DNA from: Corallococcus carmarthensis
GTDB lineage: Bacteria; Myxococcota; Myxococcia; Myxococcales; Myxococcaceae
DNA length: 44,254 nucleotides
Assembly (NCBI RefSeq): GCF_003611695.1
Contig: NZ_RAWE01000068.1
Location: forward strand, 1-44,254
Reading direction: 5' to 3'
A program made the position numbers and the translations under genes. Below the pieces are notes generated by a model that had not been told where the DNA came from, did no database searches, and saw only the letters and a list, made by a program, of their open reading frames with translations. Shown here in pieces: positions 1 through 44,254 of the stretch (its first letter is position 1; every line of letters begins with the position of its first letter).

Positions 1-5
1 GTGCC

Positions 6-2960
6 ATGACGGGGCGCTGGGGCCTGCTGGGGTTGGTGGTGGTGGGACTTCTGTCGGGCTGCGCGGACCGGGAGCGTTCATCGCTCGCGGATGGCCGGCT
101 GACGGCGACGCCAGGCGGCGTCGACTTCGCGCGGGTGGCGGTCTTCGACGCCCGTGAATCCACGGTGACGCTGCGCAACGTGGGCCGCGCGCGCATCACG
201 GTGGACGAGGCCTGGGTGGAGGGGCCGGAAGGCGCCTACAAGGCGGAGTTCACCCATGAAGGGCCGCACAGCCTGGTGCCGGGCAGCGAGTGCACGCTGA
301 AGGTGCGCTTCGCGCCGCTGGCGCAGGGCGGGCTGCCCGCGGTGCTGGTGGTGCGCTCGGACACGCGCATCGAACCGTTGATGCGCATCCCGCTCAACGG
401 CGCCGGCGTGGACGCGTGGGCCCGGGTGACGCCGCGCGCGCTGGACTTCGGCCGCATCGAGGCGGACTCCACCAAGACGCTGGGTGTGACGCTGGACAAC
501 CCCACCGAGCTGCCGGTGATGGTGACGCCCAAGCTGGTGGGCGCGGACAAGGACGAGTTCGTCGCGGCGCCCCTCACGGTGAACCCGGGCGAGCGCGTGG
601 AGCTGCCCCTCACGTTCAACCCGGTGCGGGTGGGCAAGAAGCAGGTTGCCCTGGCCATCTCGCCCTGCGTCGGGTGCGCGGACGTGACGGTGACGGTGGC
701 CGCGGAGGCGCTGGAGCGCGCGGTGGTGGCGGAGCCGGAGGTGGTGGACTTCGGCGCGGTGCCGGTGGACCGCGACGCCATCAAGGCCTCCAGCCTGCGC
801 AACATCAGCACGGAGCCGGTGACGGTGACGTCGCTCATGCTGGATGGCACGGACGCGTCCTTCAGCCAGTCCAACACGGGCCTGCCGCTGGTGCTCCAGC
901 CGGGCGAGGTGCGCGCCTTCGAGATCCGCTACAGCCCCGGCCACATGGGCGCGGCGACGGACCGCGCCGTCTACTCCGTGGTGAGCAGGCGCCACCCCAC
1001 GCTGCCCGTGCCGCTGCGCGGCTTCGGTGGCGCGTCCGAGCTCTGCGTGTCGCCCATGATGTACGACTTCGGCGAGCAGCCGCTGGGCTCCAAGGTCCGC
1101 GTCGTGGTGAACGTGAAGAACTGCGGCACGGACAACGCGGGGCCGCTCACCATCAACACGCTGGACTGGACGCCGGACGCGACGGGCGCCCAGCTCCAGT
1201 TCAACCACAAGCCGGTGGCCCTGCCGTTCACCCTGCCGGCCAACGGCGAGCTGAACCTGGAGATCTTCTACGAGCCCATGCGCGAGGGCAGCGCGTCCGG
1301 CGCGCTGGTGATGACCACGAGCGCGTTCTCCGCGGCCACCGTGCAGCTGGACTTCTTCGGCAGCGCGAAGGCGCACGCGCCGTGTGATTTGACCGTCACC
1401 CCGCAGCTGGTGGACTTCGGCACCATCCCGCCGGGCCGCGGCGCGGTGCTGGGCGTGAAGCTGGAGAACAAGGGCACGGACCTGTGCCCCGTGAAGAACA
1501 TCCGCATCGCCAATGACGGCGGCGGCGTGTTCAAGATGCCCGGCGGCGAGCTCTTCGGCGGCATCATCTACCCGGGGGACTGGTTCAGCTTCCAGGTGGC
1601 CTTCCAGGCGCCCTTCACCGGCGGCGGCTTCACGGGTGAGCTGCAGGTGGAGCAGTACAACCCGGCGACGCCGGTGTTGCAGGTGCCGCTGCTGGCGAAC
1701 TCGCAGGAGACGTGCCTGGTGGCGTCGCCCTGGTACCTGGACTTCGGCCTGGGCCGCAAGGACTGCCGTCCGGCGCCGCGCGAGGTGAACTACCTCAACG
1801 CGTGCACCACGCCCATCACGGTGTCCAACGTCTTCATCGGGCCGGGCACGACGGACACGGAGTTCGCGCTGTTGGATCACCCGGCGCCGCCCGCGTTCCA
1901 GCTCCAACCGGGCGAGTCCTTCACGGTGGGCGTGGACTACCTGGCGCAGGTGACGGGCATGAACCTGTCGCCGCTGTACGTGGACTCCAGCGACCTGCCC
2001 ATCCCGCTGATGGTGCCGCTCATCGGTGAGTCGTCGAAGAAGACGGACAAGACGGACACCTTCGTGCAGCAGGACGTGAGCAAGGTCGACGTGCTCTTCG
2101 TCGTGGACAACACGGCGTCCATGGTGGAGGAGCACCCGAAGCTCGTGTCCGCCATCCCCGAGTTCGTGAACGCCGCGCGCAGCAAGGCGGTGGACGTGAA
2201 CATGGCGGTGACGACGACGGGCATCTCCGCGGTGTCCGGCGCGTGCCCGGGCGGCGCGCTGGGCGGTGAGGCCGGCCGCTTCTTCCCGGCGGACAACAGC
2301 CGCGCGCGCATCCTCACGCTGGGCACGCCCAACGTGACGCAGGTGCTCCAGCAGAACGTGCAGGTGGGCCAGTGCGCCCAGGTGGAGCAGGGCTTCGAGG
2401 CGATGCGCCGCGCGCTCACCTCGCCGCTGGTGAACAACGTGGATGATCCGCGCACGGCGCTGGCCAACGACGGCAACGCGGGCTTCCTGCGGGACTCCGC
2501 GGCGCTGGTGGTGGTGTTCGTGGGCGACGAGGACGACCACTCGCCGGACGCGGTCTCCACGTACGTGCAGTGGGCGCAGCAGCGCAAGGGGGAGAACCAG
2601 CCGCAGCGGGCCACGTTCTTCGCCATCGCGCCCACGAAGACGTCCTGCGCCACGGCGGGCGGCACCGGCACCCGGTACGCGGACGCGGCGGCGCAGACGG
2701 GCGGCGAGGTCCTCAACGTCTGCGCGGGTGACTACGCGCCGCTCCTCAAGCAGGTGGCCAACAAGGCGTTCAGCGCGCAGGACCGCTTCCCGCTGAGCGA
2801 GGAGCCCGACGCGGGCACGGTGGTGGTGAGCGTCAACGGCACCGCGACGACCAGCGGGTGGACCTACGACGCGGCGTCCAACAGCGTGGTGTTCACCACG
2901 GTGCCGCCGCCGGGCTCGAAGGTGGCCATCACCTACCGCCGCGCCTGCGCCAACGACTGA
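6..2960 (+). CDS. Lipoprotein with repeated ASH/Ig-like domains and a C-terminal VWA-like domain
   Basis: The 984-residue product starts with a lipoprotein signal peptide whose lipobox LSGC puts the lipidated cysteine at residue 19, so it should be anchored in the envelope. About six copies of a 100-120-residue unit follow, each opening with a strand of the type LDFGxI or VDFGxV and rich in Val/Thr. This is the look of the ASPM/SPD-2/Hydin (choice-of-anchor D) Ig-like fold. From about residue 690 the sequence changes to a von Willebrand A-like fold: VDVLFVVDNTASM supplies a DxTxS metal-site motif (Asp701, Thr703, Ser705), and VVFVGDEDDHS lies further on. The last 70 residues look like another beta domain. 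The ATG lies 5 bp into the window, and because the signal peptide follows at once, it is probably the true start. The role is probably surface adhesion or scaffolding; no substrate can be named. Confidence 0.8.
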   Translation: MTGRWGLLGLVVVGLLSGCADRERSSLADGRLTATPGGVDFARVAVFDARESTVTLRNVGRARITVDEAWVEGPEGAYKAEFTHEGPHSLVPGSECTLKVRFAPLAQGGLPAVLVVRSDTRIEPLMRIPLNGAGVDAWARVTPRALDFGRIEADSTKTLGVTLDNPTELPVMVTPKLVGADKDEFVAAPLTVNPGERVELPLTFNPVRVGKKQVALAISPCVGCADVTVTVAAEALERAVVAEPEVVDFGAVPVDRDAIKASSLRNISTEPVTVTSLMLDGTDASFSQSNTGLPLVLQPGEVRAFEIRYSPGHMGAATDRAVYSVVSRRHPTLPVPLRGFGGASELCVSPMMYDFGEQPLGSKVRVVVNVKNCGTDNAGPLTINTLDWTPDATGAQLQFNHKPVALPFTLPANGELNLEIFYEPMREGSASGALVMTTSAFSAATVQLDFFGSAKAHAPCDLTVTPQLVDFGTIPPGRGAVLGVKLENKGTDLCPVKNIRIANDGGGVFKMPGGELFGGIIYPGDWFSFQVAFQAPFTGGGFTGELQVEQYNPATPVLQVPLLANSQETCLVASPWYLDFGLGRKDCRPAPREVNYLNACTTPITVSNVFIGPGTTDTEFALLDHPAPPAFQLQPGESFTVGVDYLAQVTGMNLSPLYVDSSDLPIPLMVPLIGESSKKTDKTDTFVQQDVSKVDVLFVVDNTASMVEEHPKLVSAIPEFVNAARSKAVDVNMAVTTTGISAVSGACPGGALGGEAGRFFPADNSRARILTLGTPNVTQVLQQNVQVGQCAQVEQGFEAMRRALTSPLVNNVDDPRTALANDGNAGFLRDSAALVVVFVGDEDDHSPDAVSTYVQWAQQRKGENQPQRATFFAIAPTKTSCATAGGTGTRYADAAAQTGGEVLNVCAGDYAPLLKQVANKAFSAQDRFPLSEEPDAGTVVVSVNGTATTSGWTYDAASNSVVFTTVPPPGSKVAITYRRACAND

Positions 2961-2994
2961 ACGGTGGGAAAGCTGTGGGTGTGGACCCCGTGAC

Positions 2995-3012
2995 GGGCCG
3001 GCCATCCGGCCC
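2995..3012. terminator. GC-rich hairpin after the VWA lipoprotein gene
   Basis: GGGCCGG and CCGGCCC form a perfect 7-bp stem with a CCAT loop, 34 nt after the stop codon at 2960. No T-run follows, so it is only a possible terminator. Confidence 0.35.
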
Positions 3013-3075
3013 CGAACGGGGGTGTCAGACCCCGGTGCTACAGCACTGCATCTGCCTGTGCGGATGACCAGAAAA

Positions 3076-3103
3076 TTGGAGGCGCTCCCTCGGTGTGTAC
3101 CCT
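3076..3103 (+). promoter_or_regulatory. Possible sigma70-type promoter for the small gene at 3139
   Basis: TTGGAG (3076-3081) and TACCCT (3098-3103) are separated by 16 bp and end 35 bp before the GTG start. The match to consensus is only moderate. Confidence 0.3.
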
Positions 3104-3138
3104 GCGGAGCGTCTGCACGCTGTTGCCCTGGAGGCGCT

Positions 3139-3474
3139 GTGAGCACCTGGATGCCCGATGAGCCCCTGAAGTCCTCTCCGCGCGCCGGTGCGCCGGGACT
3201 GCGGGTCATCCGTGGAGAGGGTCAGCGCAAGCAGGAACCGCTGGCGTCCCGGGACGCGGTGGCCCGGGTGCTGATGGAGGCGGGGGCGGACATGCTCCTG
3301 CGGCGCATCAGCCCCGCGAGGGCGCAGGAGATCGAGCGCAAGGTGGACCGGGTGCTGGACCTGTTCGACCGGGTGGACGCGGCGCCGGTGCTGATGCCGG
3401 TGCTCAAGCGGCACCTGGACGAACTGGAAGCCCTGATGCGCGAGACCCGCGAGGTCCGGGCCGCCCGCCGCTAG
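3139..3474 (+). CDS. Small hypothetical protein, 111 residues
   Basis: I do not recognise this family. The GTG at 3139 is preceded by GGAGG (3130-3134, 4 nt spacing), while ATG 3064 and the ATG at 3022 upstream lack such a site and would add Cys/Pro-rich sequence unlike a coding start. The protein has a basic, proline-containing N-terminus with no signal peptide or membrane segment. From about residue 35 it is strongly amphipathic and charged (many Arg, Glu, Leu), probably a helical hairpin or short coiled coil. It stands alone between the lipoprotein gene and the first kinase gene, which has its own candidate promoter. Base composition and codon use match the neighbours, so it looks like a native gene. 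Confidence 0.6.
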   Translation: MSTWMPDEPLKSSPRAGAPGLRVIRGEGQRKQEPLASRDAVARVLMEAGADMLLRRISPARAQEIERKVDRVLDLFDRVDAAPVLMPVLKRHLDELEALMRETREVRAARR

Positions 3475-3521
3475 GGCGCACCGGCGGTGGAACCGGGAAA
3501 AACCTCAAGGGGATTCGATGT

Positions 3522-3550
3522 TTGATTCCCCTGGCCCGGCCGCTTACGCT
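3522..3550 (+). promoter_or_regulatory. Candidate sigma70-type promoter of the first kinase gene
   Basis: TTGATT (3522-3527), a 17-bp spacer and TACGCT (3545-3550) lie just before the kinase gene. The -10 element covers the TTG at 3550, which argues for translation starting at GTG 3577 instead. A 6-bp inverted repeat (AGGGGA/TCCCCT) overlaps the -35 side. Confidence 0.4.
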
Positions 3551-3576
3551 TGGGGTCCGCCTCTACGCGTCCGGCC

Positions 3577-6441
3577 GTGTCCATCGAAACCTACGGCAGC
3601 TACCAGCTCCTGAAGCGCCTCGCCACGGGCGGCATGGCGCAGATCTACCTCGCGCGCCGGCCGGGTTCGGATGCTCCGGACAAGCTGCTGGTGCTCAAGC
3701 GCATCCTCCCGCACCTGTCGGAGAACGACGAGTTCGTCCGGATGTTCCTGGACGAGGCGCGGATCGCGGCCCGGCTCGCGCACCCCAACGTGGTGCAGAT
3801 CTACGACCTGGGGGCGGAGGGGGACACCTTCTTCATCGCCATGGAGTACATCCATGGCGTGGACGCGCGCCGGCTCTGGAAGCGCTCGGAGACGGCGGGG
3901 CGTCCGCTGCCGGTGCCGCTGGTGTGCCGCATCCTGCTGGAGGCGTGCGCGGGGCTGGACTACGCGCACAAGAAGACGGACGCGACGGGGCGCCCGCTGG
4001 ACATCGTGCACCGGGACGTGTCGCCGCAGAACATCCTGGTGACGTTCGACGGTGGCGTGAAGGTGGTGGACTTCGGCATCGCGAAGGCGGCGGACCAGGC
4101 CACCGTGACGCGCTCCGGGGTGCTCAAGGGCAAGTATTCGTACATGTCGCCGGAGCAGGCCGCCGGGCAGCGCGTGGACCGGCGCTCGGACGTGTTCGCG
4201 CTGGGCGTGGTGCTGCATGAGCTGCTGACGGGGGGACGGCTCTTCAAGCGCCCCAGCGACATGCTGACGCTGTCGGCGGTGGCGGAGTGCCACGTGCCGG
4301 TGCCGTCGCAGGTGGCGCCCCGGGTGCCGGCGGAGCTGGACGCCATCGTGCTCAAGGCGCTCGCGAAGGAGCCGGACGCGCGCTTCCAGCATGCGCAGGA
4401 GCTGCAGCGCGCGCTGGAGGGGTGGCTGGCCTCGCAGCCGCAGCCGTGTGGCACGACGGCGGACCTGGCCGCGTTCATGCGGGAGCTGTACGCGGACCGG
4501 CTGACGGAGGAGGCGCGCTCTGGCGAGGTGGTGGTGACGGACGAGGAGGCCGGGGTGTCTCCGCCGGCGCCCGCGCCGCGCCGGTCGGTGATGCGGCCCG
4601 CGACGGCGCCGGGGCGCGCGGAGAACGAGCCCACCACCACGCTGCGCCCGAACCGGTCGAACCGTCCCAGTGGGAAGATGGAGGCGCGCCGCGACGACGC
4701 GGAGGCGGACAGCGGGCGCTCCGAGGTGCGTGGCCCGGACACCCGTGCGGAAGGCCGCAACGCGGAGGCGCGGGTGGACGTGCGCGCCGAGGGCCGGCAC
4801 GCGGAAGGGCGCCACGCCGACAGCCGCCCCGAGCCGCGCTCGGAGATCCGCAACGCCGACAGCCGTCCCGAGCCCCGTTCGGAGGTCCGCAACGCCGACG
4901 GCCGCCCCGAGCCCCGTTCGGAGGTGCGCAACGCCGACAGCCGCCCCGAGCCCCGTTCGGAGGTGCGCAACGCCGACAGCCGCCCCGAGCCGCGCTCGGA
5001 GATCCGCCACGTCGACAGCCGCCCCGAGCCGCGCTCGGAGATGCGCCACGCCGACCCCCGGGCCGAGGCTCGCGCCACTGAATCCCGGCCGGAACCCCGG
5101 GGGACGACGGGGACGCGGCGGGCCCTGGAGTCACCGCCCTCACGGAGCATCCGGCCGGTGCGCCTGGAGGAGCCCTCCCTCCCGACCGTGACGGAGGAAG
5201 ACGGTCCCACGCTCGCGATGGTGGACACGCAGGGGAAGCTGTCCGGCGGGTTCCAGGTGGAGGAGGACGCGCCCACGCTCGCGATGGTGGACACGCAGGG
5301 GAAGCTGTCCGGCGCGTTCCAGGTGGAGGAGGACGCGCCCACGTTGGATCAGCGCTTCCTGGCGACGCGGGCCCAGGAGGACGAGGACGACTCGACCCTG
5401 GACATGCTCTCCATCTCCCGCGCGGACGTGGACGAAGGCCCCACGCAGGACATGCGCGCCGTGCCGCGCTCGGAGATTCCGGTCCCCCGTACGGGCAGCC
5501 CGGCCCCGTCCGGCGAACACCGCGGGCCGCGGCTCCCCGTGCCCGCGCCCCACGCGACCATCGAGGAGATGACCGCGTCCACCGCGCCGCGCTCCTCGTC
5601 CCGCGCGCCCATGCCGAACGCCTGGGTGCCGCCAGCCCGCACCGGCACGGTCACCGAGCAGTCCGCGGTGGAGCCGCCGAAGCGCCGCGGGCTCCTGTAT
5701 GGAGCCATCGTGCTCGTCGCGATCCTGGTGGGCGTCGGCATCGTGTGGAGCCTGGGTCCGGGCGCGAGCGGTGTGCACGTGGAGTCCGACCCCGCCGGTG
5801 CGCGCGTCGTGTTCGAGGACCGCGTGCTCCCGGAGCGCACGCCGCTGACGCTGCCGACGGTGAAGCCCGGCCGCTACTGGGTCGTGCTGGTGAAGGAGGG
5901 CTACCGCGAACTGCGCACGCAGATCGTCATCCCGCCCTCCGGCCAGCTCGAAGTGGGGCCGTTGAAGCTCGTGCCGATGCCGTCGTCCGGCAAGCCCGCC
6001 ACGGAGCCGCCTGCCCCGGCGCCTCCGGCCGCGACCCCGCCCGAGCCCGGCGTCGGACCTTCCGGCGTGGCAGCCCCACGCACGCCGGACGACACCACGG
6101 CCCCGGAAGCGAAGCAGGCCCAGGAGGCTCCGCCCGCCCAGGCTCCCGCGCCGGTGGTGAAGGCGCCCGCCGCCGCGGCGGCCGCGGTGGTGCCCGCGGC
6201 GGACGTGCGCGAGCCTCCCCGGGCCCCGGCGCGGTCCGCGTCCGTGAGCTTCGTGGTGACGCCGTGGGCCGAGGTGACGTGCAACGGCCGCAAGCTGGGT
6301 GAGACGCCGTTCCAGCCGGTGGAGCTGGGGGTGGGTTCGTATGACTGCAAGTTCACGAACCCCGAACTGAAGCGCACCCTCAGCCGTCGCATCGAGGTGC
6401 GTCCCATCGACCTCAATGTGGTGACGGTCAAGTTCGAGTAG
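3577..6441 (+). CDS. Membrane-anchored Ser/Thr protein kinase with two PEGA domains
   Basis: This is a Hanks-type kinase of about 954 residues. The kinase domain fills residues 7-290: Gly loop [14 protein letters not shown]-binding Lys41, catalytic HRD at 145-147 with Asn152, DFG at 165-167, then the activation-loop end SYMSPEQ. A long Pro/Arg/Glu-rich linker follows and holds six copies of a 13-residue unit ([13 protein letters not shown] type) and two copies of a 22-residue acidic unit. One transmembrane helix lies at about 705-727. Two PEGA-type beta domains (about 733-800 and the last 75 residues) should face the periplasm, so this is likely a sensor that signals inward by phosphorylation. 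GTG 3577 is preferred to TTG 3550 because a promoter -10 overlaps the latter. A second kinase starts 8 nt downstream. The input signal and substrates are unknown. Confidence 0.88.
4816..5049 (+). repeat. Six in-frame 39-bp tandem repeats in the kinase linker
   Basis: Six consecutive 39-bp units encode variants of [13 protein letters not shown], with Ile/Val/Met, Ser/Gly and Asn/His changes. The length is a multiple of three, so gain or loss of units keeps the frame. The linker is Arg/Glu/Pro-rich and probably disordered. Confidence 0.9.
5194..5325 (+). repeat. Two 66-bp tandem repeats in the kinase linker
   Basis: Two adjacent 66-bp copies encode a 22-residue unit beginning EED(G/A)[15 protein letters not shown] third partial copy (EEDAPTL) follows. 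Thr residues within acidic context could be autophosphorylation sites, which is inference only. Confidence 0.85.
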
Positions 6442-6449
6442 GCGCGGCC

Positions 6450-8369
6450 TTGGACCCTTCCGCAACGCTCGAGGCAGGCACCCACGTCGGCAAGTACGTC
6501 GTGCGCCGCAAGCTCGCCGAAGGGGGCATGGCGGAGATCTTCCTGTGCACCGCGCGCGGGCCGGAGGGCTTCGAGAAGGAGGTCGTCATCAAGCGCGTGC
6601 GGGCGTTCCTCGCGAGCGACCCGGACTTCGTGCAGATGTTCATCGCGGAGGCGCGGCTGGCCTCGCGGCTCAACCACGCCAACGTGGTGCAGATCTTCGA
6701 CTTCGACAAGCACGAGGACACCTACTACCTGGCGATGGAGTACGTGCGCGGCTGCTCGCTGTGGGAGCTGCGCAAGCGGAGCAAGGAGGCCATGTCTCCG
6801 ATGCCGCCCATGCTGGTGGCGCACATCGGCGCGGAGGTCGCGCGCGGGCTGCACTACGCCCACCGCCTGCGGGTGAACGGCGAGCTGCTGAACCTGGTGC
6901 ACCGGGACGTCACGCCGCACAACGTGCTCGTGTCCTACGACGGCGCGGTGAAGCTCACCGACTTCGGCATCGCGAAGGCGGGCAACAAGCTGACGAACCC
7001 CGGCGTGCTCAAGGGCAAGTTCGCGTACATGTCGCCCGAGCAGGCCCGGGGCGAAAGCGTGGATGTGCGCACCGACGTCTTCGCGCTGGGCGTGGTGCTG
7101 TGGGAGCTGCTCACCGGCGGGCGCCTGTTCCAGGGGGATTCGGAGATCGCCGTCCTTCGCGCGGTGCAGGAGAGCACCATCGTGCCGCCCGCGCGCCTGA
7201 ACCCGGAGATCCCTCCGGACCTGGACGCCGCCATCTGCCGCGCGCTGGAGCGCGACCTGTCGAAGCGCTTCCAGACGGCGGGGGAGCTGGAGCGCGCGCT
7301 GGCTCAGTGCGTGCTGAACCACGTCCGCTCCGTCGACGACACCGACGTGGGCGAGTTCGTCCGGAAGCTGTTCCCCATCGCCGCCAGCAACCAGGCGCTG
7401 CCCGCGCTCCCGGAGCGCACGGCCCTGGAGGACGGGGCCCTGGCTGGCGCGCCACCGCCGCCCCGCGAGCCCACGGCGGTGATGCCCTCGCGCGAACACG
7501 CCTCGGGCGCGAAGCGGGCCGCCTCTCCGGACGACGACCGCCACGGGACGACGCTGGTGTTGTCGCAAGACGACCGCGCCGCCGACGCCGCGAACGGACG
7601 TCCCCCGCAGCCCACGCCGCAGATGCCGTTGCAGTCGATGGGGCGGGACGCGCCGCTCACGCCGTCCAGCAGGCGCACCGGATCCCGTGAGGTCCCCGCC
7701 GCCAGCGAGACCGCCTCCGCGCGCCGTGTCGCGCCCCTGGCCGGCGCCGGCGACCGCGAAGCCGACGACACGATCTCCGCCACCGAACCCGGGCCGCCCG
7801 AGGCGCCCGGCCGCAAGCGCGCCCTGTGGGCCGGAGTCGCGGCGGTGGGGCTCGCGGGCCTCGTGGGTGTCCTCGCCGTGGCCCGCTCGCACACGGGAGC
7901 CCAGGACGCGGGGCAGGGGAGCCCGCCTGCTCCCCAGGTCACCGCCCCGGCGACGAACCCGCCCGTGGCGACCACCGCCGTGCCCCCGGCCGAACCCGCC
8001 CGCACGCCGGCCGCGGAGGCCATCGACACGGAGCTCGAAGGGCAGCGGCGCGAAGCCGCCCTGACCCCGCCTCCGTCCACCGGACCGGCCGCGCCCGCCA
8101 CGAACCCCACGGCGGACACCGCCTCGGCGCCGCCCGCCGCGGACACGGCGAAGGCCATGGGCTCGCTCCAGGTGAAGGCCAACCCGTACGCCACGGTGTA
8201 CCTGGGCGCGAAGCGGCTGGGAGACGTGCAGGGCCGCGCGACCTACAAGGTCCCGGCGGGCACCTACTCCCTGACCTTCCAGCACCCGTTCGGCTCGAAG
8301 ACGTTCACCGTCATCGTCCCCGCCAACGGCACCGCGACGCAGGAGTTCCGCGCGCCCCGCGGCCGCTGA
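6450..8369 (+). CDS. Membrane-anchored Ser/Thr protein kinase with a C-terminal PEGA-like domain
   Basis: This second Hanks-type kinase has 639 residues from a TTG start 8 nt after the previous stop, so the two are probably co-transcribed. Kinase motifs: Gly loop [14 protein letters not shown]-binding Lys48, HRD at 151-153 in HRDVTPHN (Asn158), DFG at 171-173, then AYMSPEQ. A low-complexity Pro/Ala/Arg linker leads to a transmembrane helix at about 460-480 and a second low-complexity stretch. The last 65 residues ([20 protein letters not shown] onward) match the PEGA beta-repeat pattern and should be outside the cytoplasm. The two kinases share most of their catalytic-domain sequence and probably arose by duplication, but this one lacks the 13-residue linker repeats. 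The alternative start ATG further in would cut the Gly loop, so TTG is kept. Confidence 0.87.
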
Positions 8370-8443
8370 AGCCCCGCCGTCCTCCTCCCATCCCCTGAAG
8401 CCACCGGATGCCGGCGCGGAGCGTCGGCCGGACGACGTGCGCT

Positions 8444-8480
8444 CGCGCGCCTGCTCGTCATCCTTGACGAGTGACGCGCG
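8444..8480. terminator. Nested inverted repeat between the kinase and MerR-like genes
   Basis: CTCGTCA (8454-8460) and TGACGAG (8465-8471) form a perfect 7-bp stem with a TCCT loop. Outer CGCGCG arms (8444-8449, 8475-8480) can extend it after a 3-4 nt interruption. It lies 75 nt after the kinase stop and 41 nt before the next start, so it may end the kinase transcript or act as an operator. Confidence 0.45.
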
Positions 8481-8520
8481 AATCTGGCACCTATGGCATC
8501 CATTCAGTAGTCTCTATTCA

Positions 8521-9045
8521 ATGGAATCGATGGACCTGCTCGCGCCCGATGAACTCGAGCGCATCGAGCGCGAGAACGCGGGGGGGTTGCCCGCGAACGC
8601 GATCCTGGAAATCTTCCGGCCCCGGGGCGTGAGGCTCTCGGAGGCGACGTTCCGGAAGTACGTCCAGGCTGGTCTGCTTCCCCGCAGCCGCCGTGTGGGC
8701 CGCAAGGGGAAGCACCAGGGCAGCCTGGGCCTCTACCCGGTGGAAGCGGTGCGGCGCATCAACGTCATCAAGAAGATGATGGCCGAAGGACACACCCTGG
8801 AGGACATCCGCCGCTCCTTCGTGTTCCACCGGAACCACATCGACCAGCTCCAGCGGGACCTGTCGGAGGTGCTCGACGGGTTCCAGGAGGAGCTGGGAGG
8901 GCGGCCCCTGGGAGGAGAACGCAGGAGGTCACTCGAAGCCCAGTTGGCAACGCTCAGGCAACGGGCGCAGGATCTGGTCCGGGATGTCGCCCGGTTGGGC
9001 AGCGCCGTCACGGCGCGCGAAGACGAAACGCTCCGGCCGCAATAG
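8521..9045 (+). CDS. MerR-like transcriptional regulator
   Basis: The 174-residue product has a winged-helix MerR-type DNA-binding region at about residues 20-95. It includes the first-helix segment VRLSEATFRKYVQAGLLPRS, where MerR proteins have the turn 'tRYYe.aGLl.p', then the wing (RKGKHQGSLGLYP) and a second helix pair ending in EGHTLEDIRRSF. Residues 95-165 are predicted coiled coil, rich in Leu, Gln and Arg, as in MerR dimerisation helices. No Cys/His metal site or small-ligand domain is visible, so the effector is unknown. ATG 8521 is chosen, with ATG 8530 three codons later equally possible; neither has a good ribosome site. An earlier start at 8437 would add non-conserved sequence across the upstream inverted repeat. 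Confidence 0.75.
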   Translation: MESMDLLAPDELERIERENAGGLPANAILEIFRPRGVRLSEATFRKYVQAGLLPRSRRVGRKGKHQGSLGLYPVEAVRRINVIKKMMAEGHTLEDIRRSFVFHRNHIDQLQRDLSEVLDGFQEELGGRPLGGERRRSLEAQLATLRQRAQDLVRDVARLGSAVTAREDETLRPQ

Positions 9046-9102
9046 GATGCCCCCCCGGGTCCTGTTGAACCGGATAGACTCCACACATCTGGAGGACGAA
9101 AC

Positions 9103-9594
<492 letters not shown>

Positions 9595-9619
9595 GGGCAG
9601 GGCACTGTTTCGCGCCGGG

Positions 9620-9651
9620 CCTGGGGTGACGTGTTGCGTTGACACCCCAGG
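9620..9651. promoter_or_regulatory. Inverted repeat overlapping the purH promoter
   Basis: CCTGGGGTG (9620-9628) and CACCCCAGG (9643-9651) are perfect 9-bp arms around a 14-nt loop. The right arm overlaps the end of the TTGACA box of purH. It could be the terminator of the upstream gene, an operator for purH, or both. Confidence 0.45.
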
Positions 9652-9667
9652 GGGTGGTTGCTAGGAC
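9639..9667 (+). promoter_or_regulatory. Housekeeping sigma70-type promoter of the purH operon
   Basis: A perfect -35 box TTGACA (9639-9644), a 17-bp spacer and TAGGAC (9662-9667) precede the purH GTG by about 34 bp. The same TAGGAC hexamer appears in the promoter candidate at 39430-39459. Confidence 0.6.
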
Positions 9668-9700
9668 CCGCGCCACCCCCACCCATTGCGAGGCGCACAC

Positions 9701-11245
9701 GTGCTGGCTCTCCTGAGCGTTTCCGACAAGCGCGGTCTGGTTCCCTTTGCCCAGGGCCTTGTCCGGCTGGGCTACCGGCTGCTCTCCACGGGCGGCACCC
9801 TGGAGGCCCTCAAGGCCGCCAGCATCCCCGCCACCCAGGTGTCCGAGCACACGCAGAGCCCCGAAATCCTGGGCGGCCGCGTGAAGACGCTCCACCCCCG
9901 CATCCACGGCGGCATCCTCGGCCGCCCCGACCTGGCGAGCGACCAGGCGGAGATGGCGGCGAACCGCATCGAGCCCATCTCGCTGGTGGTGGTGAACCTC
10001 TACCCGTTCCGCCAGACGGTGGCGTCCGGCGCGGGCGAGGATGACGTCATCGAGAACATCGACATCGGCGGGCCGGCGATGGTCCGCGCGTCCGCGAAGA
10101 ACTTCAAGCACGTGGCCATCGTGGTGGACCCGGACGACTACGCGCCGGTGCTGGCCGAAATCGAAGGCCACAAGGCGGTGGGCCTGGAGACGCGGCGCCG
10201 GCTGATGCGCAAGGCGTTCGCGCACACGGCGGCCTACGACGCGTCCATCTCCGGGTGGCTGGCCGGCGAGGCCCAGGAGCCCTTCCCGCAGGAGCTGTCG
10301 CTCGCGTTCCAGAAGGTGCAGGGGCTGCGCTACGGGGAGAACCCGCACCAGCGCGGCGCCTTCTACCGGGAGTACGCCGCGCCGAAGGAGCCGTCCGTCG
10401 CCTTCGCCAAGGTGCTCCAGGGCAAGGAGCTTTCGTACAACAACATCCTGGACCTGGACGCGGCCCTGGGGCTCGTCCTGGAGTTCCCGGAGAAGCCCTG
10501 CGCGGTGGTCATCAAGCACAACACCCCGTGCGGCGTGGCGGTGGATGACGTGCTGGAGAAGGCCTACCGCACCGCCCGGGCGGTGGACGAGGTGAGCGCC
10601 TTCGGCGGCATCGTCGCCTTCAACCGCGAGGTGGACGAGGCCGTGGCCAAGGCCATGGCGGAGACGTTCCTGGAGGCGGTCATCGCGCCGTCGTACTCGG
10701 CCGCGGCGCTCCAGGTGCTGGCGGGCAAGAAGAACCTGCGCCTGCTGGAGGCGGGCCCCGCGCTGGCGTCCCCCACGGTGAAGCCCCGGCCCCAGGTGGA
10801 CGCGCGCAGCGTGTCCGGGGGCATGCTGCTCATGGACCGCGACGCGGTGGAGCCGCCCCTGGAGTGGAAGGTGGTGTCCAAGCGCGCCCCCACCCCGGAG
10901 GAGGAGCGGGCCCTGCGCTTCGCCTGGAAGGTGTGCAAGCACGTGAAGAGCAACGCCATCGTCTTCGCGGCGCCGGCCCAGCTCCTGGCCCAGGGCGGCG
11001 GGCAGACGAACCGGGTGGACTCCGTGCGCATCGCGATGACGCGGGGTGGCGAGGCCCTCAAGGGCAGCGCGGTGGCCTCGGATGCCTTCTTCCCCTTCCG
11101 GGACGGGCTGGACGAGGCGGCCCGGGCGGGGGCGACGGCGGTCATCCAGCCAGGCGGTTCTGTCCGGGATGCGGAGGTGATCGCCGCCGCGGATGAACAT
11201 GGGATGGCCATGGTGGTGACGGGAGTGCGACACTTCCGCCACTAA
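9701..11245 (+). CDS. purH: Bifunctional AICAR formyltransferase / IMP cyclohydrolase
   Basis: PurH performs the last two steps of purine synthesis: formylation of AICAR with 10-formyltetrahydrofolate and ring closure to IMP in the cytosol. The 514-residue length is normal. Residues 1-145 are the MGS-like cyclohydrolase domain (LSVSDKRGL near the start, [24 protein letters not shown]). The rest is the formyltransferase domain with [19 protein letters not shown], and [11 protein letters not shown], which carries the catalytic histidine. The C-terminus ends TGVRHFRH, typical of the family. GTG 9701 is chosen because GAGG lies 7 nt upstream and TTG 9686 would add five residues with no ribosome site. 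It heads a five-gene run behind a canonical promoter. The next gene starts 4 nt after the stop. Confidence 0.95.
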
Positions 11246-11249
11246 CTTC

Positions 11250-14200
11250 ATGCGCATCGTCTGCCAGAAATGCGCGGCGGCCTACGCGATCGACGACCGG
11301 TTGATCACGACCAAGGGCGTCCGCGCGCAGTGTCCCCGCTGCCGTCACCTCCAGCTCGTGAAGCGGGAGGCCTCTGCTGCGTCCGTGACGGCTCCCCCTG
11401 AAGGAGCCGCACCTCCCGCCGCCGAGCCGAAGCCTCCCGCGGCCGCGCCAGCGCCACCCGTCGCGCGCGAGCCCCGGAGCAATCCGGCCGCGGCTCCAGC
11501 GCAGGCGGCGCCCCGGAACGCCCCCGTCGCGGCGAAGCCCCTGGAAGCCCAGGCCGCGCCGAAGGCGGCGTCGGACCTCTTCGGGGACTTCGGTGAGATG
11601 CCGGAGCTGGGGCCACCAGGGAGCGTGGATCCGTTCGCGAACCTGGGCCCGCCCGAGTCGAAAGCCCCCGGGGGCCTGCCCGCGGACCCGTTCGCGAACC
11701 TGGGCCCGCCGGTTCCGCCGTCCGCTCCCAACAAGGGGAGCCCCGCCGCGAGGCCCGGCCCGCCGGTGCCTGACGCGCCCGGGATCGCGGCTCCCGCGGC
11801 TGCATCGGCTCCGGCCGTCCCGGAAGATCCGCTGCTCGACTTCCTGGGGCCGCCGCCCGGGGACCTGCAGCCGGAAGCGCCGCGGGCCCCCGCGCGGGGC
11901 GCCTCCTCGCCTCCCGCCGGGGCGGTGTCGCTGGGCCGCATGTCCGCCCGCGCTCCCGCGCCCGCCGTGAAGCAGGAGACGCACACGAACTGCCGCTCGT
12001 GCGGCAAGGACCTGACGGACCCCTTCGACCAGGCCATGGGCGTCTGCGACGACTGCAAGCAGCGGGATCCCGCTGGCGCCCGGGAGTCCGCGTCGGTGGT
12101 GGTCGCGCCGGATGTGGCGGCGCCCGCGCCCGCGGGTGGCGACCTGGAGCTGCCGATGATGAGCAGCCTGGACCCCGCCTCCGCGTCCTCCGGTGAGGAC
12201 GTGTCCGGGGGCGAGCTCCGGTCCGCGGGAGCCACGGCGCTGTCGCCGGACTCGCGCGTGAGCTCGGTGAAGCCCGCGCGCACCTCGCACATCACGGCCG
12301 CGCCGGCCCGCAGCGCCCAACGCGGCGGCGGCGGGGGCGGCAGCCGTGCCGGGGTCGTGGGCCTGCTCGCGTTGGCGGTCCTCGGGGCCGGCGGCGCGGG
12401 CTACTACTTCCTCGTCTTCAAGCCCCAGCAGGAGAAGGCGGTCCTGGCCGCGCAGCCCGCGGCTCCGGCCGCGATCCCTCCGGCGGTGCTGGCCGCGGTG
12501 GACAGCTGGAGGCTCCAGTTCCTGGAGCTGGACGGCACCAGCGCGGAGCACCTGGCCGCGGGCCAGAAGCAGCTCGGGATGGACCAACGCGTCGCGTACA
12601 CGGAGGCCGAGGAGTCCTTCCAGCAGGCCCTGTTGCTCGACCCCCACAGCGCGGACGCCATCGCCGGGTACGTGCAGGCGCTGGCGTTGGGGCGGGGTCC
12701 GGGCATGGACGACACCTCCTTCCAGGAGGCGCGCGAGCTCATCCAGGCCGCGCAGGACATGGCCGGGAAGACGCCCGCGCTGCTCGTCGCGCACGCGAAC
12801 CTGCTGCTGGCGCGCTCGCGTCAGGCCGGCAATCTGGAAGAGGCGGCGCAGCTCGCGACGTCGGTGCTGGCGCAGCCGGTGGCCAGCGACGCCCACAAGG
12901 CGGAGGCGCACCTGGTGCTGGGACGCGCGCAGGTGGCCACGTCGCGCGAACTGGCGAACCAGGAGTTCGACGCCGCTCGGACGCTGGCACCGAACCTCAA
13001 GCGCGTGGACTACTACAGCGCGCTCGCCCACGAACAGGCCGGCCAGTACGGCCTGGCGCTGAAGCAGCTCTCCCGCCGGATGGAGCTGGATCCCCAGGAC
13101 TGGAACAGCCTGGAGGCCGCCGCCCGCATCTACGTGGAGGTCGGGGAGACCGGCCGCGCGCGCAAGCTGTACGAGGACCGGCTGAAGGCGAAGGCGGGCG
13201 ACGTGAGCGCCTTGCTGGCGCTGGCGGAGCTGCGCTACCAGGCGGAGGGCAACGCTCGCGACGCGGTGCGCGCGCTGAAGGACCTGACGAAGAACGCGTC
13301 CCGCTACGGCCCTCGCGACGCCTCCGAAATCTGGAGCCACCTGGCCGCGGCCGAGCGCACCGCGGGCAACGACGCCGGCGCGGTGAAGGCGGCGACGGAG
13401 GCCCTGAAGGTGGCGCCGGCGATGCCGGAGGCCCACCTGCAGTGGTTCCTGGTGGCGCTGGCGCAGAAGGACGCGGCCGTGGCCCGCGAGCACCTGAAGG
13501 GCTTCCAGGGCCGGCTGGAGGACGCGGCGCTGGAGAAGGTGCTGGAAGGGCGCGTGCACCTCCTGGAGGGCGACGTGGCCGGGGCCCAGGAGCGCTTCCA
13601 GCAGGCGGTGCGCTTGGACGACCGCCGCATGGACGCGAAGCTGCTGGAGGGCGTGGCGGCGGCGAGCGCGAAGAAGCGCGACGAGGCCTACCGCCTGTTC
13701 TACCCGGTGCTGGAGGCGCGCGACTGGGATCCGCTGCGGCTGGCGCCCCGTCCCGCGCTGTCGCGCTTCTGGCTGCGGCCGGGCGACACGCTGGTGGGCG
13801 TGGACAACGTGGTGAAGGCGCTGAGCGACCGTCCGGAAGACGTGCAGCCCCTGCTCTACGAGGCGCTGGTGCGCTTCCATCAGGGCGACCGGCAGACCGC
13901 GGAGCGGCTGCTGCAATCCGTGGTGGAGGTGAACGCGAACAGCGGCGCGGCGCAGGCGTACCGGGCGCTCATCGCGCTGGACACGAAGGCGCCGCAGGCG
14001 CGCGGGTTCGCGGAGCGCGCGGTGGGCGCCGAGCGGGGCCTGCCGGTATCGCGCCTGTCGTTGGGGTTGGCGCAGGCGGCGGCCGGGGACGTGGCGGTGG
14101 CGATGCGCACGCTGCAGTCCGCGTTGGACGTGGCGCCGAAGATGCTGTCCGCCCAGACGAAGCTGGCGGAGCTGCTGGTGGCGACGAAGCCGAAGGACGC

Positions 14201-14288
14201 GCGCGCGGTGCTGGAGAAGGTGGTGGGGTTGGATCCGTCCTACTTCCCGGCGAAGAAGCTGCTCTTCAAACTCGACGAGCGAGGTTGA
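11250..14288 (+). CDS. Zinc-ribbon and TPR membrane protein
   Basis: This 1012-residue protein begins with an MJ0042-type zinc ribbon: Cys5, Cys8, Cys28 and Cys31 in VCQKCAAAY and AQCPRCR. A Pro/Ala-rich, probably disordered region follows. It has repeated acidic PxDPFANLGPP motifs and a second four-cysteine finger (Cys248, Cys251, Cys266, Cys269). A single transmembrane helix sits at about 368-390. The remaining 600 residues are alpha-helical with Ala/Leu/Gly spacing of TPR units, for instance AEESFQQALLLDPHSADAIA. The family is common in myxobacteria from general knowledge, but its role is unknown. A protein-binding scaffold with zinc ribbons in the cytoplasm and TPRs outside, or the reverse, is likely. 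It is wedged between purH (4-nt gap) and purD (1-nt gap), so it is co-expressed with purine synthesis. Confidence 0.82.
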   Translation: MRIVCQKCAAAYAIDDRLITTKGVRAQCPRCRHLQLVKREASAASVTAPPEGAAPPAAEPKPPAAAPAPPVAREPRSNPAAAPAQAAPRNAPVAAKPLEAQAAPKAASDLFGDFGEMPELGPPGSVDPFANLGPPESKAPGGLPADPFANLGPPVPPSAPNKGSPAARPGPPVPDAPGIAAPAAASAPAVPEDPLLDFLGPPPGDLQPEAPRAPARGASSPPAGAVSLGRMSARAPAPAVKQETHTNCRSCGKDLTDPFDQAMGVCDDCKQRDPAGARESASVVVAPDVAAPAPAGGDLELPMMSSLDPASASSGEDVSGGELRSAGATALSPDSRVSSVKPARTSHITAAPARSAQRGGGGGGSRAGVVGLLALAVLGAGGAGYYFLVFKPQQEKAVLAAQPAAPAAIPPAVLAAVDSWRLQFLELDGTSAEHLAAGQKQLGMDQRVAYTEAEESFQQALLLDPHSADAIAGYVQALALGRGPGMDDTSFQEARELIQAAQDMAGKTPALLVAHANLLLARSRQAGNLEEAAQLATSVLAQPVASDAHKAEAHLVLGRAQVATSRELANQEFDAARTLAPNLKRVDYYSALAHEQAGQYGLALKQLSRRMELDPQDWNSLEAAARIYVEVGETGRARKLYEDRLKAKAGDVSALLALAELRYQAEGNARDAVRALKDLTKNASRYGPRDASEIWSHLAAAERTAGNDAGAVKAATEALKVAPAMPEAHLQWFLVALAQKDAAVAREHLKGFQGRLEDAALEKVLEGRVHLLEGDVAGAQERFQQAVRLDDRRMDAKLLEGVAAASAKKRDEAYRLFYPVLEARDWDPLRLAPRPALSRFWLRPGDTLVGVDNVVKALSDRPEDVQPLLYEALVRFHQGDRQTAERLLQSVVEVNANSGAAQAYRALIALDTKAPQARGFAERAVGAERGLPVSRLSLGLAQAAAGDVAVAMRTLQSALDVAPKMLSAQTKLAELLVATKPKDARAVLEKVVGLDPSYFPAKKLLFKLDERG

Positions 14289-14289
14289 C

Positions 14290-15549
14290 GTGAAGGTCCT
14301 GTTGCTGGGGTCGGGCGGCCGTGAGCACGCGCTCGCGTGGAAGCTGGCCCAGAGTCCTCGTCTCTCGCGGCTCCTGGTGGGCCCGGGCAATCCGGGCACG
14401 GCGCGGTGGGGCACCAACGTGCCCCTGCAGGCGGACTCGCCGGAGGCGGTGGTGTCGCTGGCGCGCCGCGAGGGCGTGGACCTGGTGGTGGTGGGCCCGG
14501 AGGCGCCGCTCGTCGCGGGCGTCGCGGACGCGCTGGCGCAGGTGGACATCCCGTGCTTCGGCCCCGTCGCGGCGGCCGCTCGCATCGAAGGCTCCAAGGC
14601 GTTCGCCAAGGAAGTGATGGACGAGGCGGGCGTGCCCACCGCGGCCTTCCGCGTCTTCACGGACGCGGCGGAGGCGGAGGCGTACGCCGTCGCGCAGGGC
14701 CGCATCGTGGTGAAGGCGGACGGCCTGGCTGCGGGCAAGGGCGTCATCGTCGCGCCGGACGCGAACGCCGCGCGCGAAGCGGTGCGCGCCGTGGCCCAGA
14801 TGGGGCAGGCGGGCCAGCGGATGGTGCTGGAGGAGCTGCTGGAGGGCGAAGAGGTGTCGCTGATGGCCCTCTGCGACGGCGAGCGCTACGTGCTCCTGCC
14901 GCTGTCGCAGGACCACAAGCGCGTGGGCGAGGGCGACACGGGCCCCAACACCGGCGGCATGGGCGCGTACTGCCCGGCGCCGTTCCTCACGCCGGACCAG
15001 CTGGCGAAGGTGGGCGAGCAGGTCATCGCGCCGACGCTGGCGGTGCTGAAGAAGCGCGGCACGCCCCTGCGCGGGGTGCTGTACGCGGGGCTGATGCTCA
15101 CGGCGTCGGGCCCGAAGGTGCTGGAGTTCAACGCGCGCTTCGGGGACCCGGAGACGCAGGTCCTGATGATGCAGGTGGACGAGGACCTGCTGCCGCTCTT
15201 GGACGCGTGCGCGAAGGGGACGCTGGCGCCCCGGCCGCTGAAGCAGTTCCCGGGCGCGTCGGTGGGCGTGGTGCTGGCGGCGGAGGGCTATCCGGACGCG
15301 CCGAAGAAGGGCCAGCGCATTGAAGGGCTGGACGCGGTGCCGTCGCACGCGCCGGTGTTCCTGGCGGGCGTGGCGAAGCAGGACGGCGCGCTGGTGACGG
15401 CGGGCGGCCGGGTGCTGACGGTGTGCGCGCGGGGCGACAGCCTGGCGACGGCGCGCGAGCGGGCCCTGGCGGCGGCGGACGCCGTGCGCTTCGAGGGCAA
15501 GCACTTCCGCCGGGACATTGGCGCGCGGGGGCTGCGGGCGCGGCCGTGA
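14290..15549 (+). CDS. purD: Phosphoribosylamine-glycine ligase (GAR synthetase)
   Basis: PurD joins glycine to phosphoribosylamine with ATP, the second step of purine synthesis. The 419-residue protein has the family's N-terminal signature GSGGREHALAWKL and then GPEAPLVAGVADAL. The ATP-grasp domain shows VVKADGLAAGKGVIV, the nucleotide-binding DHKRVGEGDTGPNTGGMGAY region, and the metal-binding FNARFGDPETQ. Length is normal for bacterial PurD. The GTG start lies one base after the stop of the TPR gene, and the gene ends in a GTGA overlap with lptF, so translation of all three is likely coupled. Nothing is missing in the motifs I can see. Confidence 0.96.
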   Translation: MKVLLLGSGGREHALAWKLAQSPRLSRLLVGPGNPGTARWGTNVPLQADSPEAVVSLARREGVDLVVVGPEAPLVAGVADALAQVDIPCFGPVAAAARIEGSKAFAKEVMDEAGVPTAAFRVFTDAAEAEAYAVAQGRIVVKADGLAAGKGVIVAPDANAAREAVRAVAQMGQAGQRMVLEELLEGEEVSLMALCDGERYVLLPLSQDHKRVGEGDTGPNTGGMGAYCPAPFLTPDQLAKVGEQVIAPTLAVLKKRGTPLRGVLYAGLMLTASGPKVLEFNARFGDPETQVLMMQVDEDLLPLLDACAKGTLAPRPLKQFPGASVGVVLAAEGYPDAPKKGQRIEGLDAVPSHAPVFLAGVAKQDGALVTAGGRVLTVCARGDSLATARERALAAADAVRFEGKHFRRDIGARGLRARP

Positions 15550-16658
15550 AGCTGCTGGCGCGCTACCTGCTCAAGGAACTGCTCGTCCCCCTGGGCGTCT
15601 GGGTGGCGTTCATGTTCCTGCTGCTGTTCGTGATGCAGTTCCTTCGCGGCACGGACGTGCTGCTGGGCTCGGCGGTGACGCTGGGCGACCTGGGCCGGCT
15701 CATCGCGTACCTGGCGCCGCACTTCCTGGTGATGGCGCTGCCCATCGCGTTCCTCCTGGCCATCCTGCTGGGCCTGGGGCGGCTGGGCGAGGACCGGGAG
15801 CTCACGTCGTTGCAGGCGCTGGGCATCAGCCCGCTCCAGCTGCTGGCCGCGCCGCTGGGCGTGGGCATCGCGCTGAGCGCGTTCATGGTGCTGCTCACAT
15901 CCACGGTGGAGCCGTGGGGCCTCACGGGCGTGAAGGACCTGGTGGGCGAGGTCATCCAGAAGAACGTCGCGGGCGACGTGAAGTCCGGCGTCTTCTACGA
16001 GGACCTGAGCGACCTGACGCTGTACGCGCAGAAGGTGGCGCCCAAGGGCGGCGGGTGGACGAACGTGCTCTTGCACGACGACCGCGACCCCAGCTCGCCG
16101 CTGCTGGTGCTGGCGCACAAGGGCAGCGTGGGCACGTCCGAGCGGGGCGAGGCGCTGCGGATTGAATTGCGGGAGGGCGAGGTGCACCGCGCCAACCGCT
16201 CCTCGGTGGACGCGAGCGTCGTCGCCTTCGAGAAGGCGGAGATCAACGTGGGGCTGGGCGGGTCGCTGTCGCGGCGCAACCGGTTCCGCTCGCCGAAGGA
16301 GGAGCTGACGCCGGTGGAGCTCATTGCGGCGGCGAAGGACGCGGAGGAGCGGCGTGAGGATGCGCGGCCCTTCTTGATGGCGCTGCACAGCCGCATGGGC
16401 AACGCGGTGGCGCCGGTGGCGTTCGCGCTGCTGGGCACGCCGCTGGCCATTGGCCGGAGGCAGGCGGGCCGCGCGTGGGGCTACCTGCTGACGCTGGGCG
16501 GCTACGTCCTCTACTACCTGCTGAGCCGCGCCTTCGAGCAGATGGGCCAGAAGGGGCAGATGCCGGTGTTCGTCGCGGGGCAGCTGGCCAACGTGCTCTT
16601 CATGGCGGTGGGGGCGTTCGCGCTGTACCGCGTGACGCGTTCGGGGACGGTGCGGTGA
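15546..16658 (+). CDS. lptF: LptF-type lipopolysaccharide export permease
   Basis: This 370-residue inner-membrane protein has the LptF/LptG (YjgP/YjgQ) layout. The N-terminus (KLLARYLLKELLVPLGVWVA) opens a block of three hydrophobic helices, with the signature GEDRELTSLQALGIS in the coupling region. A soluble beta-rich periplasmic (jellyroll-type) domain spans about 125-250. Three C-terminal helices follow. In the Lpt system, LptF and LptG form the transmembrane part of the LptB2FG ABC exporter that extracts LPS from the inner membrane. The GTG start overlaps the purD stop as GTGA. LptF is assigned to the first gene by sequence feel and order; the F/G split is less certain than the family. 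Confidence 0.85.
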   Translation: MKLLARYLLKELLVPLGVWVAFMFLLLFVMQFLRGTDVLLGSAVTLGDLGRLIAYLAPHFLVMALPIAFLLAILLGLGRLGEDRELTSLQALGISPLQLLAAPLGVGIALSAFMVLLTSTVEPWGLTGVKDLVGEVIQKNVAGDVKSGVFYEDLSDLTLYAQKVAPKGGGWTNVLLHDDRDPSSPLLVLAHKGSVGTSERGEALRIELREGEVHRANRSSVDASVVAFEKAEINVGLGGSLSRRNRFRSPKEELTPVELIAAAKDAEERREDARPFLMALHSRMGNAVAPVAFALLGTPLAIGRRQAGRAWGYLLTLGGYVLYYLLSRAFEQMGQKGQMPVFVAGQLANVLFMAVGAFALYRVTRSGTVR

Positions 16659-17773
16659 AGGGCACCCTCTTCAAGTACGTGGTGCGCGCGTACGTGCGCT
16701 ACACGCTGGGCATCCTGGCGGGCGTGGTGGCGGTGTTCCTGGTGGTGGACTTCGTGGACCGCGCGAAGGCCTACGGGGGCGACGGCTGGGTGTGGGACGT
16801 GCTCAAGCTCTACGGCTACAAGGCGCTGGTGACGGTGCAGCAGCTGGGGCCGGCGGCGCTGCTGCTGGCGGCGGGCACGACGGTGTCGGCGCTGCGCAAG
16901 AAGGGCGAGGTGACGGCGCTGCGGGCGCTCACCTTCGGGCCCGCGGCGCTGTACCTGCCGGTGGGCCTGTGCGCGCTGGTGGCGTGCGTGGGGCTGGTGG
17001 CGTTCGATGAGACGGTGGCCGCGAGGGCGGGCCGCCGCGTGGATGAAATCACCACGCAGCGCTTCAACCGGTGGGGCGACTGGCGGATGTATTACACGCC
17101 GAAGCAGTGGTTCCGGCGGGGCGACGCCATCTTCTTCCTCCGGGGCGGCAACGCGCAGGAGGGCTTCGAGAACGTCTCCATCTTCACGCTGACGCCGGAG
17201 TTCAAGCTGCGCCGCCGCGTGGACGCGGGGCGGATGCGCTCGGTGGAGGGCACGCGCTGGGAGCTGACGGACGTGGTGGAGCGCACGTTCACGGAGGACG
17301 GGCGCACGTCGGTGACGCAGCGGCCCACCGCGGAGTACGAGCTGGGCGTGGGCGCGACGACGTTCCGCATCCGTCCGGGCCGTCCGGAGCAGATGCGCCT
17401 GGGAGAGCTGGGCGAGCAGATTGCCGCGCGAGCGGAGGTGGGGCTCGCGACGAAGGCCTTCCAGCTCGCGTGGCACAACCGCTTCGCGTATCCGCTGGCG
17501 GGGCTGCCGGCGGCGCTGCTCGCGGTGGGGCTGGCGCTGCGCACGAACCGGCGGGGACACCTGACGGCGGCGGTGGTGGAGGGGCTGCTCATCGCCGTGG
17601 CGATGTGGGGCCTGATGGTGGTGTCCCGCACGCTGGTGCTCACCGAACGCCTGGCGCCCGCGGTGGCGGCCTGGATGCCCACGACGCTGCTGACGATTGT
17701 CGCGGCGGCCCTGTGGCTGCGCCGCGAAGGACTGCTGCACCTGCCGCGCCGGAGCATCACGCGGCAGGCGTAG
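16655..17773 (+). CDS. lptG: LptG-type lipopolysaccharide export permease
   Basis: The 372-residue protein is the partner permease of the gene before it. It has three N-terminal membrane helices (TLFKYVVRAYVRYTLGIL onward, with VFLVVDFVDRAKAYGG), the coupling segment VSALRKKGEVTALRAL, a periplasmic beta-rich domain from about 120 to 250, and three C-terminal helices ending close to RREGLLHLPRR. The GTG start overlaps the lptF stop as GTGA. It ends 5 bp before the stop of the convergent acetate kinase gene, leaving no room for a separate terminator. lptB and the other Lpt genes are not in this window. Confidence 0.85.
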   Translation: MKGTLFKYVVRAYVRYTLGILAGVVAVFLVVDFVDRAKAYGGDGWVWDVLKLYGYKALVTVQQLGPAALLLAAGTTVSALRKKGEVTALRALTFGPAALYLPVGLCALVACVGLVAFDETVAARAGRRVDEITTQRFNRWGDWRMYYTPKQWFRRGDAIFFLRGGNAQEGFENVSIFTLTPEFKLRRRVDAGRMRSVEGTRWELTDVVERTFTEDGRTSVTQRPTAEYELGVGATTFRIRPGRPEQMRLGELGEQIAARAEVGLATKAFQLAWHNRFAYPLAGLPAALLAVGLALRTNRRGHLTAAVVEGLLIAVAMWGLMVVSRTLVLTERLAPAVAAWMPTTLLTIVAAALWLRREGLLHLPRRSITRQA

Positions 17774-17778
17774 GGCCT

Positions 17779-18954
17779 TCACCCGCGAAGAAGCCGGCGC
17801 GTGTGACGGGCGATCTGCACTTCTTCATCGCTGGGCAGCACGCGAACCGGACGCGGTGACGCCTCGGTCGTGATGAGCTCCGCGCTCGCCTCGTTCCGCT
17901 GCGCATCCAACTGGATGCCCAGGTGGCCCAGCATCGCGCACACGCCCTGCCGCACCCTCGCGCTGTTCTCCCCGATGCCGCCCGTGAACACGAGCAGGTC
18001 CAGCCCGCCGAGCACCGCCGCGTAGGCGCCCACCGTCTTCGCGATGCTCCGCGTGAAGACGTCCACCGCCAGCGCCGCCGCCGCGTTGCCCGCCGCCGCG
18101 TCGCGCGTGAGGGCCTGCATGTCGCTGGTTCCCTCCGACAGGCCCCGGAGGCCGGAGTCGCGATTCACCAGCGTCTCCAGCGCATCCGCGCCCATTCCAC
18201 CCGTGCGCATCAGGAACAGCAGCACGCCTGGATCCACGTCGCCCGTGCGGGTGCCACTGGGAATGCCCGCCGTGGGCGTGAAGCCCATGGACGTGTCGAC
18301 GGAGCGCCCATGTTCGAGCGCCACGAGGCTCGCGCCATTGCCCAGGTGGGCCACCACGGTGCGCGCGGGCACCTGGGGCGCGAGCCTCGCGACGATGGAC
18401 TCATACGACAGGCCATGGAAGCCATACCGCTGCACGCCCTGCTCCCTCACGGAGCGGGGCAGGGGGAACGTCGACGCGACCTCCGGCATCGTCGCGTGGA
18501 AGGCCGTGTCGAAGCAGACGAACTGCGGCACGCCCGGGCTCTCCCGCTCCGCGGCCCGGATGAGCCGGAGCGCGGCGGGAATGTGCAGCGGCGCGAAGTG
18601 CGTCGCCTCCTCCAGCGCCTTCATCACCTCCGGCGTCAGGGCCTGGTGCTGGCGCAGGTGGGGACCGCCATGCACCACCCGGTGCCCGATGGCCTGGGGC
18701 CGCTCTCCGCCCAGCTCCCTCAGGTGCTGTACCGCATCGCGGAGGGCGTCCTCCTGCGACGGATGCCGCACGTCCACCGCGCGCACCTGCTTGCCCGCGC
18801 CGTCCTTCACGACGAGCCGGCCCTGCTCCGCGCCAATGTGGCTGGCGCTGCCCTTGAACCGCACCACCTCCTGCCCGTCCTGCTCCACGTAGAGGCCGAA
18901 CTTCAGCGACGACGAGCCGCTGTTGATGACCAGCACCGCGCCCGGGTCGCTCAT
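17779..18954 (-). CDS. ackA: Acetate kinase
   Basis: AckA converts acetyl-phosphate and ADP to acetate and ATP. The 391-residue protein starts with the phosphate-loop strand [16 protein letters not shown] and contains [33 protein letters not shown] and [13 protein letters not shown], all acetate kinase signatures. ATG 18954 overlaps the stop of the phosphoketolase gene as ATGA, so the two are translationally coupled; an in-frame ATG at 18966 (MERAM) is less likely. Together they form a phosphoketolase bypass: xylulose-5-P or fructose-6-P is split to acetyl-P, which this kinase turns into acetate and ATP. It is convergent with lptG. Confidence 0.95.
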
Positions 18955-21314
18955 CGCGCGCTCCATTTCCAGTCGGCCACCTCGGGCATGTCCTCGCCGT
19001 GCTCCGACACGTAGAGCTTGTGCCGCTGGCGGACCTCGGAGAAGCGCTGCTCCGCGTCTTCCAGCCGGTGGCGCACGGCCTTCGAGTGCCGGATGGCATC
19101 CAGCGCCAGCGTGAAGCGGTCCATGTCGTTGAGCACCGTCATGTCGAACGGCGTCGTCGTGGTGCCCTCCTCCTTGAACCCGTGCACGTGGATGTTGGCG
19201 TGGTTGGCCCGGTTGTACGTGAGCTTGTGCACGAGCGTCGGGTAGCCATGGAACGCGAACACCACGGGCTTGTCCGTGGTGAACAGGCGGTTGAAGTCCT
19301 CCTCGTTGAGCCCGTGCGGATGGACGCTCACGGGCGCGAGCGTGAAGACATCCACCACGTTGACCACGCGCACCTTGAGCTCCGGAGCCCATTCGCGCAG
19401 CAGCGTCACCGCGGCCAGCGTCTCCAGGGTGGGCACGTCGCCCGCGCAGGCCATCACCACGTCCGGGTCGCCGTCGTCATTGCCGGCCCAGTCCCACGCG
19501 CCGATGCCCGCCGCGCAGTGGCGCACGGCGCTCGGCATGTCCAGCCACACCGGCGCGAGCTGCTTCCCCGCGATGATGAGGTTCACGTAGTTCTTCGAGC
19601 GCAGGCAGTGGTCCGCCACCGACAGCAGCGTGTTCGCGTCCGGCGGCAGGTAGATGCGCACCGTGTCCGCCTTCTTGTTGGCCACGTGGTCGATGAAGCC
19701 CGGGTCCTGGTGGGAGAACCCGTTGTGGTCCTGCCGCCACACGTGCGAGCTGAGCAGGTAGTTCAGCGACGCGATGGGCTTGCGCCACGGCAGCTCCCGG
19801 GCGGATTTGATCCACTTGGCGTGCTGGTTGAACATCGAATCGATGATGTGGATGAACGCCTCGTAGCAGGAGAAGAAGCCGTGGCGTCCGGTGAGCAGGT
19901 AGCCCTCCAGCCAGCCCTGGCAGAGGTGTTCGCTCAGCACCTCCATCACGCGGCCATCCACGGAGAGGTTCTCGTCCGTGGGCTCCTGCTTCGCGTCCCA
20001 GCTTTTGCCGCTGACGGCGTACACGTCCTGGAGCCGGTTGGACGCGTTCTCGTCCGGGGCGAACATGCGGAAGTTGCGCGTGCCCAGGTTGTGGCGCATC
20101 ACGTCCCGCAGGTAGCCGCCCAGCACCTTGGTGGCGCTGACCTGCCGTGAGCCGGGGACGCCTGGGTCGATGGCGTAGTCGCGGAAGCCCGGCAGCACGA
20201 GCGGCACCAGCAGCTGGCCGCCATTCGCATGCACGTTGACGCCCATGCGCAGCCGGCCCTTGGGCGCGATGTCCGCCAGCTCCTCGCGGAAGGTGCCATT
20301 CGCGTCGAACAGCTCGCGGGGCCGGTAGCTGTGGAGCCACGCTTCGAGGATCTTCAGGTGCTCGGGGTTGTCGCGCACCGCCTCCAGCGGCACCTGATGG
20401 GCGCGCCAGGTGCCTTCCACCGGCTTGCCATCCACCACCTTCGGGCCGGTCCACCCCTTGGGCGTGCGCAGCACGAGCATGGGCCAGCGGGGGCGGGTGG
20501 GGTCGTTCTTCTCGCGGGCGTGGCGCTGGATGCGCTGGATTTCGGCGTAGAGGGTATCGAGCACCTCCGCCATCCGCTGGTGCATGTCCTTCGGGTCGTC
20601 GCCCTCCAGGACGTAGGGCTTGTAGCCGTAGCCCTTGAAGAGGGAGTCCAGCTCGTCGGGGTCGATGCGGGCGAGCACCGTGGGGTTGGCGATCTTGTAC
20701 CCGTTGAGGTGCAGGATGGGCAGCACGGCGCCGTCGGTGATGGGATTGATGAACTTGTTGGAGTGCCAGCTCGCGGCGAGCGCACCCGTCTCCGCCTCGC
20801 CGTCACCGACGACGCAGGGGACGATGAGGTCCGGGTTGTCCAGCACGGCGCCGTACGCGTGCAGCAGCGAGTAGCCCAGCTCGCCGCCCTCGCTGATGGA
20901 GCCGGGGACTTCGGGTGCGTCGTGGCTGGGGACGCCGTAGGGCCAGGAGAACTGGCGGAACAGGCGCTTCATGCCGTCGCGGTTGCGCTCGATGTTCGGA
21001 TACAGCTCCGTGTAGGAGCCTTCGAGGAACGTGTTGGCGATGATGCCGGGCGCGCCGTGGCCGGGGCCAATGAGATACATCATGTTGGCCCGGTGGTTCC
21101 GGATGATGCGGTTCAGGTGCACGTAGATGAAGTTGAGGCCGGGCGTGGTGCCGAAGTGTCCCAGCAGGCGCGGCTTGATGTCCTCGCGCGTGAGGGGCCG
21201 CTCCAGGAGCGGGTTGTCCTTGAGGTAGATCTGCCCGACGGACAGGTAGTTCGCCGCGCGCCAGTAGGCGTCGATCTTCCCCAACTCTTCGTCACTCAGC
21301 GGACCCGCCATCAT
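18951..21314 (-). CDS. xfp: Xylulose-5-phosphate/fructose-6-phosphate phosphoketolase
   Basis: Xfp is a thiamine-diphosphate enzyme that splits xylulose-5-P or fructose-6-P with phosphate into acetyl-phosphate and a triose or tetrose phosphate. The 787-residue length is typical. Visible signatures are [32 protein letters not shown], the ThDP/metal site [19 protein letters not shown], and the C-terminal part with [18 protein letters not shown] and [13 protein letters not shown]. The start is ATG 21314 with GGGAG a few bases upstream; a second ATG follows at once and could also be used. It is the first gene of a two-gene operon with ackA. A small hairpin lies 90 bp upstream at 21405-21418. Whether it prefers xylulose-5-P or fructose-6-P cannot be read from the sequence. 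Confidence 0.95.
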
Positions 21315-21404
21315 TCATCTCCCGAGGTGAAGCCGTGCATCCCGGGGGACCAGACTCCAGCCCTCGCACGCCACGCAATGGCTCTGGCGCAAAAAGACAA
21401 GCGC

Positions 21405-21418
21405 GTCGGTTTTCCGAC
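21405..21418. promoter_or_regulatory. Small hairpin in the divergent xfp / ELWxxDGT-gene intergenic region
   Basis: GTCGG-TTTT-CCGAC forms a perfect 5-bp stem in the intergenic DNA upstream of both divergent genes. It may be an operator or an mRNA element. I saw no convincing -35/-10 pair on either strand. Confidence 0.25.
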
Positions 21419-21538
21419 AGCGGTGTGGCCCGGGCGCGAACGTTGGGTTTCCCTCAGGGACCTGGGCTCCCGGCCCCGTTGGCGCCCGGCGGCTCGCGTC
21501 CCACCGTCCCTGGCTTTGGAATGACAAGGAGTGGGGCG

Positions 21539-23008
21539 ATGCGTCTGCGATTCGGGTATGTCCTTGCGGCACTGGGGCTTTGGGGCTGTGGCGGAGTGCA
21601 GGACCCGGAGGCGGCCGCTGCGGAGGAGCGCCAGGTCCAGGCCCAGGCGTGCACGCCCGCGCTGGCGGCCACCAAGGTGAAGGACGTGCTCCCCCCGGAC
21701 GCGCCCCTGCCTTCGCCGTTCCGGCCGATTCCGACGGGGCTGACGAATGTGCAGGGCACGCTGTACTTCTCCGCGGACCCGTTCCAGGGGCCGGCGGCCT
21801 TGTGGCGCAGTGACGGCACCCCGGCGGGCACCGTGCCCTTCAAGGAGTTCCCCTTCGACGGGCTGAACTTCCGCGACTTCGCCTCCTTCACCGCCGTGGG
21901 CCCGCGCCTCTACTTCACGATGAACGACCCGGTGGTCGGCAATGAGCTGTGGGTGACGGACGGGACGGCGGTGGGGACGCGGCTGGTGAAGGACATCACG
22001 CCGGGGAGCGCGAGCTCCTCCCTGTCGAACCTCACCTCCCTGGGGGGCGCGCTGAGCTTCTTCCTCACGACGGCGAGCGGGTTGGAGCTGTGGCGCTCGA
22101 ACGGCACGGCGGCGGGGACGTACCGCGTGGTGGCGTTCGGACCGGAGGAGTCCATGGCCTACCCCACGTTGCTGACGCACGGCGCGCTGCTGTTCTTCCT
22201 CCAGGACGCGGTCCACGGCACGCGCCTGTGGCGGACGGACGGCACCGCGGTGGGAACCCGGGTCGTCAAGCGGCTGGACGCGGGCCAGCCGCCCGTGACA
22301 GCGGCGCGGCCGAGCTACACCGGCCTGGGGCTGTTCACCTTGCAGGACACCTCCGGGACGGAGGTGTGGCGGACGGACGGCACGGCGGTGGGCACCGTGC
22401 GCCTGGACACCTTCGGCAACCCGGTGTCGCTGCTGGGATCGACGGGGCCGTACGTCGTCGTGGCCGGGCGCACCGCGGACAATGAGCGGATGAAGCTGTC
22501 CCGCCTGCTGCTGACGGGGGATGGGAAGACGACGGTGACGACGCTGCCCAACCCCTTCCCGGGCCAGCCCTTCAACGAACCCTACATCCAGGATTCGCAG
22601 GAGGCGGGCGGGAAGCTCTACTTCTCCATGGGGATCAGCTCTCCAGGCCCCGCGGCGCGCCAGGTCAGCCTGTGGGTGACGAACGGCACGGAGGCGGAGA
22701 CGCGGCAGCTCAGCCAGAAGCTCACCACGTCCGATATCCGCAGCTCGCCCCTCTTCGACACGGGCGCCGGCACGCTGCTCTTCAGCTCGGGGGACGGCGA
22801 CCAGGGGCTTCAGCCGCAGGTCACGAACGGCACGGTGGCGGGCACGGGCCGCGTCACCACCGCGACCCCGGGTGCTGACGCGCCCGAGGAGTTCACGCGC
22901 GTGGGCAACACGATCTTCTTCCGGGGGTACTCCGGCGTCCACGGGGACGCGCTGTGGTCCGTGCCCGCCAACGTGACCTGCACGCCGCTGAGCGCCAGCG
23001 CGCGGTAG
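21539..23008 (+). CDS. ELWxxDGT-repeat lipoprotein
   Basis: The 489-residue product has a signal peptide ending in LGLWGC (Cys17), so it is probably a lipoprotein, although Trp at -3 of the lipobox is unusual. About seven repeats of 55-65 residues follow. Each contains a variant of ELW(R/V)(S/T)(D/N)GTxxGT, for example ALWRSDGTPAGT, ELWVTDGTAVGT, RLWRTDGTAVGT and EVWRTDGTAVGT. The repeats should fold as a beta-propeller-like or beta-solenoid surface domain. ATG 21539 is chosen because AAGGAG lies at 21526-21531, 7 nt before it; upstream in-frame starts would place extra charged residues before the signal peptide. Such repeats are common in myxobacterial and other deltaproteobacterial envelope proteins. 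The role is unknown. It is convergent with the MFS gene. Confidence 0.83.
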   Translation: MRLRFGYVLAALGLWGCGGVQDPEAAAAEERQVQAQACTPALAATKVKDVLPPDAPLPSPFRPIPTGLTNVQGTLYFSADPFQGPAALWRSDGTPAGTVPFKEFPFDGLNFRDFASFTAVGPRLYFTMNDPVVGNELWVTDGTAVGTRLVKDITPGSASSSLSNLTSLGGALSFFLTTASGLELWRSNGTAAGTYRVVAFGPEESMAYPTLLTHGALLFFLQDAVHGTRLWRTDGTAVGTRVVKRLDAGQPPVTAARPSYTGLGLFTLQDTSGTEVWRTDGTAVGTVRLDTFGNPVSLLGSTGPYVVVAGRTADNERMKLSRLLLTGDGKTTVTTLPNPFPGQPFNEPYIQDSQEAGGKLYFSMGISSPGPAARQVSLWVTNGTEAETRQLSQKLTTSDIRSSPLFDTGAGTLLFSSGDGDQGLQPQVTNGTVAGTGRVTTATPGADAPEEFTRVGNTIFFRGYSGVHGDALWSVPANVTCTPLSASAR

Positions 23009-23037
23009 CACCCTCCGCGAAGTGACAGCCGCATGAC

Positions 23038-23061
23038 GTGGCGCCGTGCTTCCGGCGCCGC
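23038..23061. terminator. Convergent hairpin between the ELWxxDGT and MFS genes
   Basis: GGCGCCG (23040-23046) and CGGCGCC (23053-23059) form a perfect 7-bp stem around a 6-nt loop; one T·G wobble and one G-C pair extend it to 9 bp. It sits between two convergent stop codons (23008 and 23065), so it may serve both directions. No T-run. Confidence 0.55.
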
Positions 23062-23064
23062 GTG

Positions 23065-24534
23065 TCAGTGGGAGGCGGGGACGTCGGACATGTTCACGGG
23101 CGTGGAGACGCGCTTCACCTTGGGGAAGAACAGGCCCGCGGTGAACGCGGCGATCATCGCCGAGCACATGATCCAGAAGTTGATGGACAGCCCGGTGTTC
23201 AGCGCGCTGCCGAGCGTTTCGAGGACGGCGGGAGCCAGCCCGCGTCCGTGCTCGGGGCCGAGCAGCTCCGTGGCCGCGCTCACGGGGACGTTCGGGTCCT
23301 TCATGAGCTGCGACACCAGCACGCCGCCCATGACGCCCACGCCCAGCGACCCGCCGATGGTGCGGAAGAACATGCTGCTGGCCGTGGCCACGCCGCGAAG
23401 CTCCCAGCCCACGGTGGTCTGCACGGCCACCATGGTCGACATGGCGGCGAAGCCCAGGCCAATGCCAAACAACCCCATGGCGATCTCCGGCACGAGCATC
23501 GAAGCCCCGGGCTTGAGCAGCAGCGCCATCAGCGCGGTGCCAATCGTCGCCAGTCCGAGCCCCCCGACGATGAGGGGCCGGAAGCCGGTGCGGACCATGA
23601 TCTTGCCGCCGATGAGGCTCGCCAGCGGCCAGCCGACAATCATCGGGGTGATCATCCCGCCCGCCATCGTGGCCGACCCGCCGAGCACGCCCTGCACGTA
23701 CAGGGGCACGTAGGTGGTCGCGCCGAACTGGGCGGCGGAGAAGAGCGCACCCGCCACGTTGGAGATGGCGATGGTGGGAATCTTGAAGATGCTCATCGGG
23801 ATGATGGGCTCGGCGGCGCGAAGCTCCACGAACACGAAGCCGGTGAGCAGCACGGCGGCCAGCGGCAGGGCCAGCAGGGTCCGCCCGGAGCCCTGCACGC
23901 CGAACAGCAGCGCCACGACACCCGACGACAGCAGCGCCGCGCCCGCGTAGTCCAGCCGGGCACGCACCTTGGGCTTGAGCTGCTCGTGGAAGAACGCGCC
24001 GAGCAGCACCATGGACGCGATGCCGATGGGGATGTTGATGAAGAAGATCCAGTGCCAGGTGAGGTACTTCACGATGAGGCCGCCGGTGAGCGGGCCCGCG
24101 AGCCCGGCGATGCCCCACACGGCGCTGAACGCGCCCTGGACCTTCCCGCGCTGCTCCAGCGTGTAGATGTCCCCGATGATGGTGAGCGCGATGGGCTGCA
24201 TGGCCCCGGCGCCCAGACCCTGAAGGACGCGGAAGGCGATGAGCATGTTCATCGACGTGGAGAGGCCGCACGCGATGGAGGCCGCGAGGAACAGGGTGCT
24301 GCCGAAGAGGATGATGGGCTTGCGGCCGTAGAGGTCGGCGAGCTTCCCGTAGATGGGAACGGTGATGGTGGACGACAGCATGTACGCGGTGAAGACCCAC
24401 GCGTAGTGCTGGATGCCGCCCAGGTCGCTGACCACCGTGGGCATGGCGGTGGAGACGACGGTCATCTCCAGCGCGGCCACGAAGAGGCACAGCGCCAGAG
24501 CCAGGGTGGTGAACGGTCGATGGGTGGTGCGCAT
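23065..24534 (-). CDS. MFS drug-exporter-like transporter, DHA2 type
   Basis: The 489-residue protein has about 14 hydrophobic segments and belongs to the 14-helix drug:H+ antiporter (DHA2, EmrB/QacA) family. Family motifs seen are the first-helix LFVAALEMTVVSTAMPTV, with Asp/Glu near the helix end, motif A GKLADLYGRKPIILFGS between helices 2 and 3, LGAGAMQPIALTIIGDIY in helix 4, and motif C-like IAGLAGPLTGGLIV in helix 5. It should export small organic compounds across the inner membrane. It is transcribed divergently from the O-antigen-ligase-like gene. No HlyD/EmrA adaptor or TolC partner is adjacent, and no dedicated regulator is next to it. Substrate unknown. Confidence 0.9.
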   Translation of the reverse strand: MRTTHRPFTTLALALCLFVAALEMTVVSTAMPTVVSDLGGIQHYAWVFTAYMLSSTITVPIYGKLADLYGRKPIILFGSTLFLAASIACGLSTSMNMLIAFRVLQGLGAGAMQPIALTIIGDIYTLEQRGKVQGAFSAVWGIAGLAGPLTGGLIVKYLTWHWIFFINIPIGIASMVLLGAFFHEQLKPKVRARLDYAGAALLSSGVVALLFGVQGSGRTLLALPLAAVLLTGFVFVELRAAEPIIPMSIFKIPTIAISNVAGALFSAAQFGATTYVPLYVQGVLGGSATMAGGMITPMIVGWPLASLIGGKIMVRTGFRPLIVGGLGLATIGTALMALLLKPGASMLVPEIAMGLFGIGLGFAAMSTMVAVQTTVGWELRGVATASSMFFRTIGGSLGVGVMGGVLVSQLMKDPNVPVSAATELLGPEHGRGLAPAVLETLGSALNTGLSINFWIMCSAMIAAFTAGLFFPKVKRVSTPVNMSDVPASH

Positions 24535-24714
24535 GGCGGAAGGGGGGCCCGGGAAAGGACCCTGGGTAACGCGTGCCCGTCCGGACCGCCAACGTCAAGC
24601 GCGTGAAATGTGGAGATGGGCGTCCTCGCCGGGGATTCCCGGTCCAGTCCGCAAGCGCAGGGGCGAGCGAGGTGGGATAGGGTCCAGCGGCCTCGCGGGT
24701 TCGAGGCGCACGGC

Positions 24715-26013
24715 ATGGGCACGGAGACGACGACGGTGGATTCAGGGCGCTGGCGGACGGCGGTCGCCGCGGTATTGGGGCTCTACGCGGTGGGGCTGGT
24801 GCTGGCGGAGGCGGTGCTCCAGGCCGGAGCCATCCTGGCCACGGCGCTGGCCCTGGCGCTGGCGGTGACGAAGCGGCTGCGGCTGGAGAAGGACGTGAGG
24901 GCGTTCGTGCTGGCGAGCGTCGCCCTGTGCGTCTGGCAGCTGGTCTCCCCGGCGGTGGCGCTGCTGACGGGAGCCGCGACGAAGTGGCCCCGGGGCGCGA
25001 GGTACGGCCAGGCGCTGGACACGGTGGCGGGAGCGGCGGTCGCGTGCATCGGGACGGTGGGCGTACCCTGGCTGATGCTGGGAGGCATCGTCGCGGGAGG
25101 CTGGCTGGCGGCGGCGGCGCTGGGCTTCTTCCAGCACCGGGTGCCGTGGCCCTGGGAGCCGCCGAAGTTCTCCAAGCTGAACCTGTCGCGTCTGCACGAG
25201 AACTTCGGCACGGAGGAGAACCCCAGGTACGCGGCGGGAGGCTTCTTCTTCCACCGGTTGAGGTTCGCGCACGGAGCGATTGCCGTGCTGGGACCCGCGC
25301 TGGCTGTCATCGGGCGCTCGAAGGTGACGCGGCGGCGGGTGCTGGCGGGAGCGATGGTGCTGGGGCTGCTGGTGTCCATCTACGCCGCGTTCGCGCGGGC
25401 GGCGCTGGGAGCGGCGCTGGGCGTGTGCGTGCTGGCGCTGTTGCTGTTGCTGCGGGGGACGCCGCGCAAGGTGGGGCTCGGGGTGGCGGTGGCGCTGGTG
25501 GTCGCGGTCCTGCTGACGCCCGCGTGGCGCGAGCGGTTCGGCAAGGCGGTGGACAACCTCTTCGGCAGCGGAGAGCGCTCGCTGGCGATGTCCGTGGGCT
25601 GGCGCCTGGTGCGGGAGCACACCTGGGTGGGCGTGGGTTTCGGCAATCACAAACCCGCGGCCCTGGCGACGCAGGCGGAGACGGGCATCACGGACCTGCT
25701 GGCCACGGACTCCCACAACCTCTGGCTGACGGCCTGGGCGGAGACGGGGCTGGTGGGCTTGGTGTTGCTGGCGGCGATGCACTTCCTGCTGGCGAGGGCG
25801 CTGGTGCGAAGGCACCGGGCGGGTTCCATCCCCGCAACGGGAGCGCTGTTGTCCTTCGTGGGCTTCCACGTCCTGGCCCTGGTGCACTACCTGCCGTTCC
25901 ACCCCAGCGTGCACCTGTCGTTCATGCTCATCTGGGGGCTGGGGTTGTGTGAAGATGGCGTTTACTCTGCTCAGGGACGCCGTCTTAAACAGAGTGGAAC
26001 GTCCGAGACCTAG
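24715..26013 (+). CDS. O-antigen ligase / Wzy-like polysaccharide membrane protein
   Basis: The 432-residue protein has about ten hydrophobic helices with a long loop in the second half (about 285-340). The loop end has RLVREHTWVGVGFGNHK and the hallmark TDSHNLWLTAWAETGLVGLV, the HN...E.GL signature of O-antigen ligases (WaaL) and Wzy polymerases. Such enzymes join or polymerise undecaprenyl-diphosphate-linked sugar chains at the periplasmic face. ATG 24715 is preferred; the in-frame ATG at 24610 would add about 35 charged residues. The last 15 codons are AT-richer than the rest, and an AT-rich DUF4238 gene follows 19 nt later, so the very C-terminus may have been replaced when foreign DNA joined here. 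It lies 12 kb from the other polysaccharide genes. Confidence 0.8.
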   Translation: MGTETTTVDSGRWRTAVAAVLGLYAVGLVLAEAVLQAGAILATALALALAVTKRLRLEKDVRAFVLASVALCVWQLVSPAVALLTGAATKWPRGARYGQALDTVAGAAVACIGTVGVPWLMLGGIVAGGWLAAAALGFFQHRVPWPWEPPKFSKLNLSRLHENFGTEENPRYAAGGFFFHRLRFAHGAIAVLGPALAVIGRSKVTRRRVLAGAMVLGLLVSIYAAFARAALGAALGVCVLALLLLLRGTPRKVGLGVAVALVVAVLLTPAWRERFGKAVDNLFGSGERSLAMSVGWRLVREHTWVGVGFGNHKPAALATQAETGITDLLATDSHNLWLTAWAETGLVGLVLLAAMHFLLARALVRRHRAGSIPATGALLSFVGFHVLALVHYLPFHPSVHLSFMLIWGLGLCEDGVYSAQGRRLKQSGTSET

Positions 26014-26032
26014 ACGTGTGACGGGGGATTTA

Positions 26033-26962
26033 ATGGGTGAGCCGATTAAACATCACTATGTTCCGCAGTTTTACTTGAAGAGATTTGCAGATGCAAAAGG
26101 TCAACTTAAAGTTGTTGAGCGAAGGCCTCCCTGTCGGAAGTATGTCTCAAATGTAAAGGATGTCGCGGCGGAACGGCTCTTTTATCGTCTGGAGACTGCC
26201 GAGGGCGATTCTCTTCAGCTTGAGAAGACGTTAAGTGAGATTGAGGGTGAATGCCGAGAGGCAATTTCGGACTTGCTTGCGAGTTCATTCCCGCCTGCGG
26301 TACAGGTCCGCGAGACCGTTGGTTTTTTCGTTGCGCTTCAATGGCTCCGAGGTCGAGATCAGCGAGACTCATTTAGCGATGTGTTCGATAAACTCGCGAG
26401 GCGAGCTGCGAAGGTTGTTCCCGAGCAAGAAGCAGTCAGGCCGCTAGAAAAAATGCTTGGGCGTCCTTTGACAGTTACAGAGACCCAGGAGGCCGTTGAT
26501 CGGATTGTGCGCGCCAGTGTTGAGCAATTGAAGCCAACTCACAATGAGTTGGTTCTGAGTTTGTTGAAGATGGCTCCTGGATTACAACGTATTGCTTGTG
26601 CTCGCGTCTGGCAGCTTATTAAGTTCGACAAGGATTGTCTCCTTACGTCGGATTCTCCGGTCGTGACGTGGGTTCATTCCCGCAATAGGGGTGGACTATT
26701 TTCAATGGGAGGGTTCGGGATGTGTGATGAGATCCGAATTCCATTGGACATGCGCACGGCTCTTGTGCTGGCCCAAGAAGCCCCTAGTGGCGAGGTTGTA
26801 TTGCAGGGAACGGATCTGCATGCCAAAGAGCTGAATCGCTCTGTGGCTTCGAATGCCTATCTTAGGGTTTTCCATAGAGCAGATATTGATCCTCTTAAGG
26901 ATGTCGAGTTGCCTCCGCCTTTTGAGAGTCGAATTGTCGTGGATGGATTTGGCGGAGAGTGA
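26033..26962 (+). CDS. DUF4238-family protein
   Basis: The 309-residue protein opens with IKHHYVPQFYLKRF (His7, His8), the signature of DUF4238. This family has unknown molecular function, and its members recur in accessory regions from general knowledge. The body is mixed alpha/beta with charged helices around 45-130 and a later segment containing LLTSDSPVV and GMCDEIRIPL. No signal peptide or membrane helix is present. ATG 26033 has GGGGGA a few bases upstream; an in-frame GTG at 26018 is the alternative. Base composition is clearly AT-richer than the flanking genes, with many Arg/Leu codons ending in A/T, so it looks acquired. It follows the ligase gene by 19 nt in the same direction. The invariant His pair hints at a metal-binding or nuclease-like site, but I would not assign an activity. 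Confidence 0.7.
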   Translation: MGEPIKHHYVPQFYLKRFADAKGQLKVVERRPPCRKYVSNVKDVAAERLFYRLETAEGDSLQLEKTLSEIEGECREAISDLLASSFPPAVQVRETVGFFVALQWLRGRDQRDSFSDVFDKLARRAAKVVPEQEAVRPLEKMLGRPLTVTETQEAVDRIVRASVEQLKPTHNELVLSLLKMAPGLQRIACARVWQLIKFDKDCLLTSDSPVVTWVHSRNRGGLFSMGGFGMCDEIRIPLDMRTALVLAQEAPSGEVVLQGTDLHAKELNRSVASNAYLRVFHRADIDPLKDVELPPPFESRIVVDGFGGE

Positions 26963-27034
26963 ACAGTCCGGGTTCTTGGTGGGGGATGAGTCTATAACTC
27001 CAGGCGTAGCTGGATTTTCCACCATCTTCGTGGA

Positions 27035-27217
27035 GTGGTACGGCCCGGCACGGAGAACTGGACCCAGCTCACGTCGTCCACGGTCTACTTCGCGCCGCCG
27101 AAGGGGAACGCCGGGACGCTCACCGCGCCGCCGCCCTACAACACGACCGGGTCAGGTCCGTGCACGTCGAACGTCAGCGTGTATGGTGAATGGATGCGGC
27201 ACTACAACGGCTACTGA
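27035..27217 (+). pseudogene. Orphan C-terminal gene fragment
   Basis: A 60-codon open frame with normal high-GC codon use begins abruptly where AT-rich sequence ends (about 27030). It reads ENWTQLTSSTVYFAPP, has a Pro/Gly/Thr-rich middle, and ends VSVYGEWMRHYNGY before the stop. It looks like the tail of a secreted beta-rich protein rather than a whole gene: it has no ribosome site and no N-terminal domain. The family is not recognised. Probably a gene end left by the event that brought in the DUF4238 gene. Confidence 0.4.
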
Positions 27218-27261
27218 GCCTGCTCTCAGGGCACGTGGCCCCAACGGACTGGAGTCGTGTG

Positions 27262-28128
27262 ATGGATCCCCACGCGGTCACCGAAATCGGGGCAGGCGAC
27301 ATCCAGTCGCAGGAGCTGTTCTGTGACTACGTGCCACAGGTGTTCCGACGTGCGGACTTCCGCCGTTGGCGCGCCTGGGGAGAATGGAACGACGACTACC
27401 GCGCGTTCGGCCTGATGGAGTCCGGGCGCGTGGTGGCCAATGCCTCCGTGATGCGGATGCGCTTGCTGTTGGAGGGGCGCGAGGTGACGGCCCATCAGCT
27501 GGGGGCCGTGGGGTGCCTGCCGTCGCATCGTGGCCGGGGGCTGGCGCGCGTGGTCATGAACGCCGCGCTGGAGGCATGTGGGGATGCGCCCGTGCTGCTC
27601 TTCGCCAACCCCAAGGTGCGCCAGTTCTACCCGCGGTTCGGGTTCCAGCCACAACTGCAGACACTGTTCGCCGCCACGCACGATGCCGTGCCGGAAGGCC
27701 CACCCGCGCCTACGCTCAATCTGGAGGACGCGGCAGTGCGCGCGGGACTCGCCACGCTGTCCAGCGAGGGGCTGTCCTCCACGGAGCGCTTCGGAGCGCG
27801 GAGCTACGCGACGGTGGCGAGCTGGCCCGTGGCCAATGGCTTTGCGAGGCCCTTGCGTCAGCTGGGCTCGGAGGCCTGGGTGTTCGCAGGAGTCGAGGGC
27901 GGCACGCTGTACCTCGACGACGTCTTCGCGCGTGAGCCCTTCGACCTGCGCGCCTGGATCCCCCGGTTGATTGACCAGCCCATCCGGTCCATCCGCTTCG
28001 GGTTCACTCCGGAGCGCTACTGGCCGGAGGCCGTGACGGCCGGTGAGGACCTGGAAGCGGACCTGTTCGTGCGCAACTTCCGTCCCTCACCAGAGGCCCA
28101 TCGGTTCCCGGTCATGGCCCACACCTGA
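27262..28128 (+). CDS. GNAT-family N-acetyltransferase
   Basis: The 288-residue protein has a GNAT core in its first half. Strands around GRVVANASVMRMRL are followed by AVGCLPSHRGRGLARVVM, where residues 88-95 carry the acetyl-CoA-binding R-x-G-R-G-x-A motif; then the strand PVLLFANPKVRQFYPRFGF. The C-terminal half (about 165-280) has a second GNAT-like or sterol-carrier-like fold, as in the two-domain Eis-type acetyltransferases. ATG 27262 has GGAG 8 nt upstream; the earlier in-frame start at 27190 would overlap the orphan fragment. Substrate unknown. The C-terminal 65 codons have a decayed copy at 29433-29625. The gene is convergent with a lipoprotein gene, separated by a 13-bp hairpin. Confidence 0.8.
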   Translation: MDPHAVTEIGAGDIQSQELFCDYVPQVFRRADFRRWRAWGEWNDDYRAFGLMESGRVVANASVMRMRLLLEGREVTAHQLGAVGCLPSHRGRGLARVVMNAALEACGDAPVLLFANPKVRQFYPRFGFQPQLQTLFAATHDAVPEGPPAPTLNLEDAAVRAGLATLSSEGLSSTERFGARSYATVASWPVANGFARPLRQLGSEAWVFAGVEGGTLYLDDVFAREPFDLRAWIPRLIDQPIRSIRFGFTPERYWPEAVTAGEDLEADLFVRNFRPSPEAHRFPVMAHT

Positions 28129-28160
28129 TTCTGTCCCCATGCCAATCCATGGGGACAGAA
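28129..28160. terminator. Bidirectional 13-bp terminator hairpin
   Basis: TTCTGTCCCCATG (28129-28141) and CATGGGGACAGAA (28148-28160) form a perfect 13-bp stem around a 6-nt loop. It begins right after the GNAT stop codon and lies 8 nt from the stop of the convergent lipoprotein gene, so it can end both transcripts. Its left-arm TT and right-arm AA give a short A/T edge. Confidence 0.85.
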
Positions 28161-28168
28161 GAGGGCCC

Positions 28169-29257
28169 CTACTGGCAGAGCTTCTCGACCGATTTGATCC
28201 GCACCGCGCCGTCGACGTTCGCGTCGTTGGTCTGGTCGCCGATGGCGATGATGCCGTTCGTCGTGAAGTTGTTCCGCGTGAGCTTCGTGACGCCGTCGAC
28301 GCTCACCGTCGCCACCTTCGCGGCATCCACCGCGAGCTCGTAGACGTGATACGCGCCATCGGTCACGGCGAACGCCGAGGACTGTGAGTCATCCGCCCAG
28401 CCGAGCTTCGCGCTGTCCAGGTAGATCATCTGCGAGCGATCGGTCTGGTTGCCGACCGAAGGGGTGAAGCTCCCCAGGATGGCCGCGCCGCTGTCGAGCT
28501 GATTGTGCGTGTTCACCGATTCGACCTGCATCGTCACGCGGAGCTTGAACGGCTGCGTTCCGTCAACGGTGTTCGCCCGCGCGATCAGCAACTGACCGCT
28601 CGCTCGGCCACCGCTGTTCGTCGACGTCGCGAGGCGGACGTAGTCCTCGCCGTACGTGAGCGTGTTCGGCGCCTGCGTGTACGTCGTCCAGCCCTGCGCC
28701 ACGATATCGGTGCCGCCGACCAGTAGCGGAATGCTCGCGCGGGGGGACCACGTCGTGGTCGACGTCGCGGGCGTGCAGACCTCGCATGCATTCGCCGGGT
28801 TCGGTGTCCCCTCGTCGTAGAACGTGCCGTCGATCAGGCACTTCGGGCTGCACGCGTTGGCCGAGCAAATCTGTCCCGATCCACACGTCGCCCCGTCCGC
28901 GAGCGGCGTCCACGTGTTCGCGGACGTCGCGGGTACGCACTGCTCGCAGGCATTCGCCGGGTTCACCGCCCCGGCCGCGAACTGCTCACTGCCGATCCGA
29001 CAGACCGCGACGCAGGCGCCGCTCTGACAGTCCTCGGAGGCCGTGCAGGCCTGGCCGCACCCGCCACAGTGGGCCAGGTCGGTTTCGGTGTTCACGCAGG
29101 AGTCGCCGCACTGTGTGGTGCCTTCGGTGGGGCACATCTCCACGGATGCGTCGGGCACGGACGCGTCGGGGGTGTCGTCAGGGTGATCGTCGCGGCAGGC
29201 AGCAAAGAGGCCGAGCACCACGAGGCAGGACAGAGCGATGGAGCGAATGGATGTCAT
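28169..29257 (-). CDS. Cys-rich repeat lipoprotein with a C-terminal lectin-like domain
   Basis: The 362-residue product carries a lipoprotein signal peptide with lipobox FAAC (Cys21), then a Asp/Pro-rich spacer. A Cys-rich block follows: CGDSCVNTETDLAHCGGCGQ near residues 50-80, typical of the TCGGxC-type myxobacterial repeats, and two copies of a unit containing NPANACE(Q/V)C(V/T)PATS. The C-terminal 190 residues are beta-rich (YTQAPNTLTYGEDYVRLA, DGAYHVYELAVDAAKVATVS) and look like a concanavalin-type jellyroll that often binds sugars. It should be exported and membrane-anchored on the envelope. It is convergent with the GNAT gene, and its composition is native. Function unknown; surface attachment or carbohydrate binding is the natural guess. 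Confidence 0.8.
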   Translation of the reverse strand: MTSIRSIALSCLVVLGLFAACRDDHPDDTPDASVPDASVEMCPTEGTTQCGDSCVNTETDLAHCGGCGQACTASEDCQSGACVAVCRIGSEQFAAGAVNPANACEQCVPATSANTWTPLADGATCGSGQICSANACSPKCLIDGTFYDEGTPNPANACEVCTPATSTTTWSPRASIPLLVGGTDIVAQGWTTYTQAPNTLTYGEDYVRLATSTNSGGRASGQLLIARANTVDGTQPFKLRVTMQVESVNTHNQLDSGAAILGSFTPSVGNQTDRSQMIYLDSAKLGWADDSQSSAFAVTDGAYHVYELAVDAAKVATVSVDGVTKLTRNNFTTNGIIAIGDQTNDANVDGAVRIKSVEKLCQ

Positions 29258-29323
29258 GATGGTAGGTGACTTTCCGCCTGCATCATGGATCTCAAAGGGG
29301 GGCCGCCCTGGTTTTTCGCGAGG

Positions 29324-29428
29324 ACTCGTCAGAGTCCAAGCTCCAGGCCGATGCCCGGAGCCACGGACCAGAGCGTCTTCCGGGAACTACTCCCCGGGAA
29401 CCACTTACCGACGACCTGGGCCCGGAGG
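29324..29428 (-). repeat. 105-bp direct copy of the patatin gene 3' end
   Basis: 29324-29428 matches 34441-34545 in the same orientation, 94 of 105 positions identical by eye, ending abruptly after GGGCCCGGAGG. On the minus strand it encodes the last ~32 residues of the patatin-like phospholipase (LRAQVVGKWFPGSSSRK, ending GLELGL and a stop), without the rest of that gene. The two copies flank the CHAT gene and are 5.1 kb apart. Most changes look neutral, so the copy is an older duplication and not a recent one. Confidence 0.85.
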
Positions 29429-29432
29429 CCTA

Positions 29433-29625
29433 GATGGTCGCGGAAATCGAAGGAGAGACACACTACCTCGACGAAGTTTTCGCCAAGTAGCCCTTCGACC
29501 TGAGCGCCTGAATCCACGGATTGTCTAACCGAACCATGCGGGACATCCACTGCGCCTTCCACCCTGGGCGCAACCAGAGGGAAGCGAGGACACGGAGGTC
29601 GGCCTGCTCGTGCGGAATCTACAGC
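29433..29625 (+). pseudogene. Decayed C-terminal fragment of the GNAT acetyltransferase
   Basis: This segment aligns with 27890-28085, the C-terminal third of the GNAT gene. Translated in frame it reads EGETHYLDEVFAK, stop, PFDLSA, stop, IHGLSN, against EGGTLYLDDVFAREPFDLRAWIPRL in the intact gene, so there are two in-frame stop codons (TAG, TGA), and further on the frame drifts but the DNA still matches (CTGCTCGTGCGGAAT against CTGTTCGTGCGCAAC). It starts four bases after the patatin-end copy. The N-terminal two-thirds are absent. It is not expected to make protein. Confidence 0.75.
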
Positions 29626-29845
29626 TCTCACGAAAGGCTCATACTTGACGCCTAGCCAGTTGCTCTTTGCTGCTGCCCCGCGCTGCGACCCTTTCTAGGA
29701 ATACTCGCTGATTGATCTTGCCCCATCCTGACCTTCCTTCAACTTGGCTGACTTGGAAGGTCTGCTTGCCCGAGCTCTCTAGTGCCGCCATGTGATGCTG
29801 TGTTAAGTAAAGCTCCGTACTCTGATGCTGCTTGAGGAGGCGTGT
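29626..29845 (+). other. Gene-poor leader of the CHAT gene
   Basis: Between the GNAT remnant and the CHAT start the composition falls from high GC to AT-richer, around 29690-29800. I see no open frame of coding character and no clear -35/-10 pair; TTAAGT at 29803-29808 is a possible but unsupported -10 element. Confidence 0.5.
29834..29840 (+). promoter_or_regulatory. Ribosome binding site of the CHAT gene
   Basis: GAGGAGG at 29834-29840 is the strongest site near the start and lies 5 nt before GTG 29846. An in-frame ATG at 29825 is upstream of it, and ATG 29858 lies 17 nt after it, so GTG 29846 is the best start. Confidence 0.6.
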
Positions 29846-32800
29846 GTGGTTGATTTAATGACAGCGGATGGTTGGCAGGGACTGTTTGCGCAGAGTGCTC
29901 CTGTTCGAGGCGGTGTGGATATCCACATCTTTCCCGTGAAAGACTTGAGTGGATACTCTGCTGCATTTGGGGTGGTCACTTGTCTTGCCCAAGATGGAGC
30001 GCAGTCTCTGTTTTTCTCGGAGATTGTAATACTAGTTCCGGTTGTTGGTTCGGAGGAAGGCGCATTGTTCGAGGTTAATTTCGTTAGTCGACTGCATGAA
30101 GTGCTTGAGGGGGTGGTTGCGAGTGGGCGCGTTGAGGAGTATTTAGGATTTGTCAAAACGCGAATTCGTGTTGTTGCTGTGCTGGAGTGTGAGACTGATG
30201 CGCTTGTGGCAGCTGTGGATTCGCTTTCGACAAATGCATGTGTTCTTGTTTTGAAGAGCGATCAGTTTAGTTCGCCATCTGTGTTGCCGCCTGTCGAGCT
30301 TATGGCGACACAGGTGTATGAAGATGAAGTTCTGAGAATTAATACGTTGGAGGATTTTTGGGTGCCGCAGGTCATTCATCTCCATGGGCGATTAAGTGAG
30401 GTCGCGGCCGAAAAAAACCTCTATGTTGTCATTCAGGTCGCACAGGAGTCGCCCGTGCGTCCGGAGAACCTTGATGCAATTCGCAATTGCAATGGGGGAT
30501 TGGTCATAGGCGAAAGCTCCAAGGGGGAGCAAAGTTCCATGGCGGGGTTCGGTCGTTGGGTGGAAATGATTAAGGGCGGGGATGAGGCGCTAGCATTTTG
30601 CGAGATCGACGGTGTTGGTTTTAATTTGTTAAATACAGCCCTCGCCAAAGCTCAATGCTTGCTTGCGGCTGATCAAGGGCCACTGGCATTTGAATTCCTT
30701 TTGCCATTTAGGGAGGAACTCGTGTCGGAAGCCCCTGCGCATATCGCGCATCTTGCGGCACGCTTGGCTCGGCAGGCAGGCCGGAGGGAGGATGCGGTTG
30801 CTCTTCTCAATCGGGCCGTTCATGCGGAGGATTCTGATCTTGAGTGCCTCCGTTCGTCCCTCAACCTTGCGCGCCTTTTGGGACATGATGACCTTTTCTC
30901 CAAGACGCGCGAACTTATTATTGCGCGCTATCCACAGTCTGATGAGTCAGTGCGCGCGACATTCGTGCCGCTGCTTAATGGTGGGCGTTACGCTGAGGTC
31001 GCCGATGGACTTCGGCCCATCGTGCTGCGAAGTCATCCGTCATCGCTCTCTCAGTACCTGCTTCTCCTCGCCGAGGCCTTCGCGCCAGAGCCAATTCCAG
31101 ATTACGGACGCTTTATTCAGCATGTTCGGAATGCGATGGGAGACTCGCAGGCTTCGCAAGCTGTGTTGGACAGTCTAAGAGATACGCTGCGACGCCATCT
31201 TGATGCGGAATCGGTTAATTTACTTGTTGGGCAACCAGTGTTGCCGGAATTTATGGAGGATGCGGCGTCACTAGGGTTGCAGATTCTCGAACGTATTCTG
31301 CTTGCTCCTTCCGTGCTTAGGGAGCAAGAGGTCCACAATCGTGACCTTGAAACAGCGGCGGTAGTGAATTGGCTGGTGCGTTATGTTGCGACGCATCCTG
31401 GTGATGGGGATACAAGAAGCGCACTCAGTCGACTTGTTTCGCCAGAGTTGGCGGGTACGTATGGAATTGCTCTATTGCTCTCGCTTGCGTTGGACGCAAT
31501 CGCAATGGAGCCCCAAGGGGACGGCGCGCAGATGCGGCCTGTGGTTGAGTCGAGATCCGTTGATTTGGAAAAGGCGTTCAATGATTTGCCTGTCTTAATA
31601 AGGCAGTTGCCTCGAACTGGCGTGATTCTTGGTGCTGTCTCTCTTGATTTTCGAGAAGTGTCATCGACGCCGGAGGATTTGTTGGAGGCGGTTGATGCTC
31701 TTCTTGATCGAGCAGTGAAAGAATCCGAGAGAGAAAGCGAATCAAAGAAAACATTGGCCATGGTGAGCATGTTGCTGCCAGTGGGTATTGCTCTTGCTCG
31801 CAGGATTAATGATTCTTTGGCGGAATATCGATTACTTCGGACAGGTGCCATGGCGCTTGCGTTGTCGGGAGAGTCGCAGCCAGCACGAAATTTGGCCGAG
31901 CATGGCTTGGTTGTCGCCGCTTCATGCCAAGATTCTGAGACTCTGCGGGCGGCGTGGCATCTCTTTTCCGATGTGTATCTTCGTGTGCGAAGTATTCATG
32001 ATGCTGCGCTTGGTTTGGCTTGTGTTAGTAAGTTGGAGTCGTTGCCTAGTGGGCGCCGAGATGTATTTTTTGATGCATATCTTGTGGTGCGATTGGCGCG
32101 CGACGCTGGTCTCATTTCTCTTGCTCAGCGGGGTATGGTTAGCGCCGAGGCGCTCTTGACTGAAGAGCAGCGGACTGGAATCAATGGTCTTGAGATTGAA
32201 GTGCTTCGCGCGACAATTGAAATGCGAGCCGTTTTTTCGGATCTGGGGCGTGGAGTAGATGATGAGGCCGCAAGTCGGATCGAAAAGCTTGCAATGGACT
32301 TGGAGCGCCTTCTGGTGCGTGCGCGTGAGATCAATGCGCCATTGTCGCCGTTGTTGATTGTTTTGGCGCAAGTTCTTGCTGTGGGGCACGATTTGCACGT
32401 GGCATTTGCCCCATCGGTTCAGCAAGTATTTGAAGAGGGGACTCGGACGCTGGGGCCAAGTATCGAAACGCGCGTGCGTGCGCTGATGGGCGCGGACGTG
32501 GGGCAGTTGGCGCTAAGTGGTATGGCGCGAACGCTTGCTTCAACTCGGTTTGCGCAGGATATAGGGACCGATATTGCAGAGGGAAGGGTTGTTGCGCATA
32601 GAGCCATCAGCCAAAATCCACTGCCGTCGCCCGAGAAGGTCTGTTTCTTCCTGGATTGGCTTGGTGATCATTCTGTTCGTATCCCTCGTGATGATGCCGG
32701 GGGGAAGAAAGAACTTGGTTCGCAGGACGATGCAGCGCTGATTGCTTGGGCATCAAGGCAGGGAATTGCATTGAGGCCGGAGCAGCTAGTTGATTTGGTG

Positions 32801-33922
32801 AAGCGACTGGACAGGACGGGTCATGTCCTCGGAAGCACAATGCAGGGCGGCCAGGTTGAGCTTCCCGGCGATCCAGCTGTGACGGCCAGACGACTCGCAT
32901 TGGTGGGGGTGCAAGGAATTGATGTTCATCTCTTGGGATTGAGTGAACAAGGACGGCTTGTTCATGCGTGCTTCTCGAACGGGAAAGTTGCGACGGTTGA
33001 TGAGTCTGTTGAAGTCTTTGATGTCGGCGCAATGGAAGCTTGGTCGAAGATGTACCCGAGTGGCTTTTCGCTAATGGATTCACGCGATCCATTTGGGGCG
33101 CAAGCCGTGGAGCATGTGATGCGACGGATCGGGATGTCGGCAGAAGCCTGCGAAAGGCCTCTGCTGCTTCTGCCGGAAGCGGCTCTTCAGACCCTTCCGG
33201 GAAATCTATTGCTAACTGAGGGGCGTCTCGTCGGTACCTTGAGGCCGGTGGCTATGGCGCCATCGCTGACTTGGGTGCACGCAGCTCATTCAATTCCGCG
33301 CCAATCAACAGGGCGATTTGTTGCGTGGATTTCTGAGGAGTCAGTAGTCGAAATAGGGGTGGTTTCAGCCCTAACGCAGTTGCGTGAGTTTACTCGGCAG
33401 GAACTGGAAGATTTCGGGTTCCAAATCGAAGGTGGTGCCAAGCCTCCAGAGTCGTTGATGGACGCAGATATCGCCTTTGTGGGAGCACATGGAGGCATTG
33501 GTCAAGAAGGGCGCTACTTCCGAGTTGTTTCTGATGAGGCGCAAACTCGCCTGTCTGCGAGGACGCTTGCGCGGCAGTGCTCAGGCGCCGGAGTGGTCGT
33601 GCTTGCTGTGTGCAATTCTGGCAGGCATGACGTGGATCCCTATAGTGGGGCGGCCTATGGGCTCGCTAGGGCTCTGCTTGATCATGGTTGCCGTGCGGTG
33701 ATTGCTCCGCCTTGGCCTCTGGATGTGCGAGTAATGCGGAGTTGGCTGCCGGCGTTCCTTACGGCTCTGGAAGATGGGATGCCTATTATTCAGGCAAATT
33801 TTATTGCCAATCGTGAAGTGGGTGCACGTTTGAGCTGGCATCCGAGCGTCCAAGTGGCAATGCATGTGTACGGCGATCCGTTCCTTCAGATGGCAGTCAG
33901 GCGCAGGGAGGCGAGAAGTTAA
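29846..33922 (+). CDS. Large CHAT-domain (caspase-like) protease with a helical-repeat body
   Basis: The 1358-residue protein ends in a CHAT (caspase HetF-associated with TPRs) peptidase domain. The catalytic dyad is visible: His1215 in FVGAHGGIG, after a hydrophobic strand, and Cys1256 in VVLAVCNSG, 41 residues apart, as in clan CD cysteine peptidases. Other CHAT marks are MAPSLTWVHAAHS before the dyad and APPWPLDVRVMRSWLPAFLTAL after it. The middle (about 280-1000) is alpha-helical with TPR-like pairs (RREDAVALLNRAVHAEDSDL). The first 230 residues form an unrecognised mixed alpha/beta region. No signal peptide or membrane helix is seen, so it is cytoplasmic. Codon use is much AT-richer than the neighbours, suggesting transfer. 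CHAT proteases elsewhere act in gasdermin, Craspase and cell-death defence systems; no partner gene is adjacent here. GTG 29846 has GAGGAGG 5 nt upstream. Confidence 0.85.
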   Translation: MVDLMTADGWQGLFAQSAPVRGGVDIHIFPVKDLSGYSAAFGVVTCLAQDGAQSLFFSEIVILVPVVGSEEGALFEVNFVSRLHEVLEGVVASGRVEEYLGFVKTRIRVVAVLECETDALVAAVDSLSTNACVLVLKSDQFSSPSVLPPVELMATQVYEDEVLRINTLEDFWVPQVIHLHGRLSEVAAEKNLYVVIQVAQESPVRPENLDAIRNCNGGLVIGESSKGEQSSMAGFGRWVEMIKGGDEALAFCEIDGVGFNLLNTALAKAQCLLAADQGPLAFEFLLPFREELVSEAPAHIAHLAARLARQAGRREDAVALLNRAVHAEDSDLECLRSSLNLARLLGHDDLFSKTRELIIARYPQSDESVRATFVPLLNGGRYAEVADGLRPIVLRSHPSSLSQYLLLLAEAFAPEPIPDYGRFIQHVRNAMGDSQASQAVLDSLRDTLRRHLDAESVNLLVGQPVLPEFMEDAASLGLQILERILLAPSVLREQEVHNRDLETAAVVNWLVRYVATHPGDGDTRSALSRLVSPELAGTYGIALLLSLALDAIAMEPQGDGAQMRPVVESRSVDLEKAFNDLPVLIRQLPRTGVILGAVSLDFREVSSTPEDLLEAVDALLDRAVKESERESESKKTLAMVSMLLPVGIALARRINDSLAEYRLLRTGAMALALSGESQPARNLAEHGLVVAASCQDSETLRAAWHLFSDVYLRVRSIHDAALGLACVSKLESLPSGRRDVFFDAYLVVRLARDAGLISLAQRGMVSAEALLTEEQRTGINGLEIEVLRATIEMRAVFSDLGRGVDDEAASRIEKLAMDLERLLVRAREINAPLSPLLIVLAQVLAVGHDLHVAFAPSVQQVFEEGTRTLGPSIETRVRALMGADVGQLALSGMARTLASTRFAQDIGTDIAEGRVVAHRAISQNPLPSPEKVCFFLDWLGDHSVRIPRDDAGGKKELGSQDDAALIAWASRQGIALRPEQLVDLVKRLDRTGHVLGSTMQGGQVELPGDPAVTARRLALVGVQGIDVHLLGLSEQGRLVHACFSNGKVATVDESVEVFDVGAMEAWSKMYPSGFSLMDSRDPFGAQAVEHVMRRIGMSAEACERPLLLLPEAALQTLPGNLLLTEGRLVGTLRPVAMAPSLTWVHAAHSIPRQSTGRFVAWISEESVVEIGVVSALTQLREFTRQELEDFGFQIEGGAKPPESLMDADIAFVGAHGGIGQEGRYFRVVSDEAQTRLSARTLARQCSGAGVVVLAVCNSGRHDVDPYSGAAYGLARALLDHGCRAVIAPPWPLDVRVMRSWLPAFLTALEDGMPIIQANFIANREVGARLSWHPSVQVAMHVYGDPFLQMAVRRREARS

Positions 33923-34064
33923 TTTGTAGATGAGAATTCGACTTTTAGGCGGGCCGGCTTTGTGCGGTTTCCGATTTCTGAGGTGCGACAGTAGATGTGG
34001 AGCGGCTTGAATATGATTGCCGGCCATGTGTTGTTGTGAGGTGCAATACGTCGGCCCTGGTTTT

Positions 34065-34094
34065 GTTAGTTTTGTGCCTCTAATGGCACCTAAC
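34065..34094. terminator. Bulged hairpin downstream of the CHAT gene
   Basis: GTTAG (34065-34069) pairs with CTAAC (34090-34094), and GTGCC (34074-34078) pairs with GGCAC (34085-34089), with a TTTT bulge on the left. It could end the CHAT transcript or be a remnant of a mobile-element end; it lies 54 bp before the transposase fragment. Confidence 0.35.
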
Positions 34095-34147
34095 GAAAGT
34101 CAGGACTGGACTGGTCGTCGGCAAGGTGCATCCTCAGGTTGAAGTGC

Positions 34148-34255
34148 ATGGTCCGTGAACTCGTTCCCGACGCCTTCTGGCAGCGCGTGGCACCCCTGTT
34201 GCCTCCGCCTCGGCCGACTATGACAAATGCGATGAGAGCTTACGCCTCCGAATAG
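34148..34255 (+). mobile_element. Truncated IS5-like transposase (N-terminal fragment)
   Basis: ATG 34148 opens a 35-codon frame reading MVRELVPDAFWQRVAPLLPP then PRP before it degenerates to a stop at 34253. This is the standard N-terminus of IS5/IS4-superfamily transposases (in which a Leu-Val-Pro-Asp start precedes the LLPPxxP motif). The catalytic DDE domain is gone. It marks a former insertion next to the CHAT gene, 225 bp after its stop. I could not identify inverted repeats or a target duplication. Confidence 0.6.
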
Positions 34256-34445
34256 AGGTTCGGTGGATTGGTTTGCGGTTCAATGAACATAGGGTGTTGT
34301 TGGGGTGTGCTTGTCAGAAAGAACCGGCCGCAGCTGCTTTGACCCTGCAGCTAGGGCAAAGATGGAGCGCACACTCCGGAACTCTAGTCTTAGGCAACTG
34401 CGGCATGTGCCTTCACCCCGTCTCCTCCTTCTTCTATTGGAGTCG

Positions 34446-36752
34446 TTAGAGCCCCAGCTCCAAGCCAATGCCCGGGGCCACGGACCAAAGCGACTTCCGG
34501 GAACTGCTCCCCGGGAACCACTCACCGACGACCTGGGCCCGGAGGAACTCCAGGAAGGTGATGCCTACGAGCGCCTGGACGACGGGCCGTGAGCACGCGG
34601 TCACGTGGCTGGCGCCTCCGTCCCTGCAGACGTTCGTCCCGTAGTCGTCGTTCGCGCTGAACAACCAGCCGGCGCGAAGCGCGAGGCGACTCTGGGAGAG
34701 GAAGGTCTGCTCTGCGCGAGGCTGGAACTCCAGCCCTCCCGTGAGTGCCACGCCAAAGGGATCGCTGCTGCTGCCGGAGGAAAGGACGTCCTCGAGTCCG
34801 CGGAACCCGAGCGCACCGGCGAACCGGAGTCCGGAGGTCAGCGGCATCTCGGAGGCCCCGACGCTCAAGCCCAGCTCGCTCTCGGTGGGCCCCATGGTGA
34901 TGTGCAGCGACAGGCGCTGGGGCTCGTAGCTGATGTTGTCCACCGCGAGCTTGCTGGCGAAGCGGACCGTGGGCTTGTCGGAAGCGGGCTGCACCGCCGC
35001 GAGCCGGTGGGCTGCATCTCCGAGCGAATGGCGGATGCGCAGGACGGCGAGATCGCCACGGCCCTTCGGCACGCCGAGGTCTCGAAACGCGAAGCCATAG
35101 GCACCGAGCAGCCGCATCGAATACGCCAGCTCTGATTCCTTGTCGCTCCGCTTCCAGTCCGGCCACTCGCTGGGATGAAGGCCGGGGACCCTCGGCGGAG
35201 ACTGCCCCGCGATGGCGCGGTCACAGTGCGCGTTGCGCCAGGTACCAGCGGGGGCCGTCCCAGCGGACTTGTTGCATGCGTCGTAGAGCTGATCCAAAGA
35301 CATCTGCAACAGCGCCCGGAAGTCCGCCAGCGCTTCGCCCTGACAGCTCTGGTCCGCGTCCGGCGAGGAGTCGTAGACGGCGCTCATGCAGGCGAAGGGC
35401 TGCCATCCTCCGGGTCCATCCATCGCTGCCGCGCGAGGCCCCTCCGACTTCGTCCGCCCTTCCCGGAATGCGTCATCCATCATCCGGCGGGCGTCATACA
35501 TGCCGAGATAGAAATCAAAGACACGGAAGCTGGTCTCGAAGAAGCCCAGGAACGCGAAGAGGGGGGCCCCGGCTGCGGGGAAGTGCCGTCGAGGAAGGGT
35601 GAGCCGCTTGGCGATCTCCGGCTCTTCCTCCAGGAGCATGGCCAGTTCTTTCGAGCGCGCCGTGTCCACGAAGGCAGCCAGGATCTCCGCGAGTGTCCCC
35701 GGCAGTGAGGCCGGTCCAGTGCTGGCTTGAGCCGGTGGCGCTACCGGGTACTCAGTGGCGTCTGGATCAATGAACGCGAATGCGATGCCTGGGGGAGTCG
35801 TGCGTGCGTCGGGCTGTGGAACCGGGCGCCACTCCAGCTTGCCATCCGCTGTTTCGCGCAGACCATCGCGAGCGAGTCCTACGGCCAGGCGGAGTGGGGT
35901 GTTGTCGAAGACGCCGCCGTCGATGAAGAGCTCGCGCCGTGCCTCCGCTGGCAGGCACACCCCAGGCTTGGCGGACGCATTCGCCGCGCAGGTGCGCAGC
36001 GGCTGTGGCGGGAACGCGATGGGGAAGGACATGGACGCGAGGAGAAGCTCGCGCAGGTTCGCGAAGGGGATCTCCCCGTGTTCGTCCGTCTCGAGCATCA
36101 GCTCCAGACGCCGGCCCTCGCGAGTGGTGTAGTTGGTCGCACGGGGAGGCCGTCCCTTCCCACGTCCCTGGATGCGGATGGCGAACTTCTCTTCGAGCCG
36201 GGGTAGGTCGAGCCGTCCATTCGCGGCCTGGAGCGCGCGGGGGGCGACACGCGTTGTCGAGACTCCAAGCACCACGTCGCAGGATGAATCCAGACCTCGA
36301 TTCCAAGCCTGTTCAATGTGGACGGCGCGGCGTTCCAGTGACTCCCGCGAGAAGACACCGAGCGGCGTCGTCGAGGACGGGATGAAGAGGTCGTTGAAAC
36401 CAATGGGAACCCAGATATCCCAGAACAGCGATTGGGCCGGCGTGGAGGCATCCACGCCGCAGGTGGCCATGACCGCCAGCAGGGCGTTGAGGCTTCCCGC
36501 GGAGGCGCCTGTTACGAGCCGGAGGTCCACGGCCCGTTCTCCCTGGGAGGACGTCCCCGAGTAGTACAGGAACCCTGCCTCGTACGTGCCCAGGGACACG
36601 CCTCCACTCACGGTCAGCGACACGGCCTTCGGGGATGCGGTCTGGAGCGAGTCGAGCGCCTGGGCACTCGCGGTCGAAGCAACCAGGAACAGCACGCAGG
36701 CGAAGGCGCGGGTCAGCAGTCCACGGACGCGTGATTTCGCGGTGCTGATCAT
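34446..36752 (-). CDS. Secreted patatin-like phospholipase with a beta-rich C-terminal region
   Basis: The 768-residue protein has a cleavable signal peptide (basic start, then FACVLFLVASTASA, cleaved near residue 30). Residues 42-330 are a patatin lipase domain: oxyanion loop VSGGVSLGTYEAG (Gly50-Gly55), nucleophile Ser84 in VTGASAGSLN, and the catalytic Asp278 in FIDGGVFDNTPL, so all catalytic parts are in place. The middle region is Pro/Arg-rich and helical. The last 200 residues are beta-rich (alternating hydrophobic strands such as ALRAGWLFSAN, ending GLELGL), possibly an outer-membrane barrel, as in patatin-type autotransporters, but no POTRA domain is obvious. ATG 36752 is chosen as start; upstream in-frame ATGs lack a signal-like start. 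Its 3' end is duplicated at 29324-29428. Confidence 0.87.
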   Translation of the reverse strand: MISTAKSRVRGLLTRAFACVLFLVASTASAQALDSLQTASPKAVSLTVSGGVSLGTYEAGFLYYSGTSSQGERAVDLRLVTGASAGSLNALLAVMATCGVDASTPAQSLFWDIWVPIGFNDLFIPSSTTPLGVFSRESLERRAVHIEQAWNRGLDSSCDVVLGVSTTRVAPRALQAANGRLDLPRLEEKFAIRIQGRGKGRPPRATNYTTREGRRLELMLETDEHGEIPFANLRELLLASMSFPIAFPPQPLRTCAANASAKPGVCLPAEARRELFIDGGVFDNTPLRLAVGLARDGLRETADGKLEWRPVPQPDARTTPPGIAFAFIDPDATEYPVAPPAQASTGPASLPGTLAEILAAFVDTARSKELAMLLEEEPEIAKRLTLPRRHFPAAGAPLFAFLGFFETSFRVFDFYLGMYDARRMMDDAFREGRTKSEGPRAAAMDGPGGWQPFACMSAVYDSSPDADQSCQGEALADFRALLQMSLDQLYDACNKSAGTAPAGTWRNAHCDRAIAGQSPPRVPGLHPSEWPDWKRSDKESELAYSMRLLGAYGFAFRDLGVPKGRGDLAVLRIRHSLGDAAHRLAAVQPASDKPTVRFASKLAVDNISYEPQRLSLHITMGPTESELGLSVGASEMPLTSGLRFAGALGFRGLEDVLSSGSSSDPFGVALTGGLEFQPRAEQTFLSQSRLALRAGWLFSANDDYGTNVCRDGGASHVTACSRPVVQALVGITFLEFLRAQVVGEWFPGSSSRKSLWSVAPGIGLELGL

Positions 36753-36793
36753 GGAACGCTTCTCACTCTGCTGATGGCTATGGGAGGCCAGGG

Positions 36794-37051
36794 TCATTTG
36801 CGCCGGAAGACCCACTCGACCCCAGGTTGATCTGGCTGCCAACCTGCGTCGAGCGCGTGGTGAATGACTTCTTTGACGAGGCCCGGCGCGATGATCGTTC
36901 CGTGCTCAACCCAGGTCACCATGGGCCGTCCGCGCGCCCCTTCATGCTCAACGACGATGGCGAGGCCTGGCTCATCGTTGGGCGCGACCGTCCATCGGAA
37001 GGACATCTCCCTGACGACGATGCGCCGCGTCCCCTTGCGCCGCAGTGTCAC
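36794..37051 (-). CDS. Small hypothetical protein coupled to a glycosyltransferase
   Basis: The 85-residue protein has a basic N-terminus (TLRRKGTRRIVVREMSF) and a beta/alpha body ending GWQPDQPGVEWVFRRK. The GTG start overlaps the stop of the upstream glycosyltransferase gene as GTGA, so it should be co-translated with it. The family is not recognised; no signal peptide or membrane helix is visible. It lies upstream of, and in the same direction as, the patatin gene, with 41 nt between. Coupling suggests a job next to the glycosyltransferase, such as a small partner, but nothing in the sequence proves this. Confidence 0.65.
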   Translation of the reverse strand: MTLRRKGTRRIVVREMSFRWTVAPNDEPGLAIVVEHEGARGRPMVTWVEHGTIIAPGLVKEVIHHALDAGWQPDQPGVEWVFRRK

Positions 37052-38145
37052 GGCCGTACCTGCTGTCTTCCCTGGAGGGCTCGCCTGAAAACGCCGAGGG
37101 TCTGTTGGGCGCATCGGTCCCAGGTGAACCGGGCCGCTCGCTCTCGACCCAACTCAATCAGGCTCCGGCGCAGATTCTCGTCCCTGAGAACTCGCAGCGT
37201 TGTTTCATGCCAGGACTTCGCATCGTCGGGCGGGACTCGCATCGCCGCATCGCCCACGACCTCCGGAAGTGCTGTCGCATCCGAGACGATGACGGGACAC
37301 CCGGCCGCCATGGCTTCCAGCGCCGGCAATCCAAACCCCTCGTACTTCGACGGCAAGAGCAATGCCGTAGCTGCCCCATAGAACAACGCCATTTCCGACT
37401 CAGGCAGTTGCTCCAGGTCGATGACGTTCTCATGCAGGCCCGTCTCATGCGCCACCGCGCCCTTGCCCGCCAGCAGCACCAGCGGTACCGGCAGGTCCGG
37501 CGCGAACTTCCCCAGCATCGCCAGGTTCTTGAACGGCTTGGCATTGCCGACAACCGCCACATACCGCTCTGGCAACTCATGCCGCTCCCGGAATGCCTTC
37601 GCCTCACTGGCCGTGGGCGGCTGGAACCGCGAATCCACACCGTTGTGGATCACCTGGAACCGGTACGGCGACATCTTCAGATACTTCCCCAGCTCCTCCC
37701 GGGAAAAGTCAGACACCGTGATCAGCGCAGTCGCCAGCCGCGCCCGAGGACCCACCACGGCCTTGTAATAAATCGCCTGCACCGGCGTGTACTGGTCCGC
37801 CAGCGCCAGGTGGTTCGCGTCATGCAACGTCGCCACCAGCTTCCCCGGCCAGAACAGCGGCAACGAGAACGACGTCGCGTGGAACAGGTCCGGCTTCAAC
37901 TTCGTCAGCTCGTACGCCAGCAGCGGCTGCTCCGTCGGGGACAGGTACCCCGCCCGGGAACGGTGCATCGGAATCGTCGGCGTCAGTTCACCCAGGTCGT
38001 CCGGCAGCCCCTTCGCGGGGACCAGCGCGGAGAACTCCAGGTCCGGGGCCAGGGCGGGCAGCCGGCGCGCCAGCTCCAGCGCGTACCTCGCGATGCCGTG
38101 GAGCTGACCGCGCACCATTCTCAGGTCGAGGAGGACAGAAGGCAC
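37048..38145 (-). CDS. GT4-family glycosyltransferase
   Basis: The 365-residue protein has the two Rossmann domains of GT-B enzymes. The N-terminal acceptor domain includes VRGQLHGIARYALELARRL, and the C-terminal donor domain has the retaining GT4 (group 1) EX7E motif, Glu269 and Glu277 in SKYEGFGLPALEAMAAGCPV. It should transfer a sugar from a nucleotide-sugar to a glycan acceptor, probably in exopolysaccharide or O-antigen building, given the polysaccharide genes around it. GTG 38145 is the start, keeping the conserved LLDLRMVRG. The gene is divergent from a second GT4 gene, with only 68 bp between the starts. It is followed, with GTGA overlap, by a small unknown gene. Donor and acceptor are unknown. 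Confidence 0.88.
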   Translation of the reverse strand: MPSVLLDLRMVRGQLHGIARYALELARRLPALAPDLEFSALVPAKGLPDDLGELTPTIPMHRSRAGYLSPTEQPLLAYELTKLKPDLFHATSFSLPLFWPGKLVATLHDANHLALADQYTPVQAIYYKAVVGPRARLATALITVSDFSREELGKYLKMSPYRFQVIHNGVDSRFQPPTASEAKAFRERHELPERYVAVVGNAKPFKNLAMLGKFAPDLPVPLVLLAGKGAVAHETGLHENVIDLEQLPESEMALFYGAATALLLPSKYEGFGLPALEAMAAGCPVIVSDATALPEVVGDAAMRVPPDDAKSWHETTLRVLRDENLRRSLIELGRERAARFTWDRCAQQTLGVFRRALQGRQQVRP

Positions 38146-38213
38146 GCTCCCTGGCCTACCACACGCGGCCTTCCCCCCGCACCGCCGCGCCTCGGTGCTA
38201 CAAGGCCCTCCCC

Positions 38214-39344
38214 GTGAAGGTCGCCCTCGTCCACGACTGGCTCGTCACCCACCGCGGCGGAGAGCGCGTCCTCGACGCCCTCTGCGAACTGTTCCCCAGC
38301 GCGGACCTCTACACCCTCATCCACCAGCCGGGCAGCCAGCCCCCGCGCATCGAGGACCGGCGCATCACCACGTCGTTCCTCCAGCACATCCCCGGCATCC
38401 ACTCGCGCTACCGGCACTTCCTGCCGCTGTTCCCCCGCGCCATCGAAGCCCTGCGCATCACCGGCGACTACGACCTGGTCCTGTCCTCCAGCCACTGCGT
38501 CGCCAAGGGCATCCACGCCCCTCCCGGCGTGCCCCACCTGAGCTACGTCCACGCTCCCATGCGGTACATGTGGGACCTGTTCGACGAGTACTTCGGCCCC
38601 GGCCGCACGCGCCTCCCCGTCCGCGCCGCCGCCCTCGCCGTGCGCCCCTACCTCCAGCACTGGGACCGCGCCTCCACCGACGGCGTGGACCGCATCGTCG
38701 CCAACTCCCAGCACATCGCCGGGAAGATCCGCCGCTTCTGGGGCCGTGACGCCTCCGTCGTCCCGCCCCCCGTGGAGCTGGAACGCTTCACCCAGGTGCC
38801 GCTCGAAGGAGGAGGGCAGGGCGGCTACTTCCTGTGGCTCGGCGCCTTCGCCCCCTACAAGCGCCTCGATGTCGCCCTGGAGGCCTTCCGCACCCTGGAC
38901 ACCCCGCTGTGGGTCGTGGGCACGGGACAGGAGGCCGCGCGCCTCACGTCGGGCCCGCTCCCGCCCCACATCCGCTTCCTCGGCAACGTGCCCGACAGCG
39001 CGCTCCCCGCCCTCTACCGCGACGCGCGCGCGCTCCTCTTCACCCCCGAGGAGGACTTCGGCATCACCCCCCTGGAGGCCCAGGCCACCGGCCGCCCCGT
39101 CATCGCCTTCGGCAAGGGCGGCGCCCTGGAGACCGTCACTTCCAAGACGGGCCTCTTCTTCCCGGAGCAGACCCCCGCGTCCCTCGCCGCCGCCGTGCGC
39201 CAGTTCGACGCGTGGGAGGCCTCCTTCCGCCCCGAGGACGCCCGCGCCCAGGCCGAGCGCTTCGGCCGCGCCCGCTTCCAGCAGGCCATCCAGGCGGAAG
39301 TGGACGCCCTTTTGGGCCTGTCCCCGGCCTCCCCAGCGGTGTGA
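38214..39344 (+). CDS. GT4-family glycosyltransferase
   Basis: The 376-residue enzyme starts at GTG 38214 with KVALVHDWLVTHRGGERVL, the first strand and glycine-rich turn of a GT-B fold. Further signatures are YDLVLSSSHCVAKGIHAP and HLSYVHAPMRYMWDLFDEYF in the acceptor domain, and the donor motif EX7E (Glu280, Glu288) in TPEEDFGITPLEAQATGRPV. It is a retaining glycosyltransferase. The order (divergent GT4 pair, then a phosphosugar transferase 219 bp later on the same strand) suggests it adds an early sugar to a lipid-linked repeat unit. Sequence does not show which sugar. Confidence 0.88.
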   Translation: MKVALVHDWLVTHRGGERVLDALCELFPSADLYTLIHQPGSQPPRIEDRRITTSFLQHIPGIHSRYRHFLPLFPRAIEALRITGDYDLVLSSSHCVAKGIHAPPGVPHLSYVHAPMRYMWDLFDEYFGPGRTRLPVRAAALAVRPYLQHWDRASTDGVDRIVANSQHIAGKIRRFWGRDASVVPPPVELERFTQVPLEGGGQGGYFLWLGAFAPYKRLDVALEAFRTLDTPLWVVGTGQEAARLTSGPLPPHIRFLGNVPDSALPALYRDARALLFTPEEDFGITPLEAQATGRPVIAFGKGGALETVTSKTGLFFPEQTPASLAAAVRQFDAWEASFRPEDARAQAERFGRARFQQAIQAEVDALLGLSPASPAV

Positions 39345-39421
39345 CAGCGCTGTCCGCCCCCTCCCCACTTTCCCGAGGCCTGCCCGCTCGGTGTGTCGGA
39401 TTGTGTCGGCTGCCCTGCGGT

Positions 39422-39452
39422 CCAACCGGTTGGATTCACGGGAAAACCCGTG
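39422..39452. promoter_or_regulatory. Two palindromes in the phosphosugar transferase promoter region
   Basis: CCAACCGGTTGG (39422-39433) is a perfect 12-bp palindrome overlapping the -35 box candidate. CACGGG-AAAA-CCCGTG (39437-39452) is a perfect 6-bp inverted repeat filling the spacer before the -10 box. They look like operator sites. Confidence 0.45.
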
Positions 39453-39459
39453 CTAGGAC
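39430..39459 (+). promoter_or_regulatory. Candidate promoter of the phosphosugar transferase gene
   Basis: TTGGAT (39430-39435), an 18-bp spacer and TAGGAC (39454-39459). The -10 hexamer is the same as at purH. It leaves a 5' leader of about 100 nt before GTG 39563. Confidence 0.45.
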
Positions 39460-39562
39460 CCCGCGCCGGGGGAGGGGTCCGGGCGCCTGACGGGGCCCGG
39501 GGCGAAGGGTGCGTGTCTTGCATCCGACGGACCGTCTTCGTCCCCCGACAGGAGTCATCGCG

Positions 39563-40957
39563 GTGTTCGGTCGCCTGCAGCGCTTCTACACGTCCATCAA
39601 GGTCGCCGCCGACGCGGGGATGCTCGCGGTGGCGTTCGTGCTCGCGTACTTCACCCGCTTCAGCGGCGTGTTCCCCATCACCGAGGGCATCCCGCCCCCG
39701 GCCGAGACCTTCGTCTCCCTGGTGATGGTGCTGGTCATCTTCCCGGTGACGTTCCAGCGGGCGCGGCTGTACGCGACCAACCGCGCGCGCTCGCACATGG
39801 GGGAGCTGTTCGAGCTCTTCAAGGCCACCATCACCGCGACGCTGGTCCTGGTGGCGGTGACGTACTTCATCCGCGAGCGCTATTCGCGCCTCACGCTGGC
39901 CATCTTCGTCGTCTACGCCTTCACGCTCATCGCGTTCTCGCGCATGTTCATGCGCCACCTGCTCAGCGAGGTGCGCCGGCGCGGCTACAACCTCAAGTCC
40001 ATCCTCGTCATCGGCGAGGCGGAGCTGGGGCTGCGCACCATCGAGACCGTGGAGAGCCACCGCGAGCTGGGCTTCCGCGTGATGGGCGTCCTGTCGCTGA
40101 AGGAGGAGAAGGTCGGCCAGTGGGTGGGCGGCGTGCGCGTCGTGGGCCACGTGGGCGAGGTGGAGTCCTACCTGGATGCCCACCCCGTGGATCAGGTCAT
40201 CATCGCCGTGCCGCTGGAGGACCAAGCGCGCGTGAAGCCGCTGATGGAACAGCTGGCGCTGCGCACCGTGGACGTCAAGGTGGTGCCGGACCTGTACCAG
40301 TACATCACCCTGTACGGCGGCCTGGAGGAGTTCGGCGGCCTGCCCATCATCAGCCTCCAGGGCGACCCCATGGACGGCTGGAGCCGCGTGGCCAAGCGCG
40401 TGTTCGACGTGCTGTTCTCGCTGGTGGCCATCGCCGTGAGCGCGCCGATGATGGTGTTCACGGCCCTGCTCGTGCGCCTCACCAGCAAGGGCCCCATCCT
40501 CTACCGCCAGGAGCGGATGGGCATGGATGGGCGGACCTTCGCCATCCTCAAGTTCCGCACCATGCGCGTGGACGCGGAGGTCCAGGGCGCCACCATGGCC
40601 AGCGCGGTGGATGCGCGCCGCACGCCGGTGGGGACGTTCCTGCGCAAGTACTCGCTGGATGAGCTGCCACAGTTCTTCAACGTGCTCCGGGGCGACATGA
40701 GCCTCGTGGGCCCGCGTCCGGAGCGGCCCGTCTTCATCGAGGAGTTCAAGCGCCAGATTCCGCGCTACCACCTGCGCCACAAGGTGAAGGCGGGCATCAC
40801 CGGCTGGGCGCAGATCAACGGCCTGCGCGGCCAGACGTCCATCCAGAAGCGCATCGAGTACGACCTCTACTACATCGAGAACTGGTCGCTGCTGATGGAC
40901 CTGAAGATCCTCCTGCGCACCGCGCTGGGCGGCTTCCTGTCGAAGAACGCGTACTGA
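39563..40957 (+). CDS. Polyprenyl-phosphate hexose-1-phosphate transferase (exopolysaccharide initiation)
   Basis: The 464-residue inner-membrane protein starts GTG 39563 with GGAG 8 nt upstream. Its N-terminal half has four or five transmembrane helices (AFVLAYFTRF, VVYAFTLIAF) and a Rossmann-like CoA/NAD(P)-binding-like region (ILVIGEAELGLRTIETVE). A further helix (FDVLFSLVAIAVSAPMM) leads into the catalytic bacterial sugar transferase domain with GPILYRQERMGMDGRTF, FRTMRVDAE, SLDELPQFFNVLRGDMSLVG and VKAGITGWAQINGLRG. It transfers hexose-1-phosphate to undecaprenyl phosphate to start a polysaccharide repeat unit. In Myxococcus the homologous ExoE/EpsZ starts the secreted EPS, so an EPS role is likely. 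Its promoter region holds two palindromes. The MshEN gene follows 99 nt later. Confidence 0.92.
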   Translation: MFGRLQRFYTSIKVAADAGMLAVAFVLAYFTRFSGVFPITEGIPPPAETFVSLVMVLVIFPVTFQRARLYATNRARSHMGELFELFKATITATLVLVAVTYFIRERYSRLTLAIFVVYAFTLIAFSRMFMRHLLSEVRRRGYNLKSILVIGEAELGLRTIETVESHRELGFRVMGVLSLKEEKVGQWVGGVRVVGHVGEVESYLDAHPVDQVIIAVPLEDQARVKPLMEQLALRTVDVKVVPDLYQYITLYGGLEEFGGLPIISLQGDPMDGWSRVAKRVFDVLFSLVAIAVSAPMMVFTALLVRLTSKGPILYRQERMGMDGRTFAILKFRTMRVDAEVQGATMASAVDARRTPVGTFLRKYSLDELPQFFNVLRGDMSLVGPRPERPVFIEEFKRQIPRYHLRHKVKAGITGWAQINGLRGQTSIQKRIEYDLYYIENWSLLMDLKILLRTALGGFLSKNAY

Positions 40958-41033
40958 GCCGGGCGGCGGCAGGCAGGCGGGCAGGACGGGCGCGCAGGTC
41001 GTATTCATGCGCACCCTCTCATTGGCACCGCGA

Positions 41034-41046
41034 AGTCTTCTAGACT
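41034..41046. promoter_or_regulatory. Short inverted repeat before the MshEN gene
   Basis: AGTCT-TCT-AGACT is a perfect 5-bp inverted repeat ending 10 bp before ATG 41057. It could be an operator half-site pair or an mRNA hairpin close to the start; no good ribosome site is seen. Confidence 0.3.
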
Positions 41047-41056
41047 GCGGGCCGAC

Positions 41057-44000
41057 ATGGCCGACAAGCTGGGATTGACGCTGGTCCGAAAGGGCCTCCT
41101 GACGCAGGCGCAGCTCGACCAGGGCATGAGCGCGCAGCTCGTGCATGGGGGCCGGTTGGGCTCCCGGCTCGTGGAGCTGGGGTTCCTGGACATCGAGACG
41201 GTGGGCATGGTGCTGGGCGAGCTGACCCGGCTGCCTGTCGCGATGGAGGCGGACTTCGACGCCGTCACCGAGGCGACGCTCAAGCTGCTGACGGACGATC
41301 AGGCGGAGAAGCACCAGGCGTTCCCGCTCGCGGTGGAGGGCCGGCGGCTGAAGGTCGCGATGGCCAACCCGCTGGACCTGCAGACCACGGATGCGCTCGG
41401 GTTCATCACCGGGATGCGCATCGTCCCGTACGTGGTGCCGGAGCTGCGGCTGTTCCACTACCTGAACCTGCGCTACGGCATCGACCGGCCGACGCGTCCC
41501 TTGAAGGCGGCCATTCCCGTGCCCGCGCGCCGCTCGGTGTCCATGGCGGCGGTGGCGCCTGCCGCCTCGATGGCGCCGGTGGCGCCGGTAGTGGTGCCGC
41601 CTCCGGCCGCGCCTCCTCCGCCCGCGCCCGTGCGCGCGGAGCCCGAGGTGGCGGGGATGTTCGGAGGGCTCGCGCCGGGCCAGTTCCTCAGTGATGAGTC
41701 GGAGGAGCAGGATGCCGACGACGACCTGGCTGAAGCGGCCATCGTCGGCGAGGAGCTTCCGGACATCGTGATGGGCGAGCCGATGCGGGCTCCGCCTGTC
41801 GTTGAGATGGCTCGGCCCGGTGGGAGTCCTCCCGCCGCGCCGCCCCGGTCGCCCATGGCGGCACAGCCTCCGGGCATGGTGGCCCGGCAGGGCGGGGTGC
41901 CTCCCGGGACCGTGCCTCCGCCCGCGGGTGTGCCCGTGGCTCCGGGTATGCCCGCGCCGTTGGGCGCTGTGCCCGGCGTGCCTCCTCCTGGAGCGGGAGT
42001 GCCTGTGCGCGCGGCGCCTCCTCCGGGTGCTCCGGGAGCGCAGCCTCCTGGCGTGCCTCCTCCTGAAGCGGGAGTACCTGCGCGCGCGGCGCCTCCGCCG
42101 GGTGCTCCGGGAGCGCAGCCTCCTGGGATGATCGGGCGGGGTGGGCCCGTGCCGCCGGGGGGCCGGCCTTCAGGGACGGGGATCCCCACCGTGCCGAAGA
42201 CGCCGCCTCCGGGCATGCGTCCCGCGGCGCCGGGGATGCCGGGTGCTCCTGGTGCGCCCGGTGTGCCGGGGCCAGGGCCACGTCCGGTGGGGCCGCCGGG
42301 GGCGCCGATGCCTCCGGGGATGGTCCGCGCAGGACCGCCGCCGGGAGCGCCGGGCATGCCTCCGGGCGCGGTGCCTCGGCCCGCTCCGGGCATGCCCCCG
42401 CCCGTGATGATGGCGCCTGCTGGTGCGGGGCCTGTGCCTCCGGGACAGCGTCCTCCGACCGCTCCTGGGGTTCCGGGTGCCGGGGCTCCTCCGGGTGCGC
42501 GTCCCATGGGACCTCCCGGTGCGCCGGGCGCCGTACCGCCGAATGCCGCGCAGGGAAGGCCTGTCGTCGCGGGAGGCCAGCCGCCTCCTCCGGGCGCACC
42601 GCTGCGTCAGGGGCCTCCGTCTGGAGCAGTGCCGCCGGTTGCCGTCGGCGCAACGGGTGCCGTGCCTCCTCCGGGGGGGCCGGCGCCCGTTTCGCAGGCA
42701 CGTCCCGTCGCGGGGCCTCCGTCGGCGAGCCCGGCCGCGATGCCCCATGTTGCGGCGAATCCCCCGGTGGGAAGCCTGCCTCCCGCGTCTGTCCAAGGGC
42801 AGCCTGTCCCCACGAATGCCGCGCCCGGAAGCGTGCCGCCCACGTCTGTCCAAGGGCAGCCTGCCCCCACGACCGCCGTTCCCGGGAGCGTGCCGCCCGC
42901 CATGGCTGAAGGCCCGGCCGGGACGGCGAATGCCTCTCATGGCAGCGTGCCCCAGGGCCTGTCTGCTGGAACGAATGCCGCCGTGGGGCTCACTCCAGAC
43001 AGCGTGCCGTTGGCCCAGGCTTCGTCCGAGCCAGTGGTAGGGATTGCCAAGGCCGCGACGACGGTGGCGGAGGCCTCAAAGCCTGTCGTCGAGCTGGCCT
43101 CCGCTGGAGCCCCGCCGCCCGTGGCCCGACGTCCGTCAGGGGTCACCCAAGCCATCACGGCGGCCTCTCCAGGCCTGCCTCCCGCAGCCGCCTCGGCCGT
43201 GGCCGTCCCGGTTGCCAGCGGACTGGCGGCGGAGCTCGGAGGAGAGTGGGCGGACGCCTTCGCGGACGCCCCGCCCGCGAAGCAGGCGGCTCCGGCTGTC
43301 GTCGCGGAAGCGCCTTCGAATGCGAAGGACGCCGCCGCCCGGCCCGCCCAGAGCTCTTCGTTGTCCGAACTGGTCCTGGACGCCGAGTTCGCCGAAGACG
43401 CAGAAGTCAGCCTGAGCCCCGAGTCGTTCAACTCCGCGCCCGTCGCGGCGCCTGTCGCAGCCGCAGCCGAGACGGCCCCCGAGCCCGCGGCGGTCCTGCC
43501 CGGAGATGATCTCTCCAACGACGACATCCTCGAAGACGTGGATGCCGTGTCCGCGGCACCGCCCAAGGCCGCCGCTGCCGAAGCCACGGACGTCCTGGAA
43601 GACGTGGACGTGATGTCCGCCGAGCCGCACGAAGCGGCCAAGGCATCCGAGGCCACGGACGTCCTGGAAGACGTGGACGTGATGTCCGCCGAGCCGCACG
43701 AAGCGGCCAAGGCATCCGAGGCCACGGACGTCCTCGAAGACGTGGACGTGATGTCCGCCGAGCCGCACGAGGCCCAACCGATTCCCGAGGCGGAACCGGT
43801 CTGGGACGCCGCGCCCGCCATCACGGCTGAAGCGAAGGAAGCCCCTCCGCCGGAGCCCGTCCCGGCACCCGCCGTCGCTGACGCCCCGAAGGACGAAGGG
43901 CTGCTGGAGGCGATGGAGTTCGAGGACCTTCCGGAAGCGCCCGCCGCTGTCGAAGCAGCGAAGCCGGAGACCCTCCCCGCCGAGCCGTCCGTCACCACGG

Positions 44001-44254
44001 CGCCTCCGCCTGAAGCGGATCAACCCGCGCGGCTCGACTCGACGGATGCTCCAGAGGCGTCTGTCATTGTCGCCCCAGCCACGCAGGACGCGGAAGCGGA
44101 CGCGCTCGAATTCAGCCTGGCCGGAGACTCGCCCAAGCCCTCCGCGCCTCCTCCCGAAGCCGAGTCCTGGCAGATCGCCGCCGCGCCGAAGGCCGATGCC
44201 GTGACCCCCGCCCCTCCGGCGGAAGAGCCCAGCCCCGCGCCCACCGAAGAGCGT
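41057..44254 (+). CDS. MshEN-domain (GspE N-terminal) protein with collagen-like and acidic repeats, 3' end outside the window
   Basis: The frame is open from ATG 41057 to the window end: 1066 codons, no stop. Residues 1-140 are a GspE/PilB N-terminal (MshEN) domain. GRLGSRLVELGFLDIETVGM and then VLGELTRL fit the RLGxxL...GxL...L...L pattern that in other proteins binds cyclic di-GMP, and VAMANPLDLQTTDALGF follows. A long disordered Pro/Gly/Ala region (about 155-650) includes G-A-P-G-A-P-G-V-P-G-like collagen triplets. An acidic region with three 23-residue repeats comes after. No Walker motif has appeared yet, so it is not shown to be an ATPase. It is the gene after the EPS-initiating transferase, so it may link c-di-GMP to EPS or motility. 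The proline-rich part could bind SH3-like or profilin-like partners. The true C-terminus is not visible. Confidence 0.8.
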   Translation, partial: MADKLGLTLVRKGLLTQAQLDQGMSAQLVHGGRLGSRLVELGFLDIETVGMVLGELTRLPVAMEADFDAVTEATLKLLTDDQAEKHQAFPLAVEGRRLKVAMANPLDLQTTDALGFITGMRIVPYVVPELRLFHYLNLRYGIDRPTRPLKAAIPVPARRSVSMAAVAPAASMAPVAPVVVPPPAAPPPPAPVRAEPEVAGMFGGLAPGQFLSDESEEQDADDDLAEAAIVGEELPDIVMGEPMRAPPVVEMARPGGSPPAAPPRSPMAAQPPGMVARQGGVPPGTVPPPAGVPVAPGMPAPLGAVPGVPPPGAGVPVRAAPPPGAPGAQPPGVPPPEAGVPARAAPPPGAPGAQPPGMIGRGGPVPPGGRPSGTGIPTVPKTPPPGMRPAAPGMPGAPGAPGVPGPGPRPVGPPGAPMPPGMVRAGPPPGAPGMPPGAVPRPAPGMPPPVMMAPAGAGPVPPGQRPPTAPGVPGAGAPPGARPMGPPGAPGAVPPNAAQGRPVVAGGQPPPPGAPLRQGPPSGAVPPVAVGATGAVPPPGGPAPVSQARPVAGPPSASPAAMPHVAANPPVGSLPPASVQGQPVPTNAAPGSVPPTSVQGQPAPTTAVPGSVPPAMAEGPAGTANASHGSVPQGLSAGTNAAVGLTPDSVPLAQASSEPVVGIAKAATTVAEASKPVVELASAGAPPPVARRPSGVTQAITAASPGLPPAAASAVAVPVASGLAAELGGEWADAFADAPPAKQAAPAVVAEAPSNAKDAAARPAQSSSLSELVLDAEFAEDAEVSLSPESFNSAPVAAPVAAAAETAPEPAAVLPGDDLSNDDILEDVDAVSAAPPKAAAAEATDVLEDVDVMSAEPHEAAKASEATDVLEDVDVMSAEPHEAAKASEATDVLEDVDVMSAEPHEAQPIPEAEPVWDAAPAITAEAKEAPPPEPVPAPAVADAPKDEGLLEAMEFEDLPEAPAAVEAAKPETLPAEPSVTTAPPPEADQPARLDSTDAPEASVIVAPATQDAEADALEFSLAGDSPKPSAPPPEAESWQIAAAPKADAVTPAPPAEEPSPAPTEER
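43583..43771 (+). repeat. 69-bp tandem repeats in the MshEN protein
   Basis: Copies at 43583-43651 and 43652-43720 encode the same 23 residues (ATDVLEDVDVMSAEPHEA then AKASE) with near-identical DNA. A third, partial copy runs to about 43771, and a degenerate one (DILEDVDAVSAAPPKA) precedes them. The repeats are in frame and acidic. Confidence 0.85.

Follow-up and report, generated by a model that had tools for sequence, protein, structure and literature searches.

The window, a 44,254-nucleotide stretch of Corallococcus carmarthensis DNA, encodes a 1358-residue CHAT protein, whose gene was acquired as a single inserted gene in this soil-type bacterium. Distant relatives are found on plasmids and viral contigs, some of them beside known phage-defence genes, and it is therefore probably an undescribed one-gene defence protein. 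It probably belongs to an uncatalogued family of mobile defence proteins made from one gene each, with no gene for their substrate alongside.

The open reading frame extends on the forward strand from a GTG start codon at 29846 to a stop codon ending at 33922. It is real, and chance is ruled out because the whole architecture is common to dozens of relatives. An alternative in-frame ATG at 29825, giving a longer reading frame, lies upstream of the Shine-Dalgarno motif. An Rfam search of the window matched no RNA elements. The features of the locus are summarised in Table 1.

Table 1 Features of the CHAT gene and its flanks (positions in the window)
Feature	Position	Strand	Basis
Left copy of 103-bp direct repeat	29326–29428		90% identical to 34443–34545; single copy in gene-free sites
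Shine-Dalgarno motif AGGAGG	29835–29840	+	5 nt ahead of GTG start
Gene of 1358-aa CHAT protein	29846–33922	+	ORF, GTG start, CHAT match, GC3 0.509
N-terminal domain, residues 1–228, predicted RecA/DnaB-like fold without Walker A	29846–30529	+	AF2, fold searches, motif scan
Alpha-solenoid (TPR/PPR-like), residues 229–939	30530–32662	+	All-helical in model; Csx29, separase and further solenoids as structural matches
CHAT module, residues 1010–1343	32873–33874	+	Secondary structure of model, PF12770, separase 5fc2_B match
His1215 codon, dyad	33488–33490	+	Invariant in 12/12 and 33/33 rows
Cys1256 codon, dyad	33611–33613	+	Invariant in 12/12 and 33/33 rows
Remnant, 5' end of IS-like element repeated across the genus	34086–34217	+	Dispersed matches of about 130 bp among those listed; sequence
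Right copy of 103-bp direct repeat, covering 3' end of patatin gene	34443–34545		Single copy in gene-free sites
Patatin ORF	34446–36842	-	ORF list, family match

A single-gene insert

The CHAT gene fills a 5.0-kb insert of low G + C content, which is bounded by the direct repeat. Six genomes of the same genus, among the matches listed, were compared: four have clean empty sites and the two others are also without the gene. The GC3 of the gene is far below the values of six flanking genes (0.797–0.959), and the sole other gene with a value as low is a DUF4238 gene (25949–26962, GC3 0.485). The initial annotation had described an acquired segment with a codon composition unlike that of the host, and both statements are borne out by the empty sites, the flanking repeat and the GC3 values. 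In the window, PADLOC found no known defence system adjoining the gene, its only match being that to the DUF4238 gene 3 kb upstream.

The IS-like remnant is presumably of the IS5 type. A longer copy of the element has an ORF resembling a transposase, and by eye the N-termini are the same. The patatin gene was considered as a partner and dropped: patatin DNA is also present in related genomes at sites without the CHAT gene, and the patatin gene therefore did not arrive with it.

Domain architecture and comparison with known proteins

The CHAT family PF12770 matched residues 1213–1324 (numbered from the ATG at 29825) with 45.4 bits, compared to a curated cut-off of 24, and an E value of 9.1e-12; a CHAT search of the whole genome matched the same locus again. 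Both residues of the dyad are invariant in the two alignments of 12 and 33 rows, window protein included. In the predicted model, His1215 is located at the end of one strand and Cys1256 after the next strand, which is the order expected in a caspase-like fold. The previously proposed CHAT domain with an intact His1215-Cys1256 dyad is thus confirmed by the profile match and by conservation. Judging from the match to Csx29 and separase, the module may be made of two halves, the first pseudo-protease-like and the second containing the dyad. The protein may well be an active protease.

The body of the predicted model was aligned with Csx29 chain 7y84_C (Z 24.3, rmsd 4.4, 397 residues aligned) and separase chain 5fc2_B (Z 24.6, rmsd 3.3, 302 residues aligned). 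Csx29 entries yielded Z values of up to 25.4 against the predicted fold, and human separase heads the Foldseek results. The suggested TPR-CHAT-like body is in line with these matches, Csx29/Craspase and separase being the best structural matches of the predicted fold. However, DdvA, which is named an anti-sigma factor, shares a related fold (Z 19.4), and the fold therefore need not mean a protease.

The N-terminus had been called unrecognised, which holds for Pfam: a search with residues 1–300 and the corresponding regions of 32 relatives gave no family above cut-off, ten families being matched once each at E values of 0.007–0.09. The further statement that it matches nothing known needs correction in view of structure prediction. 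The AF2 model of residues 1–300 (pLDDT 87.5, pTM 0.86) shows a RecA/DnaB-like alpha/beta fold, with a best Z of 11.6 and an rmsd of 3.2 over 155 residues, and all 50 fold matches listed are Rad51/Dmc1/RadA, DnaB/Twinkle or RepA-type chains. The Walker A motif GxxxxGK[ST] was absent from the window protein in a motif scan, while the few GK[ST] motifs in relatives never fall at the aligned loop position (33 rows). W172 is invariant in all 33 rows. We conclude that the domain is predicted to adopt a RecA/DnaB-like fold without a P-loop, based on one model and with no backing from sequence profiles. For the N-terminus, hhalign gave a probability of 1.7% against a 20-row KaiC set (score 20.7, compared to 19.7 for the best of 20 shuffles) and of 0.4% against a 6-row AAA_25 set, and homology to these two at the sequence level thus found no support; the positive control, KaiC against AAA_25, reached 98.8%.

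In Csx29, too, an alpha-solenoid precedes a caspase-like module that has a His-Cys dyad (VIA-align Z 18–25, predicted fold). In contrast, the window protein is about twice as long as the solved Csx29 chains (640–812 residues), no Cas7-11/Csx30 neighbour was recognised among nine other window ORFs, and the predicted RecA-like residues 1–228 differ from the three-helix bundle NTD with which Csx29 opens (PMC10028731). Membership in Csx29 was rejected: the predicted fold is common to both, but gene context and predicted N-terminus differ. Separase also combines a solenoid with a CHAT-type protease module, but the window protein is bacterial, has a RecA-like N-terminus and comes with no securin or cohesin, at an identity of 9–16%. 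SAVED-CHAT, likewise an effector with a CHAT protease, was matched through chain 8tl0_D (Z 17.1, 172 residues), but no SAVED domain was recognised in the window protein. By description only, the N-terminal domain of BcsE is similar: its predicted fold is RecA-like, its Walker A motif is degenerate and it is reported to homo-oligomerise (PMC7439463); BcsE, however, is a cellulose-secretion regulator without a protease.

Among defence proteins, Borvo (BovA) is a CHAT protein (PMC10952713), and its original system consists of one gene (PMC12322248). Two BovA models of 711 and 720 positions were seen in PADLOC, but neither the CHAT part nor the whole window protein matched at E 0.1, whereas other CHAT proteins weakly matched PDLC03831/PDLC03832 (BovA) in the same search. 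Identity with Borvo was dropped, given that the models are in the library and were unmatched. None of the 5027 models of PADLOC 2.0.0 matched the window protein at E 0.1 or any of the 33 members of alignment A3 at 0.01, and no NCBIfam model matches the CHAT protein. The word 'CHAT' is absent from the main text of PMC7159879, on bacterial conflict systems.

Relatives and their neighbourhoods

Chromosomes of Pseudomonadota, plasmids and viral contigs encode relatives of about the same size. A scan of genome contigs keyed on short conserved peptides yielded at least 46 loci; at least 23 plasmid records (19 predicted conjugative) and at least three viral contigs also carry relatives. On several plasmid records, rep/par or toxin-antitoxin genes are near. 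Phage-tail-like DNA starts about 3.2 kb after the gene on one viral contig, and one (L157) of two viral contigs checked has almost no similarity to phage records; tblastn against 50,697 phage records gave no match. A near-full-length relative was found in at least one of 194 other genomes of the phylum, with three candidates scored per genome. It is not the sister of the window protein (AU test, p 0.00013, 28 of 42 tree rows), which indicates a separate arrival of the gene in that genome. Two Vibrio tapetis plasmid matches cover the C-terminus only, and a DNA search with one Pantoea gene as query found no relatives in E. coli. Frameshifted, interrupted or fragmentary copies among the relatives fit a fast turnover.

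Copies shorter than 1200 aa were left out of the alignment of relatives, and L033 was left out as a duplicate of L034. The frameshifted L069 was left out of alignments A2 and A3 (33 rows) and of the tree; the near-duplicates L023 and L026 were left out of the tree but kept in neighbour clustering. Due to these exclusions, the three candidates per genome and the conserved-peptide requirement, the counts of relatives are lower bounds.

A survey of 44 loci revealed no recurrent neighbour, the largest cluster (5 loci) being an integrase. The co-encoded substrate that would usually accompany a protease cutting a specific partner, as initially envisaged, was thus not recognised at these loci. In agreement with the initial annotation, no Cas or STAND families were recognised among the nine other longer window ORFs (24610–40957), nor was a gasdermin, for which the libraries may include no bacterial model.

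Defence genes near relatives were compared for 20 loci, of 21 chosen for long contigs, with one arbitrary distant control region per genome and gene calls from a simple ORF picker. At 1e-10, 114 PADLOC families were matched among 79 neighbours, compared to 43 among 80 control proteins; these tallies count families, not proteins, and one protein can match many models. Below 1e-60 the neighbours match type III Mod/Res, LmuA/LmuB, SngA/SngB, endonuclease effectors, a SAVED protein, TRIP13, Upx and AbiEi, whereas the control proteins match DinG only. Near the 20 relatives, PADLOC thus points to genes of type III R-M, Shango and Lamassu systems as well as CBASS-type and Abi genes, and defence genes are more numerous there than in the control regions. 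SngA and SngB adjoin relative L043, and type III Res and Mod adjoin relative L065. Twenty neighbour proteins picked from the 79 were scanned singly, 13 of them without a PADLOC match at 1e-10. This context makes the defence role proposed earlier plausible, while sensing, proteolysis and defence themselves are still what we infer.

Possible mode of action

The single polypeptide would unite a RecA-like sensor or assembly domain without an ATP site, a signal-transmitting alpha-solenoid and a CHAT cysteine protease of the separase/Csx29 type. In the resting cell, the solenoid would hold the CHAT active site misaligned. A replication or recombination assembly of an invader, or another conserved invader protein, would bind the N-terminal domain and the solenoid. 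The resulting conformational change, possibly with oligomerisation via the RecA-like face, would align His1215 and Cys1256. The protease would then cut a substrate not encoded nearby and stop growth or phage replication; this substrate may be a conserved protein of the host, a protein of the invader or a second copy of the protease. Trigger, substrate and defence outcome are those that we infer.

In a narrower version, the RecA-shaped pseudo-ATPase would be a bait or docking face for the replication and recombination NTPases of invaders (helicases, recombinases, loaders), and binding would free the separase-like protease, which would cut a conserved target of the host so that the cell dies or is arrested. 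This version is speculative and rather unlikely; if true, a single bacterial protein would be the counterpart of a whole caspase pathway, without any partner gene.

It is unlikely that the protein, borne by plasmids or prophages, acts between mobile elements, excluding rival plasmids or phages or maintaining a plasmid, instead of in general immunity: the plasmid records with their rep/par or toxin-antitoxin genes and the viral contig with phage-tail-like DNA would suit such a role, but general defence agrees with those loci that have R-M, Shango and CBASS-type genes. These readings overlap. A Craspase-like protease cutting one dedicated partner, where the genes of the partner or guide complex lie far away, seems quite improbable; Csx29, whose fold is matched strongly, cuts Csx30 (PMC10028731), but no partner recurs among the loci, no Cas family was recognised among the window ORFs and the predicted N-terminus is unlike that of Csx29. 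Very doubtful is a CHAT protein with a role in regulation or development, of the kind of DdvA or cyanobacterial HetF, unconnected with defence. The DdvA match and ten other CHAT matches in the genome would favour it, but it is opposed by the recent insertion, for which sites elsewhere in the genus are empty, the foreign GC3, the patchy distribution with plasmid copies and a separate arrival elsewhere in the phylum, and by the fact that only one of the genome's other CHAT loci is a relative, and a weak one.

For the family of single-gene defence proteins that we favour, the consequences are the following. CHAT proteases of bacteria are understood best if a partner gene gives away what triggers them and what they cut, as in Craspase and in gasdermin systems. 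Here the same protease engine comes with no partner gene, and trigger and substrate must therefore be sought elsewhere. Since only one gene is involved, a knock-in would be easy to make. Should the RecA-like front, which lacks an ATP site, be the sensor, a separase-type protease would be coupled directly to the replication machinery of phages, and the protein would offer a simple model of how a solenoid switches such enzymes.

The CHAT gene and its family

Sequence inspection revealed an AGGAGG motif 5 nt upstream of the GTG at 29846, which makes this codon the likely start of the CHAT gene despite an alternative in-frame ATG at 29825. The start chosen in the initial annotation is thus likely right, and the reading frame to 33922 comprises 1358 residues. 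In the Pfam search, the window protein matched CHAT (PF12770) with an E-value of 9.1e-12, in agreement with the initial assignment, and no other family scored above the cut-off. NCBIfam and PADLOC yielded no matches for this protein. Both residues of the previously proposed His1215-Cys1256 dyad are invariant among the aligned proteins (33 of 33 rows). The host genome (10.8 Mb, 530 contigs) features 11 CHAT matches; one of the ten others resembles the window protein, weakly (E 3.2e-4).

A tblastn search of 72,556 plasmid records found matches in 23. None of them reached an identity of 60%, and in one the match spans at least 80% of the query; the phage records yielded no match. The genome_contigs scan gave 46 loci, whose named hosts are mostly Pseudomonadota and also include Desulfoprunum, a Deferrisomatales MAG and a Myxococcales MAG. 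Plasmid and genome copies of at least 1200 aa were aligned (45 rows, window protein and the frameshifted copy L069 included). The aligned relatives are 1247–1387 aa in length and share 21–26% identity with the window protein. The Pseudomonas copies L068 and L071 (1046 aa) lack the RecA-like N-terminal domain. Besides L069, the copy L059 is frameshifted, L056 is interrupted, and several further copies are incomplete, either as fragments or through truncation at the end of a contig. The family profile found one copy per genome in 21 known carrier genomes, that of G211 being split into two abutting pieces.

Within the phylum of the host, matches at 1e-5 were obtained in 6 of 194 other genomes (three candidates scored per genome at first look), and only one of these, G132, holds a near-full-length relative. 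In a 42-row tree the G132 copy groups with a copy from a Rhizobium plasmid, while the window protein forms a very long branch. A clade of both proteins was rejected with an AU p-value of 0.00013 (28 rows), a value to be read with the long branches in mind.

Composition and insertion site

The GC3 of the CHAT gene is 0.509, compared to 0.797–0.959 in six flanking genes, which bears out the deviating codon composition described initially. A second low-GC gene, the DUF4238 gene (25949-26962, + strand; GC3 0.485), adjoins the same exopolysaccharide genes and matches DUF4238-Pers in PADLOC (E 1e-12). The stretch at ~25960-27030 had no match in any of the six genus genomes compared.

Positions 24400-44254 were searched against 16 genomes of the genus, its own included. 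The flanking DNA is present in all 16 and, among the matches listed, none lies inside the CHAT gene except in its own genome. Six of these genomes were compared at the site itself. In four (G087, G077, G086 and G080), the left flank extends to 29428 and the right flank begins at 34423-34444, both having one stretch of ~100 bp in common. This stretch occurs twice in the window as a direct repeat (see table) and once in the empty sites of the relatives, indicating an insert at about 29429-34442. Together with the low GC3, these sites corroborate the proposal of an acquired segment.

Features at the insertion site of the CHAT gene
Feature	Position	Remarks
Direct repeat, left copy	29326-29428	two copies in window, 90% identical
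Direct repeat, right copy	34443-34545	two copies in window, 90% identical
IS-like element fragment	34086-34217	directly behind CHAT gene; many copies across genus

The insert is 5.0 kb in length, the CHAT gene is the sole large gene in it, and no integrase was recognised. A longer copy of the IS-like element, which we take to be of the IS5 type, features a transposase-like ORF starting with the same residues. The right repeat copy is the 3' end of a patatin gene, which was thus either duplicated or replaced at this end by the event. Beside the left repeat, a 139-bp stretch (29416-29554) resembles the 3' part (27862-28000) of a GNAT gene with 73% identity, making the left junction a patchwork.

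The remaining two genomes, G076 and G078, also lack the CHAT gene and have one copy of the ~100 bp stretch each, with other DNA beside it (~2.2 kb and 0.5 kb, respectively). That of G076, at nearly the same site (L107 8634-10849), contains two ORFs (474 and 302 aa), neither of them matched by PADLOC, and suggests that the site is an insertion hotspot.

Gene neighbourhoods of relatives

For 44 loci, proteins with a minimum length of 90 aa encoded up to eight genes away were clustered (540 proteins), and no recurrent adjacent partner was found. The largest cluster occurs in five loci, five clusters occur in four, and all others in at most three. The six largest comprise three integrases, a DUF2326 ABC-3C protein, LysR regulators and a plasmid protein without known function.

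In 20 loci, the nearest two genes per side with a length of at least 130 aa (79 proteins) were compared by PADLOC with 80 control proteins, taken for each locus from a single distant region on its own contig. At 1e-10, 114 families were matched near the CHAT family and 43 in the controls, counting families rather than proteins. Below 1e-60, neighbours matched type III Mod and Res, LmuA, LmuB, SngA, SngB, TRIP13, Upx and AbiEi, as well as two endonuclease-effector models and a SAVED model, which perhaps represent one protein; the controls matched DinG only. A direct scan of 20 hand-selected neighbours placed SngA, SngB and a helicase at L043 (the first two adjoining) and type III Res and Mod next to L065. 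Weaker were an LmuB-like protein in L068 and an AriA/mad3-like match in L066, the latter weak; 13 of the 20 had no match at 1e-10.

Among eight annotated plasmid neighbourhoods, ABC-3C and TrlF genes were present in two, TIR-domain genes in two, Z1/AIPR/PD-(D/E)XK genes in one and an Abi gene in one, with toxin-antitoxin genes and integrases in several. On a Sulfitobacter plasmid (L020 11344-14797), the CHAT-family gene is followed by genes for an ATP-binding protein and an S8 peptidase. The family gene was also observed in three viral contigs (L156, L157 and L158). L158 features a stretch resembling phage tail and tape-measure genes from ~3.2 kb after it; L157 has almost no similarity to phage records.

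Predicted structure and proposed mechanism

Residues 1-300 were modelled with a pLDDT of 87.5 and a pTM of 0.86. Foldseek and VIA-align both matched Rad51, Dmc1, RadA, DnaB, Twinkle and the RSF1010 RepA helicase; Foldseek alone added T7 gp4 and two ATP synthase rows, and replicative helicases make up many of the named BFVD rows. The best Z was 11.6 (rmsd 3.2 over 155 residues), above the 7–8 that models lacking a clear match typically reach; query-normalised Foldseek TM-scores were low (0.30–0.41). Profile-profile comparison gave a probability of 1.7% against a 20-row KaiC set (score 20.7, best shuffle 19.7) and 0.4% against a 6-row AAA_25 set, compared to 98.8% between these two sets as positive control, and does not support common descent with either. 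The domain is therefore predicted to be RecA-like at the level of the fold, from one model. The N-terminus had initially been described as matching nothing, which holds for Pfam and not for the predicted fold. In none of the 33 rows examined does GxxxxGK[ST] occur at the corresponding loop, making ATP binding by this domain unlikely. W172 is invariant (33 of 33 rows); P65, D170, W238, G245 and Q270 are nearly so.

The model of residues 225-1358 (pLDDT 82.9, pTM 0.82) is helical up to about residue 939; a linker predicted with low confidence (~950-1004) then leads to the CHAT module. The poorly predicted stretch before the module (~950-1022) is largely absent from 11 aligned relatives. Consistent with the TPR-CHAT-like body recognised initially, VIA-align scored Csx29/TPR-CHAT (7y83_D, Z 25.4 over 488 residues, but with an rmsd of 13.2; 7y84_C, Z 24.3 with an rmsd of 4.4 over 397 residues) and separase (5fc2_B, Z 24.6 with an rmsd of 3.3 over 302 residues) highest, followed by DdvA (Z 19.4) and SAVED-CHAT (Z 17.1).

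Csx29 is described as having two caspase-type domains, one a pseudo-caspase and the other active, with its last TPR repeat sensing the target RNA, upon which His and Cys are realigned (PMC10028731). Given the similar layout, solenoid-driven activation is a natural model for the window protein: movement of the solenoid would align His1215 and Cys1256 and switch on the protease. Whereas the substrate of Csx29 is a named CRISPR-associated partner, Csx30, nothing recurs near the present family, so that the protease more likely cuts itself or a protein of the host or invader. As reported for BcsE, a RecA-like fold can serve in assembly even when its Walker A is non-functional (PMC7439463). Phage polymerase mutations are reported to allow escape from Borvo (PMC11348598), and this makes replication proteins a reasonable guess for the trigger, although Borvo, the other single-gene CHAT defence, is a different, shorter family.

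No title or abstract describing this family was found in the literature covered on CHAT proteases, Borvo, conflict systems, TPR-CHAT, defence islands, separase-like or single-gene defence, from which most subscription papers were absent. Taken together, we judge that the engine of the family is known, while its architecture and context are new.
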